From assembly GCF_027944115.1 (NCBI RefSeq), contig NZ_JAPJZI010000001.1:1178001-1242000 (forward strand): a stretch of 64,000 bases of DNA, written 5' to 3'. The DNA comes from Hoeflea prorocentri. GTDB taxonomy: Bacteria; Pseudomonadota; Alphaproteobacteria; Rhizobiales; Rhizobiaceae. The notes under the pieces were generated by a model. That model saw only the letters and a program-made list of their open reading frames with translations. It had not been told where the DNA came from and did not search any database. Positions 1 through 64,000 of the stretch are shown in pieces (positions within the stretch are counted from its first letter, which is position 1; every line of letters starts with the position of its first letter). The translations under genes were made by a program, and so were the position numbers.

Positions 1-89
1 ACAAGCCGGCCCGTATCCTCTGGACCGGTGCGCTTACCGTTCTGCAGAACACCGGTGCGCGCCGGCCGCCCAATCTGCCGCCGGCTTAA
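1..89 (+). CDS. C-terminal end of an unidentified protein
   Basis: An open frame enters from the left edge (codons in phase with base 3) and ends at a TAA at 87-89. Only about 28 residues are visible, ending in a proline-rich tail. The SBP gene begins 38 bases later with its own ribosome binding site, so the two are probably one transcription unit. The fragment is too short to assign a family. Confidence 0.5.
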   Translation, partial: KPARILWTGALTVLQNTGARRPPNLPPA

Positions 90-127
90 TACAAGAACCA
101 TAATGATCAACAGGTAGGAGAAACCCC

Positions 128-1717
128 ATGTTACTACTGCGAAGAACCCTGTTAGCCGCCGCTGTCGCGCTGCCATTGGCGGCGCCGGCCGTGACATTCG
201 CCGACACGCCTCCCGGCGTGCTGGTCGTTGCCCAGAACATCGACGACATCGTCGCCATCGATCCGGCGCAAGCCTACGAGTTTACCAGCGGCGAGCTGGT
301 GACGAATATTTATGACCGCCTTGTGCAGTATGATGCCGAAGACACCACGGTTCTGGCTCCCGGGCTGGCCGAGTCCTGGGAAGTGGATGCCGACAACAAG
401 ACCATTACCTTCAAGCTGCGGGACGGTGCCAAGTTTCACTCGGGCAATCCGGTACGCGGCGAGGATGTGGCTTATTCCTTTGCCCGCGTCGTCAAGCTCA
501 ACCTGACACCGGCCTTTATCCTGACCCAGCTCGGCTGGACACCGGAAAATGTCGAGGACATGGTCACTGCCGACGGCAATGTCGTAACGGTCAAATATGA
601 CGGCGATTTTTCGCCGGCCTTCGTCATGAACGTTCTTGCCGCCCGGCCGGCTTCTGTCGTCGACATGAAGACGGTTATGGAGCATGAGGTCGACGGCGAT
701 ATGGGCAATGCCTGGCTTAACGCCAACTCCGCCGGCACCGGACCGTTTTCGCTGCAGGCTTACCGCCCCGCAGAGCTGGTTCGCCTCAGCGCCAATGCCG
801 ATTACTTCAAGGGTGCACCGAAGGTTGATTCCGTTATCATCCGGCACGTTGCGGAAGCCGCGACCCAGCAATTGCTGCTGGAATCGGGCGATGTCGACAT
901 GGCCAAGAACCTGACACCCGACCAGATCAAGAGTTTGAGCGGCGACATCAAGGTCGAGGTCTTCCCGCAAGCAGCGGTGCATTTCCTGTCGTTCAACCAG
1001 AAAACCGACAGCCTGACACCGCCGGCCGTTTGGGAAGCAGCCCGCTACCTCGTCGACTACACGGGCATGACGGATACGATTATCGATGGGCAGATGGAAG
1101 TTCACCAAGCCTTCTGGCCGAAGGGCTTTCCGGGCTCCTATGACGATACGCCCTATAGCTACAATCCTGAAAAGGCGAAACAGATCCTTAGTGATGCGGG
1201 TATTGAGACGCCGATCAAGGTGACGCTCGATGTTATCAACGCGGCGCCGTTCACCGATATGGCGCAGTCGCTGCAGGCAAGTTTCGCGGATGCGGGTATC
1301 ACATTCGACATTCTGCCCGGAACCGGGGCGCAGGTGATCACCAAATACCGTGATCGTACCCACGAAGCCATGCTCCTTTACTGGGGCCCCGACTTCATGG
1401 ACCCGCATTCAAACGCCAAGGCGTTTGCCTATAACTCGGACAACTCCGACGGCAATTACACGGCCACCACCACGTGGCGGAATGCCTGGGCGGTTCCGGA
1501 GGAGCTGAATGTGATGACCAAGAAGGCTCTGACAGAGTCTGATCCTGAAGCACGGTTGAAGATCTACCGCGAACTGCAGGAAAAGGTTCAGAAAGACTCG
1601 CCCATCGTCATCATGTTCCAGGCGGCCTATCAGGTGGCCATGGACGAGAATGTCACCGGCTATGTAAACGGTGCGACATCCGATTTTGTCTTCTACCGCC
1701 TGGTGGAAAAGAACTAG
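128..1717 (+). CDS. ABC transporter substrate-binding protein, family 5 (peptide/opine type)
   Basis: A 529-residue periplasmic binding protein of the DppA/OppA class. It opens with a basic n-region, a hydrophobic stretch rich in Ala/Leu and a likely cleavage site near residue 26 (TFADT). The body has the family hallmarks: a segment ending in NIYDRLV near residue 60, the LAESWEV segment, and the KFHSGNPV segment where the bound ligand is enclosed. The length is normal for the family. The ATG is preceded by TAGGAG at the right spacing. No permease follows it; a strong terminator does. It may therefore work with the importer at 4802-8321 or with genes left of the window. Ligand specificity cannot be read from the sequence. 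Confidence 0.9.
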   Translation: MLLLRRTLLAAAVALPLAAPAVTFADTPPGVLVVAQNIDDIVAIDPAQAYEFTSGELVTNIYDRLVQYDAEDTTVLAPGLAESWEVDADNKTITFKLRDGAKFHSGNPVRGEDVAYSFARVVKLNLTPAFILTQLGWTPENVEDMVTADGNVVTVKYDGDFSPAFVMNVLAARPASVVDMKTVMEHEVDGDMGNAWLNANSAGTGPFSLQAYRPAELVRLSANADYFKGAPKVDSVIIRHVAEAATQQLLLESGDVDMAKNLTPDQIKSLSGDIKVEVFPQAAVHFLSFNQKTDSLTPPAVWEAARYLVDYTGMTDTIIDGQMEVHQAFWPKGFPGSYDDTPYSYNPEKAKQILSDAGIETPIKVTLDVINAAPFTDMAQSLQASFADAGITFDILPGTGAQVITKYRDRTHEAMLLYWGPDFMDPHSNAKAFAYNSDNSDGNYTATTTWRNAWAVPEELNVMTKKALTESDPEARLKIYRELQEKVQKDSPIVIMFQAAYQVAMDENVTGYVNGATSDFVFYRLVEKN

Positions 1718-1734
1718 GCCGGACAACAGTTACG

Positions 1735-1765
1735 ATGGCCGCCGGCAATGCCGGCGGCCATTTTT
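1735..1765 (+). terminator. Rho-independent terminator after the SBP gene
   Basis: A perfect 12-bp stem (ATGGCCGCCGGC / GCCGGCGGCCAT) with a 3-base loop is followed by TTTT. It lies 18 bases after the SBP stop. The CoA-transferase gene on the other strand ends two bases past it, so it separates two convergent units. The T-run is on the + side only. Confidence 0.85.
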
Positions 1766-1766
1766 C

Positions 1767-2444
1767 TCAAAGATCGGGCACCCGAAGCTCTTCGACCGGA
1801 CCTTCCAGTACAAGCTCTGCCCCGGTCAATGCCTGCAGGTCTTCCATTGAAATGGCCGGCAGTTTTTCCCTCAGGACAAAGCGACTGTTCTCGATGTCGA
1901 GGACGGCGAGGCTTGTGTAGACGCGGGTCACACAGCCCACACCTGTCAGCGGGAATGTGCAGCGTTCCACCAGCTTGGGATCGCCATTCTTTGTCGTGTG
2001 ATCGGTGATGACGGCGACACGTTTTGCTCCGTGAACCAGATCCATCGCGCCACCGACGGCCGGCACGCCTCTGCTGCCGATACGCCAATTGGCAAGGTCA
2101 CCGTTCTGCGCGATCTGGTAGGCGCCCAGGATCGCAACATCGAGATGACCGCCGCGGACCATGGCAAAGCTGTCGGCGTGGTGGAAAAACGCGGCTCCCG
2201 GGTTCAATGTCACGGCCTTCTTGCCGGCATTGATCAGATCCCAGTCTTCCTCGCCTTCCGCGGGCGCCTCGCCAAAATCGAGGATGCCGTTTTCGGTGTG
2301 AAACACGGCCTGCCGTCCGGGTGGCTGATATTGGGCCACCATCTCCGGGAAGCCAATGCCGAGATTGACATAAGCGCCGTCTTCGATGTCTTGCGCGGCC
2401 CGCCAGGCGATCTGGGCGTTGGTGAGTTTGTTGTCACTGGTCAT
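1767..2444 (-). CDS. pcaJ: 3-oxoacid (3-oxoadipate-type) CoA-transferase subunit B
   Basis: A 225-residue beta subunit of a class I CoA-transferase. These enzymes move CoA from succinyl-CoA to a 3-oxoacid such as 3-oxoadipate, the penultimate step of the beta-ketoadipate pathway. Visible hallmarks are NLGIGFPEMVAQY near the N-terminus, the HTENGILDFG segment that holds the catalytic glutamate, and the SFAMVRGGHLD segment. The start ATG overlaps the stop of subunit A (ATGA), so translation is coupled. Acetoacetate or another 3-oxoacid as substrate cannot be excluded. The neighbouring IclR regulator and the aryl-catabolic genes favour an aromatic pathway. Confidence 0.85.
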   Translation of the reverse strand: MTSDNKLTNAQIAWRAAQDIEDGAYVNLGIGFPEMVAQYQPPGRQAVFHTENGILDFGEAPAEGEEDWDLINAGKKAVTLNPGAAFFHHADSFAMVRGGHLDVAILGAYQIAQNGDLANWRIGSRGVPAVGGAMDLVHGAKRVAVITDHTTKNGDPKLVERCTFPLTGVGCVTRVYTSLAVLDIENSRFVLREKLPAISMEDLQALTGAELVLEGPVEELRVPDL

Positions 2445-3148
2445 GGGAAGGTCGCTCCCGCGCGGATGAGGGCTTCTTCCTGTTGTGGATTGGTCACCTC
2501 AACGAGCCGGTCAACAAATATGCCTGGCGTAATGACGTGTTCGGGATCGATCCCGCCCGGTTCAACGATCGTGCTGGCCTGCACGACGGTCGTCTGCGCG
2601 GCAGCGCACATCAGCGGGCCGAAATTGCGCGCTGCCTTTCGGTAGGTGAGATTGCCGTGCGTGTCGCCGGTCTCGGCCTTGATGAGGGCGAAGTCGGCCT
2701 TCAGCCAGCGTTCGCGCACGTATGGCCGACCGTCGAATTCCTCGACCGGTTTACCCTCGGCCAGTTCGGTGCCGTAGGCAGTGGGCGTATAGAAGGCCGG
2801 AATGCCCGCGCCGCCGGCGCGGATGCGTTCGGCAAGTGTGCCCTGGGGGATGAGTTCCAGCTCGATATCGCCGGCAAGATAACTTTCTGTGAATGCCCGC
2901 GGGTCGGACGAGCGGGGAAATGAACACACCATCTTTCGCACCAGGCCTGCATCGATCAGTGCGGCAATGCCAATCCGGCCATTGCCGGCATTGTTGTTGA
3001 TGATGGTCAGATCCCCGATGCGCCTTTCGGCGAGCGCATGGATGAGTTCGATCGGTGCTCCAGCGCCGCCAAACCCACCAATCATGATGGTCGCGCCATC
3101 ACCGATATCGGATATCGCTGCGCTGAGACTGGCAATGGTTTTGTCCAT
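2441..3148 (-). CDS. pcaI: 3-oxoacid (3-oxoadipate-type) CoA-transferase subunit A
   Basis: A 235-residue alpha subunit, partner of the downstream beta subunit. The ATG at 3148 is chosen because it follows AGAGGGAGCC. The open frame continues upstream to 4006, but that extension runs antisense through the IclR gene and has no family similarity. Hallmarks: the glycine-rich IMIGGFGGAGAPIELIHAL segment near the N-terminus, which belongs to the CoA-binding region, followed by DLTIINNNAGNG. It is the first gene of a two-gene leftward operon. Expression is probably controlled by the IclR protein through the palindrome at 3227-3265. Confidence 0.87.
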   Translation of the reverse strand: MDKTIASLSAAISDIGDGATIMIGGFGGAGAPIELIHALAERRIGDLTIINNNAGNGRIGIAALIDAGLVRKMVCSFPRSSDPRAFTESYLAGDIELELIPQGTLAERIRAGGAGIPAFYTPTAYGTELAEGKPVEEFDGRPYVRERWLKADFALIKAETGDTHGNLTYRKAARNFGPLMCAAAQTTVVQASTIVEPGGIDPEHVITPGIFVDRLVEVTNPQQEEALIRAGATFP

Positions 3149-3226
3149 GGCTCCCTCTGCTTTTTGCTGCAACCGCATGCTCTGCTGACACCGGGATAGG
3201 GAAATCCGGACTGGACGGCAATTCTT

Positions 3227-3265
3227 TTTGTGCGATATAGGTATTATGTTCGTATAACGCACAAA
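3227..3265. promoter_or_regulatory. Palindromic operator, probable IclR-family site
   Basis: Two 12-base arms, TTTGTGCGATAT (3227-3238) and ATAACGCACAAA (3254-3265), match as inverted repeats with one mismatch across a 15-base spacer. The site lies between the divergent CoA-transferase and IclR genes and ends 12 bases before the IclR start. That position would let one protein control both directions and itself. The assignment to the adjacent IclR is inferred from position and symmetry. Confidence 0.7.
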
Positions 3266-3277
3266 GCTGGCATCGCA

Positions 3278-4033
3278 ATGATTCAACAACGCGACATCAT
3301 GAGCGGCCTCGCCAAGGGGCTTGCAATCATCGAGACCTTCTCTGCCGAAAGGCCGCGGCAATCGATTTCCCAGGCTGCGGCGGCGAGCGGTCTTGATCGT
3401 GCGACAGCGCGCCGCTGCCTGCTGACGCTCGCCCACCATGGTTACGCGGATTATGACGGCAAGTTCTTCACATTGACGCCGCAGGTGCTGCGGCTCGGCA
3501 CGGCCTGTCTTGCCACCATGCCTTTGCCGCAGGTTGTGCAGCCATTTCTCGACCGGCTGTCCGATGAGCTCGGAGAAAGCAGTTCCGTCTCCATTCTCGA
3601 CGGGCCAGAGATCGTCTATGTCGCACGCGCGGCCGAACGGAAGGTCATGTCCATCGCGCTGATGCCGGGGTCGCGGCTGCCTGCGTTCTGCACATCGATG
3701 GGGCGTGTGCTGCTCGCTGCGCTGCCGGATGCCGAGGTTGAGAAGATCCTGGCGGCAACGCCGCTCACCGCACGCACGGGGCGAACGATCACTGACCCCA
3801 AGGCGTTGCATGCGGAGTTGGCGCGTGTGCGGGAAGACGGGTATTCGGTCATCGATCAGGAGGTGGAGATGGGGCTTTGTTCCATCGCCGTGCCTCTCCA
3901 CAACAACCAAGGACAAGTTATCGCCGCCATGAATCTTGGCGTTCCCGCACTCCATGATGCCGGCAGCCTTGCCGAAAAATTCCTTCGCCCGATGCGGGCC
4001 GTTCAACGGGAGCTTTCCAGCCTTCTGCGCTAG
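3278..4033 (+). CDS. IclR-family transcriptional regulator (PcaR/PobR-like)
   Basis: A 251-residue regulator from the ATG at 3278; the frame stays open 16 codons further up, but that part overlaps the operator palindrome. Residues ~8-70 form the IclR winged helix (GLAKGLAIIETF, then a recognition helix with LDRATARRCLLTL). Residues ~80-250 form the effector-binding GAF-like domain, with the typical SRLPAFCTSMGRVLLAALP segment and a late CSIAVPL segment. This subgroup commonly controls protocatechuate and beta-ketoadipate genes in response to pathway intermediates. It is divergent from the CoA-transferase pair, which is its likely target. Confidence 0.88.
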   Translation: MIQQRDIMSGLAKGLAIIETFSAERPRQSISQAAAASGLDRATARRCLLTLAHHGYADYDGKFFTLTPQVLRLGTACLATMPLPQVVQPFLDRLSDELGESSSVSILDGPEIVYVARAAERKVMSIALMPGSRLPAFCTSMGRVLLAALPDAEVEKILAATPLTARTGRTITDPKALHAELARVREDGYSVIDQEVEMGLCSIAVPLHNNQGQVIAAMNLGVPALHDAGSLAEKFLRPMRAVQRELSSLLR

Positions 4034-4210
4034 TTCGACGTGGGAAGAACGTCGCTATCCACATGTCCGACCTCTGCTCCTATCGACTCTGCCCTATAGA
4101 ACAGGCAGAAAGTGATGTAGTTTTGGTTGTAGGATGGTGGCCATGCCACCGCTGATATAGTGTGCATCGCTGCGATTTTTTTTAAGCAGCGCAGATAAAC
4201 GGGGGTTGGC

Positions 4211-4741
4211 GTGAATATTTTAAAGATTGCTTGTGGTTTCGCTTTGATTGGGCTTGGCGGTTGCACTGCGACGATACCTAGTGACGCGGAAATAAAAGAA
4301 GCCAATCAGTTTCTGGCACAAAACGCCTGGGGTGGCGCGAATGCCGGAGCAAGACGGACGAGCAGCAATACGTCAAGCTCCAAAAAGATCGTTGTGCGCA
4401 ATGAGAGCCATGAAGCCATAGCCGGTGTTCCCTTGCAGGTCGGGGTCCGGTGGGCGATACGCGATGACTGTTCGACGCGGACCTTCAATGTCCGTGTTAT
4501 CCAGCAGCCCCGTTTTGGAGAGGCATATGTAAGGCCGGTGAACTTTACGGTGCCGACGACCGCCCTGAACAGGGGGCAGGAAGCAACCATGCGCCGCTGT
4601 GCCGGAACGCCGACGATCGGTCAGGCCATTTTCTATCGGGCGCCCGAGGGCAAGGGCAACTACATCGACAATTTCGCGATCGAAACCAGCACCGGGCTAC
4701 GCTTCAACTACCGCATACGTGTGATCAAACCGGTTGGCTGA
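4211..4741 (+). CDS. Putative lipoprotein of unknown function
   Basis: A 176-residue protein starting at GTG. The N-terminus is a short lipoprotein signal with a lipobox (LGGC; Cys at residue 18), so it should be anchored in a membrane. After a Ser/Asn/Thr-rich linker the domain is beta-rich (VVRNESHEAIAGVPLQVG, later RVIQQPRFGEAYVRPV) and may be immunoglobulin-like. Two further Cys (in DDCSTRTF and RRCAGTP) could form a disulfide. No family was recognised. It stands alone between the IclR gene and the convergent ABC operon, with slightly lower GC than its neighbours. Confidence 0.6.
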   Translation: MNILKIACGFALIGLGGCTATIPSDAEIKEANQFLAQNAWGGANAGARRTSSNTSSSKKIVVRNESHEAIAGVPLQVGVRWAIRDDCSTRTFNVRVIQQPRFGEAYVRPVNFTVPTTALNRGQEATMRRCAGTPTIGQAIFYRAPEGKGNYIDNFAIETSTGLRFNYRIRVIKPVG

Positions 4742-4748
4742 TGACGCA

Positions 4749-4774
4749 GGCCGCAGATGCCTGGCACTGCGGCC
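4749..4774. terminator. Hairpin between convergent genes
   Basis: An 8-bp perfect stem GGCCGCAG / CTGCGGCC with a 10-base loop lies in the 60-base gap between the lipoprotein gene and the 3' end of the ABC operon. There is no clear T-run on either strand, so its role as a terminator is only likely from its position. Confidence 0.4.
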
Positions 4775-4801
4775 ATGAAAGGCACAGCTTGTGAGTATGT
4801 G

Positions 4802-5605
4802 TCAGGTCCAGGGCTGATCGGGGTCCGGCAACGGGATCGCCGACAAAAGCTCGCGCGTGTAATCGGCCTGGGGTGCCTCGAACACCGCGCTTGTTTCCGC
4901 GTTTTCGACGATTTCGCCGTGATGCATCACGATGATGCGGCTGCACAGACGCCTGATGACGGAGAGGTCGTGGCTGATAAAGGCGAGCGTCAGATCAAGC
5001 TCCTCGACAAGGTGCTCAAGCAGGTTCAGCACCTGTGCCTGGCTTGAAACGTCGAGGCCGGAAACAATTTCATCGGCCAGGATGAAATCCGGCCGCAGCG
5101 CTATGGCGCGGGCTATGCCGACACGCTGGCGTTGACCGCCTGACAGTTCATGCGGAAACCTGCTGCGGAAGCTCATGGGCAGACCGACATGGTCAAGCGC
5201 TTCATCCACCCGATTTCCGATCCCGTCCAGGCCCTGAAGCCGCAGGGGGCCAGCGATGATCCCGCCAACCGTACGGCGCGGATTGAGCGATGACATCGGG
5301 TCCTGGAAAATCATTTGGAAGTGCCGACGCATCGGTCGCAGCGCGTTCTCACCCAGATGGGTGATGTCCGTTCCATTGAACCGGATGGTGCCCGATTGCG
5401 GTTCGATGAGGCGAATGAGCGCCCGCCCGAGAGTTGATTTTCCCGATCCCGAGCCGCCGACAATTCCGAGAACCTCGCCCTTCGGAATATCGAAGCTGAG
5501 CCCTTTTAAAATGTTGATCGGCGGAGCCCGGCCAAGCAGCGGCTTGCGCGCCAGGTCGGGCAGAGAGAGATTCAGATCACGGATTTCGTAGAGTGCCTCA
5601 GTCAC
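4802..5605 (-). CDS. ABC transporter ATP-binding protein (DppF/OppF type)
   Basis: One of two ATPases that power the importer encoded upstream. From a GTG at 5605 it has 267 residues. The GTG overlaps the stop of the preceding gene and follows CGGAGTGGC, which fits a ribosome binding site better than the TTG six codons earlier. Walker A is GIVGGSGSGKSTLGRAL, the signature is ELSGGQRQRVGIARAI, and Walker B runs into ILADEIVSGLD. A His of the H-loop follows (FISHDLSV). The C-terminal oligopeptide-type extension (ADYTRELLSAIP) is present. It is the last gene of a leftward operon with overlapping genes. Confidence 0.93.
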   Translation of the reverse strand: MTEALYEIRDLNLSLPDLARKPLLGRAPPINILKGLSFDIPKGEVLGIVGGSGSGKSTLGRALIRLIEPQSGTIRFNGTDITHLGENALRPMRRHFQMIFQDPMSSLNPRRTVGGIIAGPLRLQGLDGIGNRVDEALDHVGLPMSFRSRFPHELSGGQRQRVGIARAIALRPDFILADEIVSGLDVSSQAQVLNLLEHLVEELDLTLAFISHDLSVIRRLCSRIIVMHHGEIVENAETSAVFEAPQADYTRELLSAIPLPDPDQPWT

Positions 5606-6470
5606 CGCGCCACTCCGCTTCAAAGGCTTCGACCTCTGCCTGCACGGTTTCGATGACGCTGTCGGGGACTGGCGTCAGGCTCGCCTCAGGATCGGTATAT
5701 TTCGGTGTTGCTGCCAGCAATGCCCGTGAATAGGCGTGTTCCGGCGCCGAGAAAAAGCTGCGCACATCCGTATCCTCGACGATCATACCGGCATAGAGCA
5801 CGGAAAGGCTCTGGCAGACCTTGGAGACGACGCCGAGGTCGTGGGTGACAAAGAAAAGCGCCGTTTTGTGCCGCGCCTGCATTTCCCCGATCAGGCGAAG
5901 GATCTGTTTTTGCACGGTCACATCCAACGCCGTCGTCGGCTCATCGGCGACAATCAGCCTCGGTTCGGCGGCAAATGCCGAGGCGATCAAGATGCGTTGC
6001 CGCATGCCGCCCGACAGTTCGTGCGGATAGCTGGTCATGACGCGTTCGGGATCGGGTATGTGGACCTCGTCCAGCAGTTCCATCGCCCGGGCTTCTGCAT
6101 CCTTGCGCGACCAGCCGAGAATATCCACGAGGCGATCGGTTATCTGTCGGCCGACGCGGTGCGACGGATTGAGCGCCGTTAGCGGATCCTGCGGAATGAG
6201 CGCGGCCTTTGCGCCGATGCGGCGACGCCGCTGTGCCGGGGCGAGAGATAAAAGGTCTTCACCGTCGAGAAGGATTTCACCCTCAATCACGTGAACGGCG
6301 CGTGGCAGAATGCCGAGTATGGCCTTGCCGATCATGCTCTTTCCGGCGCCGCTCTCACCCACCAGTCCGCGCACTTCACCTTCGTTCACCTCCAGCGAAA
6401 CCGACCGCAGGATGCGCGGGCCGCCGGTCAGGGCAACGGACAGATTGCGGATCGACAGAAACGCGCTCAT
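5598..6470 (-). CDS. ABC transporter ATP-binding protein (DppD/OppD type)
   Basis: A 290-residue ATPase from the ATG at 6470, which overlaps the permease stop (ATGA). The longer frame to 6569 lies inside the permease gene and lacks similarity. Walker A: GLVGESGAGKSMIGKAI. Signature: ELSGGMRQRILIASAFA. Walker B: LIVADEPTTALD. The oligopeptide-transporter C-terminal segment (EHAYSRALLAATP) follows. It should pair with the downstream ATPase as a heterodimer under the two permeases. Confidence 0.93.
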   Translation of the reverse strand: MSAFLSIRNLSVALTGGPRILRSVSLEVNEGEVRGLVGESGAGKSMIGKAILGILPRAVHVIEGEILLDGEDLLSLAPAQRRRRIGAKAALIPQDPLTALNPSHRVGRQITDRLVDILGWSRKDAEARAMELLDEVHIPDPERVMTSYPHELSGGMRQRILIASAFAAEPRLIVADEPTTALDVTVQKQILRLIGEMQARHKTALFFVTHDLGVVSKVCQSLSVLYAGMIVEDTDVRSFFSAPEHAYSRALLAATPKYTDPEASLTPVPDSVIETVQAEVEAFEAEWRGD

Positions 6471-7318
6471 CGCAGCACCGGATCGAAGCGGTCTTTCAAC
6501 CCTTCGCCAAGCTGACTGAAACTGAGAACCGTCAAAAACAGTGTGACAAGCGGAAACACCAGAACCCACCAGGCCTGATGGATCGATATCCGTCCCTCGG
6601 CGATCATGCCGCCCCAGGTCGGTGAATCGGTCGATATGGACAGGTTGACGAAACTGAGGATCGCTTCGACGATCACTGCGATGCCCATCTCAAGCGTCAG
6701 CAGCGCCACCATGGTCGGCAGCACATTGGGCAGAATTTCGGCAAACATGGTGCCGACGCGTGTGCGGCCTGCGACCTGGGCCGAGGCGACATAATCCATG
6801 ACGCCTTGAGACATCGCTTCCGCCCGCACCACACGGGCAAACCGAGTCCAGTCGATAACGACAACGGCGATGATGATGGATGTGAGACCGGTCCCCAGAA
6901 CGGCAATCAACAGGATTGCGAAAAGCACCGGCGGGAAGGACATCCAGATGTCGACGAGGCGCGAGATGACGGCGTCGGGCCAGCCGCGGAAATAGCCGGC
7001 CACAAGGCCAAGCGTGGCGCCGATCAGGCATGTTGCCGTGCCGGCAATCAGCGCCACGGCCAGCGCCACGCGCGCGCCGTAAAGAATGCGCGACAGCACA
7101 TCGCGCCCCAGACTGTCCGAGCCGAGCCAGTAGCCCGGTTCCGCGCCATCCATCCAGAAGGGCGGCAGCCTTGAGGTGAAAAGGTCCTGGGCCAGCGGAT
7201 CCTGGGGGCTGATCCAGGGTGCAAACAGTGCGGCGAGAGCCAGCAAGCCAAGCCATCCGCCGGACAGCCACAGGCGCAATCCGGCCCGCCGTTTGACCTG
7301 TGCGCGTCCGTCAAGCAT
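6467..7318 (-). CDS. ABC transporter permease (DppC type)
   Basis: A 283-residue inner-membrane permease. It has an N-terminal membrane segment, then the conserved GYWLGSDSLGRDVLSRILYGAR that marks DppC-like subunits, and about five further membrane spans. The cytoplasmic coupling helix (EAxxxGxxxxI-type) is seen as RAEAMSQGVMDYVASAQVAG. Its start overlaps the end of the other permease by 8 bases. It forms the translocation channel with that subunit. Confidence 0.92.
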   Translation of the reverse strand: MLDGRAQVKRRAGLRLWLSGGWLGLLALAALFAPWISPQDPLAQDLFTSRLPPFWMDGAEPGYWLGSDSLGRDVLSRILYGARVALAVALIAGTATCLIGATLGLVAGYFRGWPDAVISRLVDIWMSFPPVLFAILLIAVLGTGLTSIIIAVVVIDWTRFARVVRAEAMSQGVMDYVASAQVAGRTRVGTMFAEILPNVLPTMVALLTLEMGIAVIVEAILSFVNLSISTDSPTWGGMIAEGRISIHQAWWVLVFPLVTLFLTVLSFSQLGEGLKDRFDPVLR

Positions 7319-8321
7319 GGCGAAGCCTCGGGTTCAGCATGGCGTAGGTCAGGTCGACGGCAAGATTCACCGCGGTGAAGATCAGCGCAAAGACGATGAC
7401 GATGCCCTGGATAAGCGGCAGGTCGCGATTGATGACCGCATCGATCGCCATGTTGCCGAGGCCTTCATAGGAAAACAGCCGTTCGATGATGACCGTGCCG
7501 CCGATCAGGAAGGTGAACTGGACGCCGACCAGCGTCAAGGTCGGCAAAATGGCATTCGGCAACGCTTCACGGGTGATGACGTGATTTTCACCGTAACCCT
7601 TGGTCCGTGACAGGGTCACATAATCAAGATGCATGGTTTCCTTGAGTGATTGCTTCAAAAGCTGGGCGATGATCGCGGCCAGCGGAATGGCAAGCGCCAA
7701 TGCCGGCATGAACATGTGCGCTACAAGGTCGGCGAAGATTGTGAACTGCAGGCGGAGGATGCTTTCAAACAGATAGAAGTCGGTCGTGAATGGCAGATCG
7801 AGCGACGGCGATACGCGACCAGAAATATGAAAGACCGGCACCAGGACACCGAAGAGGAGGATGAGCAGCAGGCCCCAGAGAAAATCCGGTATGGACAATG
7901 CCATGCCGTTCGTCACATCGATTGTCGCCTCGGTCTTTGTGCCCCGGAACCGCGTGCCGGTGAGGGCGAGGGTGCCGCCGATCAGCACCGCGATCGCCAG
8001 CGCCATGATCGAGAGTTCCAGCGTTGCCGGCAGGCGTCCGAGGACGAGTTCAATGACTGGCTGGTGCAGCGATATTGATGTTCCGAAATCACCCTGGAGG
8101 ACACCTTGCAGCCAGATGAAAAACTGCTCGATTATGGGCTTGTCGAGACCATAGAACGCCTCAAGGCGAGCGATATCGGCGTCCGTCGCACCGGGCGGCA
8201 GCATCATGGCAATCGGATTGCCGGGCACCACACGGATAACGAAGAACACGATAATCGCGACGCCGAGCAGGGTAATGAGCGTGCTCAGGAGCCGAAGAAA
8301 GACAGTGCGTAGGAGCAGCAT
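7311..8321 (-). CDS. ABC transporter permease (DppB type)
   Basis: A 336-residue permease. The N-terminal membrane segment is followed by the family sequence VVPGNPIAMMLPPGA and then LYGLDKP-like FYGLDKPIIEQF. About six spans follow, with the coupling region KETMHLDYVTLSRTKGYGE. The long periplasmic loop between the early spans (residues ~160-200) is typical of this subunit. The ATG at 8321 follows TAGGAGCAG-like sequence in the other direction only, so the start rests on family alignment by eye. Confidence 0.92.
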   Translation of the reverse strand: MLLLRTVFLRLLSTLITLLGVAIIVFFVIRVVPGNPIAMMLPPGATDADIARLEAFYGLDKPIIEQFFIWLQGVLQGDFGTSISLHQPVIELVLGRLPATLELSIMALAIAVLIGGTLALTGTRFRGTKTEATIDVTNGMALSIPDFLWGLLLILLFGVLVPVFHISGRVSPSLDLPFTTDFYLFESILRLQFTIFADLVAHMFMPALALAIPLAAIIAQLLKQSLKETMHLDYVTLSRTKGYGENHVITREALPNAILPTLTLVGVQFTFLIGGTVIIERLFSYEGLGNMAIDAVINRDLPLIQGIVIVFALIFTAVNLAVDLTYAMLNPRLRHA

Positions 8322-8340
8322 TGAAAGTCTCTGGAAGGGT

Positions 8341-8366
8341 GGGGCCGCCGCGCCGGCGGCGACCCC
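8341..8366. promoter_or_regulatory. Intercistronic stem-loop between SBP and permease genes
   Basis: A GC-rich hairpin GCCGCCG / CGGCGGC with a 3-base loop, closed further out by GGG / CCC, lies in the only sizeable gap of the ABC operon, just after the binding-protein stop. Such structures often stabilise the binding-protein part of the message relative to the permeases. That role is inferred. Confidence 0.45.
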
Positions 8367-8374
8367 GGATGGTC

Positions 8375-9904
8375 TTACGAGCGTGTCATGAGATGCGGCA
8401 GCAGGGCACCCGAAGCATGCGGCGTGACCTTGACCCCATCGACATGCAGGATCGGCTGCACATACTGGATCAGCGGAATGACCAGTGCATTTTCGGCGAT
8501 GTGCCGATCGACATCTTTCCAGCCCGCGATACGCTTGTCCTCATCCTGCTCGCCCCAGAGCGGCAAGATCATTTCAAGCAGTTCCTGACCGTCCCAGACC
8601 GAGTGCGGCGATGGGCCGAACATGGCAAAGCCGGTTGATGTTGTCGGATCGCCTACGGCATTGCCCCAGTTGTAGAAGGCAGCGGGCGCGAGTTGGTCAG
8701 CCGCGCGCAGTTCGAAGTGTTTCGCCACTTCATAGACCTCGATTTCTGCCTCGATCCCGACACGCCGCCAAAGGCCGACAATCGCCTGGATGATCTCGTA
8801 ATCCTTGGGCTTGAAACCACGGGTGGTCTGGATCTTGAAGCGGACGGGATTGTCCGTCGAGTAGCCGGAGGCCGCCAGCAGCTCCTTGGCTTTTTCCGGA
8901 TCGTAGCCGACCGTGATCGAAGGATCGTAAGCCACGTAATCCGGCGTCTGCAGCGTATCGATGGGTACGCCGTAGCCGGACAACAGACGGTCGACGATGG
9001 TTTTCTTGTCGATCGCCAGAGCAGCGGCCTTGCGCACGTTGGGGTCGTTCATGACGTCAACGTCGTTGATGAAGATCATGCCGATATCCGAGATCGGCGC
9101 ATCCGTTCCGGAAATGCCGCCCGATCCTTTCAGGCGGTCATATTCCTCATAGGGCATTTCCAGCGTGACATGGGCGTTACCGGATTCGATTTCGGCAACG
9201 CGTGCTGCCGCATCGGTGACGAATTTGATCGTCACTGTCTCGAATTCAGGCTTTCCGCCCCAGTAGTCGGGATTTGCCTTCAGGCGCACAAACGCGTTGC
9301 GCTCGAACCGGTCGACCATGTAGGGGCCGCTGCCCACCGGCTTGGCCTCGAAGCCTTCCGGCCCCACTTTTTCATAGTAGGCTTTCGGCAAGACGTAGCC
9401 GGTCAGGAATGACATCCATTTGAAGATGGTCGGCTCGTATTCCTTCACGTCGGCGGTGATGCGGTTGCCGTCAATAGCGAAATTGCCGACCTTTCCCCAG
9501 ATAAACTGGATCGGATTACCCGTTTCGGGATTGCCGGCACGCTCGAGCGACCAGACGACATCTTCGGGCGTCAGCGGTGAACCGTCATGCCATTTCACGC
9601 CTTCACGCACTGTCATAAAAATCTGCGAGCGGTCGTCGTTCCAACCCCATTCGGTGATGATGCCGGGAGCGAATGTCAGATCGGGATTCTGGTGGATGAA
9701 CATATCGAAGACTGACTGGTAGATGCCCTGGATCGTCGGATTGACTGCCGAGGGGCCGACCGTCGGATCCCAGCTCGGCAGGTTCACATTGTAGGCAATG
9801 ACCAGTTCGTCGATTTGCTGAGCCAGCGCTGGCGTTGTAAATGCCGTGATGGCGACGCTGGCAGCAGAAAGCTGCAGCATGCTGCGGCGACTGAGTTTTG
9901 TCAT
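8375..9904 (-). CDS. ABC transporter substrate-binding protein, family 5
   Basis: A 509-residue periplasmic binding protein from the ATG at 9904, which follows AGAGGGAG. The frame is open to 10108, but that part overlaps the flavoprotein gene. The signal has a twin-arginine-like start (KLSRRSMLQLSAASVAI) ending at PALAQQ, so export could be by Tat. Family segments include KWHDGSPLTPEDVVWSLER and GSGPYMVDRFERNAF. It is the second gene of the leftward operon, between the flavoprotein and the two permeases. The operon context suggests that it binds the compound degraded by the flanking enzymes. Confidence 0.92.
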   Translation of the reverse strand: MTKLSRRSMLQLSAASVAITAFTTPALAQQIDELVIAYNVNLPSWDPTVGPSAVNPTIQGIYQSVFDMFIHQNPDLTFAPGIITEWGWNDDRSQIFMTVREGVKWHDGSPLTPEDVVWSLERAGNPETGNPIQFIWGKVGNFAIDGNRITADVKEYEPTIFKWMSFLTGYVLPKAYYEKVGPEGFEAKPVGSGPYMVDRFERNAFVRLKANPDYWGGKPEFETVTIKFVTDAAARVAEIESGNAHVTLEMPYEEYDRLKGSGGISGTDAPISDIGMIFINDVDVMNDPNVRKAAALAIDKKTIVDRLLSGYGVPIDTLQTPDYVAYDPSITVGYDPEKAKELLAASGYSTDNPVRFKIQTTRGFKPKDYEIIQAIVGLWRRVGIEAEIEVYEVAKHFELRAADQLAPAAFYNWGNAVGDPTTSTGFAMFGPSPHSVWDGQELLEMILPLWGEQDEDKRIAGWKDVDRHIAENALVIPLIQYVQPILHVDGVKVTPHASGALLPHLMTRS

Positions 9905-9936
9905 GGTTTGAACTCCCTCTTTTATCCTTGGTATGG

Positions 9937-11511
9937 TTATGATCCGGCCAGTTTGCGGCCGAGAAGAAAGCCTGATCCCGCACCCGTTCCCGCGCCCGGC
10001 CAGACTGCTGCGCCGGTGTGGTGGAGGTTCTTCATCGGTGTCGTTCCGTCGGTGCGGCCCCGGGAGGGGCGGAACAGGAAATGCTGTGACAGGTGGTGGC
10101 TGCCGCAAATCTGGTCGCCGCCGATGAGGTTCGGATTGTCGGCTTCAAGATCCAGCGGAGTAACGATACGGCGCGACAGGATTTTTGCCTTCGTGCCGGG
10201 TGCATTTTTCTCGATAATATCGAGGACCCGATCCGCAAAAGGCTCCGCGGCCGCCTCCCATTGGTCTGCCTTTATCGTGCCGGCTGCGTCGCCTTTTATC
10301 TGTGCTGGCGCCATGCGGGCCTGAAGCCACAGGATGTGTTTTCCATCCGGTGCGCGGCTCGGATCGATCGCCGTTGGCTGACCGGCGACGACCACCGGTT
10401 CATCCGGCAGAAGACCGGCGCTTGCCTGCTGATAGGTGCGGGCCATCTGATCGAGCGAGGGCGCCAGATGCACATAGGCAAAGTCCCGAAGCTCCGCACT
10501 CGCTGCCCAGTCTGGAAGATCGTCCATGGCAAGATGGATCATCATCGTGCCGGGCGCGTGGGTAAAACGGGTCATCGCCGAATCATAGTTTTTATCCGAC
10601 GTGCCGCCCGTGAGCTTTAATAGCGCGGAGGCGGACACATTGGCGATGACGGCGCGGCTGGCATTGAAGCTGCGGCCATCCGCAAGCTCGATACCCTTGG
10701 CCTCGCCGCCTTCGGACAGGATCCGGGCAACGGGTGCGTCGCACATGACGGTTCCGCCTTGCGCCTCGATCGTGGCGACCATGGCGCGGACGATGGTATC
10801 GGCTCCGCCCTTGCCGAGGACCATGCCGAAGGCCTGGTTGGCCATGGCCTCGAGATAGGGGAACAGCGCGCCGCCGGCGATATCCGGAGCAAAATCGAGA
10901 TGCATGCCCCAGGCGCCGAGTGTTGCCTTGAGGTGTTCGGACTGGAATGTCTCATTGAGCCAGTCGCGCGGGGAGGACATGAGGAAACGAAGCAGGTCCA
11001 GGCTCCCGCCAGTCCCTTTCTTGCGCCAAAGACGCCAAGAAGAACTTGCTAATGCACGCATATTCATCGGACTTCCGAGGATAGCGAACAGATGCTCGGC
11101 TTCGGCGGGGAAGGCTTCGGTCAGAGCCGTCCACGTCTCGGCATCCTGCCCGGAAAATGCGGCGATGCGTGCGGTGGTTTTTTCCACGTCATTGCTGACT
11201 CCCAACCATTTGCCATCCGGGAAGACACTGGCAAAGCAGTTTGAAACCGGCGCGAATTCCAGGCCATTTTTCACGAGCTCATCGCCATAAGCCTTGAAAA
11301 AGGGAGAGCCGGCAAAAAGCGAAAGGTTCATCGCAGCCCAGTCATGACGAAAGCCGGGCTCTGTATACTCACCTGTTTTGACCGCACCGCCCGGTTCAGA
11401 CGCCTGTTCGAAGATAGCCACGCGCCAGCCCTTGGCTGCGAGATGGGTCGCGCATGCCAGGCTGTTATGTCCCGCGCCGATGATTACGGCGTCAAGATTA
11501 TTCTGAACCAT
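9937..11511 (-). CDS. FAD-dependent oxidoreductase, phytoene desaturase/PYROXD2-like (copy 1)
   Basis: A 524-residue flavoprotein. The FAD-binding GxGxxx motif is at the N-terminus (AVIIGAGHNSLACATHLAAK), followed by the IFEQASEPGGAVKT segment of phytoene desaturase and amine-oxidase-like enzymes. The C-terminal FAD segment is GAAVWPGAGTGAGSGFLLG. It is the first gene of the leftward ABC operon and shares its promoter region with the divergent isatin-hydrolase-like gene. A paralogue lies at 12422-13987. It probably oxidises (dehydrogenates) the imported substrate. The reaction is unknown. Confidence 0.85.
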   Translation of the reverse strand: MVQNNLDAVIIGAGHNSLACATHLAAKGWRVAIFEQASEPGGAVKTGEYTEPGFRHDWAAMNLSLFAGSPFFKAYGDELVKNGLEFAPVSNCFASVFPDGKWLGVSNDVEKTTARIAAFSGQDAETWTALTEAFPAEAEHLFAILGSPMNMRALASSSWRLWRKKGTGGSLDLLRFLMSSPRDWLNETFQSEHLKATLGAWGMHLDFAPDIAGGALFPYLEAMANQAFGMVLGKGGADTIVRAMVATIEAQGGTVMCDAPVARILSEGGEAKGIELADGRSFNASRAVIANVSASALLKLTGGTSDKNYDSAMTRFTHAPGTMMIHLAMDDLPDWAASAELRDFAYVHLAPSLDQMARTYQQASAGLLPDEPVVVAGQPTAIDPSRAPDGKHILWLQARMAPAQIKGDAAGTIKADQWEAAAEPFADRVLDIIEKNAPGTKAKILSRRIVTPLDLEADNPNLIGGDQICGSHHLSQHFLFRPSRGRTDGTTPMKNLHHTGAAVWPGAGTGAGSGFLLGRKLAGS

Positions 11512-11538
11512 TGTTGACTCTCATTCGTTCGGAGAGAT

Positions 11539-11554
11539 ATTTGCAAATGCAAAT
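11539..11554. promoter_or_regulatory. MarR-type operator in the divergent promoter
   Basis: A perfect inverted repeat ATTTGCA-AA-TGCAAAT sits 27 bases from the flavoprotein start and about 70 bases before the hydrolase start. Size and symmetry fit the sites bound by MarR dimers, and a MarR gene is in the rightward operon. A related copy lies in front of ridA (18632-18643). Confidence 0.7.
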
Positions 11555-11624
11555 AATAATGTCTAGCATGAATCCAATCGATGGTCAGATTGACCGGTTC
11601 AGGAACAATCAGGGAGTGAGGACA

Positions 11625-12416
11625 ATGAGTTCGGCAAATGTGTTGGAACAGCTTGGTGCGATGTTGCTTTCGGGAGGCGTCGAGGTCGTAGACTGCTCCG
11701 GCGTTCTGGGCCCGGATACGCCCCTGCTGAAATTGCCTGAAGGCTTTGGCGACAACACTCCGAAGATCGAGGTGCATCGTATTTCCGAGTATGATGACAA
11801 CGGGCCGTTCTGGGCCTGGAACTGGCTGAAACTCGGCGAGCACTCGGGCACACATTTCGATGCGCCGCACCATTGGATCACCGGCAAGGATTATGAAGAC
11901 GGCTACACGGACACATTGCCCGTTCAAAGGCTGGTTGCACCGGTGAATGTCATCGATTGCTCCAAGCAAACGGCAGAAAATCCGGACTTTTTACTGACCG
12001 CCGATGGCGTGAAGGCGTGGGAAGCCGAGCACGGTGATATCGGCAAGGGCGAATGGGTCGTCATGCGGTCAGATTGGGACAACCGTGCGCATGATGAAGC
12101 GCTGTTCCTGAATGCCGACGAAAACGGTCCGCACTCACCCGGACCGACAGTGGATTGTGTCGAATATCTTCTGTCCAAGGAGATTGTCGGATGGGGCAAC
12201 CAGTGTATTGGAACCGATGCCGGCCAGGCGGCGGGTATGGAGCCTCCGTTCCCCGCACATAATCTGCTGCACAAATCGAATTGCTACGGTCTGGCATCAC
12301 TGGCAAATCTCGACAAACTGCCGGCGAAGGGCGCAATTCTAATTGCCGCTCCGCTGAAATTCGAGAAGGGAACCGGTAGCCCGATCCGCGCGCTGGCACT
12401 CGTTCCAAAGGGATAA
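11625..12416 (+). CDS. Cyclase-family metal-dependent hydrolase, probable isatin hydrolase
   Basis: A 263-residue enzyme of the kynurenine formamidase/cyclase superfamily. The ATG at 11625 follows GGGAGTGAGG; earlier in-frame starts lie in the operator region. The metal-binding motif HSGTHFDAPHH is at about residues 75-85 and a late conserved stretch reads FPAHNLLHKSNCYGLASL. From memory, the sequence is very like the structurally characterised Mn-dependent isatin hydrolase of Labrenzia aggregata over its full length, including the VEVVDCSGVLGP start and GIxTDAGQAxGMEPPFP-type centre. That enzyme opens isatin to isatinate, on the way to anthranilate. The function fits the indolepyruvate oxidoreductase in the same operon. 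Confidence 0.85.
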   Translation: MSSANVLEQLGAMLLSGGVEVVDCSGVLGPDTPLLKLPEGFGDNTPKIEVHRISEYDDNGPFWAWNWLKLGEHSGTHFDAPHHWITGKDYEDGYTDTLPVQRLVAPVNVIDCSKQTAENPDFLLTADGVKAWEAEHGDIGKGEWVVMRSDWDNRAHDEALFLNADENGPHSPGPTVDCVEYLLSKEIVGWGNQCIGTDAGQAAGMEPPFPAHNLLHKSNCYGLASLANLDKLPAKGAILIAAPLKFEKGTGSPIRALALVPKG

Positions 12417-12421
12417 GGCCG

Positions 12422-13987
12422 GTGAAGCCTGTCGATCACGTCATCATCGGATCGGGCATCAATGCGCTGGTGGCGGCGGCCCTGCTTTCAGGCAAGGGCC
12501 GCCGGGTGCTGGTGCTTGAACGTGCCGAGGTCGCAGGCGGTTGCATGCGGACCGAGGAGGTGACGCTGCCAGGCTTCCACCACGATGTGATGGCGGCGAC
12601 CTTTGTCCTCTTCATAACATCACCGGCCTTTGGAGAACTGGGAGAGGATCTGGCCCGCCATGGGCTGGAGTTCTGCCATACAAGCGATCCAACCGCGGTT
12701 TTGCGCCCGGACGGGTCGGCGCTGGTGCTGAAGACGGATCGTGCGGCGAATGTCGCGGCGTTTAATGCTTTGCAGGCCGGCGAAGGCGACCAGCACGCGA
12801 AGGATGTCGGGGCGATCGAAGCAGATGCGCCGTTCCTTTTTGCGCTGCTCGGCGGACGTTTATGGTCACGGCAGATGTTGCGGCTGATGGCCGGCCAGGC
12901 ATGGAAGCGCGGACTGCGCGGCCTTGCGGCATGGGTCGGGACAGCCCTTCGTCCGGCACGTGGCTGGCTGGAGGCATCCTATCGCAGCCCGTTGATCCAG
13001 GCGCTTTGGGCGCCCTGGGTACTCCACACCGGGCTGACGCCCGAAAGCACGTATTCCGGTCAAATGGGTAAGGTCATTGCCTTTGCGCTCGAGGCGGCGG
13101 GCGCGCCGGTCGTCAAAGGCGGTTCGGGACAGGCGGTAGCAGCGTTCCGCGCTCTTATCGAAGAGCGCGGCGGGGAGATCCGCACCGGTGTCCACGTTGA
13201 TCAGATCATTGTTGAAAACGGACGCGCATGCGGTGTGGTCACCGCATCGGGTGAGCGGATCGAGGCGCAGGAGATCATTGCTTCAGTTGCGCCGGGACAG
13301 CTTTATGGTCGGCTGCTGCGTGACAACAGCGTCAAAGAGAGCGAGGAGGCTGAAGCATTCCGTCACGGACGGGGGAATTTCCAGCTCCACTACGCGCTCG
13401 ATCAGCATCCTGAATGGTTGACACCGGGTCTTGATGACGTGGCCCTGATCCACCTGGCCGACGGGATCGATTCCGTCTCCAAATCGGCCAACGAGGCGGA
13501 GCGGGGCATGTTGCCCGTCACGCCGACCATTTGCGTTGGCCAGCCCCATCGGCTGGATGCGACCCGGTGCCCGGAGGGAAAGGCGGTGCTGTGGCTGCAA
13601 ATTCCGGATGCGCCTCGCGTGATCAAAGGGGATGCGGCGGCGCAGATCGAGTGTGGAGCGCAATGGACCGATGCAACCCGTGAAGCCTTCGCTGACCGGA
13701 TCGAGGCGATCCTTGCCGGGCACATCAAGGATTTCGACAAAATCAAGCTTGAAAGGCGGGCCTATTCACCGGCTGATCTTGAGAAGCTGAACGTCAATCT
13801 TGTCGGCGGTGACCCCTATGGCGGCGCCTGTTCGATCGACCAGTTCTTTGTGTGGCGACCGTTTGCCGGGTCGGTGGACAATACGACCGCGGTCCGCAAT
13901 CTTCATCACATCGGCGCATCAACCCATCCGGGACCCGGCCTTGGCGGCGGGTCCGGCTACAATCTGGCTAAAAGGATGGGCGCATGA
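12422..13987 (+). CDS. FAD-dependent oxidoreductase, phytoene desaturase/PYROXD2-like (copy 2)
   Basis: A 521-residue paralogue of the flavoprotein at 9937-11511, beginning with GTG five bases after the hydrolase stop. FAD-binding motif: VIIGSGINALVAAALLSGK; then LERAEVAGGCMRTEE. The C-terminal cofactor segment is HPGPGLGGGSGYNL. Both copies carry a matching GGDPYGGACSIDQFF / GGDQICGSHHLSQHF type segment near the C-terminus. Its stop overlaps the MarR start by 4 bases, so it is in the same operon. The two copies may act on successive intermediates or form a heteromer. Both are inferences. Confidence 0.85.
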   Translation: MKPVDHVIIGSGINALVAAALLSGKGRRVLVLERAEVAGGCMRTEEVTLPGFHHDVMAATFVLFITSPAFGELGEDLARHGLEFCHTSDPTAVLRPDGSALVLKTDRAANVAAFNALQAGEGDQHAKDVGAIEADAPFLFALLGGRLWSRQMLRLMAGQAWKRGLRGLAAWVGTALRPARGWLEASYRSPLIQALWAPWVLHTGLTPESTYSGQMGKVIAFALEAAGAPVVKGGSGQAVAAFRALIEERGGEIRTGVHVDQIIVENGRACGVVTASGERIEAQEIIASVAPGQLYGRLLRDNSVKESEEAEAFRHGRGNFQLHYALDQHPEWLTPGLDDVALIHLADGIDSVSKSANEAERGMLPVTPTICVGQPHRLDATRCPEGKAVLWLQIPDAPRVIKGDAAAQIECGAQWTDATREAFADRIEAILAGHIKDFDKIKLERRAYSPADLEKLNVNLVGGDPYGGACSIDQFFVWRPFAGSVDNTTAVRNLHHIGASTHPGPGLGGGSGYNLAKRMGA

Positions 13988-14466
13988 GCGATGCAAGGCA
14001 GTTGCAACGTGGTGACAGCACCCGCCTGGGCGAGATCGGCCTTAACAATTTCGCGCCTTATCTGATGAACAGGATCATGGGCCGCTACAATGTCTCGCTT
14101 CGCGAGGAGATGGCGGCCTTGGGTTTGACGACGCCACAAATGCGGGCGCTGGCGGTTTTGTCGGTCATTGACGGCATTCTTCTTCGCGAATTGGCGGTCT
14201 ATGCGGTGGTCGAGCTTTCCACCCTGAGCCGGGCAACGGATTCGCTGGAAGCTGACGGGCTGGTGCGATGCCAGGCGGATACATCCGATGGCAGGGCACG
14301 GCGGGTTTTTATCGCCGATGCCGGCCGGGAAGCCTTTGACCGGCTGTGGCCGCACATGTCGGAGAATTACGAGCGCATGTTTGCAGGTATCGATGATGAG
14401 GAGCAGCGCGCTTTTGTCGGCACGCTGCAAAAGATGCTGTCGAATATCCGCAAACATGATTTTTAG
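13984..14466 (+). CDS. MarR-family transcriptional regulator
   Basis: A 160-residue regulator. The winged helix spans residues ~45-105: LGLTTPQMRALAVLSV, a recognition helix in ELSTLSRATDSLEADGLV, and the wing ADTSDGRARRVFI with the typical D-x-R-x4. It lies inside the rightward catabolic operon with overlapping or close neighbours. It probably represses both divergent operons through the palindrome at 11539-11554 and is released by the substrate or an intermediate. MarR proteins are known regulators of auxin (indole-3-acetate) catabolism in soil bacteria; identity with those is not established here. Confidence 0.88.
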   Translation: MSDARQLQRGDSTRLGEIGLNNFAPYLMNRIMGRYNVSLREEMAALGLTTPQMRALAVLSVIDGILLRELAVYAVVELSTLSRATDSLEADGLVRCQADTSDGRARRVFIADAGREAFDRLWPHMSENYERMFAGIDDEEQRAFVGTLQKMLSNIRKHDF

Positions 14467-14493
14467 CATGATTGATTAAACAGGAAGAACACC

Positions 14494-16638
14494 ATGGCCG
14501 AGCGGTCATTCAAGGCAGAAGTAGAACATCTGCGCCTCGGATCGGGCGAAACCTTCACAGGCGAAGGGATCCTGGCGATCACCAAGGCGCTGCTTCAATG
14601 CGGTGTCGGCTATGTGGGCGGTTATCAAGGCGCACCGATTTCGCACCTGATGGACGTGCTGGCCGATGCGCAGGATCTGCTTGGCGAACTGGGCGTTCGG
14701 TTTGAAGCCAACGCATCAGAAGCGGCCGCTGCCGCAATGCTGGCCGCAAGCGTGCATTACCCGATCAGGGGCGCCGTGACGTTCAAGGGCTCTGTCGGCG
14801 TCAATGTGGCCTCCGATGCGCTTGCCAACCTTGCCTCTTCCGGCGTAACCGGCGGTGCGTTGATCATCGTGGGCGAGGATTACGGCGAAGGCTCCTCCAT
14901 CATGCAGGAGCGGAGCCACGCCTTTGCCATGAAGTCGCAGTTCTGGCTGCTCGATCCACGTCCCAACCTTCCGTCGATCGTCAAGGCGGTGGAGCAGGGG
15001 TTCGAACTTTCCGAAGCCTCGAACACGCCGGTCATGCTGATGGTGCGTATCCGCTCCTGCCATGTGACAGGCAGTTTCGATGCACAGGACAATGTGCGCC
15101 CGCCGCTCAGCGTACGCGATGCGCTCTCCGAGCCGCGCCGCGATTTCGCCCGGGTGGTTCTGCCGCCGATGTCCTTCGCCCATGAGCATGACAAGATCAA
15201 CAACCGCTGGCCGGCGGCAGAAAAATTTGTTGCCGAAAACAAGCTCAACGAGCAGTTCGGACCAAAGGAATTTCCGGTCGGGATCGTCCTGCAGGGCGGC
15301 ATGTATAATGGCGTGATCCGCGCCCTGCAAAGGCTGGGGCTTGCCGATATCAACGGCAATACGGATGTGCCGCTTTACGTTCTGAACGTGACGTATCCGT
15401 TGTTGCAGGATGAGTTCCTGTCCTTCAGCGAAGGCAAGGAAGCATTGCTGGTCATCGAGGAAGGTCAGCCCGAGTTTATCGAGCAGGGCCTGTCGACGAT
15501 GCTTTACAGGTCCGGCAGTCCGGTGGCGATCCATGGCAAGGATATGTTGCCCATGGCCGGTGAATATACCGGACAGGTCCTCCTGGACGGGCTGACGGCG
15601 TTTCTCAAGAAAGCCGCTCCCAATTGCCTGCCGGGGCAGGTGGTTGCGCCGAATTTTGAGATGCCGACCGTGCCGGATATCTCAAAAACCGTTCCGATAA
15701 GGCCGCCCAGCTTCTGCACGGGCTGTCCCGAGCGACCGATTTTTGCTGCGATGAAACTGGTGGAGCAGGAACTGGGTGCGCACCAGATAACCGGTGACAT
15801 CGGGTGTCACCTCTTTGCCTGCCTACCGCCTTTTGAAATCGGCGGGTCGACCATGGGTTACGGTCTTGGTCCGGCGTCGAACGCTGCCTTCGATGGCGGC
15901 GGCGACAAACGCGCCGTATCGTTCCTCGGCGATGGCGGCTTCTGGCACAATGGCCTTTCCAGCTCCATCGGCAACATGGTGTTCAACAAGTCGGATTCGG
16001 TTGCCGTGATCGTCGACAATTACTATTCGGCGGCAACCGGCGGGCAGGACATTCCGTCTTCGCGCGCCGACAATCCCACCAAGGCCACAAACAACCCCAT
16101 TTCAAAGGCGCTGGAAGGCGTCGGGGTGGAGTGGGTACGCCAGATCGACAACACTTATGATGTCGGGAAAATGCGTGAGGTGATGCGCGAGGCGCTGACC
16201 ACCGACTATGACGGACCGAAGGTCATCGTTGCATCGTCTGAATGCATGCTCAACCGACAACGGCGTGAGAAGCCCTTGCGTAACAAGGCGGTCAAGGAAG
16301 GTCGGCGTGTCGAAGTCCCCAGATTTGGCGTCGATGAGGATATATGCACCGGCGATCATGCCTGTATCCGCCTGTCGGGCTGTCCCTCGCTGTCGCTCAA
16401 GACTCTGGACGACCCATTGCGCGATGATCCGATCGCCAGCATCGACCAGACCTGTGTCGGGTGCGGAAATTGCGGCGAGGTTGCCGATGCGGCGGTCCTG
16501 TGTCCGTCCTTCTACCGCGCCGATGTTGTTCACAATCCGGGCGGATTCGAAAGCTGGCGGGCGAAAATCGGTCAGCGTTTCATCGCGTGGCTGCAATCGC
16601 GCCGTGCCGTATCGCGCCTGAATTTTTCAGAGGCGTAG
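14494..16638 (+). CDS. iorA: Indolepyruvate ferredoxin oxidoreductase, alpha subunit
   Basis: A 714-residue thiamine-diphosphate enzyme that oxidatively decarboxylates aryl-pyruvates to aryl-acetyl-CoA, passing electrons to ferredoxin. The N-terminal pyrimidine-binding domain (residues ~1-380) starts with GEGILAITKALLQCGVGYVGG. The TPP-binding core has FLGDGGFWHNGLSSSIGN and VIVDNYYSAATGGQD near residue 480-515. The C-terminal ferredoxin-like part has ICTGDHACIRLSGCP, in which one cluster is degenerate, and an intact CVGCGNCG. This arrangement is typical of the aerobic-proteobacterial type. ATG follows AGGAAG. The next gene, the beta subunit, starts two bases after its stop. Confidence 0.9.
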   Translation: MAERSFKAEVEHLRLGSGETFTGEGILAITKALLQCGVGYVGGYQGAPISHLMDVLADAQDLLGELGVRFEANASEAAAAAMLAASVHYPIRGAVTFKGSVGVNVASDALANLASSGVTGGALIIVGEDYGEGSSIMQERSHAFAMKSQFWLLDPRPNLPSIVKAVEQGFELSEASNTPVMLMVRIRSCHVTGSFDAQDNVRPPLSVRDALSEPRRDFARVVLPPMSFAHEHDKINNRWPAAEKFVAENKLNEQFGPKEFPVGIVLQGGMYNGVIRALQRLGLADINGNTDVPLYVLNVTYPLLQDEFLSFSEGKEALLVIEEGQPEFIEQGLSTMLYRSGSPVAIHGKDMLPMAGEYTGQVLLDGLTAFLKKAAPNCLPGQVVAPNFEMPTVPDISKTVPIRPPSFCTGCPERPIFAAMKLVEQELGAHQITGDIGCHLFACLPPFEIGGSTMGYGLGPASNAAFDGGGDKRAVSFLGDGGFWHNGLSSSIGNMVFNKSDSVAVIVDNYYSAATGGQDIPSSRADNPTKATNNPISKALEGVGVEWVRQIDNTYDVGKMREVMREALTTDYDGPKVIVASSECMLNRQRREKPLRNKAVKEGRRVEVPRFGVDEDICTGDHACIRLSGCPSLSLKTLDDPLRDDPIASIDQTCVGCGNCGEVADAAVLCPSFYRADVVHNPGGFESWRAKIGQRFIAWLQSRRAVSRLNFSEA

Positions 16639-16640
16639 AC

Positions 16641-18197
16641 GTGGCAGTCGAAGAGCAGTTTGTGGCAAGGGCGCCGGACCCGCAGCTTGGCGGCATCATC
16701 AAGCTTGCGGTGATGGCCGTCGGCGGGCAGGGCGGTGGTGTCCTGACCAACTGGATTGAATCGCTGGCCCGTGCCGGGGGATATGACTGCCAGGCGACAT
16801 CGGTTGCCGGCGTCGCACAGCGAACGGGTGCGACCATCTACTATATTGAGATGGCGCCCGCCGGAGATGGAACACCCGTCTTTTCGCTCGCTCCTTCAGC
16901 CGGCGATGTCGACATTCTTGTTGCCGCTGAAATGATGGAAGCCGGCCGGGCGATTGTCAGAGGCTTTGTCACGCCGGACCGGACGACACTGATTGCGTCG
17001 ACCCACCGGGCGTTGGCCATTTCGGAAAAGACGGTTCCGGGCGATGGCGTCGCGTCGTCGGAGGAAGTGCGGGCTGCGGCCGAGATTGCCGCCAGCCGCC
17101 TGATCCTTTTCGATATGGAGCAGATCGCCGCCGACAATGGATCGGTGATTTCGGCAAGCCTGTTCGGCGCCTTGGCGGGGTCGGAGGTCCTGCCGTTTTC
17201 GCGTGAGGCCTTTGAACAGGCGATCCGCGCCGGAGGCAGGGGCGTTGAGGCCAGTTTGCGTGCCTTTGGGGCGGCTTTCGAACGGACGGCAGACGGGATC
17301 GAACCGATTGCTTCAGGGCATGCAGGCGAGAAGCCGGATGCATCCGGTTCGGAACCAACGGGGTCCGGCCCATTGCTTGAACAGTGGCGGGCGCTGCGTG
17401 CCCGTGTTGACGGCTGGCCGGAAACGGTCGGTGACATGGCAAGGCCGGGACTGCAGAAGGTCGTCGACTTTCAGGATATTGCCTACGGCAAAGAGTATCT
17501 CGACCGGGTTGAAAATGTCCTTTCGCGAGACAATGAGGATAAGGACTACCTGCTGACACGCGAGGCAGCGAAATACATCGCCAACGCCATGGCCTATGAC
17601 GATGTCATTCGTGTTGCCGACCTGAAGACCCGGGCGCCACGATTTTCCCGCATCCGGTCCGAGATGGCGGCGCCTGACGATTCACTCATTCAACTGACCG
17701 AGTTCATGCATCCGCGCGCCGAGGAGATTGCCGGAATGCTACCGGCCGGGATCGGGCGGAAGGTTGAAGCCAGCGAGCGCTGGATGGCTCGCCTCGATCG
17801 CTGGTTCAACAAGGGGCGCCGGTTACGCACGCACCGGGTACGTCCCTTCCTGATGCTCTATATTCTGGGGGGTCTTAGCGGCTACCGTCGCCGCACGCTC
17901 CGCCACGCGATTGAAGTGGATCATCTCGAGCGTTGGCTCCGTACGGTGTTTGAGTATCTCGATAACGACTATGATGTTGCCGTTGAGATTGTCCGCTGCC
18001 GGCGGCTGATCAAAGGCTATTCCGACACACATGCGAGGGGCTTGTCCAAGTTTGACCGCGTCCTTGATGCGGTAAAGCTGGTTGCCGGGCGTGAGGATGC
18101 TGCGCAGTGGATTGAGCGCCTGCGTGAAGCTGCCTTGAAGGATGAGGAGGGTGAAGCGCTGGATGGTGCTGTCGAGACCATCCGCAGCTTCACCTGA
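16641..18197 (+). CDS. iorB: Indolepyruvate ferredoxin oxidoreductase, beta subunit with long C-terminal domain
   Basis: A 518-residue protein starting with GTG immediately after the alpha subunit gene. The N-terminal 200 residues are the gamma/beta-type oxidoreductase domain, with VGGQGGGVLTNWIESLAR near the start and SVAGVAQRTGATIYYI, the usual segment of this fold. Residues ~280-518 form an extra helical domain (DUF6537-like) found in the aerobic enzymes; its role is unknown. Archaeal IorB proteins are about 200 residues, so this subunit is more than twice as long. It completes the oxidoreductase with the preceding gene. Confidence 0.87.
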   Translation: MAVEEQFVARAPDPQLGGIIKLAVMAVGGQGGGVLTNWIESLARAGGYDCQATSVAGVAQRTGATIYYIEMAPAGDGTPVFSLAPSAGDVDILVAAEMMEAGRAIVRGFVTPDRTTLIASTHRALAISEKTVPGDGVASSEEVRAAAEIAASRLILFDMEQIAADNGSVISASLFGALAGSEVLPFSREAFEQAIRAGGRGVEASLRAFGAAFERTADGIEPIASGHAGEKPDASGSEPTGSGPLLEQWRALRARVDGWPETVGDMARPGLQKVVDFQDIAYGKEYLDRVENVLSRDNEDKDYLLTREAAKYIANAMAYDDVIRVADLKTRAPRFSRIRSEMAAPDDSLIQLTEFMHPRAEEIAGMLPAGIGRKVEASERWMARLDRWFNKGRRLRTHRVRPFLMLYILGGLSGYRRRTLRHAIEVDHLERWLRTVFEYLDNDYDVAVEIVRCRRLIKGYSDTHARGLSKFDRVLDAVKLVAGREDAAQWIERLREAALKDEEGEALDGAVETIRSFT

Positions 18198-18204
18198 AAA
18201 GCGG

Positions 18205-18609
18205 TCAGTCCAGTATGGCCGTCGCCTCGACCTCGATGAGGAAATCCGGCATTGCAAGTGTCTGCACGCCGATCAACGTGTTGGCAGCCGGTGTCACATC
18301 CCCGTAAAAGCCACCGATGGCCGGACCGAGCACCTCCAGCTTGTCGGGTGAATAGTCCACGACATAGGTGCGCAGACGCACGACATTCTCAGCTGTGGCA
18401 CCACATGCAGCAAGCACCTCTGTGAGGTTGGCAAAGCACTGTGCGGCCTGAGCAGCGAGATCGTCTTTGCCGACCAGTTCGCCATTGGCATCCCAGGCAA
18501 CCTGACCGGCCATGTGAAGGAGACGCCCGCCTTCGCTTTCGACGGCGTGGGAGAACCCGAATTGAACGGCGTTGTACATCGAGGCCGGATTGATCGCATT
18601 GCGTTTCAT
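18205..18609 (-). CDS. RidA-family (YjgF/UK114) protein without the classical arginine
   Basis: A 134-residue member of the Rid family of small trimeric enamine/imine deaminases and relatives. The family core is visible: LLHMAGQVAWDANGELVG, then FANLTEVLAACGATAENVVRL and the C-terminal FLIEVEATAIL. At the place where E. coli RidA has its catalytic arginine (PARSCVEV), this protein reads AANTLIGV, so 2-aminoacrylate deamination is unlikely. It more resembles the Rid subgroups found in catabolic operons. ATG follows CAGGAGCAG. It converges on iorB with 7 bases between stops. A MarR-like site lies upstream. Confidence 0.85.
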   Translation of the reverse strand: MKRNAINPASMYNAVQFGFSHAVESEGGRLLHMAGQVAWDANGELVGKDDLAAQAAQCFANLTEVLAACGATAENVVRLRTYVVDYSPDKLEVLGPAIGGFYGDVTPAANTLIGVQTLAMPDFLIEVEATAILD

Positions 18610-18631
18610 AACTGCTCCTGATTTCCTTGCG

Positions 18632-18643
18632 TTGCAAAGGCAA
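18632..18643. promoter_or_regulatory. Second MarR-like site upstream of the RidA gene
   Basis: TTGCAAAGGCAA differs by one base from the core TTGCAAATGCAA of the palindrome at 11539-11554. It lies 23 bases before the RidA start codon. If real, the RidA gene belongs to the same regulon. The match is short, so chance cannot be excluded. Confidence 0.45.
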
Positions 18644-18988
18644 ACGGAAAATTGCCGGACATTCCAAGTCCCACGATATCATGTTGAGTCCAGCGGACAA
18701 CGCCATACACCAAATCGTGACGCCCTGCGGGCGTGGGGCTTCCCGTCAGGCTTGCGGGAGGCCGCTCTTCGCTTGTGCCCCCTCAGGCCATGGCTCGACG
18801 ATAACGTGAACGATGTGCTCTTCGGTGGTTTTGAGGAAACTGACATCCTCGCCCGGTTCTGTGGCGGAGCCGGTTTGGCATTAGAGACATGTCTCGCAAG
18901 TCTCGTTCTGACCGGGCTTTTTTGCGGGTCTCTAAACGCCTTAGCACTCTCTACTGGTGGTCTCTTTCCAGGAATTCCGAAACGGATA
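18644..18988. other. Gene-free stretch with an inverted repeat
   Basis: No credible gene is seen. TTAGAGAC (18881-18888) and GTCTCTAA (18928-18935) are perfect inverted repeats, and the first is followed by a second small palindrome, GAGACATGTCTC (18884-18895). A six-base T-run lies between (18918-18923). This could be a terminator for the leftward gene that ends at 18989, but the T-run does not follow a stem in the leftward reading. Confidence 0.35.
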
Positions 18989-20086
18989 TCATTCAAACAC
19001 CGGCTGAGATCCCGCAAAAGATGGTCGATGCCCAAAATAGTGTTTGCTGAAAGCGTCTCCCAGCGCCGCCTTGTCGAATTCAACCACGCCGGTATGGGTG
19101 TCACCCTCGCCATAAAACGCGTAGAGCACGTCTTCGGCAACCATCAGTGACATTGTGTAGTGCACACCCTTGTGCCGCCCGGCTGCCATGCCTCCAGTGA
19201 TCAAAGGTTCCGCAACAATGCTGACGGGCAGGAGCGTCTTGCGGTCAATCAACATTCCGAACTGAAGGTACAGCCTGTTTCGGTCATCGAGGTTTACGCT
19301 GTCAAACCTCTGATGGATGAAGGTCACGTAGTGATCCGCATCCCAAACCACAGGGTTGGTGCTGTTGAATACCGGTCCTGCCGATTGTTTGCCGAAACTG
19401 AATTCACCGGCGTCCAAGGCAACAACCGTCTTGCAATCCCCCTGGGCCGGATCAACTTCCAGAAGGAGATAAGGATCTACCGAATACAAACACAATAACC
19501 TGCCTTCATGGGAGAACATGACCCAGTTCTTTTCGTTGAGCCTGCGATGAAAGGGAGGTCGCAGGATGACCTGATTGAAAATCCTCTGCCGATCCACATC
19601 AAGTTCCGACAAAGCGGCCGAACAAAAGTTGTGAGTGCTGGTTTCGAGGTAAACGCAATGATTTGTGTAGATCTTCCCTTCGTGGTGAAGCAGCCTCCAA
19701 TCTTCCGGCCGGGCACCCTCGACACGTTCATATGTGAGGGTCTGATGTCTTTGCAGTGAGAGGTCTTTTCCCATGGTGCACAAGATCGGAGCGGACCAGG
19801 TCTCGAAGAGTTGACCGTAAACCCAGTTCTGCCCGTCGGCTTCAGCCCGGCATAGAAGATGGATGTCGCCATCGATCAGAATGCTTGCGGGATTGAAGGC
19901 TCCGGAATGCGATTCCGGACCGAGTTGACCGGCATTTATCAGGCGGCGTTGCCCGCGGATCAGACTGCGGTTCGCGCTGGACGCGTTTTGACTGTCGAAT
20001 CCCACTTTTAGTTGATGTTCCGCATTGAGCTGATTTCCTTTTTTTCCAATTGACCGCTGCCGCGCTACGCCGGTTGTCCCTCTCAT
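18989..20086 (-). CDS. GH130-like five-bladed propeller protein
   Basis: A 365-residue protein whose start overlaps the stop of the upstream transferase gene (ATGA). The SGAFNPASILIDGDIHLLCRAE segment near residue 60 (quoted in part) is the usual first blade of GH130/GH43-like proteins. GH130 enzymes are mannoside phosphorylases or hydrolases. Related proteins are also found beside glycosyltransferases as uncharacterised partners. The catalytic Asp cannot be assigned by eye. Paired with a GT8-like transferase in a two-gene leftward operon, it probably handles or trims a glycan. Lower GC than the catabolic genes next door. Confidence 0.55.
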   Translation of the reverse strand: MRGTTGVARQRSIGKKGNQLNAEHQLKVGFDSQNASSANRSLIRGQRRLINAGQLGPESHSGAFNPASILIDGDIHLLCRAEADGQNWVYGQLFETWSAPILCTMGKDLSLQRHQTLTYERVEGARPEDWRLLHHEGKIYTNHCVYLETSTHNFCSAALSELDVDRQRIFNQVILRPPFHRRLNEKNWVMFSHEGRLLCLYSVDPYLLLEVDPAQGDCKTVVALDAGEFSFGKQSAGPVFNSTNPVVWDADHYVTFIHQRFDSVNLDDRNRLYLQFGMLIDRKTLLPVSIVAEPLITGGMAAGRHKGVHYTMSLMVAEDVLYAFYGEGDTHTGVVEFDKAALGDAFSKHYFGHRPSFAGSQPVFE

Positions 20087-20922
20087 GAAGGAACAAGGAA
20101 GGGACTTTCAGTTTCTACACATTGTAAAAATGTATCCACATCGAACCTCCCGTCTCTTCTCCAGACATCGAGCAGTTTGCGCAGGACCATATGTTCCTGC
20201 GGAAGACCGTCATAGTTGCTGCAACAGAAATGCATTATCCGGGCGCCATCCAGCCACCCTTCTTCCGGTTTGCCAATGATGGCGTTGTAGGCACCGGGTA
20301 GCACTTCAATTGTAGGTGCGGCACAACTAAGTACATAGTTGAGAGACGGTTGGTCTTGTAGCCGCCCGCACTTTATTCTGGCTTCGTACCAAGATCGGTG
20401 CCAGAGCTTACCGACCTCATGCGCCTTGCAGGTGTCCTTGAAGAGAGCTACGCCTGAATTGAAATATCCTTCATCGTGATGTCGCCAGCCGAGTTCGCGA
20501 TATGTGCTCTGATTTGTCCATCTGCTCAATTGCCCTGACCATGGTTCTCCATCCACGTCCCAGGCCAGGGCGATATCAGCTTCCGTGGCAAACAAATGAT
20601 CAATGTTACTGATGGGCAAGGTGTCTGCATCAAGAAACAGAAAGTCACCGTCTACAAGCTGTCGTATCTGAGTTTTGATATATCTGCTCGTCAAGAAGGG
20701 ATACCGCTTATCGCGGAATATGCATCGCACCTCGATCTCCAGCCTCGACAACTCCTCTCGCAACTGGGCATTAAACTCATCCGCACCCTTGCAGGACAAC
20801 CAGATAATTTGGGCGTCCGGATGAAGTTTCCTTAGTGCATTGCTGGAGATGATGGACAGATCAGCATATATCTCGCTGCCCGGCGGATCGACCACAACAT
20901 AGCAGAAGGTGGACCTGGTCAT
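20083..20922 (-). CDS. Glycosyltransferase, GT8-like
   Basis: A 279-residue transferase. The metal/nucleotide-sugar DxD motif is FLFLDADTLPISN near residue 98. A second conserved part, GYFNSGVALFK, is typical of family 8 (glycogenin/LgtC-like) retaining transferases, and the late HFCCSNYDG may correspond to their final metal-binding HxxG-type motif in altered form. There are no membrane spans. It is divergent from the HprK-like gene at 21189 with 266 bases between them. Donor and acceptor are unknown. Confidence 0.7.
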   Translation of the reverse strand: MTRSTFCYVVVDPPGSEIYADLSIISSNALRKLHPDAQIIWLSCKGADEFNAQLREELSRLEIEVRCIFRDKRYPFLTSRYIKTQIRQLVDGDFLFLDADTLPISNIDHLFATEADIALAWDVDGEPWSGQLSRWTNQSTYRELGWRHHDEGYFNSGVALFKDTCKAHEVGKLWHRSWYEARIKCGRLQDQPSLNYVLSCAAPTIEVLPGAYNAIIGKPEEGWLDGARIMHFCCSNYDGLPQEHMVLRKLLDVWRRDGRFDVDTFLQCVETESPFLVPS

Positions 20923-21188
20923 GCTTGCGCTGACAACCTCTGTTCGCGTTTTGAATGTGATGAAAGTCTTATCATTATGGTGCGGGACAATACTGAACGG
21001 CTACTAATTAACATATTGCCCTTTTCAGTAAAGAGAGCTGGATTGCATCAATTGCCAGTGCGAATGCCAGAGTTTTACTCTCATTTTTGACCCTTGGGCG
21101 AGTATACGTCGAGGAATGGGGACAGATGCAGGATAAGTGTGTATAGAACCGCTGCGGATGTGCCATTTTAAGAGGCAACTGTTACTGA

Positions 21189-22028
21189 ATGGCAGACCTA
21201 TCAACTGTTGTTACGACACGGTCCTTGACCACTGTCTTTCGTTTTCACTGCAATGATCCTGTATCTGCAACGGCTTTGTCCTTCCTCGGAGCAGATCCCG
21301 GGATGGAGCAAACGCCGGAGCAGGAAACCGATGTTGTCGTAAGATGCCTTGACGACGGCCAGTTCGATTTCGATCCGCCGTTCAGTTCCGATCCCGGCGA
21401 TGCAAATCATATGGTCGCCCGCGCTTATCGGCTGTTAAGCGACAGTTTTCTTGCGGAAAACCCGTCTGATCCCGTGCTTCATGGTGGCAGCCTGATTTCG
21501 AACGGACAAAGGTTCCTGGTGTCGGCACAGAAGGGTAACGGAAAGACCACATTGCTTCTTGCATGCCTTGCTGCGGGTATGCCGGTTGAGGCCGATGAGC
21601 ATGTTGTTTTACGCAAGGGCGATTTGATCGCGCGCCCCCGGACTTTAAGGATCAAGAGCGGATCGGTCGGGCTTGTCCCGCTTCTGAAGGATAAGGTTCT
21701 GGCATCGCCCTCGTTGAGAGACTGGAATGGAGACTTCATCTATTCCTTTCCGCCTCAAACGGAACAGGTGCGTTGGAAAATCCGGTCTGGACAGGCGGAT
21801 CAACTGATTTTTCTTGAAGCAAATTTTGGCGGAGCCTCATCGGTCGAGCGATTGGAAAAGGACGAAGCTCTCGCATTGCTTCTGCAGAACTGTTTCCTGC
21901 CGGATTCCAACAAGAGTGACGCATTGGCGCGGATCTACGGACTCGCACAGGATACGCCGGCCTGGCAGGTTCATGTCGGTGATCTCGGACAAGCAGTCTC
22001 GCACATTCAACGCATTTCCCAGATGTAA
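21189..22028 (+). CDS. HprK-like P-loop kinase-fold protein
   Basis: A 279-residue protein with the nucleotide-binding fold of HPr kinase. The P-loop is SAQKGNGKTTLLLACLAAG near residue 115, followed by the VEADEHVVLRKGDL strand that carries the catalytic-type Asp. There is no HPr kinase N-terminal domain, and the rest is not like HprK. Such stand-alone proteins are commonly found beside PqqD proteins and NTP_transf_5 proteins in loci for modified peptides or surface glycans; here both partners are within 4 kb. It may phosphorylate a peptide or protein. That role is inferred. Confidence 0.7.
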   Translation: MADLSTVVTTRSLTTVFRFHCNDPVSATALSFLGADPGMEQTPEQETDVVVRCLDDGQFDFDPPFSSDPGDANHMVARAYRLLSDSFLAENPSDPVLHGGSLISNGQRFLVSAQKGNGKTTLLLACLAAGMPVEADEHVVLRKGDLIARPRTLRIKSGSVGLVPLLKDKVLASPSLRDWNGDFIYSFPPQTEQVRWKIRSGQADQLIFLEANFGGASSVERLEKDEALALLLQNCFLPDSNKSDALARIYGLAQDTPAWQVHVGDLGQAVSHIQRISQM

Positions 22029-22078
22029 CCGCTCATTGCGACTGGCGTGTATGGCGGCCGTTGCAGAGAAGCGACGTC

Positions 22079-23236
22079 TCAGGGTTCGCGCAAGCCCGAC
22101 ACCTTTCTATCCTTGGCAAACCCGTGTTTGGCGCTTCGTCTGGTCAGGCTTTCCAGACATGGTCTGAGCAGCAAATTTGAAAGGACCAGCACACCAGACG
22201 GGCCCGTGTTCATGCGCCGCAATGTCGCCATGGAACCCCGAATATCCTCCTTCAACGCCTCAGACTGGGTTGCGACGCAACCATCCGCTATGCGTTTCCG
22301 AATGGCCCTTGCTCTTTCTTTCGATACGGAACTTGTGTCGGTGACGGGACGGGAGCCAAGGATTTCCTCACTGGCGGCAGCCCACAAATCATATGCGCTT
22401 GCAAGTCGCGGACGATTTGAGAGCGTTGTCGCCAGTTGCTTGCCGGATTGATCATCCAGGGATGCGTTGGCATGGGAAAACTCCAGCAAACCCTTGAGGT
22501 TGATCGTTCCAAACACCGTGCCGAGATTCTGAAAATGGTGATGCATCATGCCGAACAGCAGAAAATGATCGAACCTCAAAAGGCGAACACTGACGCCGGC
22601 AAATTCCGCGTTGATCGCGTTTTCCAGCAGATATTTGTCCGGTAGCAGGTAACGCGACTGACGTCCGCTCAGGTAAATATGCGGCTCGACATAAGCGGGA
22701 AAATCGGCCCGATGCATGGGCGGAAGATGATGGTGCGTTATCGACGTTGTGGCATCGGGCACATCCTCATAACCGATTTCCCTCAAAGCCTGAATTGCAG
22801 TTTGCGCTTCCGACCGATGGACGTAAAAGTCAATGTCGCGCTGCGATCGCCACCAGGGTTGCCCTGAGAGCAAGGAAACAGATCCTTTCAGCATCAGGGG
22901 CGTTACGCCGACGCTATTCAGGCTGCCGATGATTTCCAGTAATCCGTCGCGCTGTTTCTTGCGGCGTGCCGCGAGAAATTCTTCCATTTCTGCCAGCTCA
23001 TGACGAATGCCCTGGCCGGTATTTGTTTTGCCGTCGATGGGATGAAGAAGTCCCTTTTGCCGCATGGCATGCAGCGCCGACTCAACAATCTGCCACCTGG
23101 CGGCAGATGTGATCACACCCTGAAGATTTTCCATGTCCGAAAAGAGCGTTTGACGTAGTGCGGTCAACTCGTCGGGCTTAATGTTTTCCTTGAGACATTC
23201 AATCAGCAAGTCCGGTCGTTCGTCCGGTGATCTCAT
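22079..23236 (-). CDS. Nucleotidyltransferase family protein (NTP_transf_5-like)
   Basis: A 385-residue protein from the ATG at 23236; the frame is open upstream to 23503, but that part crosses the start of the next gene. The nucleotidyltransferase core is seen as PLMLKGSVSLLSGQPWWRSQRDIDFYVHR (in part), with the paired acidic residues RDIDF near 170. A helical C-terminal half follows. This family regularly accompanies HprK-like and PqqD proteins. It lies between those two genes but on the opposite strand. The nucleotide and acceptor are unknown. Confidence 0.68.
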   Translation of the reverse strand: MRSPDERPDLLIECLKENIKPDELTALRQTLFSDMENLQGVITSAARWQIVESALHAMRQKGLLHPIDGKTNTGQGIRHELAEMEEFLAARRKKQRDGLLEIIGSLNSVGVTPLMLKGSVSLLSGQPWWRSQRDIDFYVHRSEAQTAIQALREIGYEDVPDATTSITHHHLPPMHRADFPAYVEPHIYLSGRQSRYLLPDKYLLENAINAEFAGVSVRLLRFDHFLLFGMMHHHFQNLGTVFGTINLKGLLEFSHANASLDDQSGKQLATTLSNRPRLASAYDLWAAASEEILGSRPVTDTSSVSKERARAIRKRIADGCVATQSEALKEDIRGSMATLRRMNTGPSGVLVLSNLLLRPCLESLTRRSAKHGFAKDRKVSGLREP

Positions 23237-23388
23237 GGCAGTCTTATCCGGTCCGGGGTTATTGTATTCATTGCAATAATACTGATGGATTCGTGATGTG
23301 TATAACAGCTTTGCGATCCAGCAGGCTGAAATGCTTGCCATTGCCGGGTACAGTCGGCTGGTGATCTTCATGCTGCTGACCGTTTTGC

Positions 23389-24708
23389 ATGTTTGGCATC
23401 CGCAGGGATATGACACTGGCGAAGGAAAGGCGCAGTGACGTGAATATCGATCAAGGGGACAGGGGTGTGCGGTTATTGCATTTGGCCCCGATAATGCCTG
23501 CACGTTCTGGAAACGGCCTTGCGATGCGGTGCGGCATGTTTACCGAGGCGTTGGCACGACTTGGCGCAACCGAAGTAATTGTGGTTGGCGGTCAGGACAC
23601 GGTGCTCGATGAGGGCGAGATTGAAGGTGTGTCGGCGCGTGTGGTTTCCACTGCCGGGAGACTGGATACCAGGCTCCGCCTGATCAGCCAGATTGAAAAC
23701 GGCTATGAGCGTGCTGAGGCGCTTCGGGCGCTGGGTCGACCGTCCTCTACAGCCGTTTTGTCCGCCCCCGTCATCAAGGACGTAGCGGAATGGGTGGCGC
23801 AAAAGCAATGGTCGGGCATAGTCGTTTCCCGCAGCTATCTTACTCCACTGTTGAATGTCCTCCGGCCGATTGCCGATCGTGTTCCGCTATTGGTTGACCT
23901 CGATGATGACGATGCGTTGATGTTGAGAGAACGGGCGGCCATCGCCCGTTCCAGCAATAACTCGCAAAAGGCTGCCGTTCTGGAGGCCGAAGCCGATTGT
24001 TACGAGAAGGTTATCCAGAGCTGCTCCGGCCACGTGGTGACGTTTTGCAGCTCCAGCGAAGCCACATCCTTTCAGTTGAAAAGACGGCTTCAGCTTTCCA
24101 ATGTCGTGTCGATACCAAATGGAATAGAAGTTCCGGAAAAAGCACGTGTGAGTGCAGAGCGTCATACGCTTTTGTTCGTGGGAAATCTCGCCTATCAGCC
24201 AAACGTTGACGGTATCAGTTGGTTTGTCAGCCATGTTTGGCAGAGAGTGCGGGAACGCTTTCCAGACGTTGAGCTGGTGGTCGCGGGCAGTAACCCGTCT
24301 TCACGGTTGGCGGAACTGTGTCACGCGAATGAGGTTACATTGGAATCGGACCCGGTATCGATATCCCCGCACTACACACGGGCAAGGGCAGTCGTCATCC
24401 CGTTGCGAACCGGTGCGGGGACCCGGATAAAGCTGCTGGAAGCCGGCGCCCACAATGTACCGGTTATCTCAACGTCCAAGGGTGCGGAGGGCCTGGATGT
24501 CCTGCCGGACAAGCATTTCTATTGTTGCGATTATGACCCGGAGGAAATGTTAAGCGCCTGTACTGAATGCCTGTCCAGCCCGGTGGAGGCAATGCAAAAG
24601 GCGGAAGAATTACATGCGATGGTTTGCAGAAACTATGGTCGTTCGGACGTTATCGGGACTATTACGGAACTGGTGCAGTCCATTATTAAACCGACTCTGA
24701 AGCAATAA
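23389..24708 (+). CDS. Glycosyltransferase, GT4/GT1 (GT-B fold)
   Basis: A protein of up to 439 residues. The start could be the ATG at 23389, the ATG at 23410, or the GTG at 23440, which follows GAAGGAAAGG. The N-terminal domain has HLAPIMPARSGNGLAMR. The C-terminal nucleotide-sugar domain has FVGNLAYQPNVDGISWF near residue 265 and the family E-x7-E region as IPLRTGAGTRIKLLEAGA. It is read in the same direction as the PqqD, small peptide and GT2 genes downstream. No signal peptide or membrane span, so it acts in the cytoplasm. Confidence 0.82.
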   Translation: MFGIRRDMTLAKERRSDVNIDQGDRGVRLLHLAPIMPARSGNGLAMRCGMFTEALARLGATEVIVVGGQDTVLDEGEIEGVSARVVSTAGRLDTRLRLISQIENGYERAEALRALGRPSSTAVLSAPVIKDVAEWVAQKQWSGIVVSRSYLTPLLNVLRPIADRVPLLVDLDDDDALMLRERAAIARSSNNSQKAAVLEAEADCYEKVIQSCSGHVVTFCSSSEATSFQLKRRLQLSNVVSIPNGIEVPEKARVSAERHTLLFVGNLAYQPNVDGISWFVSHVWQRVRERFPDVELVVAGSNPSSRLAELCHANEVTLESDPVSISPHYTRARAVVIPLRTGAGTRIKLLEAGAHNVPVISTSKGAEGLDVLPDKHFYCCDYDPEEMLSACTECLSSPVEAMQKAEELHAMVCRNYGRSDVIGTITELVQSIIKPTLKQ

Positions 24709-24785
24709 AGGCGAGTGAACTTCTTGTTCCTTTAAGTAATAAGTGCTTATTTCGGCTTTGTTTCGTATGTGTACAGGGTGTCCCA

Positions 24786-25061
24786 ATGGATAGCATATCA
24801 GAAGACGCATGTTTTGAGCCTGTGAGCAATCTCGAAGTGAGCGAGGTACCCGATGGATTTGTGATTTATGACGAACCTAACGGCAAGGTGCATTATCTCA
24901 ATCCAACCGCGGCGATCATCTACTCGCTGTGCAACGGAAAAAAGACCGTTGCCGATATTCAGAGTTTCATCCGTTCTGCCTATGAAACCGATGAAAAGAC
25001 CGAACTGGATGGCTTTTTTCAAGAGTTGAGCGACGCGAATCTCATCGTCAAGCGGAAGTAA
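24786..25061 (+). CDS. PqqD-family protein (RiPP recognition element)
   Basis: A 91-residue PqqD-like protein. The fold is recognisable from GFVIYDEPNGKVHYLNPTAA (residues ~23-42), then the helix IYSLCNGKKTVADIQSFI, and a final helical part ending in DANLIVKRK. PqqD domains bind the leader of a precursor peptide and present it to modifying enzymes. The ATG follows ACAGGGTG. A small peptide gene starts 180 bases downstream, the natural place for a substrate. Stand-alone PqqD with an HprK-like protein and glycosyltransferases is not a standard RiPP layout. Confidence 0.85.
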   Translation: MDSISEDACFEPVSNLEVSEVPDGFVIYDEPNGKVHYLNPTAAIIYSLCNGKKTVADIQSFIRSAYETDEKTELDGFFQELSDANLIVKRK

Positions 25062-25241
25062 AATGTCGTCTCAAGCGATCGATTTCTTAAACTTTCCGGC
25101 GAAAACGCGAAAAAACCAATCACTTTAAGTGGTAGTTGAAGAATAAATCTTGTTGGTGAATATTTTGCCCCAATGATTTACACGATGATACGGTCATGAT
25201 AGACGATTCCCGGTTTGTTACATGATTAGGGGACAGTAACG

Positions 25242-25415
25242 TTGTCAGATGAAGCCGAACGCCACCTAGAAGACATCGATGAAGACAAGCGCAACACTAT
25301 TACGACGCTGCTGAAAGTATCGGCTTTTGTGATCCCGACAATCGCTACATTTTCCATAGACGGGAAATTGTCGCTGGCTCGCGCGCAGGTACTGTCGAAC
25401 ACATTCAGTTCGTAA
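25242..25415 (+). CDS. Small peptide, candidate precursor for the PqqD locus
   Basis: A 57-residue open frame starting with TTG, 8 bases after AGGGGA. The first 20 residues are acidic (SDEAERHLEDIDEDKRNTI), followed by a hydrophobic, helix-like part (LLKVSAFVIPTIATFSI) and a tail with an A-x-A-type site (SLARAQ) and SNTFSS at the end. It contains no Cys. It is directly between the PqqD gene and the GT2-TPR gene, 31 bases before the latter. An acidic N-terminal leader and a short Ser/Thr-containing tail fit a RiPP precursor. A small exported or membrane peptide is the alternative. Coding status rests on position, RBS and composition. Confidence 0.55.
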   Translation: MSDEAERHLEDIDEDKRNTITTLLKVSAFVIPTIATFSIDGKLSLARAQVLSNTFSS

Positions 25416-25446
25416 GCACGCCGGTACATGGCTGTTGACGGATTAA

Positions 25447-26583
25447 ATGTTGTCCGGACGTTCGCCCAGTATCTCCGCGTGCCTTATCGTAAAGAACGAA
25501 GCTCATTTCCTACCTGATTGCCTGCGGTCTATCGGGCGACAGGTCGATGAAATTGTGCTGGTCGATACCGGGTCAGTCGATGACACCGTATCAATAGCTA
25601 AAAGTTTCGATTGCAGAATTTTCCATTTCGATTGGGTTGATGACTTTTCAAAGGCCCGCAATTATGGTCTTGATCAGGCCACAGGCGAATGGGTTCTGTA
25701 TATCGATGCGGATGAGCGGCTGAATATCTCGACCGCAGGCGGCCTCAAACAGGCACTAGCGGATGTCGATGCCATCGCCGCAAGAATTAAGTTCCGTTCC
25801 AGCCCCAAAGTGACTCCATATGCGGAGTACCGCCTGTTTCGGAATGATGTCCGGCTCCGTTTCACCGGTTCGATGCATGAAACCAACGTGCCCGGCATAT
25901 TCGATGCGGTTGAACGGGACGGTGCCAAGATTGTCGATCGTTTTGACGTCTCCATCCTGCATCTCGGCTATGAAGGGGACCAGTCTGCAAAGCATGAACG
26001 GAACCTGCCGCTGCTTGAAGCAGCGATCCGGGATGATCCGGATCGTGTTTTTCTCCGGTTGCATCTTGGTTCGGTGCTTGGCGCGCTTGGCAGGAGGCAA
26101 GACGCCGTCCGGCAACTGACACGTGGAATAGAACTCGCGGAGAGGCCGCAGGCTCCGGAGCAAGCCCGCGTTGAAGGTTCGGCATGTGCCAAAGTGTTGT
26201 GCGATTTCTTTCTCGATACGGGAGATTTAGCTTACGCCGTTGAGTTCGCCGGCAGGGGGCTGTCCTTGTTCGGAGAAAACCTGCAATTGCATTGGATGCA
26301 GGCCAGATGCCTGGTCGCGGCAGGTTCTTACGAAGATGCCATTGAAATACTCAACGGTCCTTTGAACCAACGGTATGACGAGTTCTTTGACCCGAAAATT
26401 GCTTATGATCACCGTCTCTTCCGGGAAGACCGCTTCGGTCTGCTGGGAAGCGCCTGGTTCAGGCTTGCAGAGTATCAAAAGGCCGCCGACTGTTTTGCAC
26501 GTGCTTCCAGCGAGGCGGAAGATGGACGGGAATATGAGGCCAAGGCGTCGGTCGCAAGGATGCGCCTTACAACGGCCGGATAA
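25447..26583 (+). CDS. Glycosyltransferase family 2 with C-terminal TPR-like repeats
   Basis: A 378-residue protein. The GT2 domain starts with SACLIVKNEAHFLPDCLRSI, has VDTGSVDDT, then DDFSKARNYGLDQATGEWV and the DxD-type IDADERL near residue 95. Residues ~190-375 form helical TPR-like repeats (LRLHLGSVLGALGRRQDAV). This GT2-plus-TPR layout is that of SunS/ThuS, which glycosylate bacteriocin peptides (glycocins), and also of many uncharacterised transferases. The location one short step after the small peptide gene makes a peptide acceptor plausible. That acceptor is inferred. Confidence 0.82.
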   Translation: MLSGRSPSISACLIVKNEAHFLPDCLRSIGRQVDEIVLVDTGSVDDTVSIAKSFDCRIFHFDWVDDFSKARNYGLDQATGEWVLYIDADERLNISTAGGLKQALADVDAIAARIKFRSSPKVTPYAEYRLFRNDVRLRFTGSMHETNVPGIFDAVERDGAKIVDRFDVSILHLGYEGDQSAKHERNLPLLEAAIRDDPDRVFLRLHLGSVLGALGRRQDAVRQLTRGIELAERPQAPEQARVEGSACAKVLCDFFLDTGDLAYAVEFAGRGLSLFGENLQLHWMQARCLVAAGSYEDAIEILNGPLNQRYDEFFDPKIAYDHRLFREDRFGLLGSAWFRLAEYQKAADCFARASSEAEDGREYEAKASVARMRLTTAG

Positions 26584-26715
26584 CTTTACCACTTGCTGCA
26601 ATGGGTTGATATGCGGATCAACGCAAACGGGTTTGGCTTGGATTGGGCCAGCGGTCTCCCGAGCAAGTGTTTTTTGAAATTCGGCCCAGATTGACACGGA
26701 ACCAGACCGGTGCGT

Positions 26716-26808
26716 ATGGATTACGCAATGGACAAGAACACCTCAAAGGATTGGATTTTTCAGCAGCGTTTTGCCGTCGCGCCGATGATGGATTGGACGG
26801 AAAAATAA
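26716..26808 (+). pseudogene. dusA: Orphaned 5' end of dusA, cut off by island insertion
   Basis: A frame from ATG 26716 (or ATG 26728) encodes the normal DusA N-terminus, including RFAVAPMMDWT, and then hits a TAA at 26806-26808. FAVAPMMDWT recurs in the intact dusA at 43788. This is the chromosomal start of dusA, separated from the rest of the gene by about 17 kb of inserted DNA. The native dusA promoter should lie just upstream. Confidence 0.85.
26785..26798 (+). repeat. Left attachment core (attL)
   Basis: ATGATGGATTGGAC is repeated exactly at 43839-43852, and the flanking 20 bases are similar with a few differences (TTGCCGTCGCGCC against TCGCCGTTGCGCC). It lies in the codons for the conserved MMDW of DusA, the known insertion point for dusA-targeting integrases. 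Confidence 0.8.
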
Positions 26809-26843
26809 ATGCCTTCAGTGACTTATAGGGTTGGCTGTGCAAT

Positions 26844-26854
26844 TTCCGTGCACT
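26844..26854 (+). repeat. TTCCGTGCACT motif, probable integrase arm site (left)
   Basis: TTCCGTGCACT occurs here and at 43700-43710. The surrounding 18 bases agree at 16 positions (CAATTTCCGTGCACTCAG against CAAATTCCGTGCACTAAG). At the right end the core TCCGTGCA is present four times. The layout fits arm-type binding sites of a tyrosine recombinase or its directionality factor. Confidence 0.5.
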
Positions 26855-27103
26855 CAGCTGGCAGAAAAATTAGTTGGAAATCGTCTTACGGCACCCGATC
26901 TGCCAAACGAGGGCAGGGCTGGTAATATTCTTGGCGAAGAGGGCCGCCGCGCTCTCGACCTGCTCTCGTCTTCGACCATCACTGGCCCTTTCTCAGGAGG
27001 CTTGGTTGAGTGTCAGGTCTATATGAAGCTCTCTCCGGGAAAGCTCCGAGCTCTCTGTCAATCTCCATCCAGTACTCTTTTTTCAATGCTTGATTAGATT
27101 CTC

Positions 27104-27193
27104 GCCGGGCTGAAGAAGGCGGGCTGTCAAGGGCGGCCTCTAGGCCGCCGCCTTCGGCGGGCGCAGCCCCTTGACTGCCCGATGCAGCCCGGC
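27104..27193. repeat. 90-bp nested inverted repeat
   Basis: Three levels of symmetry are stacked. The outer arms are GCCGGGCTG (27104-27112) and CAGCCCGGC (27185-27193), perfect. The middle arms are GGGCTGTCAAGGG (27121-27133) and CCCTTGACTGCCC (27168-27180), 12 of 13 matching. Inside are two small hairpins, GGCGGCC/GGCCGCC (27132-27149) and CCGCC/GGCGG (27148-27160), which partly exclude each other. No T-run follows. It could be a structured RNA, a single-strand recombination or transfer site, or an elaborate terminator for the gene that ends at 27276. Confidence 0.65.
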
Positions 27194-27275
27194 AGGCTTG
27201 CTTGCAAGCAGCAAAACAGTCTTCTAGTCACCCCAAAAGATACTGCTATCATCGACACGCCGCCCGACGAGTGCG

Positions 27276-27779
27276 CTATTCTCGATCTACCATGGACTTA
27301 AGATCCGCAAGGACAGCATCTAACCATGCGCGATCCTCATACATGTAAACCCGTGCAGCATCCCGCCGTGTTGCAATTGCCCCAAGGCTAAGCTTGGCAT
27401 GGACACCGGCTACCGTCACTGCTGGAACAGCGACAGCTTCACGTACGGCCCTTGCGTAGCTTTCAAAAGATTTCCAGCATTCAAGCCATGCATCCGCATG
27501 AATGTCTCTGATAGGGCGGGGCATGAGATCGTTTCGTCTACCTGCCGCGCGAAGACGCTTCAGTAGTCGCCGTGCTCCAGCGTTTTGACGACGAAATTGT
27601 TCGGCCACCGCTATACGGCGGAACAACTCGGCATCGGGATTGGGATCGAAGCCGCTTGATGCCGGTTCCGAAGAGCCATCAATGACCTCAAAAACAGGAT
27701 ATGCCATTGCTGGTGCGGCAAGGCTGGCGGCCAGTATGGCACGGCGGGAAAGTCTTGTGTTAAGGGTATGAGTAGCCAT
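27276..27779 (-). CDS. Hypothetical protein with a Tat-like signal
   Basis: A 167-residue protein with an N-terminal LSRRAILAASLAAPAMAYP, which looks like a twin-arginine or Sec signal with a likely cleavage after the AMA. The mature part is helical and rich in Arg and Ala (RRIAVAEQFRRQNAGARRLL), without Cys apart from one in WLECWKSF. No family was recognised. It is divergent from the tandem-HTH regulator with 161 bases between them. Higher GC than the defence genes, so it may be an older or separately acquired part of the island. Confidence 0.55.
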   Translation of the reverse strand: MATHTLNTRLSRRAILAASLAAPAMAYPVFEVIDGSSEPASSGFDPNPDAELFRRIAVAEQFRRQNAGARRLLKRLRAAGRRNDLMPRPIRDIHADAWLECWKSFESYARAVREAVAVPAVTVAGVHAKLSLGAIATRRDAARVYMYEDRAWLDAVLADLKSMVDRE

Positions 27780-27940
27780 GACCGGACTCCTCTAAGTCAG
27801 GTTGTGGTCAGGCGCGGGAGGGTGGTACGAACACCATTTCGCGCCGCTGACTTGCTTCCGGGCACAGATAATATCCGGTCGGCAAGCTATTGAGCGTGAG
27901 GTAGACTATCTGATGGCAGAGCTTTGGTCAAAACAAATTT

Positions 27941-28429
27941 ATGAAAAACATTGAATTGTCCTTCACGGCTGCTCAGTGCCGGGCCGCTCGTGGGCTGTTG
28001 AACTATTCCCAGTCCAGAGTCGCAGAGGTGGCCCACATCGCCCCCGCAACGCTCTCGGAGTTTGAGCGGGGCGATAGGATTCCAAGCCACAACAATCTTC
28101 AGGCGATACGCACCTCCTTGGAGACTGCCGGTATTATTTTCCTAGATAGGTCAGGAGTTCGCCTACGCTCTGGCTCAGAGGAAAATGCCCCTAGCGGAAC
28201 ACCAATTTCTCCAGGTCTGTGCAGAGCTGCTCGCTATCTTCTTAATCTGTCACAGCAAGATCTGGCCGAAGTGGCCGGAATTGCGCGATCTACGATTGCC
28301 GAATTCGAGCGTGGAGCGCGCATGCCCGTTGCCGATAATGTGGCAGCAATGCGCAAAGCCCTAGAAGCCGGTGGCGCTGAGTTCATTGACCCTAGTGGCG
28401 GCGGGCCGGGTGTGCAGTTACGGGAGTGA
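27941..28429 (+). CDS. Tandem XRE-family (Cro/CI) helix-turn-helix regulator
   Basis: A 162-residue protein made of two similar HTH domains joined by a ~20-residue linker. Domain 1 (residues ~8-68) has CRAARGLLNYSQSRVAEVA and LSEFERGDRIPS. Domain 2 (~88-150) has CRAARYLLNLSQQDLAEVAG and IAEFERGARMPV. The repeat of CRAAR-x-LLN-x-SQ shows an internal duplication. A single polypeptide could therefore bind a full operator as a pseudo-dimer. It lies ahead of the giant STAND gene, reading toward it, and may control it or the divergent gene. Confidence 0.85.
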   Translation: MKNIELSFTAAQCRAARGLLNYSQSRVAEVAHIAPATLSEFERGDRIPSHNNLQAIRTSLETAGIIFLDRSGVRLRSGSEENAPSGTPISPGLCRAARYLLNLSQQDLAEVAGIARSTIAEFERGARMPVADNVAAMRKALEAGGAEFIDPSGGGPGVQLRE

Positions 28430-28649
28430 TGTCTACAGGTCGGGAACTTTCCACTCATGTAATTACAGTACTGGCGGAGAACTAAGCCGGGTTTGGTAGA
28501 GCCTTGAGTGACGGGCGTTGCAGACTGTTTATGGCTACACCTGTTGTTGCGGGTAATGATACCCTGCCTATCCTCAATTTGGGTCGCGATAAGAGGAGGT
28601 TATTGCGAGCCTCGGTATGTCAGTAATTGGCAATCCTCAGTGGTCGTGA

Positions 28650-31600
28650 TTGTTTGAAGCAATTTTGAAGAACGATAGAAATAGCATAGACAAAGTCAGG
28701 GTATCACGTGCCGGGCACACCTTTCACGAGCGGTGGGCGGCACGGCGTGCGCTGCAACTTGTGTTTCCAAAGGACAATCTTTTTGCGATTGTTATCGAAG
28801 GTCTCTCTCCCAACGAGCGTCTCAAACTCGGACAGGATGCAGAGGACATCGCCGATCTTATCCTCTTCTATGGGAATGGCGACACTTTTGAGACCTGCAC
28901 CGCCCAGCAAATTTTGCAGTTCAAATACAAGGTGGCTGCAGAAGCAGTCACATCTTCCTATCTCAAAAAAACCATCAAAAAATTTGCCGCAACACTACGA
29001 GAACTCAAGAAGAGTGTGACAGATGAAGAAATTGCAAAGAAACTGTCATTTGGGTTCGTGACTAACGCCGAATTTTCAAGCGACCTATGGGAGGCCATTG
29101 CATGTTTAAAATCGGGAGGTACACCGAAAGCCATAAGCGCTAAGACTCAGCTTCAATACCTGAAAATCTGGTGCCGCGAGGAAACCATCAACGCGGAGGA
29201 GATTTTTCCGCTAATCGAATTTCGGGCCTCGACAAGCGATCTGCCAGCACAGAACCGATCTTTGCGAAGAACAGTCAGTGATTGGTCGGCCGACTCCACC
29301 GGGCAGGCGGCTAAGCGGTTGTTTGCACTCGTGGAACTTGTCCGCGAGAAAGCACAAATCGAGGGTCAAGGCAATAACTCTATAAGGCGTGAAGATGTCC
29401 TAGAGGCGCTCGAATGTGATGAGGATCAGCTGTTTCCAGCGGATACACGGTTTGTTGATGTTGGTGATGTTGTTGAACGTAGCGCCCTACAAGACGTCAG
29501 AGACAAGATTGAAACATGCAATCTACCCGTATTTCTGCATGCTGATGGCGGTGTTGGAAAAACCGTCTTCATACAGAGCCTTGCCGCAAATCTGACAGAT
29601 ACTTTCGAGGTCGTGGTTTTCGATTGTTTCGGCGGCGGTTCGTATCGGTCCGAAGCTCAAGCCCGTCACCTGCCACGGGTTGGCTTGCTGCAAATCATCA
29701 ACGAACTTGCTACGCGCGGGCTCTGTGATCCACTTCTTCCAACCGACAGTGATCAATATGGGTTGACAAAAACCGCCGTCAAGCGTCTCAAGCAAGCCAG
29801 CGAAACCGTCAAAAACCAGTCGGTAATGCGAGGAGTGCTAGTTGTTTTAGACGCTGCAGACAATGCGCAGCTCGAAGCTGATGCACGCAATGAGGCTGCG
29901 TTTCCAAGGCTTCTGCTCGCATCGCTCAGCGAAGAGCCTATCGACGGTGTGAAGCTTTTGCTCACCGCACGTCCTCACAGGATGAACGACGTCATTGGCA
30001 AGAGCCAGGTAGAGCGCTATGAGCTGGAACCCTTCACTAAAACGGAGACGCAAAGTTTTCTTGAGACCAGGCGAAAGAATATCGCGGATGTGGAATTTTC
30101 CACGGCGTTCGCGCGTTCGCGAGGCAATGCCCGGGTTCTTGAGTACCTCGTCGAGAGTTGGGATGCCAATGTGTCCGGCAATTCGCCGCAGACCGAAATA
30201 TCCGTAGAAGAATTGATCGCACAAAAGTGCGAGAAAATATTCCACGATCTTCACAAGGTAGGTTGGAGCGAGACTGAAGTACGCGAATTCTTTGCCGCTC
30301 TATCGCTTCTTCCACCGCCCATTCCGCTGACTGAATTGGCCAAGGCGTTGGACTGGTCAGAGTCGCAGGTAAATAGCGCTGCCTCTGATCTTGCACCGAT
30401 GCTTGAGCTGGTTAAACACGGTGCGATTTTCCGCGATGAACCGACTGAGACCTACATTAAGGATCACTATGCGAGCGAGGTTTCTGCGCAGCAATCCATC
30501 GCGCAAAGGCTTCAGGCGCAACAGACGGATTCCTTCTACGCGGCGGAAGCGTTGCCTCATTTCCTCGTGGTAATTGGCGATAGTAACAGAGCTTACGAGT
30601 TAGCGAGCTCTGACGAATTCCCCGGTGTTATCGAGTCGGAATACGGACGGCGCAGATTAAAACTAGCGCGTCTCTACGCGGCATTTTCTCTTGCTGCACG
30701 CGAGGGGGATTTGGACCGTGTCTTGAGCCTCACGATGAAACTCTCGCAGGTGGCTTCGGCAAACGCGAGAGGCGATGAGTTCATCCGACGTTCTCCCTCG
30801 TTGGCAACAATCCTAGGAGATTCTGATTCCTCCCGCCGCCTGTTCAATGATCGATCCGGCTGGCGCGGCGCACGCGATGCACGCCTTATCGTCGCTTACA
30901 GTTTTTCAGACGAGCTTGACGAAGCGCGCATACATCAAAACAGGGCGATTGGTTGGATAAATTGGTACCTGCACAATGACGATGAGCGCAAACGGTTTGA
31001 CCGGTCAGGTCCCGAGGCATTCGACATTGCAGCGGTGATGTTATCGAGTGTGTTGAAGAATGAGTTCTCCTCGTTCAATCGCAATATCCAGTTGTGGAAT
31101 TTCAAGTTTGCGCTCTCTGTCATTGAACAACTTATTACGCTGTGTGCACAGCACGAATCGTTCAATGGAAGCGAGGCTTTGCAGTCTCTGGCTAAATTTG
31201 CGGCGTCGAAAAGGTGTCTTTCTCTCAGCCTGCAAATTGGTCTGCTATCAAAGGAATATGGCCTATCAAAGAGCCAGGTCAAAGCTGTGTCGCGAGCGGC
31301 CAGCTCTTTATCACAGCGATACAAGCAGAAAATTCCTCAGGACAACTCCGACTACCAAATGGAACTGCAGGGTACTCTCGCCAGTGCGGCGATGGGGTCC
31401 TTAGTCATGAATTCGAGGCAATCCGCAAAGCGGCTGTTTAAGTTGTATCACCATCGCAGACCATCAAGCTATGACTACAGCGAGCGGCATGGCTTGAATT
31501 TAGTTTGGATGTCTGTCCAATCGGCTTGTATCGCGGCGTGGTCGTCCGGTGAAGAGATTTCTTTTCACCATCTGATGCCGGCGGACGTGAAAACGGGGCG

Positions 31601-34600
31601 AAGGACAAAGTCAATCGTGACCGAAGCTGATCTAAGTACATTCCTCGATAGCCTCTTTGTGACAAAAGACAATGGCAAACAGAGAAAAGGACAGAAGCAA
31701 GAAAAAACCAGACAGTTTTCGCAACATGAACGGGAAAACATTGTGAGGGGCGCAGCGTGTGTCTTGCAGCTGGTGAAGCCTTTGGAGATTGCCCTACTTT
31801 CGAAGCGTGCGCTGACAAATAGTGTTTTGGCTGAGTTCTTGGCTGTCTGGAAAACTGTGCTGAATCCCGACCTCCATTGGAAAGCCGAAACGGGAAGAGA
31901 CAATGTCGCGCGTCACGTTGGCATTGGGCTTGCTAGGATACTACTTCACTACAGTGAAACGGTCGAAGGGAAAGAAGCGCAAGACCTGTTGGATATTATC
32001 GGCGCGAACCGGTTTTCACTGGGTGATAAGCTAAGCGTTCTGACACTTATCGCGAGGCGTAAAAATCTGACGGATGTCACAGGAGTGTACGCAAATTCGC
32101 TTTCCAGCGACATTGTAAAGGACGACTATATCGAACAACGCGGCGAGTCCTACCGAGATTTGGCTGGATCGCTGATCCCGATGAGTATTGAGGAGGCGCA
32201 AGAATACTATGCTGAAGGGTTGACTCAACTTGATCAGATGGGCGGGGACGACTTCGACCTGATCTACTCTGCATTGCACTACGCGGCTGAACAGCCCGGG
32301 GGATTCGTCAAGCCTGAGCACTCGCACCGACTTATGAATCTCTGTCAGACGATTTTCCAACATGATCCATCGAAGTTTGGATGGACACTATTTGGGCGCG
32401 CGGCCACTTGTTCCTTCGGCTTCCCGACAATGTATAAGCTGATCCGTTGGCATGATCAGGATGTTGTCAATTACTCCTATGGCCTTCCCCAACTTGCCTG
32501 TTTTCTTGCGAAGGAAGGTCACCTGGATCCACGCCGTGGGGCGGTACTACTTACAATCTGTGAAGATCATGGCTGGCATGAGTGGCAAGTCGGCAAGGGG
32601 CTGCATGATTTGCTTTCAGTCGCCGATCCAGAAGACAGAGAAGCGATCTTCTCACTTGTGACAAGGAAGCTGGATCGTGAACACAGTTTTGGCGGTTGGG
32701 AAGGACTTTGGGAAAGTTTGCTGGATTGTATGGATGCCTTTGAAGAAATCAACCATGGGGGTTTACGGAATCACTTTCGAGCATTGCGAGAGGCGGCCCG
32801 GCGTCAGCGCGACATCGAAAATGCTAGAAGGAACTATAGCACGGCAAGAGCTGACCACAGCCTTCAGGTAGGTAGCAAGAAGCGTGATAAACAGGCTGGC
32901 GAAGATGCCTTCGCGATTATTCTTGCCAGGTGTGATCCCACATCAGCGTCCTCGCTTGATGAAGCAATACGAGACATTCAATCTAGTGATGCGCTGCAGT
33001 TCGATAGCAGAAAACGTCTGTTTGATGAGATACGGAAGACGTGCCCATTTGAGAATCGGGTTAAGTTCCTTGATGCTCTTTGCGAGTCCGGCGAGCTAGA
33101 ATTTGATAGCGCGCTCGATTTGATGGTCGAATGCGTAGAGGCTTGGAGCGATAGCACGGCGCATATAAAGAAGAACGTACTTGAACTGATCAAAAAGCTT
33201 TTTGCGTTCAAGGGCTCTGAACTATTTGATCTTCGCTATTCGGGCATTTCCAGGCAAATCTACCGTTTGTCTGAATTGTGTGGCGATCCGAAATTCGTGC
33301 TGCAAACTGTCTTGGACACGATAGCTAAGGAACGCCTCGAGCTTGGGGGCGACGAATGGCTTCAATTGGCGACTAACCTGTCCTGCCACACTGATCCATC
33401 GACAGCCTTGGATGCATTCGAAGACTTGCTGTCGAGTTCCGCCGCGAAAGTAGGCGATGAGGTCGGCGAAGGCGTGTATCGCGCTGTGTTTGCGGGTAAG
33501 ACCGAAGAGGTCGATCTGGTCGCAGACATCATCTGGCATTTGCTCGGTAGTAGCGACGCCTTTGTCAGATGGAGTGCCGCAAGAAGTCTTGGGGGTATGC
33601 TTGATCTCGGTTTGACCGAGGACATAGGGCGGTTACTTGATAGATTTGACGTGTGCGAAAATCCGTCACTGTCCTCCAAAGAGTATCATTTCGCCTTCCT
33701 AAATGCTCAGCAATGGCTGTTGATGGGATTGGCGCGTGCCGCTCTACACCACGGCGACAAGCTCAAGTCCCTGAAACCGAAAATTGAAGCGCTTGCAAAG
33801 CGGACCGATTTGCATGCGCTCCACAAGCTTCATCTGGTTCGGTGCCTGACACATATGGAAGACGGAAAGGCCAATAACCCGGAGCTTGCGCAATTATGGA
33901 TCGAGGTTCGAACGCCACCCCACGGCTTTGTCGAACGCGATGGCTGGCCAGATAAAAAAGATCAATCGATCGATTTTGATTTCGATTACGAATTTGACAA
34001 GTACAAGGTTCCCAATCTGGAAAACCTCTTCTGGATTTCGAAGAACGAAGCGAGTGATTCCATTGCCGCTGAAGTGATAAAGCGATGGCCAGACGCCAAG
34101 AGTATGTCCGACTTTCCTGGCGGAATTCGTTATCTTGGCGACGAGAGATTCGAGACTTATCGCGAGCACATTCAAAGGCATGCTTATCTACATGCGGCGA
34201 CAACACTTTTGAACACCAGGCCAGTAGTGCGGTCGAGTTATGATTATAAAGAAATAGATCCTTGGCAGGAATTCTTGAGAGAGAACGACGTATCTTTTGA
34301 GGATGGCTCATGGCTGTCGGATCATAAAGACCGTGTTCCGAAACAGGCGCATGAAGTCCTACTCGGCACTCGCAGAGGAAACATGGAAACACTTTTAGAT
34401 AAGGATGTGCTGTTCCAGAAGGTTGGGTTCCCGGAAGAATCGGCGGATTGCTTCTGGCCACTCTATGGAATTTGGAAATCACCGGACGACGTACATGTCA
34501 GTCTTAACTCCGCTTTGATTCTTGAGCGAGGTGCGATCGGGCAATGCGCTAGGCTCTCGAAATCTCCTAGTCACGATTTATGGCTGCCCCGTTTCAAGTC

Positions 34601-35096
34601 GGATGGGAGCATTGATAGCTTTGCAAAAAGGAATCCATTTTACCCTTTGATTTGGGCACCTGAAAAGTACCCCATGGGTATTGATGAAGGTGATGAATGG
34701 GCTGCTCGGAGCGCGATAGCTCGCCCAAAGCTAGGCCTAGCAATTAACAAGCTGCTAGGGCTGACACCCGAAGACGAAGAGCGGCAGTGGTGTAACAGCA
34801 ACGGCACGCTCGCATTGACGTGCGATGTCTGGGGTGAATGGAGACCTGATCCCGATGACCATAGGAGTAGATTTCAGGATGAGGGTACATTGTTGTGTGC
34901 AGAAAATGTTTGGCTCGATGGAGCACTCAAATCCTGCAAAATGAGTTTGGTTTTCGTGCTCAGTTTCTCGAAATACAAATCTAGCAGGAGCTATGATGAT
35001 TCTTCCGGGGTTCGGGAACTATATATTGGCTTAAAGCGAAGCGGTAAGCCCCGTCGTGTCTGGTTTGCCAAAAAAGCATCTGAAACGTCGTACTAG
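28650..35096 (+). CDS. Giant STAND NTPase with N-terminal nuclease-like domain (Avs-like)
   Basis: A 2148-residue protein, start TTG at 28650 (weak RBS, start uncertain). Residues ~15-110 look like a PD-(D/E)XK/Cap4-type nuclease: GHTFHERWAARRALQL, an acidic VIEG near 48, EDIADLILF near 65-73, and LQFKYK near 90. Residues ~290-500 form a STAND NTPase: Walker A HADGGVGKTVFIQSLA, Walker B VLVVLDAADN near 397, and LLLTARPHR near 437. The remaining ~1600 residues are helical and repeat-like, as expected for a ligand sensor. This layout matches antiviral STAND (Avs) proteins, which detect phage proteins and then cut DNA. The exact subtype is not clear. Confidence 0.8.
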   Translation: MFEAILKNDRNSIDKVRVSRAGHTFHERWAARRALQLVFPKDNLFAIVIEGLSPNERLKLGQDAEDIADLILFYGNGDTFETCTAQQILQFKYKVAAEAVTSSYLKKTIKKFAATLRELKKSVTDEEIAKKLSFGFVTNAEFSSDLWEAIACLKSGGTPKAISAKTQLQYLKIWCREETINAEEIFPLIEFRASTSDLPAQNRSLRRTVSDWSADSTGQAAKRLFALVELVREKAQIEGQGNNSIRREDVLEALECDEDQLFPADTRFVDVGDVVERSALQDVRDKIETCNLPVFLHADGGVGKTVFIQSLAANLTDTFEVVVFDCFGGGSYRSEAQARHLPRVGLLQIINELATRGLCDPLLPTDSDQYGLTKTAVKRLKQASETVKNQSVMRGVLVVLDAADNAQLEADARNEAAFPRLLLASLSEEPIDGVKLLLTARPHRMNDVIGKSQVERYELEPFTKTETQSFLETRRKNIADVEFSTAFARSRGNARVLEYLVESWDANVSGNSPQTEISVEELIAQKCEKIFHDLHKVGWSETEVREFFAALSLLPPPIPLTELAKALDWSESQVNSAASDLAPMLELVKHGAIFRDEPTETYIKDHYASEVSAQQSIAQRLQAQQTDSFYAAEALPHFLVVIGDSNRAYELASSDEFPGVIESEYGRRRLKLARLYAAFSLAAREGDLDRVLSLTMKLSQVASANARGDEFIRRSPSLATILGDSDSSRRLFNDRSGWRGARDARLIVAYSFSDELDEARIHQNRAIGWINWYLHNDDERKRFDRSGPEAFDIAAVMLSSVLKNEFSSFNRNIQLWNFKFALSVIEQLITLCAQHESFNGSEALQSLAKFAASKRCLSLSLQIGLLSKEYGLSKSQVKAVSRAASSLSQRYKQKIPQDNSDYQMELQGTLASAAMGSLVMNSRQSAKRLFKLYHHRRPSSYDYSERHGLNLVWMSVQSACIAAWSSGEEISFHHLMPADVKTGRRTKSIVTEADLSTFLDSLFVTKDNGKQRKGQKQEKTRQFSQHERENIVRGAACVLQLVKPLEIALLSKRALTNSVLAEFLAVWKTVLNPDLHWKAETGRDNVARHVGIGLARILLHYSETVEGKEAQDLLDIIGANRFSLGDKLSVLTLIARRKNLTDVTGVYANSLSSDIVKDDYIEQRGESYRDLAGSLIPMSIEEAQEYYAEGLTQLDQMGGDDFDLIYSALHYAAEQPGGFVKPEHSHRLMNLCQTIFQHDPSKFGWTLFGRAATCSFGFPTMYKLIRWHDQDVVNYSYGLPQLACFLAKEGHLDPRRGAVLLTICEDHGWHEWQVGKGLHDLLSVADPEDREAIFSLVTRKLDREHSFGGWEGLWESLLDCMDAFEEINHGGLRNHFRALREAARRQRDIENARRNYSTARADHSLQVGSKKRDKQAGEDAFAIILARCDPTSASSLDEAIRDIQSSDALQFDSRKRLFDEIRKTCPFENRVKFLDALCESGELEFDSALDLMVECVEAWSDSTAHIKKNVLELIKKLFAFKGSELFDLRYSGISRQIYRLSELCGDPKFVLQTVLDTIAKERLELGGDEWLQLATNLSCHTDPSTALDAFEDLLSSSAAKVGDEVGEGVYRAVFAGKTEEVDLVADIIWHLLGSSDAFVRWSAARSLGGMLDLGLTEDIGRLLDRFDVCENPSLSSKEYHFAFLNAQQWLLMGLARAALHHGDKLKSLKPKIEALAKRTDLHALHKLHLVRCLTHMEDGKANNPELAQLWIEVRTPPHGFVERDGWPDKKDQSIDFDFDYEFDKYKVPNLENLFWISKNEASDSIAAEVIKRWPDAKSMSDFPGGIRYLGDERFETYREHIQRHAYLHAATTLLNTRPVVRSSYDYKEIDPWQEFLRENDVSFEDGSWLSDHKDRVPKQAHEVLLGTRRGNMETLLDKDVLFQKVGFPEESADCFWPLYGIWKSPDDVHVSLNSALILERGAIGQCARLSKSPSHDLWLPRFKSDGSIDSFAKRNPFYPLIWAPEKYPMGIDEGDEWAARSAIARPKLGLAINKLLGLTPEDEERQWCNSNGTLALTCDVWGEWRPDPDDHRSRFQDEGTLLCAENVWLDGALKSCKMSLVFVLSFSKYKSSRSYDDSSGVRELYIGLKRSGKPRRVWFAKKASETSY

Positions 35097-35184
35097 CAAT
35101 GTACGCTCCAATGCCGTTCTCGGTCGTTCAGTACTCTCCATTTAAGGTGCATCAAAAACGAGGACCCTAGAAAGGAAAAGTCCT

Positions 35185-35523
35185 ATGAGACCCTCTCAAT
35201 ACCGCTACATGCTTTGGCAGCTTATTGCTGCATGCGACAGCGGAAAATATGACACTTTGAGTCTAGATGAAGTGCAACAGCACGCGGACGCCGGAACTAT
35301 TGCATCGTTCATGGTTGAAAAATTCGGTCAGGATTGCGATTTCAGCTTGATTGAACCAAGCGATTGGCTGGCTATCAGCGAAACCTGGAGCAGCATTGCA
35401 AATGCAGTCGAACCAAGTCGAAAGTTTGGAGTTGAAAAAAGAGGAGTTTGCCTTTTGATGGCCTACGTTCTCGAAAGTCTGCAGATGCTAGATTTGGAAT
35501 CCTCAAATCGGCAATCATTTTGA
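35185..35523 (+). CDS. Hypothetical protein downstream of the STAND gene
   Basis: A 112-residue, acidic, mostly helical protein (YRYMLWQLIAACDSGKYDTL near the N-terminus; GVCLLMAYVLESLQ near the end). ATG follows AAGGAAAAG. It starts 88 bases after the STAND gene in the same direction, so it may be co-transcribed with it. No family recognised. It could be an accessory or regulatory subunit of the defence protein, or unrelated cargo. Confidence 0.55.
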   Translation: MRPSQYRYMLWQLIAACDSGKYDTLSLDEVQQHADAGTIASFMVEKFGQDCDFSLIEPSDWLAISETWSSIANAVEPSRKFGVEKRGVCLLMAYVLESLQMLDLESSNRQSF

Positions 35524-36041
35524 ATTTGTGTACGCCGTAATTTCTTGCGGTTTTATTATGCCCGATTGCAACCCTGTTTATTGCGATATAGCTCGAATTT
35601 CTGAAAAACCTGCCCTGTTTTTGTAGAGCAGACACTTCATCCGTGAAACGTATCAATGACTGCTTTTCGTGCAGGATCCACGCATGTGTAGATGCGTTTG
35701 ATTAACGGGTATCCGTCATACTTTTGTATCTGAGAAGATCCGAAAATTTCCGCTTTCATCAAACGGTAGACTGATCGCTGCACCACGTTTTCGCCATTGA
35801 TAACAGAGATTTACCTATTTTTACCTGCACATGGGGTCTTGCGCGATGTGCCGGTAAATCGGATGTGCAGACAAGGGGTTAGGGTGCCTTTGCACCATAT
35901 CCTTTTATCTTGCCCTCCGTCGCTACTGGCCCCCGTCCGGCAGATTTCCTGGATAATGTTGGATTAGCTTTGATTATACCTTCACAGTCGGAAACGCTAT
36001 CGCAATGAAAACGCCAGCCGATATTTGTGCGACGCCTACAC
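35524..36041. other. Intergenic stretch between convergent genes, with one doubtful small ORF
   Basis: AT-rich, about 500 bases, with no convincing gene. On the minus strand 35637-35786 encodes up to 49 residues (GTG start, or ATG at 35759 for 40 residues), with SVYRLMKAEIFGSSQI then KRIYTCVDPARKAVID. That is faintly like the wing of a MarR-type fold, so it may be a decayed regulator. There is no RBS to support it. Confidence 0.3.
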
Positions 36042-38441
36042 CTAAGCCTTCCAAGGGATTTGAGTCTTACCACACCTGCAGGAAATCGCCTTCGCCCCCG
36101 GAACTGCAATGTCGGCGCGAATGTGACGGCTACAATGCTCGCAGACAAAAAGCGATACGAGCTTTTCGATGTCTTCAAGCAATACATCAATGTCCTCCCC
36201 CACGATCTTGTCGGGATTATCGTGAGACACAAGGTTTGCGATAAGGGCTGATCCTGCCAGCTCCGAGAAAATCTGCGTCTTGAGCAGGTCAGGCGATTTG
36301 CTCTTCAGGGTCGAGCGAAGTTGACTGATCAGCTCGTCTGCCATGCGCCTCTCGTTGATATCGTTGAAACGGAACGCGACCCTGACCTCAAGGGCATGAC
36401 ATATGTTCTTGAGAACAAGCTCCAAGAGCTTGCGCAGGTCATTGGTGACGTCTTCCTTACCCTTTTTCTGTTCGATGATCTCCTTCAGCGTTGCGGGGCT
36501 GTTTTCGAGAAGAATGCCGTTGGTATCATCGGAGCAGACCTCGTGAAACAACCAGCCGTGTTGCCCCATTTCCTTCTTGATGATGTCGAACCAAATATTC
36601 TCATGGGTGAGGATGATTATCTGCCAATCCGAAAATTCGTCCCTGAGAAGGCGAAGGAGTCGACGCCGGTGGGAGGTGTCGAAGCTGGTGACAATGTCAT
36701 CGAGCACAAGAAACTTCGCATGCTTGTTGAAGATACGGGCATTCGCTAGGAAGAGCACAACCCCCAGGCTATTCAGATGGCTTTCGCTCAAATATTTTCG
36801 CGGCGGCTGTGTGGGCGTCCCGTGAAACGAGTATTCAAACTCAACGCCTTCCTCTCCCACCATCGTTAAGCGTACATTATCAACACTCTCCTTGGGGTGC
36901 AGCTTTGCATAGAAGGCACCGACATCCGCGCTGATAGTATCCAGGACGGCCTGGAGCGCCGCGTTCTGAATAGTGACAAAACGCTCGAAAATTGTGGACA
37001 GAGTCAGGATTTGCGCCTCATAAGCATCAATAATGCGCTGAGCTCTTTCGAAGTCGCGCACCTGTCGCCCGAGCGAGTCAAGCGTGCCGAGGGTAGTGGC
37101 GACCTTTTGTTCGAGTTCGGTGAGGCCAAGTTTTTCGGCACCCTCCAGCGCTTTTTTGGCACCAGATCCACATAGAGCGCGGAGGTCTGAGACGGCCTTG
37201 TCAAAACCTTCAGGTTGCTCGAAAACCGCAAGTGCATCAAAGGCGGTGCCAAGGCCTCGATAGTAGGTGCGGAGCAATACTGTCGCGCCGGCGGCAGAAG
37301 AAACCAGTGCTTCGCAGCCCGCCAGGTCCTTGTATGTTTCGCTGATGGTTTTGGTACGCGTACCGATACCGCTGATCGTCTGTAGCAGCGCATCTTTCAG
37401 ACCTTTGGCCGTATCGAATTTTCCCTGGATCTCGGCCATTTCCGAAAGACGCTGTGTGACTTCCGTTTGCAATTTGGTGAGATCGAATGGGTTCAAACAA
37501 AAGGGACAGGCATCGTCTGTATAGCTCTCGGAATCGATGACGGCCTGGCCCTTGGTCAGAAAATCGCTCAGCCGGAGCTTGTTGACGCTCTCGCGTTCCT
37601 TGGCGAGCGCGTTATACGTGTCGATGAAAGTCGCTGCCTCGCCAAGAAAATGATCAATATCAGCCTTCAGCTCATCGCAGGCCTTAGCGAGCTGAGCCAG
37701 TCGCTCGGCTGCCTTGATCTTTTCGGCGCTGCTTCCGAGACCGCGAAGCTCCTCCAGGGCTTTTGCGAAGGATGACTCATCCGAGATGACAGTCTTGAGA
37801 TTGAACGGTTCGACAATGCCTATGGCGATACCAAGGAAGGTCAGCCTGTCGGGCACGACTTGCCCGGCGGCATCGACCATATCGCCTTGCAAGGTTTCGG
37901 ATTGCTGTTTGGCTCCGGTGTAAGCGCCCTCTTTCTTTAGGGTATTGTTGGTCTGCTGAATAACATCGCGAAACTGGGTGATTTCTTCATACCCGATAAT
38001 GTCCGCTATAGCCTTGCGCTTATTGCCTTTTCTTTCATCGAGAAACTTCACGATGTCGGCATGCCGGAGAATGATCCGGTCGCCCTTGAGCGCTTCAACC
38101 AAATCGCCGGTGTCGTCGTTCGCAAAGCTTGTTGTTGTCTTGAGTTCGGCTGACAGGCTTTTGGTCCCGTTCCGGTTCTGGCCGTCAAATCGAACCTCAA
38201 CGTTGCACGCATCATCATCATCGGCAAGGACGTGGCGAAGCGCTTCCTGCTTGCAGTCCTCACGCCACAGATGATCCACTCGGTCCTGAATAAACCACTC
38301 GATGGCATCAGTGATGGTGCTCTTGCCAGAAGCGTTTTCCCCGAAGATGACAAGACTCTTGGTCTTGCTCCCGAAATCAAGAGGAAGAGGAAAACGAGCA
38401 CCACGAAAGGCCGATACTTGGAGGTGGCGGAGCTTGGTCAT
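36042..38441 (-). CDS. SMC/Rad50-like ATPase with zinc-hook motif
   Basis: A 799-residue protein from the ATG at 38441 (a TTG two codons earlier is also possible). Walker A is FGENASGKST at residues 34-42; the signature is YLSESHLNSLGVVLF, Walker B FLVLDDIVTSFD, and the H-loop IILTHEN. Between them lie long coiled-coil segments around a CPFC (near residue 312), the Rad50-type zinc-hook motif. After the ATPase a C-terminal ~150 residues contain RKLLELVLKNICHALEVR and end in CEHC...CRC, a possible zinc ribbon. It recalls RloC (zinc-hook ATPase with anticodon nuclease) and other phage-defence ATPases, but the effector here may be the divergent GIY-YIG protein. Confidence 0.78.
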   Translation of the reverse strand: MTKLRHLQVSAFRGARFPLPLDFGSKTKSLVIFGENASGKSTITDAIEWFIQDRVDHLWREDCKQEALRHVLADDDDACNVEVRFDGQNRNGTKSLSAELKTTTSFANDDTGDLVEALKGDRIILRHADIVKFLDERKGNKRKAIADIIGYEEITQFRDVIQQTNNTLKKEGAYTGAKQQSETLQGDMVDAAGQVVPDRLTFLGIAIGIVEPFNLKTVISDESSFAKALEELRGLGSSAEKIKAAERLAQLAKACDELKADIDHFLGEAATFIDTYNALAKERESVNKLRLSDFLTKGQAVIDSESYTDDACPFCLNPFDLTKLQTEVTQRLSEMAEIQGKFDTAKGLKDALLQTISGIGTRTKTISETYKDLAGCEALVSSAAGATVLLRTYYRGLGTAFDALAVFEQPEGFDKAVSDLRALCGSGAKKALEGAEKLGLTELEQKVATTLGTLDSLGRQVRDFERAQRIIDAYEAQILTLSTIFERFVTIQNAALQAVLDTISADVGAFYAKLHPKESVDNVRLTMVGEEGVEFEYSFHGTPTQPPRKYLSESHLNSLGVVLFLANARIFNKHAKFLVLDDIVTSFDTSHRRRLLRLLRDEFSDWQIIILTHENIWFDIIKKEMGQHGWLFHEVCSDDTNGILLENSPATLKEIIEQKKGKEDVTNDLRKLLELVLKNICHALEVRVAFRFNDINERRMADELISQLRSTLKSKSPDLLKTQIFSELAGSALIANLVSHDNPDKIVGEDIDVLLEDIEKLVSLFVCEHCSRHIRADIAVPGAKAISCRCGKTQIPWKA

Positions 38442-38443
38442 GA

Positions 38444-38653
38444 TCAATTTTCTTGCTGCGGGCAGTCGCCCTTGAGAACGGCCCTGCGGGCACCTTCAAG
38501 TTGACGCAGGAGATTTGTGCGCGTGAGCTTGCTTTCACCACGAAGTTTTGAGATGGCGGATACGCTTGCCTGGTCCAGCGCTTCGTCCTTGGCCTGGTCG
38601 TCAATGAAGTCTGACAGGACCTCGCTCGCGGATCTGATTTTTTCAGTGGTCAC
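38444..38653 (-). CDS. Small helical protein, operon partner of the zinc-hook ATPase
   Basis: A 69-residue charged protein, start ATG at 38653. Its stop lies two bases before the ATPase ATG, so the two are translationally coupled. The sequence is predicted helical (SASEVLSDFIDDQAKDEAL, then LTRTNLLRQLEGARRAV) and ends in CPQQEN. It has no recognised family. By size and position it could be a regulator or adaptor of the ATPase. It is divergent from the GIY-YIG gene with 28 bases between starts. Confidence 0.6.
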   Translation of the reverse strand: MTTEKIRSASEVLSDFIDDQAKDEALDQASVSAISKLRGESKLTRTNLLRQLEGARRAVLKGDCPQQEN

Positions 38654-38681
38654 AATCGGCCCTCTCCACTAACATGTTGTA

Positions 38682-39149
38682 ATGAATATTATTTTCACAA
38701 GAACGTACAACCTAAGAGAGCAAGAGGTCAAGTTCGTTCAGGGCGTGGCTGGTATCTACTTCATCTTCTTGACGGACGTGGTGATAGAGTACCCGTTTAA
38801 AGCCTCGCAGCTGATTTATATCGGAATGAGTGAATCCAAGCAGAACAGCATCGCGATGCGTTTGCGTGGCCATCTAACAGGTCAATCCGGAAATCTTGGA
38901 ATCTCGAACTACGCAAAAGCGCATAAAGTGAGATTTACATACTACTCGGCTGATGTTCTCCGGAACTATGGCAATGATAACGTGTTTGATATGGAGAGTT
39001 TCTTCTTAAGCGACTTTCTCGAACACCACGGGTCCTTCCCGATTTGCAACGGCCAGGCCGGGCACCAGTTTTCCGGTGCGGGAGCGCAGATTGCGGCAAA
39101 AGTCGATTGGTCTTTCTTTCAACAAGCCTGGAAAGCCTCTCGCAGATGA
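38682..39149 (+). CDS. GIY-YIG superfamily nuclease
   Basis: A 155-residue protein with the GIY-YIG fold on its own. GIY is at residues 24-26 (GVAGIYFIFL), YIG at 46-48 (LIYIGMSES), the conserved Arg in the following helix at R60/R62 (AMRLRGHL), the catalytic Glu at E105 (DMESFFLSDF) and the Asn at N123 (FPICNG). All the expected catalytic positions are present, so it should be active as a DNA or RNA nuclease. It has no extra DNA-binding domain. The divergent arrangement with the ATPase operon suggests a three-gene defence unit. Confidence 0.72.
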   Translation: MNIIFTRTYNLREQEVKFVQGVAGIYFIFLTDVVIEYPFKASQLIYIGMSESKQNSIAMRLRGHLTGQSGNLGISNYAKAHKVRFTYYSADVLRNYGNDNVFDMESFFLSDFLEHHGSFPICNGQAGHQFSGAGAQIAAKVDWSFFQQAWKASRR

Positions 39150-39511
39150 GGCTCTTCTGAGAACGCAGCGTGCGCAAGGCTAATGCCCGTTGTGTCTTGG
39201 GCTCCTGGTTCGACATGAAGCCATATTGCTAGCCTTGCTGGCCGATAAAGTTAAGAGTTCGGCCGCGTATCTGGAACGCTTGTTTTTGGGAAGCGACGCC
39301 GTGACATTTCTTGACGTACCAGTGTCCGCTTAGGCCGAACATGCTTGAAAGCGAGAGTATCAATGGATATTATTTGGTTCAGGTTTGAGCCCGAGCCTCC
39401 CCCCTCCGACGGGAAAGCATTCAGCATGTGGGGCATGAACTTGAGATTTTTCTGTTCGAGCACTCACATAAGGAGGGATTGTGTTCATAGCTCGCAATGG
39501 GAGAGCCTCAG
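39150..39511. other. Intergenic stretch without a supported gene
   Basis: About 360 bases between the GIY-YIG gene and the next rightward gene. Several short frames exist, but none has an RBS or recognisable product. GGGAGAG at 39499-39505 serves the next gene. Confidence 0.4.
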
Positions 39512-39979
39512 ATGGACCTATCCGCCCCTATCAATGAACTGAAACGCAAGGCTAAAATCATTTCGCGCGAAACTGGTTTGGCGCACAGCCAAGCCTTAGA
39601 TTGCGTTGCTGGTGAGGAAGGTTACGCAACTTGGAGCCTTCTGATTCGCAAATACGAAGACCAAAAACCTAATCCGGTGCAGAGCACAAGCAGCGGCTAC
39701 CTCATAGAAAGCTTGCCGGTGGATGATGGCTATCGAGTTGAAGCGATCGCTCTCGCAAACTCGACATTTGAAGAAGTCTTCAGGCGGATTGAGCCCGACA
39801 ACCCCAAGGCGACAAGAGAGCTTTGGAATGCATCTGACTATGTGGACAATCATCACCTGCGCAATGATATGCTTCCGATTGACAGTGAATATGCGCTCTC
39901 ACTTATCGAGGTGCTCTTGGTTCATTATGTTATCGACCTGGCAACGAAGGCTGATGGCCTGTTTGCTGAGCCAGATTGA
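39512..39979 (+). CDS. Hypothetical protein with short N-terminal helical domain
   Basis: A 155-residue protein from the ATG at 39512, which follows GGGAGAGCC; an ATG five codons earlier lacks an RBS. Residues ~6-45 (LKRKAKIISRETGLAHSQAL, then EEGYATWSLL) are a small helical motif found at the N-terminus of many unrelated proteobacterial proteins, often on mobile DNA. The rest is acidic and unrecognised. It stands alone between the GIY-YIG gene and the convergent 722-residue gene. Confidence 0.55.
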   Translation: MDLSAPINELKRKAKIISRETGLAHSQALDCVAGEEGYATWSLLIRKYEDQKPNPVQSTSSGYLIESLPVDDGYRVEAIALANSTFEEVFRRIEPDNPKATRELWNASDYVDNHHLRNDMLPIDSEYALSLIEVLLVHYVIDLATKADGLFAEPD

Positions 39980-40098
39980 TCTTGAGTATTGGGGAGCCCA
40001 TTGGCTCTCTAGAAAGCTCAAAGAAGTATTAATGCGAGCTGGTTGGGAACAGCAGTCGAAGGCCCGCATTTTTTTGTCAGAATAACGCCTTAACCCAG

Positions 40099-42267
40099 TC
40101 ATATGAGCATCTTTTCCAGTTGCTCAGACAAATCGTTCGGGATCAGCTCATTGATGCCCTTTTGGAGGTGAGAAGCAACTTTCGAGTATGTTATCGTGGG
40201 ATCAGCGAATGGAAGGATGTATCCTCCATCCCGGGGTATTAGAACCGCTCCGCGCGCCCAAAACAAACGCTCCAGGTGCCGTTGAAGAGTGATTATGGGT
40301 TCAGGTTGCATCGGAGAGTTAAATCCAACGCGCATCCTTGAAAGGTCAAAATCCAATCGATCCAGCCATTCATGCAATTCAAGGTCTTCCATCCCTGTTT
40401 TGAGACTTCGATCAGCATTGATAAATTGGAAACGACTTAAACTGCTGCTTTGGCAAGCCGCTAGATAACGACAAGCAGAACACAATAAATCGGCTGCGGC
40501 GGCTGAAAGGGCTTCAGCTGCGGAGTTTCGTTGATTCTCATCACCACAATTGGGCAGTTCCGCTTGGCTAAAGGTGGCAAGCGCGTCTTTAAACTGCTCA
40601 ACAACACTTAAGACATATTGGTTGTCGGCAGTTGCAATCCTGCAACCAGAAAACGTGTCCATAAATATCAGACCGCCCTTCATGGCAACGTCTCGTGCCC
40701 ATGGCCCTAAATTCTCATCCGTACATGCTTCAAGTAATGAGGAGAGTGAACTGCCGGTTGACGCTAAAACTGTTCGATTGTGAATTTGGGCAATGCACTG
40801 AGCTGTTAACTGCCTGACAACGTCATAGTCAGAGTTTTCTTCGTCGGCCAGTGCTTTCGCCGCATTGATGTGAAAGAGAAGCGTGTACGATAAATCGCCA
40901 TCACCAACCTCCTTCCACATCAACAAATTTCGATAATCTGTTTCAGAATACTTTTGGATCGGACTGTTTTCACCGGCTCCAATTTGCTCAGAAACATTGG
41001 CACACAGAGTGATTTTGTTTAGGCGACTAAGGTCAAATTCTTGGCCAAGTTCAAAAATCACACTGCCTAAGTTCTTTGCGATTATGACTAGCTCCGCTTC
41101 GTCGATATTCAGTCCAAGTACCTGCACATTGAGATCATGACGCATTGGAATTGGGTCAGATTCACCTGTTGTGCTTAATGGGTCGATTTGCGAAAGAGCC
41201 TTCTGCAAGCCTTCGGTGATTTCGTCATGCTCCACCGATCCAATCAAATCTCTAAATTGCTTAAACTCAGGTGCGTTTTCGGGCGCAATGAAAAACTCTT
41301 GACTACAGGAAGCAGCTGCTTTGGTGAAATCGCTGATTTCTGGGATTGGGCTATCCCTTGCTACACCGATCAATATCCGCTGAGGGGTAAGCGGAAGAAG
41401 AATGGCGGCGCGAGTATCCTTTTCTCCAAATAGAAATGGGTTGTAGGTTCCATTTTGATTGAGCGACAGGACGGCACAGTCTGGCAAAATCCAAGGAATA
41501 GATGTTTCATTTCCGACTATCGACCATTCCAGCGCGAGCAAGTCACTTCGAGCGGAACCATCGTCGATGAGGCCAGCCAACAATTTTCCATGCAAGGATG
41601 AAGCGTCGAACGTTTCAGAATTCAGCGCTTTAGAAAACACTTGGTCTAACTCTGAAAGCAATTCTGAGAATCGGTGCCCGAGTGATTCTAGAAGTGCGTA
41701 TCTCAGCATCCGAAGAAGAGCATGGAACTCATCAGATCCACTTTCAATGAAAGACGGTTGACCTGAAAACTTGAGCTCCTGCTCCATCGCTGTTTTCAGG
41801 AAGCCATCTAAACTGGCACCCTCATCCAAATATGTCATGAGGATGTCAGGTTCTTGGAGCATTTTAGCAAAGGCCGGTATGTACTCTTGCATAGCGGCGC
41901 GAATGGATTGCCTTGCGGCCTTTGTTCGCATTCCAGTTAGGCCAACCAACTGAGCTGCCGCATCAGATGATACCGACGATCCATTTGGAAGATTTCTCCA
42001 CTCGCGCACGTCGCTCTGGCGCTTTGCCTCCCACCGGGTAATTTTATCGTCCAAAGTTGAAGCTAACCCAGCGGATACCGGAGAATAAAACTCTTTGTCA
42101 CCGCCAAATTTCTCAATTCTTCTACGAAATGGATCATCCAATTTCGGGAACACCCATACCGATGGATATCTTTTTCCACTATCGGAACATCTGAAGCCCG
42201 ACTGGAGCATCTGCTGAAGATAGTGTTGATAGGACCCAGCCAACAGCGTATTTCCCGTCAATATCAT
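40099..42267 (-). CDS. Large orphan protein of unknown function (722 aa)
   Basis: A 722-residue, mostly soluble protein without visible signal, P-loop or known catalytic motif. Residues ~250-300 (IPWILPDCAVLSLNQ, then ILLPLTPQRILIG) recall the DUF4238-type arrangement in which a 'tolerated' strand and LTP segment recur; the link is weak. Most of the remainder is helical with many Leu and Ala. No strong RBS precedes ATG 42267. It is next to the integrase gene and read in the same direction, after a 304-base gap. Position on a defence island makes an anti-phage role possible but untested. Confidence 0.55.
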   Translation of the reverse strand: MILTGNTLLAGSYQHYLQQMLQSGFRCSDSGKRYPSVWVFPKLDDPFRRRIEKFGGDKEFYSPVSAGLASTLDDKITRWEAKRQSDVREWRNLPNGSSVSSDAAAQLVGLTGMRTKAARQSIRAAMQEYIPAFAKMLQEPDILMTYLDEGASLDGFLKTAMEQELKFSGQPSFIESGSDEFHALLRMLRYALLESLGHRFSELLSELDQVFSKALNSETFDASSLHGKLLAGLIDDGSARSDLLALEWSIVGNETSIPWILPDCAVLSLNQNGTYNPFLFGEKDTRAAILLPLTPQRILIGVARDSPIPEISDFTKAAASCSQEFFIAPENAPEFKQFRDLIGSVEHDEITEGLQKALSQIDPLSTTGESDPIPMRHDLNVQVLGLNIDEAELVIIAKNLGSVIFELGQEFDLSRLNKITLCANVSEQIGAGENSPIQKYSETDYRNLLMWKEVGDGDLSYTLLFHINAAKALADEENSDYDVVRQLTAQCIAQIHNRTVLASTGSSLSSLLEACTDENLGPWARDVAMKGGLIFMDTFSGCRIATADNQYVLSVVEQFKDALATFSQAELPNCGDENQRNSAAEALSAAAADLLCSACRYLAACQSSSLSRFQFINADRSLKTGMEDLELHEWLDRLDFDLSRMRVGFNSPMQPEPIITLQRHLERLFWARGAVLIPRDGGYILPFADPTITYSKVASHLQKGINELIPNDLSEQLEKMLI

Positions 42268-42571
42268 TGATCAACAATCGATATTTACGATTTCAAATAA
42301 AAGGCTGCTAGATTGAATGGTCAACTTCAGCAATGGCAGGGAATGACAACTGGATATCGTCTGCCGAGTGCCCGAAAGGGCTCAGTTCGGTCATTCGCTG
42401 CAGTGCGTTCGAATGGCCGCATTGGGCTAGAAGTGGGGCGAGAATTGAATGTCCGGCTCTTTGCTCCAAAGATAAAGACCATTGGACAATGCGTGTGCGA
42501 TCACCTCTATCATATCAGTATGGCGACTGAGTGTGGGTCTCGGTGGTTGCGAGCCCCTGCAACCAACGATA
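42268..42571. other. Gap between integrase and orphan gene, with a hairpin
   Basis: No gene is seen. TGGTTGC (42544-42550) and GCAACCA (42559-42565) form a perfect 7-bp stem with an 8-base loop, starting 7 bases past the integrase stop. It may be the integrase terminator although a T-run is missing. Confidence 0.45.
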
Positions 42572-43669
42572 TCAGCGGTTGGCGATCAACCATTGGAGGT
42601 GTTCTTCTTCGCTCAACTGCGGTGTGTTCTGGAGCCTGTGTAGATCCTCAGGCCGTAGATGAGTGTATCGTTTGAGCATTTTCCAGTCCTTATGACCGGT
42701 CACAAGGGCTACCTTCTCGATGGACAGTCCCGCCTCGAAAAATCGACTGGTGGCTTCGTGCCTCAGGTCGTGGAAAACGAGGTCCTCGATCTCCAGTTTT
42801 TGCCTTCCGCGTCGAAATGCAGTACCTGCAGACTTATGATGATGTGGGAATACTCGGCCAACTCCGTTTGTGATGATTTTCTGTTCAAGCAGCAGTTGCC
42901 ACGCATCAAATCCAGTTAGATTGAGCAGCGGTACTTTCTGGCTGTTTCCGTCCTTGTGACGTGGGTCTTTGCGATTCCGAACGATGACGATACGGTTTTT
43001 CAAGTCAACGTCCGACCACTCGATCTTGAATATTTCTTCGAGCCTCATCGCCGTCGCAATCGCAAATCGAATAACACGCCCCATCGGAATTATCATGTTG
43101 GTCTTGTTGTCGAAGTAATTGAGCAACGCATCAATCTCATCTTCGGTCGGGCGGCGATTTCGTTCTTTCGATCTGCCAATTAACCCGAGCCGCGACAGAG
43201 CCACACGCGCAAGTCGGAGATCCTCCGTTCTTGTATTAATGCCGTGAACGGCTGCCGCATGAGTGAGCACCGTATGAATATATGAGAGGTCAACAGAGAG
43301 GGTGACAGGACCGGCACCTTGTTTGGCACGCATTTTTCCAAATGCAATCAATGCGGAGCGATTTAGACTCGATATGCGTGTAGATCCGATATCTCGCTTC
43401 AAAGCTACTAGGACCGCATTTTTTGAACGCCGGATTGGTTTTCCAACTTCCTGAAGGTCAGCTATGTGCAGGTCAATAAGATCAGAGATGGTTTTTGGCG
43501 TTCCAGTTTTCCGAGAGATCGGTTCGTACCCAATGTCGATCATTCGTTCGGTTTCTGTTACCCATTCCGATGCGAGGCTCTTGAGCCGGAAAGTTTGCGA
43601 AGCATATCTGCCCTTGCGGCGGACCTGGGCTCTCCAGTTACCCTCGTTGGTGCGTACAATGGTAGCCAT
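42572..43669 (-). CDS. int: Tyrosine integrase, dusA-targeting type
   Basis: A 365-residue site-specific recombinase. The N-terminal arm-binding part begins with NEGNWRAQVRRKGRYASQTF, followed by a SAM-like core-binding domain. The catalytic domain has the first Arg in FAIATAMRLEEIFKIEW, then HDLRHEATSRF (H-x-x-R), then the His/Lys VTGHKDW and the Tyr nucleophile in MLKRYTHLRPEDL. All are in place, so it should be active. It is 119 bases from dusA, reading away, as in known dusA-integrated elements. It should catalyse insertion and excision at the att repeats. Confidence 0.9.
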   Translation of the reverse strand: MATIVRTNEGNWRAQVRRKGRYASQTFRLKSLASEWVTETERMIDIGYEPISRKTGTPKTISDLIDLHIADLQEVGKPIRRSKNAVLVALKRDIGSTRISSLNRSALIAFGKMRAKQGAGPVTLSVDLSYIHTVLTHAAAVHGINTRTEDLRLARVALSRLGLIGRSKERNRRPTEDEIDALLNYFDNKTNMIIPMGRVIRFAIATAMRLEEIFKIEWSDVDLKNRIVIVRNRKDPRHKDGNSQKVPLLNLTGFDAWQLLLEQKIITNGVGRVFPHHHKSAGTAFRRGRQKLEIEDLVFHDLRHEATSRFFEAGLSIEKVALVTGHKDWKMLKRYTHLRPEDLHRLQNTPQLSEEEHLQWLIANR

Positions 43670-43670
43670 G

Positions 43671-43740
43671 ATCCGTGCAGTCCTTTCAATCCGTGCAAAT
43701 TCCGTGCACTAAGAGATCAAAAGAGGTACAAATCCGTGCA
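43671..43740 (+). repeat. Four TCCGTGCA repeats, probable integrase/excisionase binding sites
   Basis: TCCGTGCA occurs at 43672-43679, 43690-43697, 43701-43708 and 43733-43740, all in the same direction, most preceded by A/T-rich bases (AATCCGTGCA or ATTCCGTGCA). They fill the space between the integrase and dusA starts. One copy lies at the other end of the island (26845-26852). They may also bring the integrase promoter under its own product's control. Confidence 0.6.
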
Positions 43741-43787
43741 AATTTGTCCAAAATCAGCCACCTCGTTCTTCGTTTGATCTTATTGAA

Positions 43788-44789
43788 ATGTATCATAAAT
43801 ATCTGAAAAATAAAGAGAAAATCTTCGCCGTTGCGCCAATGATGGATTGGACTGATAGGCATTGTCGGTTTCTGCATCGGCTGCTGACGAGGCGAGCGTT
43901 GCTTTATACCGAGATGGTGGTTGCCGATGCTGTGATCCGTGGGAACCGTGAGAAAATCATCGGGTTTGATCCGGCAGAGCATCCCGTCGCGTTGCAACTT
44001 GGTGGTTGTGAGCCGGAGAAGCTGGCTGCGGCCAGCCGCATCGTCGCGGATGAGGGTTATGACGAGATCAACCTGAATGTCGGCTGTCCGTCCGATCGGG
44101 TGAAGTCCGGCCGCTTCGGGGCGTGTCTCATGCGGGAGCCGCAGCTTGTCGCCGATTGCGTGAGCGCGATGAAGGGTGCCGTCAAAATCCCGGTTACGGT
44201 CAAATGCCGTCTGGGCGTCGACGATCAGGATCCGGAAGAAGCGCTCGATGCGATGGCCGATGCCGTGTTCGGCTCCGGAGCAGACGCTTTATGGGTGCAT
44301 GCGCGCAAGGCGTGGCTTCAAGGGCTCAGCCCGAAGGAAAACCGTGATATCCCGCCGTTGGACTATGATCAGGTATTTCGCCTCAAGCGAAGATTCCCTA
44401 GCAGATTCATCGGGATAAATGGCGGCATTGAAGATTTGAATCATGCAAAAGCGCTGTTGCCGAACGTCGACGGCGTCATGCTTGGACGCGCCGCCTATCA
44501 CAATGCAGGACTGCTGGCGGATGTGGACCGGGAATTCTTTGGTCAGGACAGCGAGGTGGACTGGGCAAATGTCCGCGATGCGATGATGGAGCATGCGGGC
44601 CGCCATATCGCGTCCGGCGGGAGGCTCATCCACGTAACGCGCCACATGGTCGGGCTGTTTCACGGGCAGCCAGGCGCCCGTCGCTTCCGGCAAATTCTTT
44701 CAGGGGGTGCGGGCCGGGAAGATGCCGATCCGGAGCTTATTGCCGAGGCCTTTGCCTGTGTGCGTCTGCCGGAACCGCTCGTTGCCTGA
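43788..44789 (+). CDS. dusA: tRNA-dihydrouridine(20/20a) synthase DusA, with island-supplied N-terminus
   Basis: A 333-residue FMN enzyme that reduces uridine to dihydrouridine in the D-loop of tRNA. Family segments: IFAVAPMMDWTDRHCR at the start, ALQLGGCEPEKLA, NLNVGCPSDRVKSGRFGACLM with the catalytic Cys, VTVKCRLGVDD, and the HARKAWLQGLSPKENR of the DusA subgroup. The first ~12 residues (MYHKYLKNKEK) come from the island rather than the original gene, whose start is stranded at 26716. The start has a poor RBS, and transcription must now begin inside the island end. Confidence 0.95.
   Translation: MYHKYLKNKEKIFAVAPMMDWTDRHCRFLHRLLTRRALLYTEMVVADAVIRGNREKIIGFDPAEHPVALQLGGCEPEKLAAASRIVADEGYDEINLNVGCPSDRVKSGRFGACLMREPQLVADCVSAMKGAVKIPVTVKCRLGVDDQDPEEALDAMADAVFGSGADALWVHARKAWLQGLSPKENRDIPPLDYDQVFRLKRRFPSRFIGINGGIEDLNHAKALLPNVDGVMLGRAAYHNAGLLADVDREFFGQDSEVDWANVRDAMMEHAGRHIASGGRLIHVTRHMVGLFHGQPGARRFRQILSGGAGREDADPELIAEAFACVRLPEPLVA
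43839..43852 (+). repeat. Right attachment core (attR)
   Basis: ATGATGGATTGGAC, an exact copy of 26785-26798, lies in codons 18-22 of the intact dusA. Confidence 0.8.
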
Positions 44790-44941
44790 CCTGGAAATAA
44801 GACAGTGCGGGTGCTGCCGGACTCTTTCGGGTGGACATCCAAAGGAGCCGTCAGGCACACTTGGGCTGGACCAAGCACTGCCGTTCACCATGCCAGATTG
44901 ACCGCTGGGGAAGACATGGTATCAGCAACGGAGCCAACAAC

Positions 44942-45559
44942 ATGCCGAATGATATTCCGAGCGTCATTGATCTGCGCAAGATGGACGATGCACGCAACTG
45001 GGCGAGCAAGGCCAACACGAGGCCCGGACGAGATGAAATTCTCGACCTTATTGCTGAAGAGACCCGAGCCCGCGCATCAAATTCATCGGTCATACTGGAG
45101 CTCGGGTCGGGACCGGGTTTTCTCGCCGAGCGTTTGTTGTCGCGAATAGACAATGTCAATTATGTCGCGCTCGATTTCTCACCGGCGATGCATGTGCTTG
45201 CGCGCGAGCGGCTAAGGCGTTTTGCTGGTCGGGTCACCTTTGTGGAGCGCAGTTTCAAGTCAGACCGCTGGACGGACGGGCTTGGTCCGTTTGACGTCGT
45301 CGTCACCAATCAGGCTGTGCATGAGTTGCGTCACAAAATGCACGCCACCGCATTGCACCGGCAGGTCCGTGCAATCCTGAAACCCGCCGGTTTTTACCTT
45401 GTTTCCGATCATTTCCATGGTGAGGGCGGTGCGCAGAACAAGGATCTTTATATGACCGTTACCGAACAGACCGCGTCTTTGCGGGATGCCGGGTTTTCCA
45501 GTGTTCAAAAAATAGCATCAGCGGGCAGTCTTGCACTCCATTGTGCCGAAAAAGGATGA
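44942..45559 (+). CDS. Class I SAM-dependent methyltransferase
   Basis: A 205-residue methyltransferase from the ATG at 44942 (after CGGAGCC); the frame is open upstream but with no RBS. The SAM-binding motif is VILELGSGPGFLAERLL near residue 45, followed by YVALDFSPAMHVLARERL with the acidic residue for the ribose, and FDVVVTNQAVHELRHK as motif IV. The substrate is unknown. It follows dusA by 150 bases and may or may not be co-transcribed with it. Confidence 0.8.
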   Translation: MPNDIPSVIDLRKMDDARNWASKANTRPGRDEILDLIAEETRARASNSSVILELGSGPGFLAERLLSRIDNVNYVALDFSPAMHVLARERLRRFAGRVTFVERSFKSDRWTDGLGPFDVVVTNQAVHELRHKMHATALHRQVRAILKPAGFYLVSDHFHGEGGAQNKDLYMTVTEQTASLRDAGFSSVQKIASAGSLALHCAEKG

Positions 45560-45660
45560 CGTCCACCGTTCGGCTTCGAGCGAAAACCTTTTCAAACAGG
45601 AAGCACTGCTTTGCGGGAAGGTATAGCGATTTGCCCGGATGACGGTGTAGAGCCGGATCC

Positions 45661-48393
45661 TCAGTGGCCGGGTTTGCCCGTCTTGCCGCGTGTCATCTGC
45701 CGGCGACGTTTTTCGCCGTCGTCTTCGTAGGAGCCTGCGCCGATCTTTCCACGCCTGATTGGCTTGGGCATGTCGGTGCCCGGGCCCATATCGTCGAGCG
45801 TCGGCTTCTGGAAATAGCCGTCGCGCTCACTGCGTGGTAATGGTCCGCGCGGTTTTGCCTTCTTCTCGCGCCGTGCTTTCGGGCTGGCGGCCATATCGTT
45901 TTCAAGCCGGGCGAGGGGATCGTCCATGACGGCAAGTTCGGTATCGCGAAGCCGCTTGATTTCATCGCGCAGGCGCGCGGCCTCCTCGAAGTCGAGATCG
46001 GCAGCGGCGTCGCGCATTTTCTTCTCCAGGTCCTCAAGATGGGCTGCGAGATTGTTGCCGATCATCTCGCCGGTTTCCTTGAAGCCGGAAATGTCGGCGC
46101 GGACGTGATCCTGTTCGTAAACGCTGTCCAGGATATCCGCGATCTGGGCTTTCACACTTTCAGGTGTGATACCGTGTTCCTTGTTCCACGCCATCTGCTT
46201 TTCGCGTCGCCGGTTGGTTTCGGTCATTGCCCGATCCATGGAGCCGGTCACATGGTCGGCGTAGAGAATGACCTTGCCGTCGACATTACGCGCCGCCCGG
46301 CCGATGGTCTGAACCAGCGAGGTTTCGGAGCGCAGGAAGCCTTCCTTGTCGGCATCTAGGATCGCGACAAGTCCGCATTCGGGGATATCGAGACCTTCTC
46401 GCAGGAGGTTTATGCCCACAAGTACATCGAAGGCGCCGAGCCGAAGGTCGCGGATGATTTCGATGCGTTCCAGCGTGTCGATGTCGGAGTGCATATAGCG
46501 CACGCGCACGCCCTGTTCGTGCAGATATTCGGTCAGGTCCTCAGCCATGCGCTTGGTCAGGACGGTGACGAGCGTTCGGTAGCCTTCCTGTGTTTTCAGT
46601 CGGATTTCGTCGAGAACGTCATCGACCTGGCTCTTGGCAGGTCGTACCTCGACGGGCGGATCGATCAGACCCGTGGGCCGGATGACCTGTTCGGCAAAAA
46701 CGCCGCCGGACTGTTCCAGCTCCCAGCCGCCAGGCGTGGCTGAAACAGCGACAGTTTGAGGCCGCATCGCATCCCATTCCTCGAACCGCAGTGGCCTGTT
46801 GTCCATACAGGATGGCAGGCGGAAGCCGTATTCGGCAAGGGTCGCCTTGCGGCGGAAGTCGCCGCGATACATGGCGCCGATCTGAGGCACCGTAACATGG
46901 CTTTCATCGAGGAAAATCAGAGCGTTATCCGGTATATACTCGAACAGTGTCGGCGGCGGTTCTCCGGGTGCGCGGCCGGTCAGATACCGCGAATAGTTCT
47001 CGATCCCCTGGCAGGAGCCGGTCGCCTCCAACATTTCCAGATCATAACGCGTGCGCTGTTCAAGCCGCTGGGCCTCAAGAAGCCTGCCGGCGCGTTCCAG
47101 TTCGGCGAGCCTGTGGACCAGTTCGCCACGAATGGATTTGATGGCCTGATTGAGCGTCGGACGGGGCGTCACATAGTGGGAATTGGCGTAGATCTTGACC
47201 GATTTGAGTTCGTCCGTCTTTTGCCCGGTCAGCGGGTCGAACTCTGTGATCGTATCGATCTCGTCCCCGAACAGAGAAATGCGCCAGGCACGGTCTTCAA
47301 GGTGGGCGGGGAAGATCTCAATCGTATCTCCGCGCACACGAAAGGAGCCGCGTACAAAGTTCATGTCGGAGCGACGGTATTGCTGGGCAACGAGGTCGGC
47401 AAGAAGCTGGCGCTGATCCAGGCGGTCACCGACCTGCATCTGGAAGGTCATGGCCGTATAGGTCTCGACCGAACCGATACCATAGATGCAGGAAACCGAT
47501 GCAACGATGATCGCATCGTCACGCTCCATCAGAGCACGGGTCGCCGAGTGGCGCATGCGGTCGATCTGCTCGTTGATCGACGATTCCTTCTCGATATAGG
47601 TGTCGGAGCGCGGAACATAGGCCTCCGGCTGATAGTAGTCGTAATAGGAGACGAAATATTCGACGGCGTTTTCCGGAAAGAAATTCTTGAACTCGCCATA
47701 GAGCTGGGCAGCGAGCGTCTTGTTCGGCGCCAGGATCAGGGCGGGACGCTGGGTTGTCTCGATCACCTTGGCCATGGTGAAGGTCTTGCCCGAGCCGGTG
47801 ACGCCGAGCAGCACCTGCGTACGGTCATCGTCGCCAAGCCCGGAGACGAGATCGGCGATTGCGGTCGGCTGGTCTCCGTTCGGCTCGAACTCCGTTTTCA
47901 TGCGGATTTCAATGCCGCCTTCGGATTTCTCCGGGCGTGCCGGTCGGTGGGGTACCCAGGCCTGACCGTCCTTGAACAGCGGATTTCCCGACTCAATCAG
48001 TTTTGACAGGGCTTCCACGGTTGCCGTGACGCCGGCGCTGCCGCCGGAGACGGCGCTGTCCTTGCCGCCGTTCGCGGTTTTGCGCTTCGGCTCTGCTTTC
48101 GATTGAAGGGCTTCGGCTTCCTCCAGCGAAATATCGAGACCGGCAACCGGGTTAAGGCCCGCGGCCGCACGGGTCTTCGGATCCTTGCTACCTCCGATGG
48201 ACGTGCCGCGTGCGGTTCTGCCGGCCGTCGTGTTGCGGTCCGTTTTCTTTTTGGGCTTCGGTGCTTTCTTGGCCTCACCGGCTATTTCCTCAGCCCATGT
48301 GGCGATATCACCCGAAAGCGGAGTGCCTTCGAGGGGCTTTTGGGGGCTCTCGCCGAAGCCGTCCGGCCGGGTCTTCCTATTTTTGGAGCTCAT
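45661..48393 (-). CDS. uvrB: UvrABC excision nuclease subunit UvrB (extended)
   Basis: A 910-residue UvrB, the damage-verifying helicase of nucleotide excision repair. After a ~190-residue charged N-terminal extension the core begins ([19 protein letters not shown]). Walker [17 protein letters not shown]. The beta-hairpin that probes DNA is in [17 protein letters not shown]. Late helicase motifs [13 protein letters not shown] and TIGRAARN follow, then the UVR motif ([15 protein letters not shown]) and a basic tail. E. coli UvrB has 673 residues; the extensions are usual in Rhizobiales. ATG 48393 is chosen as the family start; the frame stays open to 48522. Confidence 0.96.
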
Positions 48394-48597
48394 GGAGCGA
48401 ATATGGCGACTGAATGTGAAAATGGAAAGGGCGGACCGCGCTGATTTCGCTCGCTCCTGACAGTGTTCTGTCAGGAGGATGCGTTTCGCTGACGGGGGAG
48501 GGCGATCACAGCCCATTTGCAATTGTGCCGTGCGTCAATAATGTGAGCCATCGGCAGATTCGGATGACCGATCGACTCAGTTGAATTGAGGTAGGGC

Positions 48598-49665
48598 ATG
48601 AACGCGGAAATCAAGACGCAATCAGCGGATGAAGCAGGTGCCCAAAGCACGAGTAGGCTCCGCGAGTTTCTGATTGTCGTTGGAGCATTGGCCATCGGCG
48701 GCGTCTTGCTGTTCGGCATCTATCTCTACTGGAATTTCGAGCGCGATCATCCCGCCACTGCCAATGCCTTTATCAATGCCAACTACATATGGGTGTCTCC
48801 GCAGATCGATGGCCAGGTCGCACAGGTCTTTGTCGAGGACAATCAGGCTGTAAAGGCCGGCGACAAGCTGTTTCAGCTCGACCCGAGCCTCTACCAGGCC
48901 CAACTCAAGGCCGCTGAAGCCAGTCTTGTGCTCGTTCACCAGGAAATCGAAGCAGGCAAGGCCAAGGTCGCAGCCGCCAAGGCACAAGTGGCTGAACAGC
49001 AAACAGCCGTCGATACGGCAAAGTCGCTGTCGGACAGCACCAAACCTCTGGTGCGTGATGGTGTTGAACCGGTCCTCAAGGGCATTGAGATTGAAAACAG
49101 CCTTGTGGCTGCAAGATCAAAGCTTGCAACGCTTCAGGCGGATTTGACCGTTGCAGAACGTGAGTACGGCACGCCGGAGGTCATACAGGCAAAAATTGAC
49201 AACGCCGAAGCGACATTGGCGGAGGCCCGACTCAATCTTGAGTGGACAAATATCGTTGCGCCTGCTGACGGATATGTCACAAATCTCACTTTGAGGCAGG
49301 GAGATGTCGTCAGTTCTGGCGACGATCTCTTCCCGTTTATTGAATCGCAGAAATGGTGGGTCGACGCCAATTTTAAAGAGACCAATGTCGAGCGAATACA
49401 GCCCGGTCAGCCGGTCAAGATTACTATCGACATGTATGGCGACAAGGAGTTTACCGGCGTCGTTGAGAGTATCGGTTTCAGCTCGGCTGCATCTTTCTCG
49501 TTATTGCCGGCGCAAAATACGACAGGCAACTGGGTGAAGGTGACGCAGCGCATCCCTGTCCGCATTGCCCTTGACACGATTGACCCTGCCTATCCTTACC
49601 GCATCGGGACCAGTGTGTCGGTTGAGGTCAATACCGATCCGCCGACTGGTGCATCCGGCCAGTAG
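48598..49665 (+). CDS. emrA: HlyD/EmrA-family membrane fusion protein
   Basis: A 355-residue periplasmic adaptor of a tripartite multidrug efflux pump. One membrane span is near residues 22-45 (LIVVGALAIGGVLLFGIYLY). Then follow the lipoyl-like half QIDGQVAQVFVEDNQAVKAG, a coiled-coil hairpin (residues ~95-190, many Ala, Lys and Gln) and the second lipoyl half TNIVAPADGYVTNLTLRQGD. The ATG is preceded by GAGGTAGG. It is followed after 18 bases by its MFS partner. Confidence 0.9.
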   Translation: MNAEIKTQSADEAGAQSTSRLREFLIVVGALAIGGVLLFGIYLYWNFERDHPATANAFINANYIWVSPQIDGQVAQVFVEDNQAVKAGDKLFQLDPSLYQAQLKAAEASLVLVHQEIEAGKAKVAAAKAQVAEQQTAVDTAKSLSDSTKPLVRDGVEPVLKGIEIENSLVAARSKLATLQADLTVAEREYGTPEVIQAKIDNAEATLAEARLNLEWTNIVAPADGYVTNLTLRQGDVVSSGDDLFPFIESQKWWVDANFKETNVERIQPGQPVKITIDMYGDKEFTGVVESIGFSSAASFSLLPAQNTTGNWVKVTQRIPVRIALDTIDPAYPYRIGTSVSVEVNTDPPTGASGQ

Positions 49666-49683
49666 AAGGCGGCGGCTTTGCCC

Positions 49684-51285
49684 ATGTCCGAAGAACCGGC
49701 ACATCAGATCAAACCGCTGCCGCCCGGTTTTCAGCGCAACATGATTATCGTCACGACGCTGTTCATCTCTTTGATGGCGTCCATTGATCTGACAATTGTG
49801 ACCGTAGCGCTGCCCTATATGGCCGGAAATCTGAATGCGACGTCGGATGAGGTGACGTGGGTTATCACCATGTTTGCCGTCGGGCAGGCGATCGTTATCG
49901 GGATTACCGGGCACCTTTCGCGCGTTTTGGGACGCAGGGTTCTGATCCAGGTGGCCGTTGTCGGCTTTGTCGCATCATCCGTGGCCTGCGGCCTTTCGCA
50001 GGATCTGGATATGATCGTGGCCTTTCGTTTTATACAGGGCCTGTTTTCCGGCCCGCTCATACCCCTGTCGCAAGCCATGCTGATCGATGCGGTCGAGGAA
50101 GAGGAGCGAGCCAAGATCCTGGCTTTCTGGGTTGTCGGGGTCATGGGGGGGCCTGCGCTCGGCCCGATGCTTGGCGGCTATCTGGCGCAGGATCTCGATT
50201 GGCGCTGGAATTTCTGGGTAAATGTCCCGGTCGGCGCGGTCGCGCTGATCCTGATCCTGACATTTGTGAGACGAACACCGCATATCGCCATGAGGACGGA
50301 CTGGCTTGGTCTCGGCTTCCTCATTGCCATGCTTTCATCGCTTCAGATCGCTCTCAACCAGGGCGACAAGCTCGATTGGTTCGGATCGCAGACGATCGTG
50401 TATCTTTTATTGATTTCCTTTGTCGCCGCACTGGTTGTTGCCGGACGGGGCATCCATCTGGGCAAGCGGCATATTATCAATATCGGGCTCTTTGCCGATC
50501 TCAATTTCACCCTGTGTTGCCTGGTGGTGACGGCGATGGGCAGCACTTTCCTTGCGATCATGATCATTGCGCCACAGCTCTTTGTGGATGGTCTTGGATG
50601 GCAGGCCTCAACAGCAGGCCTGGTGATCGGCTGCTACGGTCTGGGTGGCGTGACGGGCAGTTTCATCGCCGGCAGGCTGCAATCATTCCTGTCGTTCAGG
50701 ATCAGCTACATCATGGCCTGTCTGATCATGGGGTCCGGCTGGTATTGGTTCAGCCGCCTGGATGGAAATCTCGGCCCATGGCAGGCAGTACCGCCCGGCG
50801 TGATGATCGTGTTCGGCATGATGCTGGTATTTCCCATTCTGGCCGCCCGCGCCTTTGCAAATCTCCCGCCCGACCAACGGGACGAAGGGGCCGGGCTTTT
50901 CAATCTGACAAAGACATTAGGCTTTTCGTTCGGCACCACGGCCGTCGGAACGCTCATCTACAACGGCAACCTGGCGAATTGGACGCGTTATGCCGGTGAT
51001 ATCGATCCTGCAAGTCCGGCGCTCAACCAGTATCTCGACGCGCTTGATGGCGTGTCCTACGACACGCAAATGGCCTATGTCGCCGATCTCTTGTCAAGCC
51101 AGACCCAGCTCCTGACCATATTCCAGATTGCCGAGCACCTGTCTTTCATGACATTCGGTCTCGCGCTGCTTGCCGTGTTCTTTGGCGATTCGGCGAAACG
51201 GAAGGGCGGCAGCTATGCCGGTTGGCTTGATGTCAGGCCATTCGGGCGCTTTTTCAAGGCGGCCGGATATTCGGGCTCGCAATAA
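49684..51285 (+). CDS. emrB: DHA2-family MFS drug exporter (EmrB/QacA type)
   Basis: A 533-residue inner-membrane transporter with about 14 spans. The motif-A-like part is GHLSRVLGRRVLIQ, and the DHA2 motif C-like glycine/proline-rich part is VVGVMGGPALGPMLGGYL near residue 145. The start at ATG 49684 is chosen over a TTG two codons earlier. It works with the fusion protein just upstream and an outer-membrane channel encoded elsewhere. The substrate is not evident. No adjacent regulator. Confidence 0.92.
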   Translation: MSEEPAHQIKPLPPGFQRNMIIVTTLFISLMASIDLTIVTVALPYMAGNLNATSDEVTWVITMFAVGQAIVIGITGHLSRVLGRRVLIQVAVVGFVASSVACGLSQDLDMIVAFRFIQGLFSGPLIPLSQAMLIDAVEEEERAKILAFWVVGVMGGPALGPMLGGYLAQDLDWRWNFWVNVPVGAVALILILTFVRRTPHIAMRTDWLGLGFLIAMLSSLQIALNQGDKLDWFGSQTIVYLLLISFVAALVVAGRGIHLGKRHIINIGLFADLNFTLCCLVVTAMGSTFLAIMIIAPQLFVDGLGWQASTAGLVIGCYGLGGVTGSFIAGRLQSFLSFRISYIMACLIMGSGWYWFSRLDGNLGPWQAVPPGVMIVFGMMLVFPILAARAFANLPPDQRDEGAGLFNLTKTLGFSFGTTAVGTLIYNGNLANWTRYAGDIDPASPALNQYLDALDGVSYDTQMAYVADLLSSQTQLLTIFQIAEHLSFMTFGLALLAVFFGDSAKRKGGSYAGWLDVRPFGRFFKAAGYSGSQ

Positions 51286-51311
51286 AGGGACCGGACAGAC
51301 CTTGCGATCAG

Positions 51312-51701
51312 TCAGGTGTTGATCGGTGTCGGCTTTCCGTTTTCGTCAAGCGCGACCATGATGAAATGCCCGTCGATCACCTTTTCCCTGACCGGTTTGA
51401 GATAGCGTTGCGCCCAGGCCTCGACCTTGAGAGTCATGGACGTGCGACCGGTGCTTTCAATACTCGTATAGACGCAAAGCGTGTCACCGATATGCATTGG
51501 TTTTTCGAACACCATTTCGTTGACGGCGGCTGTTACGACCCGTCCTCCTGCATGTTCGGCGGCGCGAATGCCGCAGGCCAGATCCATCTGCGCCATGACC
51601 CAGCCGCCAAATATATCCCCTGCCGCATTGGCATCGCCCGGCATTGCCAATGTGCGGAGCGTGAGATCACCTGTTGGCATTTCTGTTTCAGTCGATGTCA
51701 T
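51312..51701 (-). CDS. Acyl-CoA thioesterase, YciA-like hotdog protein
   Basis: A 129-residue hotdog-fold thioesterase. The ATG at 51701 follows GGAGGCGACC. The YciA/BFIT-type core is DANAAGDIFGGWVMAQMDLA near residue 22, where the Asn, Asp and Gly positions form the active site, then VVTAAVNEMVFEKPMHIGD. It should hydrolyse acyl-CoA with broad chain length. It converges on the efflux operon with 26 bases between them. Confidence 0.88.
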   Translation of the reverse strand: MTSTETEMPTGDLTLRTLAMPGDANAAGDIFGGWVMAQMDLACGIRAAEHAGGRVVTAAVNEMVFEKPMHIGDTLCVYTSIESTGRTSMTLKVEAWAQRYLKPVREKVIDGHFIMVALDENGKPTPINT

Positions 51702-51777
51702 GGTCGCCTCCGATCCTGGTCGAAGGGACTGATACCGGCTTTGCGACGCAATGCAACTGCAGAAAGGTTCGTCTGTT

Positions 51778-52074
51778 CTAACGGTCTCCGAACCGCTTGC
51801 AGATTTTGACCCGGCAGGAAGGGTTATCGCGTGTCGGAACCGTTGCCAGATTGGCAATCGAGCGGGAACTGCAAAAGGTGCTTCCCGAGACGTAACGGTT
51901 GTAGATCGGAAGAGACGGGTTGCTTTTTGAATTGTATCGCAACTGCGCAACACCATCGCGTTTGAGGATGGATTGCACCTGGCTGCAGGTCATATTGCCG
52001 ATGTCGTAAGTCTGGACTGCTCCGGCGGGCGCGGCAACAAGCAGGATTGTCAGGGAAAGGGCAAGACGCTTCAA
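51778..52074 (-). CDS. Small secreted Cys-containing protein, family member 1
   Basis: A 98-residue protein starting with TTG at 52074, 4 bases after GGGAGAATGAC; an upstream ATG adds nine residues that the paralogues lack. A signal peptide (KRLALSLTILLVAAPAGA) leads into a mature part with four Cys: MTCSQVQ, STFCSS, PSCRV and KICKR. Two paralogues lie at 59557 and 60001, sharing the pattern YxIxxMxCxxxQ, RDGxAxLR, NPxLPxYxRYV and C-x-V-x-x-C. Two disulfides are likely in the periplasm. Function unknown. Confidence 0.7.
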   Translation of the reverse strand: MKRLALSLTILLVAAPAGAVQTYDIGNMTCSQVQSILKRDGVAQLRYNSKSNPSLPIYNRYVSGSTFCSSRSIANLATVPTRDNPSCRVKICKRFGDR

Positions 52075-52314
52075 GTCATTCTCCCGTGTGTGTTTGTTCA
52101 ATTCCCGGCGAAAGCCCCGGAATGATCATCGAGGGCCTTCGAAGGTTTTCGGCCATGGTGGACCGATATAATGCAGACCCCTCAATTATGCCAACATCAG
52201 CCAGCCGATGTCCGCGTTTTATGACGATCATGCCAAAAACACCGGCATAATGTGGTATTGCTTCATGGGGTCTATCCGTAGATGCCTTTCCACGCAGCTT
52301 CGGAGTAAATTTGA

Positions 52315-52545
52315 TTATCTGCCCTTCGTCGCACAGCACGCGGCTGTGAGCATTTCGCGGAGTTCTTCGATACCTTCGTCGATCAGGGCCGTAATATAGG
52401 TTTCGGGACCCGTTTGGAGGCTGACGATATTGCCGTAGGTGGGATTGTCGTCGTTGCTGATGATGACCTCTACTATTCTCAACTCCTCTCCCAGCAGGCT
52501 GGCAACGTGGGCGATGGAGCAAATATAAGTTGTTCTCGCGATCAT
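52315..52545 (-). CDS. Small hypothetical protein overlapping an IS66 remnant
   Basis: A 76-residue frame whose ATG overlaps the stop of the IS66 transposase remnant (ATGA). It is predicted to be mixed alpha/beta (VASLLGEELRIVEVIISNDD, then ALIDEGIEELREML). No family recognised and no clear RBS. It may be a host gene fortuitously joined to the IS end, or non-coding. Confidence 0.4.
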   Translation of the reverse strand: MIARTTYICSIAHVASLLGEELRIVEVIISNDDNPTYGNIVSLQTGPETYITALIDEGIEELREMLTAACCATKGR

Positions 52546-52682
52546 GCGGCTTCGCCCGTCAGCCGGGCTTTGGGCTCCCAACGCCACGGCAACATTTCGT
52601 TGAGCCTGTTGGTCTTATGATCATGGATGCGGTCGAGGATCTCTGCGAGGTAAGCTTGCGGATCGAGCCGTTCACTTTGGCG
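52542..52682 (-). pseudogene. IS66-family transposase remnant (C-terminus)
   Basis: On the minus strand this encodes the last ~46 residues of an IS66 TnpC: LDPQAYLAEILDRIHDHK, then NRLNEMLPWRWEPKARL and a stop. The LPWxWxP ending is diagnostic. The rest of the transposase and both IS ends are missing. Confidence 0.8.
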
Positions 52683-52857
52683 GTCTCCTCTGACTTGCGA
52701 CTTTTGAGTGATAACAGCCTGACCCTAAGGAACGTATGCGTCCGGTTTGGCGTAGGCGGTGCGCCGGTCACAGTTAGCGACGGTCCATGACCTGGGCATC
52801 ATCGGAACCACGAAAGCTTGCAATCAGGCAAGCTATGGTCGGTGTATCATCCGATCA

Positions 52858-52989
52858 GACAGGTTTCGGTGCTGCATCTGGTATAAAGTCTGTGCCATCA
52901 ACCCAAATTCGATGACGAATGAACACAATGCGACCAGCGGGGGAGGCCATCGCGATTTTGCGACCGCGGCGTTGCGCAAGCTGGGCACC
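52858..52989 (-). pseudogene. Possible IS110-like transposase remnant (C-terminus)
   Basis: The minus strand encodes AQLAQRRGRKIAMASPAGRI followed by WVDGTDFIPD and a stop. The RRGxKIAxxxxARxx...WxDGxxF pattern recalls the end of IS110/IS116-type transposases. Only ~44 residues remain. The family is assigned by eye with limited certainty. Confidence 0.4.
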
Positions 52990-53026
52990 TAGATTATCGC
53001 TTTTACTGCGTGCTACAGGACATTTT

Positions 53027-54067
53027 ATGTTTAAGTTATTGCCCGATACATTGAAGTATTTTGAGGAACACCGCTCAGAACGGCTTGGTGGAAATAATCC
53101 AGTAACCTTGATGACTGAGAGAGATTTTGAACGCATTGAGCGTGCATGGGGATATTCCCTGCCTGAAGATTACAAACATTTCATGTCGACCTATGGCGGC
53201 ACATCATTCCCCTGCGACGGGCAGAGTCAAACATCCTATACGTATCAAGAAGGTGACATTCAGCAGCATTTCGAATGCCAGTTAGCCGGTATCATGGCTA
53301 CAGATGTGCTTTTGACCATCCGCCATCACATGATCGACGACCCGGACAATGAAGCTGAGCAGCCTTTTTTCCCAACCAATATGCTGCCCTTCGGTGCCGA
53401 TCCGGGAACCAATCTGTTTTTGCTTGAACTGGGCACTGATACGCCGAATGTTTGGTTCTGGGAGGATCAGTATGATGCCTGGGGCGAAGGGGAAAACACA
53501 CGTTTGGGGTCTGTAGCCTCCAGTTTCACGGACTTTATCAATGGTTTGGCAGGTGGCGATGCTGTTGAGAACGAAGACATCGATGTGTACACCTTCTGGA
53601 AATCAAAACAGGATATCCAGAAAGCTTGTTCCGAAGATTTTTCCTGGATGGAAGAAGTGTGGGGTGGAAAGATACCACAAGACTACCGGAAGCTGGTGGA
53701 AGCTTTTGGCTACCCTTATCTGAACGATGGAGAGGTACCACGCTGGCTGACATATAAATTTGAGGACCCGGACAGGATTGTAGATGTTTGCCAAGGGTCT
53801 TTTGATCATTTCCTGACGCCTGAGCAAATGAAAAAGGATCGTAGCTGGTTGACGGATTCGGCAGAAGGTAGCTTGATACCGCCTGGCTATATGGCCTTTG
53901 CTGTCGGCGGTGGATTTGTGTACTTTTTGCTGAAGCTGGGTGTGGTCTCTTCATCTGTCTATGTGTGGGAGGAAAGTGATGATCCCTGGGACACAAACGA
54001 CAACACGAGAATAGGTCTGGCCGCCAATTCTCTTGATGAATTTTTTGCCCAGCTAGTAAGGGCCTAG
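53027..54067 (+). CDS. Double SUKH (SMI1/KNR4) domain protein, immunity-like
   Basis: A 346-residue protein from ATG 53027 made of two SUKH-like domains. The first has FERIERAWGYSLPEDYKHFM near residue 30-50; the second has FSWMEEVWGGKIPQDYRKLV near residue 205. Each is followed by a region with FWEDxYDxWxxxENTRLG / VWEESDDPWDTNDNTRIG, which shows an internal duplication. SUKH proteins are common as immunity proteins to polymorphic toxins. No toxin gene is adjacent. The gene is more AT-rich than its surroundings. Confidence 0.75.
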   Translation: MFKLLPDTLKYFEEHRSERLGGNNPVTLMTERDFERIERAWGYSLPEDYKHFMSTYGGTSFPCDGQSQTSYTYQEGDIQQHFECQLAGIMATDVLLTIRHHMIDDPDNEAEQPFFPTNMLPFGADPGTNLFLLELGTDTPNVWFWEDQYDAWGEGENTRLGSVASSFTDFINGLAGGDAVENEDIDVYTFWKSKQDIQKACSEDFSWMEEVWGGKIPQDYRKLVEAFGYPYLNDGEVPRWLTYKFEDPDRIVDVCQGSFDHFLTPEQMKKDRSWLTDSAEGSLIPPGYMAFAVGGGFVYFLLKLGVVSSSVYVWEESDDPWDTNDNTRIGLAANSLDEFFAQLVRA

Positions 54068-54138
54068 CGGTGTGATCAACTTACCCAAACAAACGCAAGA
54101 AATGTCTGTTTGAGCGTAAAGGCATATAACGCAATGCC

Positions 54139-55302
54139 ATGATTTCTACTCCTTTTATTGACACATACGACGATAATAGACTGGGGCAAATAGTCGTCAT
54201 TTTGTCGCTGGAGTGCATTTGGGATCTGATGCCACTGATAGGATTGGATTTGGACAATCCAGAAAGCCTCAGGTCGGTCTGTGTCCGAGCGACTGAGAGC
54301 GCACCACATGCGGTTTATGATGCAGACGAGGTCTTAGGGTGGGTCCGTTGGTATCATCTTGTCGCGCAGGCTCTAAGGCAAAGCGACTTCTCGGAACTGA
54401 GTGATGCCGATCTGATGCGATTTTACGATTGGCTGGAAAACGGAATGACAGGTGGTCCGCATGAGTTTCCTCATCGAAATTTTTGGGAAGACGCTTGCCG
54501 TTGGGTGCATTACAGCGATGAGTTCTCCGAACTGGTTGATGACACAGAACAAAAGGTCATCACGGATTTCTCACTTGCTGTTTTCAATGGCTTTCATGAC
54601 CAAGCTTATAATAAAGCCTTGAAGGAAATGGCGCTTGAGCCTGATAGCTACTTTGACACTTGGCAGAAAACCAAGTTCCACATCGATGTGGTCCCGGGCG
54701 TAATGATGTGCGAGCCAATGACTACCCTTAATTTTATGCGACATGCTCATGTGCTGCGTGACCTCTCGGAAGCCTACATGACCAAGGATGAAGATCGTCA
54801 GATTCTGGAGCGTTTTGTTATCCTCTACGCTGAACAGAAAGAAACATCGAAGTATTTTAAAGACTATGTTACTGATTTTGATTCATTCCGAATGGAAAAT
54901 TTGTGGTCAAGCCGCTTTAAAGAATCCGCAGGACCAGAAGTGAAAACACACTACAGTGTTTCCCGTTACGTCAATGACATTCAAGCGGTGACATTGTCTT
55001 TTCAAAAGGCTTTCGGAACAGCCAGCGGTGCAGAGTTTTTGGGAATAGATGGCGGCGTTGGTTCTCACAAACGTTTTTCCGAGAACTGGCGAAGGAACGG
55101 ATTGAAGAATACCAAGTTACAAAAACAGGTAGTTAAAATGGCATCTCAAGGCCAGTTACACCCGCTACAGGGCTTACGCATCTCACGTCTGATTAATGAC
55201 CCCGACGAAGATATGGACTTTGAGGACATTGAGGCGCTTGTCGATAATGTGTTGAAACTTCGGTGGCCCGAATTTGAAGAAACATGGATAAGGTGCACGT
55301 AG
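54139..55302 (+). CDS. Hypothetical protein (387 aa) in the immunity-like cluster
   Basis: A 387-residue soluble protein, rich in aromatic and acidic residues, without signal peptide or recognised motif. The N-terminal part (GQIVVILSLECIWDLMPLIG) looks helical. The C-terminal part is charged. It is 71 bases after the SUKH gene in the same direction, and overlaps the next gene, so these form one operon of foreign-looking genes. Probably an immunity or toxin-associated protein, on context alone. Confidence 0.55.
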   Translation: MISTPFIDTYDDNRLGQIVVILSLECIWDLMPLIGLDLDNPESLRSVCVRATESAPHAVYDADEVLGWVRWYHLVAQALRQSDFSELSDADLMRFYDWLENGMTGGPHEFPHRNFWEDACRWVHYSDEFSELVDDTEQKVITDFSLAVFNGFHDQAYNKALKEMALEPDSYFDTWQKTKFHIDVVPGVMMCEPMTTLNFMRHAHVLRDLSEAYMTKDEDRQILERFVILYAEQKETSKYFKDYVTDFDSFRMENLWSSRFKESAGPEVKTHYSVSRYVNDIQAVTLSFQKAFGTASGAEFLGIDGGVGSHKRFSENWRRNGLKNTKLQKQVVKMASQGQLHPLQGLRISRLINDPDEDMDFEDIEALVDNVLKLRWPEFEETWIRCT

Positions 55303-55865
55303 TGTGTTTAGCGAAAAATCTGTCGGCCACGCTGCTGCTTGCAACTTCAGTTGGTGTTGGCCACATTTCAGAGAGTTCGGCTGAGCATCAACATGACGTT
55401 AGTGGCATAGAGCCCCAAGTGGAAGTGTTTTTCATTTCCGATGTCTATCGTCTCCATCATGACTTGGACGCCGCAGACTGTGGCAAACTGAGCTTTAAGG
55501 AATTTGGTCCTTCAATAGTCAGGTTCGAAGAACGCTTATTCGAGTTCTTGCGGACTGAATTTGCAGTCGAGACCAGCGTTCTCTCAGATTCGGAAGTGCA
55601 AGCTCTTGTTGATCAGGCACTCAAGGATGGGGAGCGACTGGGTGATACTCGGCAGGGGAGTATGTTGTCCCTCGTCACCATTCATTTGCTACGACCTGAC
55701 ATAATCAGCGATGAGTGGATATGGAATCAGGTATTACACCAACATCCATTATCCCGAAACCCAAATCAAAGAATAGGAATACTGGTCGGCTATTTAATCA
55801 TCGATTTTGCCAGCTTGGAGGAGCACAACGCGTACTTTGCAAGGCTTGATAGGTTTTGGCGCTGA
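55284..55865 (+). CDS. Hypothetical, possibly exported protein
   Basis: A protein of up to 193 residues. Possible starts are ATG 55284, GTG 55293 or GTG 55302; the last touches the previous stop. With the later starts the N-terminus (CLAKNLSATLLLATSVGVG) looks like a signal peptide. The mature part has a stretch VYRLHHDLDAADCGKLSFKE and no recognised family. It is in the same direction as its neighbours and overlaps the upstream gene by up to 19 bases. Confidence 0.5.
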   Translation: MDKVHVVCLAKNLSATLLLATSVGVGHISESSAEHQHDVSGIEPQVEVFFISDVYRLHHDLDAADCGKLSFKEFGPSIVRFEERLFEFLRTEFAVETSVLSDSEVQALVDQALKDGERLGDTRQGSMLSLVTIHLLRPDIISDEWIWNQVLHQHPLSRNPNQRIGILVGYLIIDFASLEEHNAYFARLDRFWR

Positions 55866-55894
55866 TCGTAAATCGAGTCAGAAAGAATCTTGAA

Positions 55895-56281
55895 ATGGAA
55901 GTCCCAAGCTTTGCCGTATTTGTTAAAGCAACCGATCGACTAAGTGGTGCGCCGAAAGTTTCTCTGGAATGGGCGCGCGCGCGGCGTGCTCATATGAAGA
56001 TTTTTGAAGACAGGGTCGAGATCGGCGATTGGTCACTGCCGCATGCAGATGTGACCAAAGCTACGCTCTATCGAACCGATGGTAAGTTAAAGGCACATCT
56101 TTTGGAAATCGTAACACCCCAAAAGACTGTGCAGATAAATCCAAACACTGGTGTGGATCCAACTCCGCATCTTCCTTACGAAGTGACGTTGGCACCTTAT
56201 CCTGCAAACTTGCAAAATTTGCGCAAGGCCTTTTGGGCAGTTGTCATTGCTATGGCTGCCGCGTTAATCTTCCTTTATTGA
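55895..56281 (+). CDS. Small C-terminally anchored membrane protein, unknown
   Basis: A 128-residue protein from ATG 55895; a TTG 13 codons earlier overlaps the previous gene. The middle (MKIFEDRVEIGDWSLPHADV, then TLYRTDGKLKAHLLEIV) is beta-rich, perhaps PH-like. The last ~15 residues are a membrane span (AFWAVVIAMAAALIFLY). It belongs to the foreign-looking operon that begins at 53027. Function unknown. Confidence 0.5.
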   Translation: MEVPSFAVFVKATDRLSGAPKVSLEWARARRAHMKIFEDRVEIGDWSLPHADVTKATLYRTDGKLKAHLLEIVTPQKTVQINPNTGVDPTPHLPYEVTLAPYPANLQNLRKAFWAVVIAMAAALIFLY

Positions 56282-56470
56282 AAGATCCTGATGAACATTG
56301 GTCAATAGCACACCAAGCATTCTGGCGGATGGGCCTAACCAAGATGCGCAATCGCCCATGCGGCTATCCGTTGTCCGTGGTTTCCAACATTGACTTTGAA
56401 GCCCGCCCTTTACATGCGCATGGAGACATTTGATGTGCGGGAATTAGAGTAGCTGCTTTTGTGGAGAAAA

Positions 56471-56683
56471 GTGATAAACGGGATAGCTGCCACAGCAATT
56501 GCCCCCATCGCGATTGTTCTTGCTTTCGTTGAAGCCAGCTTCGTATTGTCTTCGGAAGTAACAGACAACACAATGTTGGTCATCCTGATCATATTGGTTT
56601 TTGCGAACGTTGGTTGTCTAGGATGGCTTTGGTGGCGCTACAGTTCGTTCAGTTCACGTAAATCAAAACAAAACTCCCAATAG
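56471..56683 (+). CDS. Small membrane protein with two spans
   Basis: A 70-residue protein from GTG 56471 (a TTG at 56459 would add four residues). Two hydrophobic segments are clear: AATAIAPIAIVLAFVEASFV and MLVILIILVFANVGCLGWLW, followed by a basic tail. No family is recognised. It closes the foreign-looking gene run. Confidence 0.45.
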   Translation: MINGIAATAIAPIAIVLAFVEASFVLSSEVTDNTMLVILIILVFANVGCLGWLWWRYSSFSSRKSKQNSQ

Positions 56684-56808
56684 TTTTCTCAAACGTTTTC
56701 TTAATCTACGCTACCTAACCGATTTTCGATGCCAACTGCATTGGCTTCAACAGTCACCGACCCAGACGCCTTGTAGCCGCCGGATTTAGACCGCCTGCAA
56801 ACTTCGCC

Positions 56809-56868
56809 ACCTGCTGGCGTCCAGTTCCAAGGAAGCAATTCGTCAAGCCTGTTTATCTTGTGATCGTG
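56809..56868 (-). pseudogene. Second IS66-family transposase remnant
   Basis: Twenty codons on the minus strand read HDHKINRLDELLPWNWTPAG, the typical C-terminal end of IS66 TnpC. The frame then continues into unrelated sequence. It differs from the remnant at 52542, so the two come from different IS66 elements. Confidence 0.7.
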
Positions 56869-56995
56869 GGTGAGGTCGATTCCGGTAGGGGGCAGAACTA
56901 TATCATAGGACATGCAGAGTCTTCGCTAAGCCAGGCAACTCGTTCCGGAGTTCTTGGGGAGGTACATTTGACACTGATATTCCTCAAATCTCTCG

Positions 56996-57350
56996 CGCCA
57001 GCACCTTGTTGCGGCAATTGACGACCGAATTGATTGAGGATCTGTGACATCTACATTTCTGGCAGCCATCAAATGTGGAGTATCCCCGCCAGCATGAACT
57101 TGCCCTAGCCCTGCGTGAAATCGGCCGGATAGAACGGACGCTGTTTATCATAGGCTGGTTGCTCGATGCTGACATGCAACGCCGTGCACAAAATCGGTCT
57201 GAACAAGGGCGAGGCGCATCACGCCCTGAAGAACGCGTTGAGAATTGGTCGCCAAGGTGAAATCCGCAACCGCACCACCAAGGGCCAGCACTATCAGATG
57301 GCAGGGCTGAACCTCATTTCTGCAATCATCATCTACTGGAACACATCGAG
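56996..57350 (+). pseudogene. Tn3-family transposase remnant with frameshift
   Basis: The plus strand encodes the end of a Tn3-type TnpA in two frames: [20 protein letters not shown] from about 57100, then, after a frame change near 57175, [19 protein letters not shown] and MAGLNLISAIIIYWNTSRLG. A further scrap (ASTLLRQL) is at about 57000. No terminal repeats were seen. The remnant abuts the broken third recombinase of the trio element. Confidence 0.75.
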
Positions 57351-57351
57351 A

Positions 57352-57503
57352 TTGGGTGGCGGGGTTACCTTCTGCTTTGACGCGAACGCCAGAAGCAGCC
57401 TGAACGTATCCCGGTAGGCTGCGATCGTGTGCAGGCTGACCTGACGCTGCGGCATCAACCTTTCTGTAAAGAATACCTGCAGCGTTGGAGCAAGCGCAGT
57501 CAC
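57352..57503 (-). pseudogene. Third recombinase of a trio (RIT-like) element, truncated
   Basis: Starting with GTG at 57503, which overlaps the previous stop, the minus strand reads TALAPTLQVFFTERLMPQRQ and then HTIAAYRDTFRLLLAFAS before losing similarity near 57354. This is the N-terminus of a tyrosine recombinase of the type found third in recombinase-trio elements. The rest was removed where the Tn3 remnant begins. Confidence 0.65.
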
Positions 57504-58201
57504 GATGCGACCTCCGCATTTTGTCCCAGTCTCTTGCCGACAAGCGCCATGCGGTTGCCGGGTGTATTGCCATCCCGATAACCATCCAAAATCGTATTCA
57601 CCGCAAAGGTGTGGCGAAGGTCGTGAAATCTGGGTTTACATGATGCCGGGACGGCGCCGAGGCTGATCATCACGTTTGAGGTAGCTGGACGGTGCTGTCA
57701 CCAATGACGGGTGCAGCGGGATCTCAGGGGTCTTGTCGAACTTGGTGTTGCGGACAAGCAATGTGCCGCGTGTGGCGTCAAAATCCTCAATATCCAATCT
57801 GATCGTCTCACCAATACGCATGCCAGTCACAAAGAGAAGTGTGATCAAGGCGCTCGTGGTCAGCGCACGATCTGCAGACCGAAATATCCGCGTCGCATCT
57901 ACAAGTGCGTCAAGGTCCTGCTTTAAGGACATGTACGGTGTCGCACGCCCCTTGTTTTACAAGAGAAAGTGCGTTGGCGGCACTTCGATCGCCGGATCAA
58001 TGCTCTACACATGTATTGCGCGAACCGACGAACGACAGAAAGCCTTGCGTAAGCCCAGGCCTGGCCCGCTTGCGGAAGGATCGCCCAGGACAAAGCCATC
58101 TCCGTTGTGATGCGTGTTTGACCTTGCTTCTCAAGATGGGTGATAAACTGTGATATCATCTTTTCCGACCGAACAAGCTTGAAGCTAAATGCGCGGCGCA
58201 C
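57500..58201 (-). pseudogene. Second recombinase of a trio (RIT-like) element, frameshifted
   Basis: The parts of one tyrosine recombinase lie in different frames. An N-terminal piece (QFITHLEKQGQTRITTEMAL, then ARLSVVRRFAQYM) is followed by a middle piece in another frame at 57636-57932 (LITLLFVTGMRIGETIRLD) and by a C-terminal piece (RFHDLRHTFAVNTILDGYRD) ending at TGA 57500-57502. The catalytic Arg and H-x-x-R remain recognisable, but the gene cannot make a full protein. Confidence 0.7.
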
Positions 58202-59403
58202 AGCAAAGTAATCGAGGCTTTACGAAAGATGTTGATGCGAACGCTCCCAGCCAAATACGGGCGATAGATCGCAACCCTTCCTGATCTACTTTTTGCGTAG
58301 ATCGCTGTGGTGATCATCTGCCGATGGCGCAAAACCTGACCAACTTCCGGCAGTGACGCCCCATTGCGCAGCATCTCTGTCGCAGCTGTATGCCGCAGTC
58401 GATGGGCAGAAATGCCACCCAGCCCGCAATGCTGCGCCGCGCGGCGCACGACTTGCGACACCGCCTCAAACGTCATCGGCCCGTGGGGCGATTGAAAGCG
58501 CACAAAAGCGGTGCGACCACGCGCGCTGTGTGGTCGCCAATGCGCAACACAATCGACAATAGCTTCACCCACATCTGCCGGTGGTGGCATCGCTGCGGTT
58601 CGGCTTCCTTTGGCATGCGCGATAACAATCTCATCCGATCTCCATTTCATGTCTTCCAATTGAAGTCAGGCGACGTCGCCCGCCCTGAGGCCCAAGCGGC
58701 TGAGAGGCATCAAAATGGCGTGACGCCTTGCCCTAAGGGCGGTCTTTCGGTCGCAACTATCCAGGAGCAGTTTGAGCGTGTCCGGTGCAGTACCCTTTGG
58801 CAGGCTGCTCATTTTCCGCCCCGGAACGGTTGGTACCGAGGCCGTCATTGATCGGTCGGTGATCCCGCTGAAATGGAGACACGTCAGAAATGCCCGCAAA
58901 GTCGTGACGAACATGGCGGCGCCAGATCTGCTCATCTTTGGATATGTTGCTGCGACGAAAGCGATGACTTCGGCTTCTGTCAATGTCGACAGCCTCTTGT
59001 GCACGTCGCCTATATCGCCGGTATAGGCCGCCAAAAATGGCATGATTTCATGGATGTATCCTCCCGCCGTTTTGCTCAGGATACCCTGGTCAACCATGAG
59101 ATACTTGCGATAGCCCTCGACAATGGGCGTCAAAGGTCCGGCAGCTGAGCACTCGCGCTCGCCGAGGACCAGTTGAGACACGCTCGGCTACGAATGCTCT
59201 AAGACAGCATCGCAGATATCAGCGACACAAAGCTGACTTACAGCGAGCCAGCGGTCAAGATCAGCGAAAAGTTCGTTCAGCAGCAAACAGCGCCGCTGAC
59301 TGTATCCCAGCAAGGTAACGTAATCGAAACACGCATCTTGATACTTGCACAATGGTCCCGCAGGTGTTGCTTCAGATAGTGCAATGTTCATCTTGTCCTC
59401 CAA
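58156..59403 (-). pseudogene. First recombinase of a trio (RIT-like) element, with two nonsense codons
   Basis: A single reading frame of a tyrosine recombinase is interrupted by TAG at 59188-59190 and by TGA just above 58663. The pieces are KYQDACFDYVTLLGYSQRRC, then YRKYLMVDQGILSKTAGGYI and LMPLSRLGLRAGDVA, then ISAHRLRHTAATEMLRNGAS and VGQVLRHRQMITTAIYAK. At the second stop the family has Arg, so CGA to TGA explains it. The layout of three adjacent recombinases on one strand is the RIT pattern. Confidence 0.72.
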
Positions 59404-59556
59404 ATGGTTTGAACCGGAGGAGCCAACATCAGTGCTGGGAAATTATGCCGATGTTTTTGACGTGATTGTCTTAAAGGGCAAGAAACTGCAGGTTTATGTC
59501 GGCACAATCAACAGCTCGGCATAATCTATAAGCTCAACTTGGCGAACCGTCAGGAA

Positions 59557-59868
59557 TCAATCGTCAAAAAACAGGCTTTCGCTAATGTCCGCACATGTGC
59601 GCACGGCGCAATGCGGTCTGTCCTTCGAAGGCACGAAAGCGCGTTTTGCAAATTCGTTTGGTGAGCAGAACAGCGCATTGCGAACATAGCGATCATAGAT
59701 CGGCAAGGATGGATTCCTCGGTGATTGCCAACGAAGAATGGCGTCTCCATCCCTGTTCACAGCCTGTTGAATGGCTGCGCAGCTCATTGCCTGGACGTTG
59801 TAACGTTTGATCGCAAGTGCCGGAGTGGCGACTGATACAATGCAAAGTGCCAACAGAAGTCTTTTCAT
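59557..59868 (-). CDS. Small secreted Cys-containing protein, family member 2
   Basis: A 103-residue protein from ATG 59868, preceded by AGGGAGAAAA. The signal peptide is KRLLLALCIVSVATPALA. The mature part follows the pattern of the paralogues at 51778 and 60001: YNVQAMSCAAIQQAVNRDG, then NPSLPIYDRYVRNALFC and PHCAVRTC. Four Cys suggest two disulfides in the periplasm. It is 133 bases downstream of member 3, on the same strand. Function unknown. Confidence 0.75.
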   Translation of the reverse strand: MKRLLLALCIVSVATPALAIKRYNVQAMSCAAIQQAVNRDGDAILRWQSPRNPSLPIYDRYVRNALFCSPNEFAKRAFVPSKDRPHCAVRTCADISESLFFDD

Positions 59869-60000
59869 GGCGGTTTTCTCCCTGATGCCACCACGCGCCT
59901 GAAGCATATCTACAGTATCTATGTAGCCTCAGGCACAATTTCTATAGGGACCGTCGCGCGGACGGTCGTGCCCGCGCGCTGAGGTTGCCTTTGACTGTTG

Positions 60001-60309
60001 TCAGTTGTTCGAGCGGTCGAAGGTGGGATTGACGCACTTCCTAACCATGCAGCTGGCTGTATCGCTTGTGGGAACGTAAGCCCGCTGCGGGAATTTGCCC
60101 TTGTCACAAAACAGGCTGTTTTTGACAAAGCGGTCATAGAGCGTCAGTTGCGGGTTCCGTTTCGAGCTCCAGCGCAGGATTGCGGCACCGTCCCGGTCGA
60201 CTGCCTGCTGAACGGCGCTGCAGCTCATGTTCTGTATGTTGTAACGCTCGATTGCCAATGCCGGGAAGCTGACCAACACGATACAAGCTGCCAAGACTAC
60301 TCTTTTCAT
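60001..60309 (-). CDS. Small secreted Cys-containing protein, family member 3
   Basis: A 102-residue paralogue from ATG 60309, preceded by GGGAGAATT. The signal is KRVVLAACIVLVSFPALA. The mature part has YNIQNMSCSAVQQAVDRDG, NPQLTLYDRFVKNSLFC and ASCMVRKC. It is closest to member 2, so these two are a local tandem duplication, while member 1 lies 8 kb away on the other side of the mobile-element debris. Function unknown. Confidence 0.75.
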   Translation of the reverse strand: MKRVVLAACIVLVSFPALAIERYNIQNMSCSAVQQAVDRDGAAILRWSSKRNPQLTLYDRFVKNSLFCDKGKFPQRAYVPTSDTASCMVRKCVNPTFDRSNN

Positions 60310-60559
60310 GATGTAATTCTCCCAAATCCGTCATGCATCCAAAGGATGGCCGCATCCGATTGGCGCGGTCTTTGAGTTAATTATGGCGGCGGTCGGGCTC
60401 GAAAAGCGGAATTCACGCATTTGCTATAGTTCGCCAGCAAGGCGTGATCGGACGTGTTCGTATGGCTTGCAATTCGTATCATCGGTATCATTGTGGTGAA
60501 TGTGTCGGATACGGTTTCGCCCAATCGTTTAAACAGAGCCATGGAACCGGGAGTTACTT

Positions 60560-60931
60560 ATGCAATACGCAATCTTGATCTACGGGACGGAAGGTTTCTT
60601 TGAACGATTGCCGGAGGAGGAACAGGAAATAGCGCTGCAGCACCATCGTGACCTGCAGGCCGAACTCGATGAGAAGGGAACGCTCGGACCGGTGGCGCGG
60701 CTGATGGACACCTCATCGGCGATGACGGTGCGCAAGCGCGGTGAGAGCGTGCTGGTGCTCGACGGCCCCTTTGCCGAAACCAAGGAGCAGCTCCTCGGCC
60801 TTTACATTATCGAATGTGCGAGCATCGACGAAGCGATCGAACAGGCCAAAAAACTGCCGGCCGGCGTTGCGGCGTATGAAGTCAGGCCGGTTGGCTGGGG
60901 CGGCGGGACAATCAGTGACGATACGGACTGA
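60560..60931 (+). CDS. YCII-related (DGPF domain) protein
   Basis: A 123-residue protein with the DGPF motif (VLVLDGPFAETKEQLLGLYI near residue 70), which names this family. ATG follows GGGAGTTAC. Proteins of this family are regularly encoded directly before an ECF-type sigma factor, as here, with the next start five bases after this stop. They are thought to sense or detoxify something for the sigma factor; the mechanism is not known. Confidence 0.88.
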   Translation: MQYAILIYGTEGFFERLPEEEQEIALQHHRDLQAELDEKGTLGPVARLMDTSSAMTVRKRGESVLVLDGPFAETKEQLLGLYIIECASIDEAIEQAKKLPAGVAAYEVRPVGWGGGTISDDTD

Positions 60932-60935
60932 TTGA

Positions 60936-62201
60936 GTGCCGCTTGAGAGTGAGATCGCCGCGCATTTCGCCATGGCGCGGCCACGGGTATTGGCGGCGCT
61001 GACACGGCGTTTTTCGGATATCGATCTGGCTGAGGAAGCCTATCAGGAGGCTTGTCTGCGTGCACTTGAGCGATGGCGTCGGGACGGTTTGCCGCGCGAT
61101 CCGACGGGATGGCTGCTTCTGACTGGACGCAATGCGACGATTGACCGGGTGCGGCGCGACAAACGTATTGTCTTCCAGGATGTCATGCCGGAGCAAGAAG
61201 AAGACCCAGGCGACGTTGAAGCAGACCTTGCGGACGAGATTGATCTGTCGGAACTGCGAGATGATGTTTTGAGGCTCATGTTCATGTGCTGCCATCCGGA
61301 TCTTTCCCTGCAGGACCAGCTGGCCCTTGCGCTGAAAGTGATTGGCGGGTTTTCCGTGGAGAAAATCGCCCGCGCCTTTGTCGTCCGCCCAAAAGCTATG
61401 GAACAACGCATCACCAGGGCGAAGAAGAAGGCTTCCAGCCTTGCGACGCAGCTGGATACGCCAAGCCTGCAGGAGCGAGCCGCGCGGCTCGATGCGGTCA
61501 GTACGATGATCTACCTCCTGTTCAATGAGGGATATTCAGCCAGCGGTGGAGATATTCATATCCATACGGAGTTGTGCGAGGAGGCGATCCGCCTTGCCCG
61601 GCTGTTGATCGCGCTGTTTCCGTCGCAGCCTGAAGTCATGGGCCTCTTGTCGCTTTGCCTGCTGCAGCACTCGCGCAGACGCGCCAGAATAGATGGTAAA
61701 GGCGGCCTTGTTCCGCTTGAACAACAGGACAGATCGCTTTGGAGCCGTGTGGAAATCTCCGAGGGCAAGGTTCTGCTCGAAAAGGCTCTGCTGCGCGGGC
61801 GGCCGGGAAGCTATCAGATCCAGGCGGCGATTGCTGCCGTGCACTGTGCGGCCGCCGGTGCGGATGATACGGACTGGCAGGAAATAGAGCGACTCTATGC
61901 GGCGCTTGAGCAGGTGCATCCAACCCCGGTCGTGTCGCTTAACCGTGCGGTGGCTTTGGCCAAAGTGCGCGGCGCGGCAGCCGGATTGGAGCATCTTTCC
62001 AGTCTTTCGGATGCCCTGTCGAATTATCTCTATTTCCATACGACGCGGGCTGCGCTGCTTGATGAGGGCGGCGAAACCCGCGAAGCGATCCGATCCTACA
62101 AGCGCGCGCTGGAGCTTGGGCCAACCGGTCAGGAATACGAACATATCCGAGAAAAGATCGCGCTTTGCGGCCAAAAGCAAAAAAATACCGACGCCATGTA
62201 G
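60936..62201 (+). CDS. ECF RNA polymerase sigma factor, DUF6596/SigJ-like with long C-terminus
   Basis: A 421-residue sigma factor starting at GTG. Sigma region 2 is RFSDIDLAEEAYQEACLRAL and DRVRRDKRIVF; region 4 is ALALKVIGGFSVEKIARAFV. The remaining ~230 residues (from STMIYLLFNEGYSASGGD onward) form a TPR-like helical domain characteristic of this group, which has no anti-sigma factor and is probably controlled through its own C-terminus or the YCII partner. Its own operon is a likely target. Confidence 0.88.
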   Translation: MPLESEIAAHFAMARPRVLAALTRRFSDIDLAEEAYQEACLRALERWRRDGLPRDPTGWLLLTGRNATIDRVRRDKRIVFQDVMPEQEEDPGDVEADLADEIDLSELRDDVLRLMFMCCHPDLSLQDQLALALKVIGGFSVEKIARAFVVRPKAMEQRITRAKKKASSLATQLDTPSLQERAARLDAVSTMIYLLFNEGYSASGGDIHIHTELCEEAIRLARLLIALFPSQPEVMGLLSLCLLQHSRRRARIDGKGGLVPLEQQDRSLWSRVEISEGKVLLEKALLRGRPGSYQIQAAIAAVHCAAAGADDTDWQEIERLYAALEQVHPTPVVSLNRAVALAKVRGAAAGLEHLSSLSDALSNYLYFHTTRAALLDEGGETREAIRSYKRALELGPTGQEYEHIREKIALCGQKQKNTDAM

Positions 62202-62261
62202 GGACCGCTGGTTCCCGTTCGTCCTTGGAATATCGAAACCTGATTTTCCAAGGAGGAAACA

Positions 62262-62645
62262 ATGTCAAATCCGATGCAGACACATGGTGCGGCAAGCTGG
62301 ATACAGCACAGCGGAAGCGATCCGGCAGGCGCGCGTAAGTTTTACGAATCCGTCCTCGGGTGGCACGTCAATGACATGCCTATGCAGGATGGTTCTTCCT
62401 ATTCCGCTATTGTGGTGGGTGAGAACCCGATTGGCGGTTTCATGCCGCAACCCGCGCCGGAGGGTGCCTGGACGATTTATATCACCGTCGACGATGTGGA
62501 CGCCCGCTTCAAATCGGCGGTCGAGAACGGCGCACAAGGTGTTGAAGAGCCGGCAGATTATCCGGGTGTCGGGCGGATGGCGAAGATCCGCGACCCCTAC
62601 GGCGCTTCTATATCGTTGATCACCTATGAGAGCATGCAGGGCTGA
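62262..62645 (+). CDS. VOC-family (glyoxalase/bleomycin-resistance) protein
   Basis: A 127-residue protein with two beta-alpha-beta-beta-beta modules: SWIQHSGSDPAGARKFYESV at the start and WTIYITVDDVDARFKSAVE in the second half. ATG follows AAGGAGGAAACA, a very strong RBS. It follows the sigma factor by 60 bases and may be in its regulon. Substrate unknown. Confidence 0.85.
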   Translation: MSNPMQTHGAASWIQHSGSDPAGARKFYESVLGWHVNDMPMQDGSSYSAIVVGENPIGGFMPQPAPEGAWTIYITVDDVDARFKSAVENGAQGVEEPADYPGVGRMAKIRDPYGASISLITYESMQG

Positions 62646-62701
62646 TCCTGGCCGGCGCGGCTTGCCGCGCCGGATGCCGTTTGGCCCCTGGAGGGAACGT
62701 C

Positions 62702-63094
62702 ATGATGACCACGACGATTACATTCATCGGGATTTTTCTGCTGATGCTCACGGTCCTGTCCGCGATAACCAGCGGGCATCGTGCCAAATACGAGATCGAT
62801 TTCGGCGATGGCGGAAACCGGAAAATGATGCGTGCCCTGCGCGCCCAGGGCAATTTCATCGAGTATGTCCCGATGCTGCTTATCGGCATGGGCGCCAGCG
62901 AATATGCGGGCGCCCCCGGTTGGCTGCTTTGGACGGGCGGCTGGGTACTGGTTGTCGCTCGCCTTTCGCATGCCGGCTCATTGCTGGGGGTTGGCGGCAC
63001 GCCGGGCCGTCTCTTTGGAACCGGGCTGACCTGGCTTCTACTGACCGTTTTCGGCGTCTACCTTATCGGCCGCAGCACAGGGTTGATTGCCTGA
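62702..63094 (+). CDS. MAPEG-family membrane protein
   Basis: A 130-residue protein from ATG 62702 (after GGAGGGAACG). Four membrane spans are likely. The family segment is RAQGNFIEYVPMLLIGMGA, with the RAxxNxxEYxP pattern of MAPEG glutathione-dependent enzymes. In bacteria the family acts in detoxification or is uncharacterised. It follows the VOC gene by 56 bases. Confidence 0.85.
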   Translation: MMTTTITFIGIFLLMLTVLSAITSGHRAKYEIDFGDGGNRKMMRALRAQGNFIEYVPMLLIGMGASEYAGAPGWLLWTGGWVLVVARLSHAGSLLGVGGTPGRLFGTGLTWLLLTVFGVYLIGRSTGLIA

Positions 63095-63111
63095 TAACAG
63101 AGGGACCTTTC

Positions 63112-63441
63112 ATGGCTCATGATCCACATCTGGCCGAGCTCCTGCGCCAAGCGCTGGAGGGAAGGGCAGGTATCAGCGAAAAGAAGATGTTTGGCGGCGT
63201 CTGTTTTTTGCTTAACGGCAATATGTTTGCCGGCGTCGCCAATCACGACAGTTTCATGTTCCGGGTCGGAAAGGATCTGGAGGCAGAGGCCCTGACAAGG
63301 CCTGGGGCGCGGCCCATGGACTTTACCGGCCGCAAAATGGGTGGCCTTATCTGGGTGGAGGCGGATGCAGCCATCGAAGCTGGCCTGAAGCAATGGCTTG
63401 ATTTCACCGCGCGTTTCGTCGGCGCATTGCCACCAAAATAG
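63112..63441 (+). CDS. TfoX N-terminal domain protein
   Basis: A 109-residue protein from ATG 63112, after AGAGGGACC; the frame continues upstream to 62626 through the MAPEG gene without similarity. The domain is recognised by ISEKKMFGGVCFLLNGNMFA and the late GGLIWVEAD. It lacks the C-terminal half of competence regulator TfoX and so is the short stand-alone form, of unknown function. It lies 17 bases after the MAPEG gene. Confidence 0.85.
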   Translation: MAHDPHLAELLRQALEGRAGISEKKMFGGVCFLLNGNMFAGVANHDSFMFRVGKDLEAEALTRPGARPMDFTGRKMGGLIWVEADAAIEAGLKQWLDFTARFVGALPPK

Positions 63442-63453
63442 AGGATCAACATC

Positions 63454-64000
63454 ATGTTTGAGGGATTTCCCAAAAAGTCCGTGAGGTTTCTTCAGGACCT
63501 GAACAAAAACAACAGCCGTGAATGGTTCGAAGCGCATCGGGCCGATTACGACGCATACTTCGTGGAGCCCGCCATGCAGCTTATTGAGGCCCTTTCGCCG
63601 GTAGCGGCGTCGCTTGATCCACCGCACCACGCCGTGCCGAAGGTCAACAAATCACTGCGGCGCATCCACCGCGATACCCGTTTCTCGAAGGACAAGACCC
63701 CGTATCACACCCATATGCACATCGTTTTGTGGACCGGTGATCATCCGAACCGATCGGCCGGAACGCATCTGGTGCTCTCGCATGATCATTTTGGATTTGG
63801 CGCCGGGCACTGGGCGTTTTCCAGCGAAGGGCTGGAGCGCTACCGTTCTGCAGTTCAGGACAGCAAGGCACGCGGTCAACTGGAAACAGCGCTCAGTGAG
63901 GCGAAGGCTATCGGCTGTACACCGGGCGATCCTGAACTGCAGCGGGTGCCGCGTGGTTTCGAAGCGGATGGTGCGATTGCTGAGTTGCTTCGACGCAAGG
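63454..64000 (+). CDS. DUF2461 (TIGR02453) family protein, partial
   Basis: The first 182 residues of a protein running off the right edge. ATG follows GAGGATC. The family segments are FLQDLNKNNSREWFEAHRAD, then RRIHRDTRFSKDKTPYHTHM. Full members have about 220-230 residues, so most of the protein is here. The function of the family is unknown. It is the last visible gene of the VOC-MAPEG-TfoX string. Confidence 0.88.
   Translation, partial: MFEGFPKKSVRFLQDLNKNNSREWFEAHRADYDAYFVEPAMQLIEALSPVAASLDPPHHAVPKVNKSLRRIHRDTRFSKDKTPYHTHMHIVLWTGDHPNRSAGTHLVLSHDHFGFGAGHWAFSSEGLERYRSAVQDSKARGQLETALSEAKAIGCTPGDPELQRVPRGFEADGAIAELLRRK

Follow-up and report, generated by a model that had tools for sequence, protein, structure and literature searches.

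In the lasso peptide pseudomycoidin, the C-terminal serine is reportedly phosphorylated and subsequently glycosylated by an HprK-like kinase together with a nucleotidyltransferase (PMC9266682, PMC8498205). As far as these reviews describe it, lasso kinases target the C-terminal serine with the rest of the peptide mattering little, and PsmN, a nucleotidyltransferase, has been connected with the attachment of one or two hexoses once the peptide is phosphorylated (PMC8498205, PMC9266682). An H-K-D-D motif is also reported for lasso kinases (PMC9266682). In the literature searched we found no system of the kind described below. The window, which is the whole stretch of 64,000 nucleotides from Hoeflea prorocentri that was analysed, resembles clusters of the pseudomycoidin/paeninodin type in that an HprK-like kinase, a nucleotidyltransferase and a PqqD-type protein lie beside a small peptide which likewise ends in serine. 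Unlike them, it contains neither a lasso B2 protease nor an Asn-synthase-like cyclase, and its system has a signal-like leader, several glycosyltransferases and a short tail without Asp or Glu at positions 7-9. We lean towards reading the small ORF as the gene for a precursor that is modified and exported, in a non-lasso, RiPP-like phosphoglycopeptide system. Its product looks like the starting material of an exported peptide carrying sugars, for which we know of no described counterpart.

The ORF of 57 amino acids (25242..25415, + strand) starts with TTG, 8 bases after the motif AGGGGA (25228..25233, +), which was read directly and is likely its ribosome-binding site. A gap of 180 bases separates it from the preceding pqqD, and 31 bases lie between its end and the GT2 ORF. 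Scans against Pfam and NCBIfam gave no match for it, and the NCBIfam models did not match the 15 family peptides scanned either. A profile built without the window from eight peptides of other loci matched the ORF at E 1.3e-14, making it the sole significant frame among the 1481 in the window, with a runner-up at E 1.1. The codon pattern of the gene is that of a protein-coding sequence with most variation at third codon positions, and pN was lower than pS in 30/30 within-group comparisons. The 57-aa ORF is a real gene of a conserved family. The original prediction had described the ORF 3' of pqqD with this start and ribosome-binding site, and had named two observations that would speak against it, namely the lack of a conserved small ORF in related genomes and a random codon substitution pattern. 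The substitutions were not random, and conserved relatives were found, the support coming from other genera and families.

Altogether we found 20 peptides, the window's included, in nine independent alphaproteobacterial loci with one to seven copies each and tandem copies in 4/9; L020 and L027, alike in length and matches, are one contig and were counted once. The peptide is joined by the same constant core of a PqqD protein, an HprK-like kinase, a SunS/GmaR-like GT2 and an NTP_transf_5 protein in all nine, so that its expected conservation beside these genes holds in eight loci besides the window. The GT2 gene adjoins the peptide gene on the same strand in 9/9 loci. Relative to the other loci the gene order of the window is rearranged, with HprK and NTP_transf_5 upstream of GT4. 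No intact peptide copy outside such a cassette was found when 84,980 species were scanned with a pattern and the samples at order, class and phylum level were searched. In seven genomes of the same genus the peptide was sought and not found, and weak matches in four loci (L002-L005, E 0.6-0.9) were taken as chance. A weak phylum-level match (G995, E 7.7e-4) was dropped because of a stop inside the frame. Locus L026 carries PqqD, kinase, GT2 and GT4, but its fetched stretch shows neither NTP_transf_5 nor a clear peptide; the ORF in its peptide slot (E 0.0086, without A-x-A) was rejected as a family member, and the locus stands outside the nine. Carriage by phages or plasmids was also rejected: 27 viral stretches matched a pattern and none was a relative, the peptide of L031 was unmatched in plasmids, and the four distant HprK matches there were all from Ensifer. 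The relative in L029 is followed after its tail by a Peptidase_S74 domain. This domain was discarded as a general partner, the fusion occurring in L029 only and the window genome having no S74 match. The order sample held five short S74 frames, and both of those inspected (L087, L109) lack the leader of the family; one of these two starts lipoprotein-like.

Each peptide shows the same leader pattern, D..[KR]R followed by a hydrophobic stretch and A-x-A, which resembles a Tat or Sec signal. In the window the leader comprises residues 1-48 (25242..25385, +), with D..KR, and ends in A-R-A. It is followed by the putative core QVLSNTFSS (residues 49-57, 25386..25412, +), whose boundary is placed by A-x-A and whose last residue is serine. 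The A-x-A motif occurs at the same place in 20/20 peptides, as does the hydrophobic stretch, and D13, R17, A28, F29, P32, A35 and F37 are invariant across the 15 rows of the peptide alignment. The tails are short, and each of the 20 has Asn followed by Ser/Thr within four residues. When one tail per locus was shuffled 20,000 times, Asn..Ser/Thr in 9/9 was never reached, and A-x-A was kept in at most 5/9. A C-terminal serine is present in 4/9 loci (window, G370, G114, L030) and absent in the remaining five, where the acceptor would have to be an internal Ser/Thr or be exposed by trimming. Cysteine is missing from 17/20 tails including that of the window, whose peptide as a whole contains none. 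Tat signals have a motif of the S/T-R-R-x-F-L-K type, a moderate hydrophobic region and A-x-A. Since KR is found in 7/9 loci and RR in 2/9, with 17-residue means of 1.4-2.4 indicating moderate hydrophobicity, use of the Tat route is unproven. Within the family, copies share a conserved leader and differ in their last residues, which, with one to seven copies per locus, is as expected of precursors. A small conserved gene with a leader and a variable core beside modifying enzymes is the hallmark of RiPP-type precursors, and by its sequence pattern the peptide is a putative member of this type.

The PqqD, HprK-like and NTP_transf_5 genes named in the original prediction are all present at the locus. 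The HprK-like protein (21189..22028, +), a putative peptide kinase of the HprK/PEPCK superfamily, exceeded the cut-off of no Pfam family, and its best NCBIfam match, TIGR04352, reached 52.9 of the 200 bits set as cut-off. In a profile search of the PDB, RecA came first (E 2.6e-7) ahead of HprK/P (E 1.1e-6), which left the fold undecided at the level of sequence. The predicted model (pLDDT 95.0) has the HprK/PEPCK fold; in VIA-align PEPCK fills the 50 matches listed, and HprK/P chains are not among the matches listed. Residues H98, K119, D136 and D265 fit the motif of the lasso kinases (PadeK/ThcoK type), as assigned by us from the motif named in PMC9266682 rather than from an aligned lasso kinase sequence. 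The H or K is lost in 4/15 kinase rows (the second copies of G100 and L027, as well as L022 and L026), and the second D also in 4/15, among them G370, whose peptide is most like that of the window in the DGKL segment. The PqqD-domain protein (24786..25061, +), aligned in a ten-row family alignment, matches PF05402 with 41.6 bits (cut-off 23.4), and a putative RiPP recognition element of PqqD fold is thus present in the cluster. In NCBIfam all the HprK-like and PqqD proteins scanned stayed below the cut-offs, the PqqD protein of the window with 28.1 bits for TIGR03859 (cut-off 46) and 26.2 bits for TIGR04353 (cut-off 35), its third match.

The protein with a nucleotidyltransferase fold (22079..23236, - strand) matches NTP_transf_5, PF14907, with 64.3 bits (cut-off 31.2), a family described by Pfam as 'uncharacterised nucleotidyltransferase'. 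Its start was placed at ATG 23236, with the open frame reaching back as far as a GTG at 23503. K117, G118, R130, D134 and D136 are invariant in 12/12 rows; a fold match to FKRP (Z 6.1) was too weak to use. As for the two to four glycosyltransferases that had been anticipated, two are clear, and a third falls just below the Pfam cut-offs. The GT2 protein (25447..26583, +; PF00535 77.3 bits) has a TPR-like C-terminal half (TPR_19 35.6 bits), and its nearest PDB entries are GmaR (E 2.7e-26) and SunS (E 1.7e-18). GmaR modifies a protein and SunS a peptide. The GT4 protein (23389..24708, +; PF13692 77.1 bits) has a relative in 8/9 cassette loci, and a GT4 profile gave no significant match in L023. 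Its TIGR03087 match prompted a link to exosortase/PEP-CTERM systems, which was rejected as the genome has no exosortase match. The third candidate, a possible accessory enzyme similar to GT8/Nucleotid_trans (20083..20922, -), scored 21.1 bits with PF03407 and 19.8 bits with PF01501. Beside it lies a possibly accessory protein without a Pfam match (18989..20086, -), and neither gene belonged to a group common to other loci in the ten-locus comparison. A Mann3 profile had no significant match in the window, the best frame being the GT8-like gene at E 0.051. Further glycan genes of the cassettes include PF11051 in 8/9 loci, and at least five loci (L023, L027, L029, L030, L031) carry Anp1-type transferases. 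L023 also encodes a GT10 fucosyltransferase, of which L027 has a relative.

The original prediction had also stated that no lasso B1/B2 pair is present, which is correct for the locus and incorrect for the genome, where a PqqD/Transglut_core3 pair at ~3.776 Mb adjoins another HprK-like and NTP_transf_5 gene. The single PF13471 (Transglut_core3) match of the genome lies at C1:3775770, about 2.5 Mb from the window, and none of its five PF00733 (Asn_synthase) matches is in the window. Therefore, with no cyclase or B2 match in the window, a lasso peptide was rejected for this locus. A lasso ring would close on Asp/Glu at positions 7-9. A lasso or other macrocycle made with a cyclase and a protease encoded elsewhere in the genome would agree with the Transglut_core3 and Asn_synthase matches and with tailoring enzymes of the kind that lasso clusters have, but we consider it very improbable, as none of the matches is in the window and Asp or Glu occurs in just 2/20 tails, never at positions 7-9. 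There is next to no chance that the ORF is spurious: its TTG start, its 57 codons, the empty Pfam and NCBIfam scans and the lack of a match in the same-genus genomes are set against the leave-window-out profile match (E 1.3e-14), the syntenic relatives and the variable third codon positions.

The hydrophobic stretch shared by 20/20 peptides and the several glycosyltransferases per locus (PF11051, Anp1, GT10) would also suit a membrane-anchored glycan primer, in which the segment stays uncleaved and the tail bears a polysaccharide made by these enzymes. We regard this as unlikely, though with a real chance of being right; A-x-A at the same place in every peptide fits cleavage, and the identified shared groups of ten loci included no recognisable flippase or polymerase. 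Somewhat more doubtful is a role of the small protein as a regulatory or scaffold subunit of GT2 or the kinase, the real substrate being another molecule. Such a subunit could explain why the peptide gene adjoins the GT2 gene in 9/9 loci, and modification of the peptide is itself deduced rather than seen, but tandem copies with variable ends (4/9 loci) and a signal-like leader suit a substrate better.

The original prediction of a peptide that is phosphorylated or nucleotidylated and glycosylated is partly supported; it did not mention the signal-like leader with A-x-A, the tandem copies in other loci, the C-terminal serine or the connection with lasso tailoring. For the favoured reading, a modified and exported precursor, we infer the following course. 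In the cytoplasm the PqqD protein would hold the precursor by its conserved leader and present it to the modifying enzymes. A Ser/Thr of the short tail may then be phosphorylated by the HprK-like kinase; for the window the simplest candidate is the C-terminal serine of QVLSNTFSS. NTP_transf_5 would next act on the phosphate or hydroxyl by hexose, sugar-phosphate or nucleotidyl transfer. The sugar might be extended by the peptide-type GT2, GT4 and accessory glycosyltransferases. A Tat- or Sec-like leader would carry the product across the membrane, and its removal after A-x-A would leave a free phosphoglycopeptide of about 6-16 residues.

Several other described systems share parts of this arrangement. 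The models of the HPr-rel-A system (TIGR04352 HprK_rel_A, TIGR04353 PqqD_rel_X) match the kinase and PqqD protein of the window, but at 52.9 of 200 and 26.2 of 35 bits both remain below the curated equivalog cut-offs. Similar to glycocins, the proposed substrate is a ribosomal peptide and the GT2 is SunS-like (TIGR04195 74.6 bits; PDB E 1.7e-18), whereas its score is below the SunS cut-off of 350 bits and most tails (17/20) have no Cys. Recognition elements fused to glycosyltransferases were reported as possible new RiPPs (PMC7470986, PMC12710340), one of these surveys naming PF00535. In contrast, the PqqD of the window is a separate protein, and the word 'kinase' is absent from the main text of both surveys (PMC7470986, PMC12710340). 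As in PQQ biosynthesis (PqqA/PqqD), a PqqD-domain protein lies beside a small precursor-like gene, but no radical SAM match was obtained among the window proteins scanned.

Tentatively, these loci may represent a RiPP class of its own, with linear, phosphoglycosylated short peptides exported by a signal leader, and a portable PqqD/HprK-like/NTP_transf_5 module that lasso clusters employ for tailoring only. On a wider view, many alphaproteobacterial HprK-like genes might serve small RR-leader peptides, and exported peptides with phosphoglycosylation would then form a large overlooked group. If true, the kinase/nucleotidyltransferase pair would leave lasso peptides and become the heart of a separate pathway, and NTP_transf_5 would gain a family of natural peptide substrates, short and readily synthesised, which would allow direct tests of its chemistry. 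An HprK-like match was found in 115/289 genomes of the class, many covering the P-loop part only. With the same strict script, RR-leader small-ORF candidates were found near 4/16 stronger and 2/13 weaker HprK-like loci (29 fetched, window excluded) and in 1/30 control S74 neighbourhoods. These controls differ from the HprK-like loci in not being matched in composition, and such ORFs had already been noticed when the script was devised, so a general link between HprK-like genes and RR-leader small ORFs is suggested rather than proven. Among the identified shared groups of the ten loci compared (L045 was outside the comparison), neither a transporter nor a peptidase of the system was recognised. 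One transporter group, shared by four loci (L021, L026, L029 and the window), is an ABC ATPase; it lies about 8-20 kb from the peptide and is probably unrelated to the peptide system.

The window corresponds to positions 1178001-1242000 of contig C1 (NZ_JAPJZI010000001.1) in a 5.04 Mb genome of two contigs. Reading of the sequence together with Pfam and NCBIfam scans placed all genes named in the original prediction where it had put them, i.e. those for an HprK-like kinase (21189-22028, + strand), an NTP_transf_5 protein (22079-23236, - strand), GT4 (23389-24708, +), PqqD (24786-25061, +) and GT2 (25447-26583, +). The 57-aa ORF (25242-25415, +) starts from the TTG at 25242, reads LSDEAERHLEDIDEDKRNTITTLLKVSAFVIPTIATFSIDGKLSLARAQVLSNTFSS and is preceded by AGGGGA eight bases 5' of the start, as read directly. 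Searched alone, it gave no Pfam or NCBIfam match; among the 15 scanned of the 20 known peptide-family members, none had an NCBIfam match and one had a weak Pfam match (E 0.008). With a profile of eight peptides from other loci, the window frame scored E 1.3e-14 and the second-best of the 1481 frames E 1.1. Moreover, the idea of a hidden peptide gene withstood a check of the codon pattern, which is not random: pN was lower than pS in 30/30 pairs, all drawn from within four groups of relatives (28-codon block). Between the window and genome G370, identity by codon position was 16, 21 and 8 of 28, and 15/28 residues agreed, compared with 4 and 2 when the frame was shifted. Judged by these sequence comparisons, the 57-aa ORF is a real gene.

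When 61 genomes, comprising that of the window and 60 relatives, were searched directly, a meaningful E-value was obtained for the window alone. The kinase was taken as bait instead; among 297 genomes of the order it matched in 11, one of which is the window's own. Near several of these matches we found small ORFs resembling the window peptide, including seven tandem copies in genome G100 and three in G195. Scanning 84,980 species by pattern and tblastn returned 65 candidate stretches and five loci (L027-L031) hosted by Phreatobacter, three Bradyrhizobium records and one Rhodospirillaceae MAG, with L031 coming from a Bradyrhizobium diazoefficiens strain; L027 and the G195 locus are the same contig. 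The profile search of the order matched 5/397 genomes including the window's own, with G370 newly found. In the class sample only the window's own genome matched (1/385), and the phylum sample (2/299, again including the window's own) added one weak match, which has a stop within its frame and was dropped. Nine independent loci remained, and in all of them, window included, a conserved small ORF lies beside PqqD, HprK-like and NTP_transf_5 genes. The peptide family is rare and, as far as sampled, alphaproteobacterial.

PqqD, HprK-like kinase, peptide, GT2 and NTP_transf_5 are present in 9/9 loci, and the peptide adjoins GT2 on the same strand in each of them. Six loci (L023, L028-L031 and L045) share the order PqqD, HprK, peptide(s), GT2. 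The two exceptions G100 and L027 have GT4, PF11051 and an additional kinase gene inserted between PqqD and the kinase preceding the peptides. The kinase and NTP_transf_5 genes of the window are located upstream of GT4, so that PqqD stands directly before the peptide. NTP_transf_5 is convergent with GT2 in eight of the nine loci. GT4 is likewise present in 8/9, no GT4 profile match being found in L023. A PF11051 mannosyltransferase-like protein occurs in eight loci, assigned via Pfam in L023, L027, L028, L031 and L045 and via clustering in L021 (the G100 locus), L029 and L030; none was found in the window. Anp1-type transferases are encoded in at least five loci (L023, L027, L029, L030 and L031), and L023 additionally carries genes for a GT10 fucosyltransferase and for an NAD-dependent epimerase, both of which have relatives in L027. 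A further locus, L026 of genome G085, contains PqqD, kinase, GT2, GT4 and PF11051 genes with a divergent ORF in the peptide slot; NTP_transf_5 was not found in its fetched stretch, and the locus was left out of the nine-locus count.

In the 15-row peptide alignment D13, R17, A28, F29, P32, A35 and F37 (window numbering) are invariant; N53 and S57 are as well, but this depends on gap placement. The leader carries KR in seven loci and RR in two, is moderately hydrophobic and ends in A-x-A, so by its sequence it resembles a Tat or Sec signal. In 20/20 peptides A-x-A is followed by a tail of 6-16 residues, and every tail contains an Asn with Ser/Thr at most four residues after it; N-x-S/T occurs in 16/20 tails, the window tail not among them. 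The tails end in Ser in QVLSNTFSS (window), GVTLPNSTAS, AIVSNSTTS and IVPNAS, and those of the remaining five loci are of the NGSGVxx, NGTGSG.. or CNMLHSG.. type. In 20,000 shuffles with one tail per locus, A-x-A was in place in at most 5/9 and the Asn..Ser/Thr arrangement never reached 9/9, values that serve as a guide and not as a probability since the places were picked after the sequences had been seen and the loci share ancestry. One family member (L029 9977-10435, +) continues in frame, immediately behind its tail NGTGSALPP, into a Peptidase_S74 domain (32.4 bits against a cut-off of 22).

The kinase model (pLDDT 95.0) aligned with the PEPCK structure 1ayl over 262 residues (Z 15.9, rmsd 5.1); the best Foldseek E-values were 5.1e-9 for PEPCK and 1.6e-5 for HprK/P. 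PEPCK and HprK/P belong to one superfamily. Passages of PMC9266682 name an H-K-D-D motif for lasso kinases, to which H98, K119, D136 and D265 of the window kinase appear to correspond. Across 15 rows D136 is present in 15, K in 13, and H and the second D in 11 each. In the second HprK-like copies of G100 (L021 10743-11645) and L027 (5272-6177) the motif H and K are replaced by P and R, as if these copies were non-catalytic partners. The NTP_transf_5 model (pLDDT 82.7) resembles nucleotidyltransferases, among them ANT(2'')-Ia (165 residues aligned, rmsd 3.6) and MenT1 (178 residues, rmsd 3.8), each at Z 11.0, and K117, G118, R130, D134, D136, H170, E184 and H186 are invariant in 12/12 rows. The nearest PDB sequences of GT2 are GmaR and SunS.

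The original prediction envisaged a phosphorylated or nucleotidylated and glycosylated peptide. By analogy with the reviewed lasso kinases and nucleotidyltransferases, we propose that PqqD would present the peptide to the enzymes, the kinase acting first, NTP_transf_5 second and the glycosyltransferases last, and that the leader would export the modified peptide. According to the reviews PMC9266682 and PMC8498205, the precursor's C-terminal Ser is the site that lasso kinases phosphorylate, with the rest of the peptide mattering little, and one or two hexoses on phosphorylated pseudomycoidin require the nucleotidyltransferase; they also leave room for nucleotidylation with a host glycosyltransferase acting afterwards. 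Rumen-bacterial lasso clusters also contain HPr kinase, PqqD, nucleotidyltransferase and GT2 genes (PMC7533575), and PMC7470986 treats PqqD-like proteins close to enzymes as indicators of a RiPP cluster. Elsewhere in the window genome (L116 8862-13892) PqqD, Transglut_core3, HprK-like and NTP_transf_5 (PF14907, 75.1 bits) genes lie together with the gene of an AMP-binding enzyme and an ORF that looks acyl-carrier-like by eye, and the surroundings gave no Asn_synthase match. The pseudomycoidin nucleotidyltransferase PsmN is presumably a PF14907 member. Independently of this, the PF14907 protein beside HprK-like, PqqD and Transglut_core3 genes ties the kinase/nucleotidyltransferase pair to lasso-like genes.

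In the open-access literature searched, we found nothing on PqqD and HprK with a precursor peptide, nor on NTP_transf_5 with RiPP, HprK-related kinase or HPr-rel-A. Two surveys of recognition elements (PMC7470986 and PMC12710340) list glycosyltransferase fusions as possible new RiPPs, but neither uses the word 'kinase' in its main text. The cassette appears to encode a RiPP-like pathway, and we found no description of its peptide family or of its set of genes.

Further genomes of the order carry pairs of HprK-like and NTP_transf_5 genes with no accompanying PqqD or GT2 match. At the upstream end of three such pairs lies a small RR-leader ORF with GHSGC as its last residues (L025 10039-10332, L047 6906-7223 and L048 10557-10865). 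Under a strict count, RR-leader small ORF candidates were found at 6/29 HprK-like loci versus 1/30 control loci, which is only suggestive of a general link. The window genome also has a second cluster (L117 7303-10175) with PqqD, HprK-like and PF11397 GlcNAc-transferase genes, and a small RR-leader ORF with a Ser/Pro-rich tail lies on the opposite strand. On plasmid pT173c of Ensifer canadensis (L049 6491-8669) a kinase-like 'hypothetical protein' overlaps a 'nucleotidyltransferase family protein' in an operon.

Beside the cassette, the window encodes a large NACHT ATPase (28650-35096, +) with Avs3a as best PADLOC match (E 1.5e-174, residues 15-983), adjoined by a double-HTH regulator (27941-28429); together they look like a defence island adjoining the cassette. 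An SMC/AAA ATPase (36042-38447, -) with an LmuB-like PADLOC match (E 5.6e-28) is likely a further defence gene.
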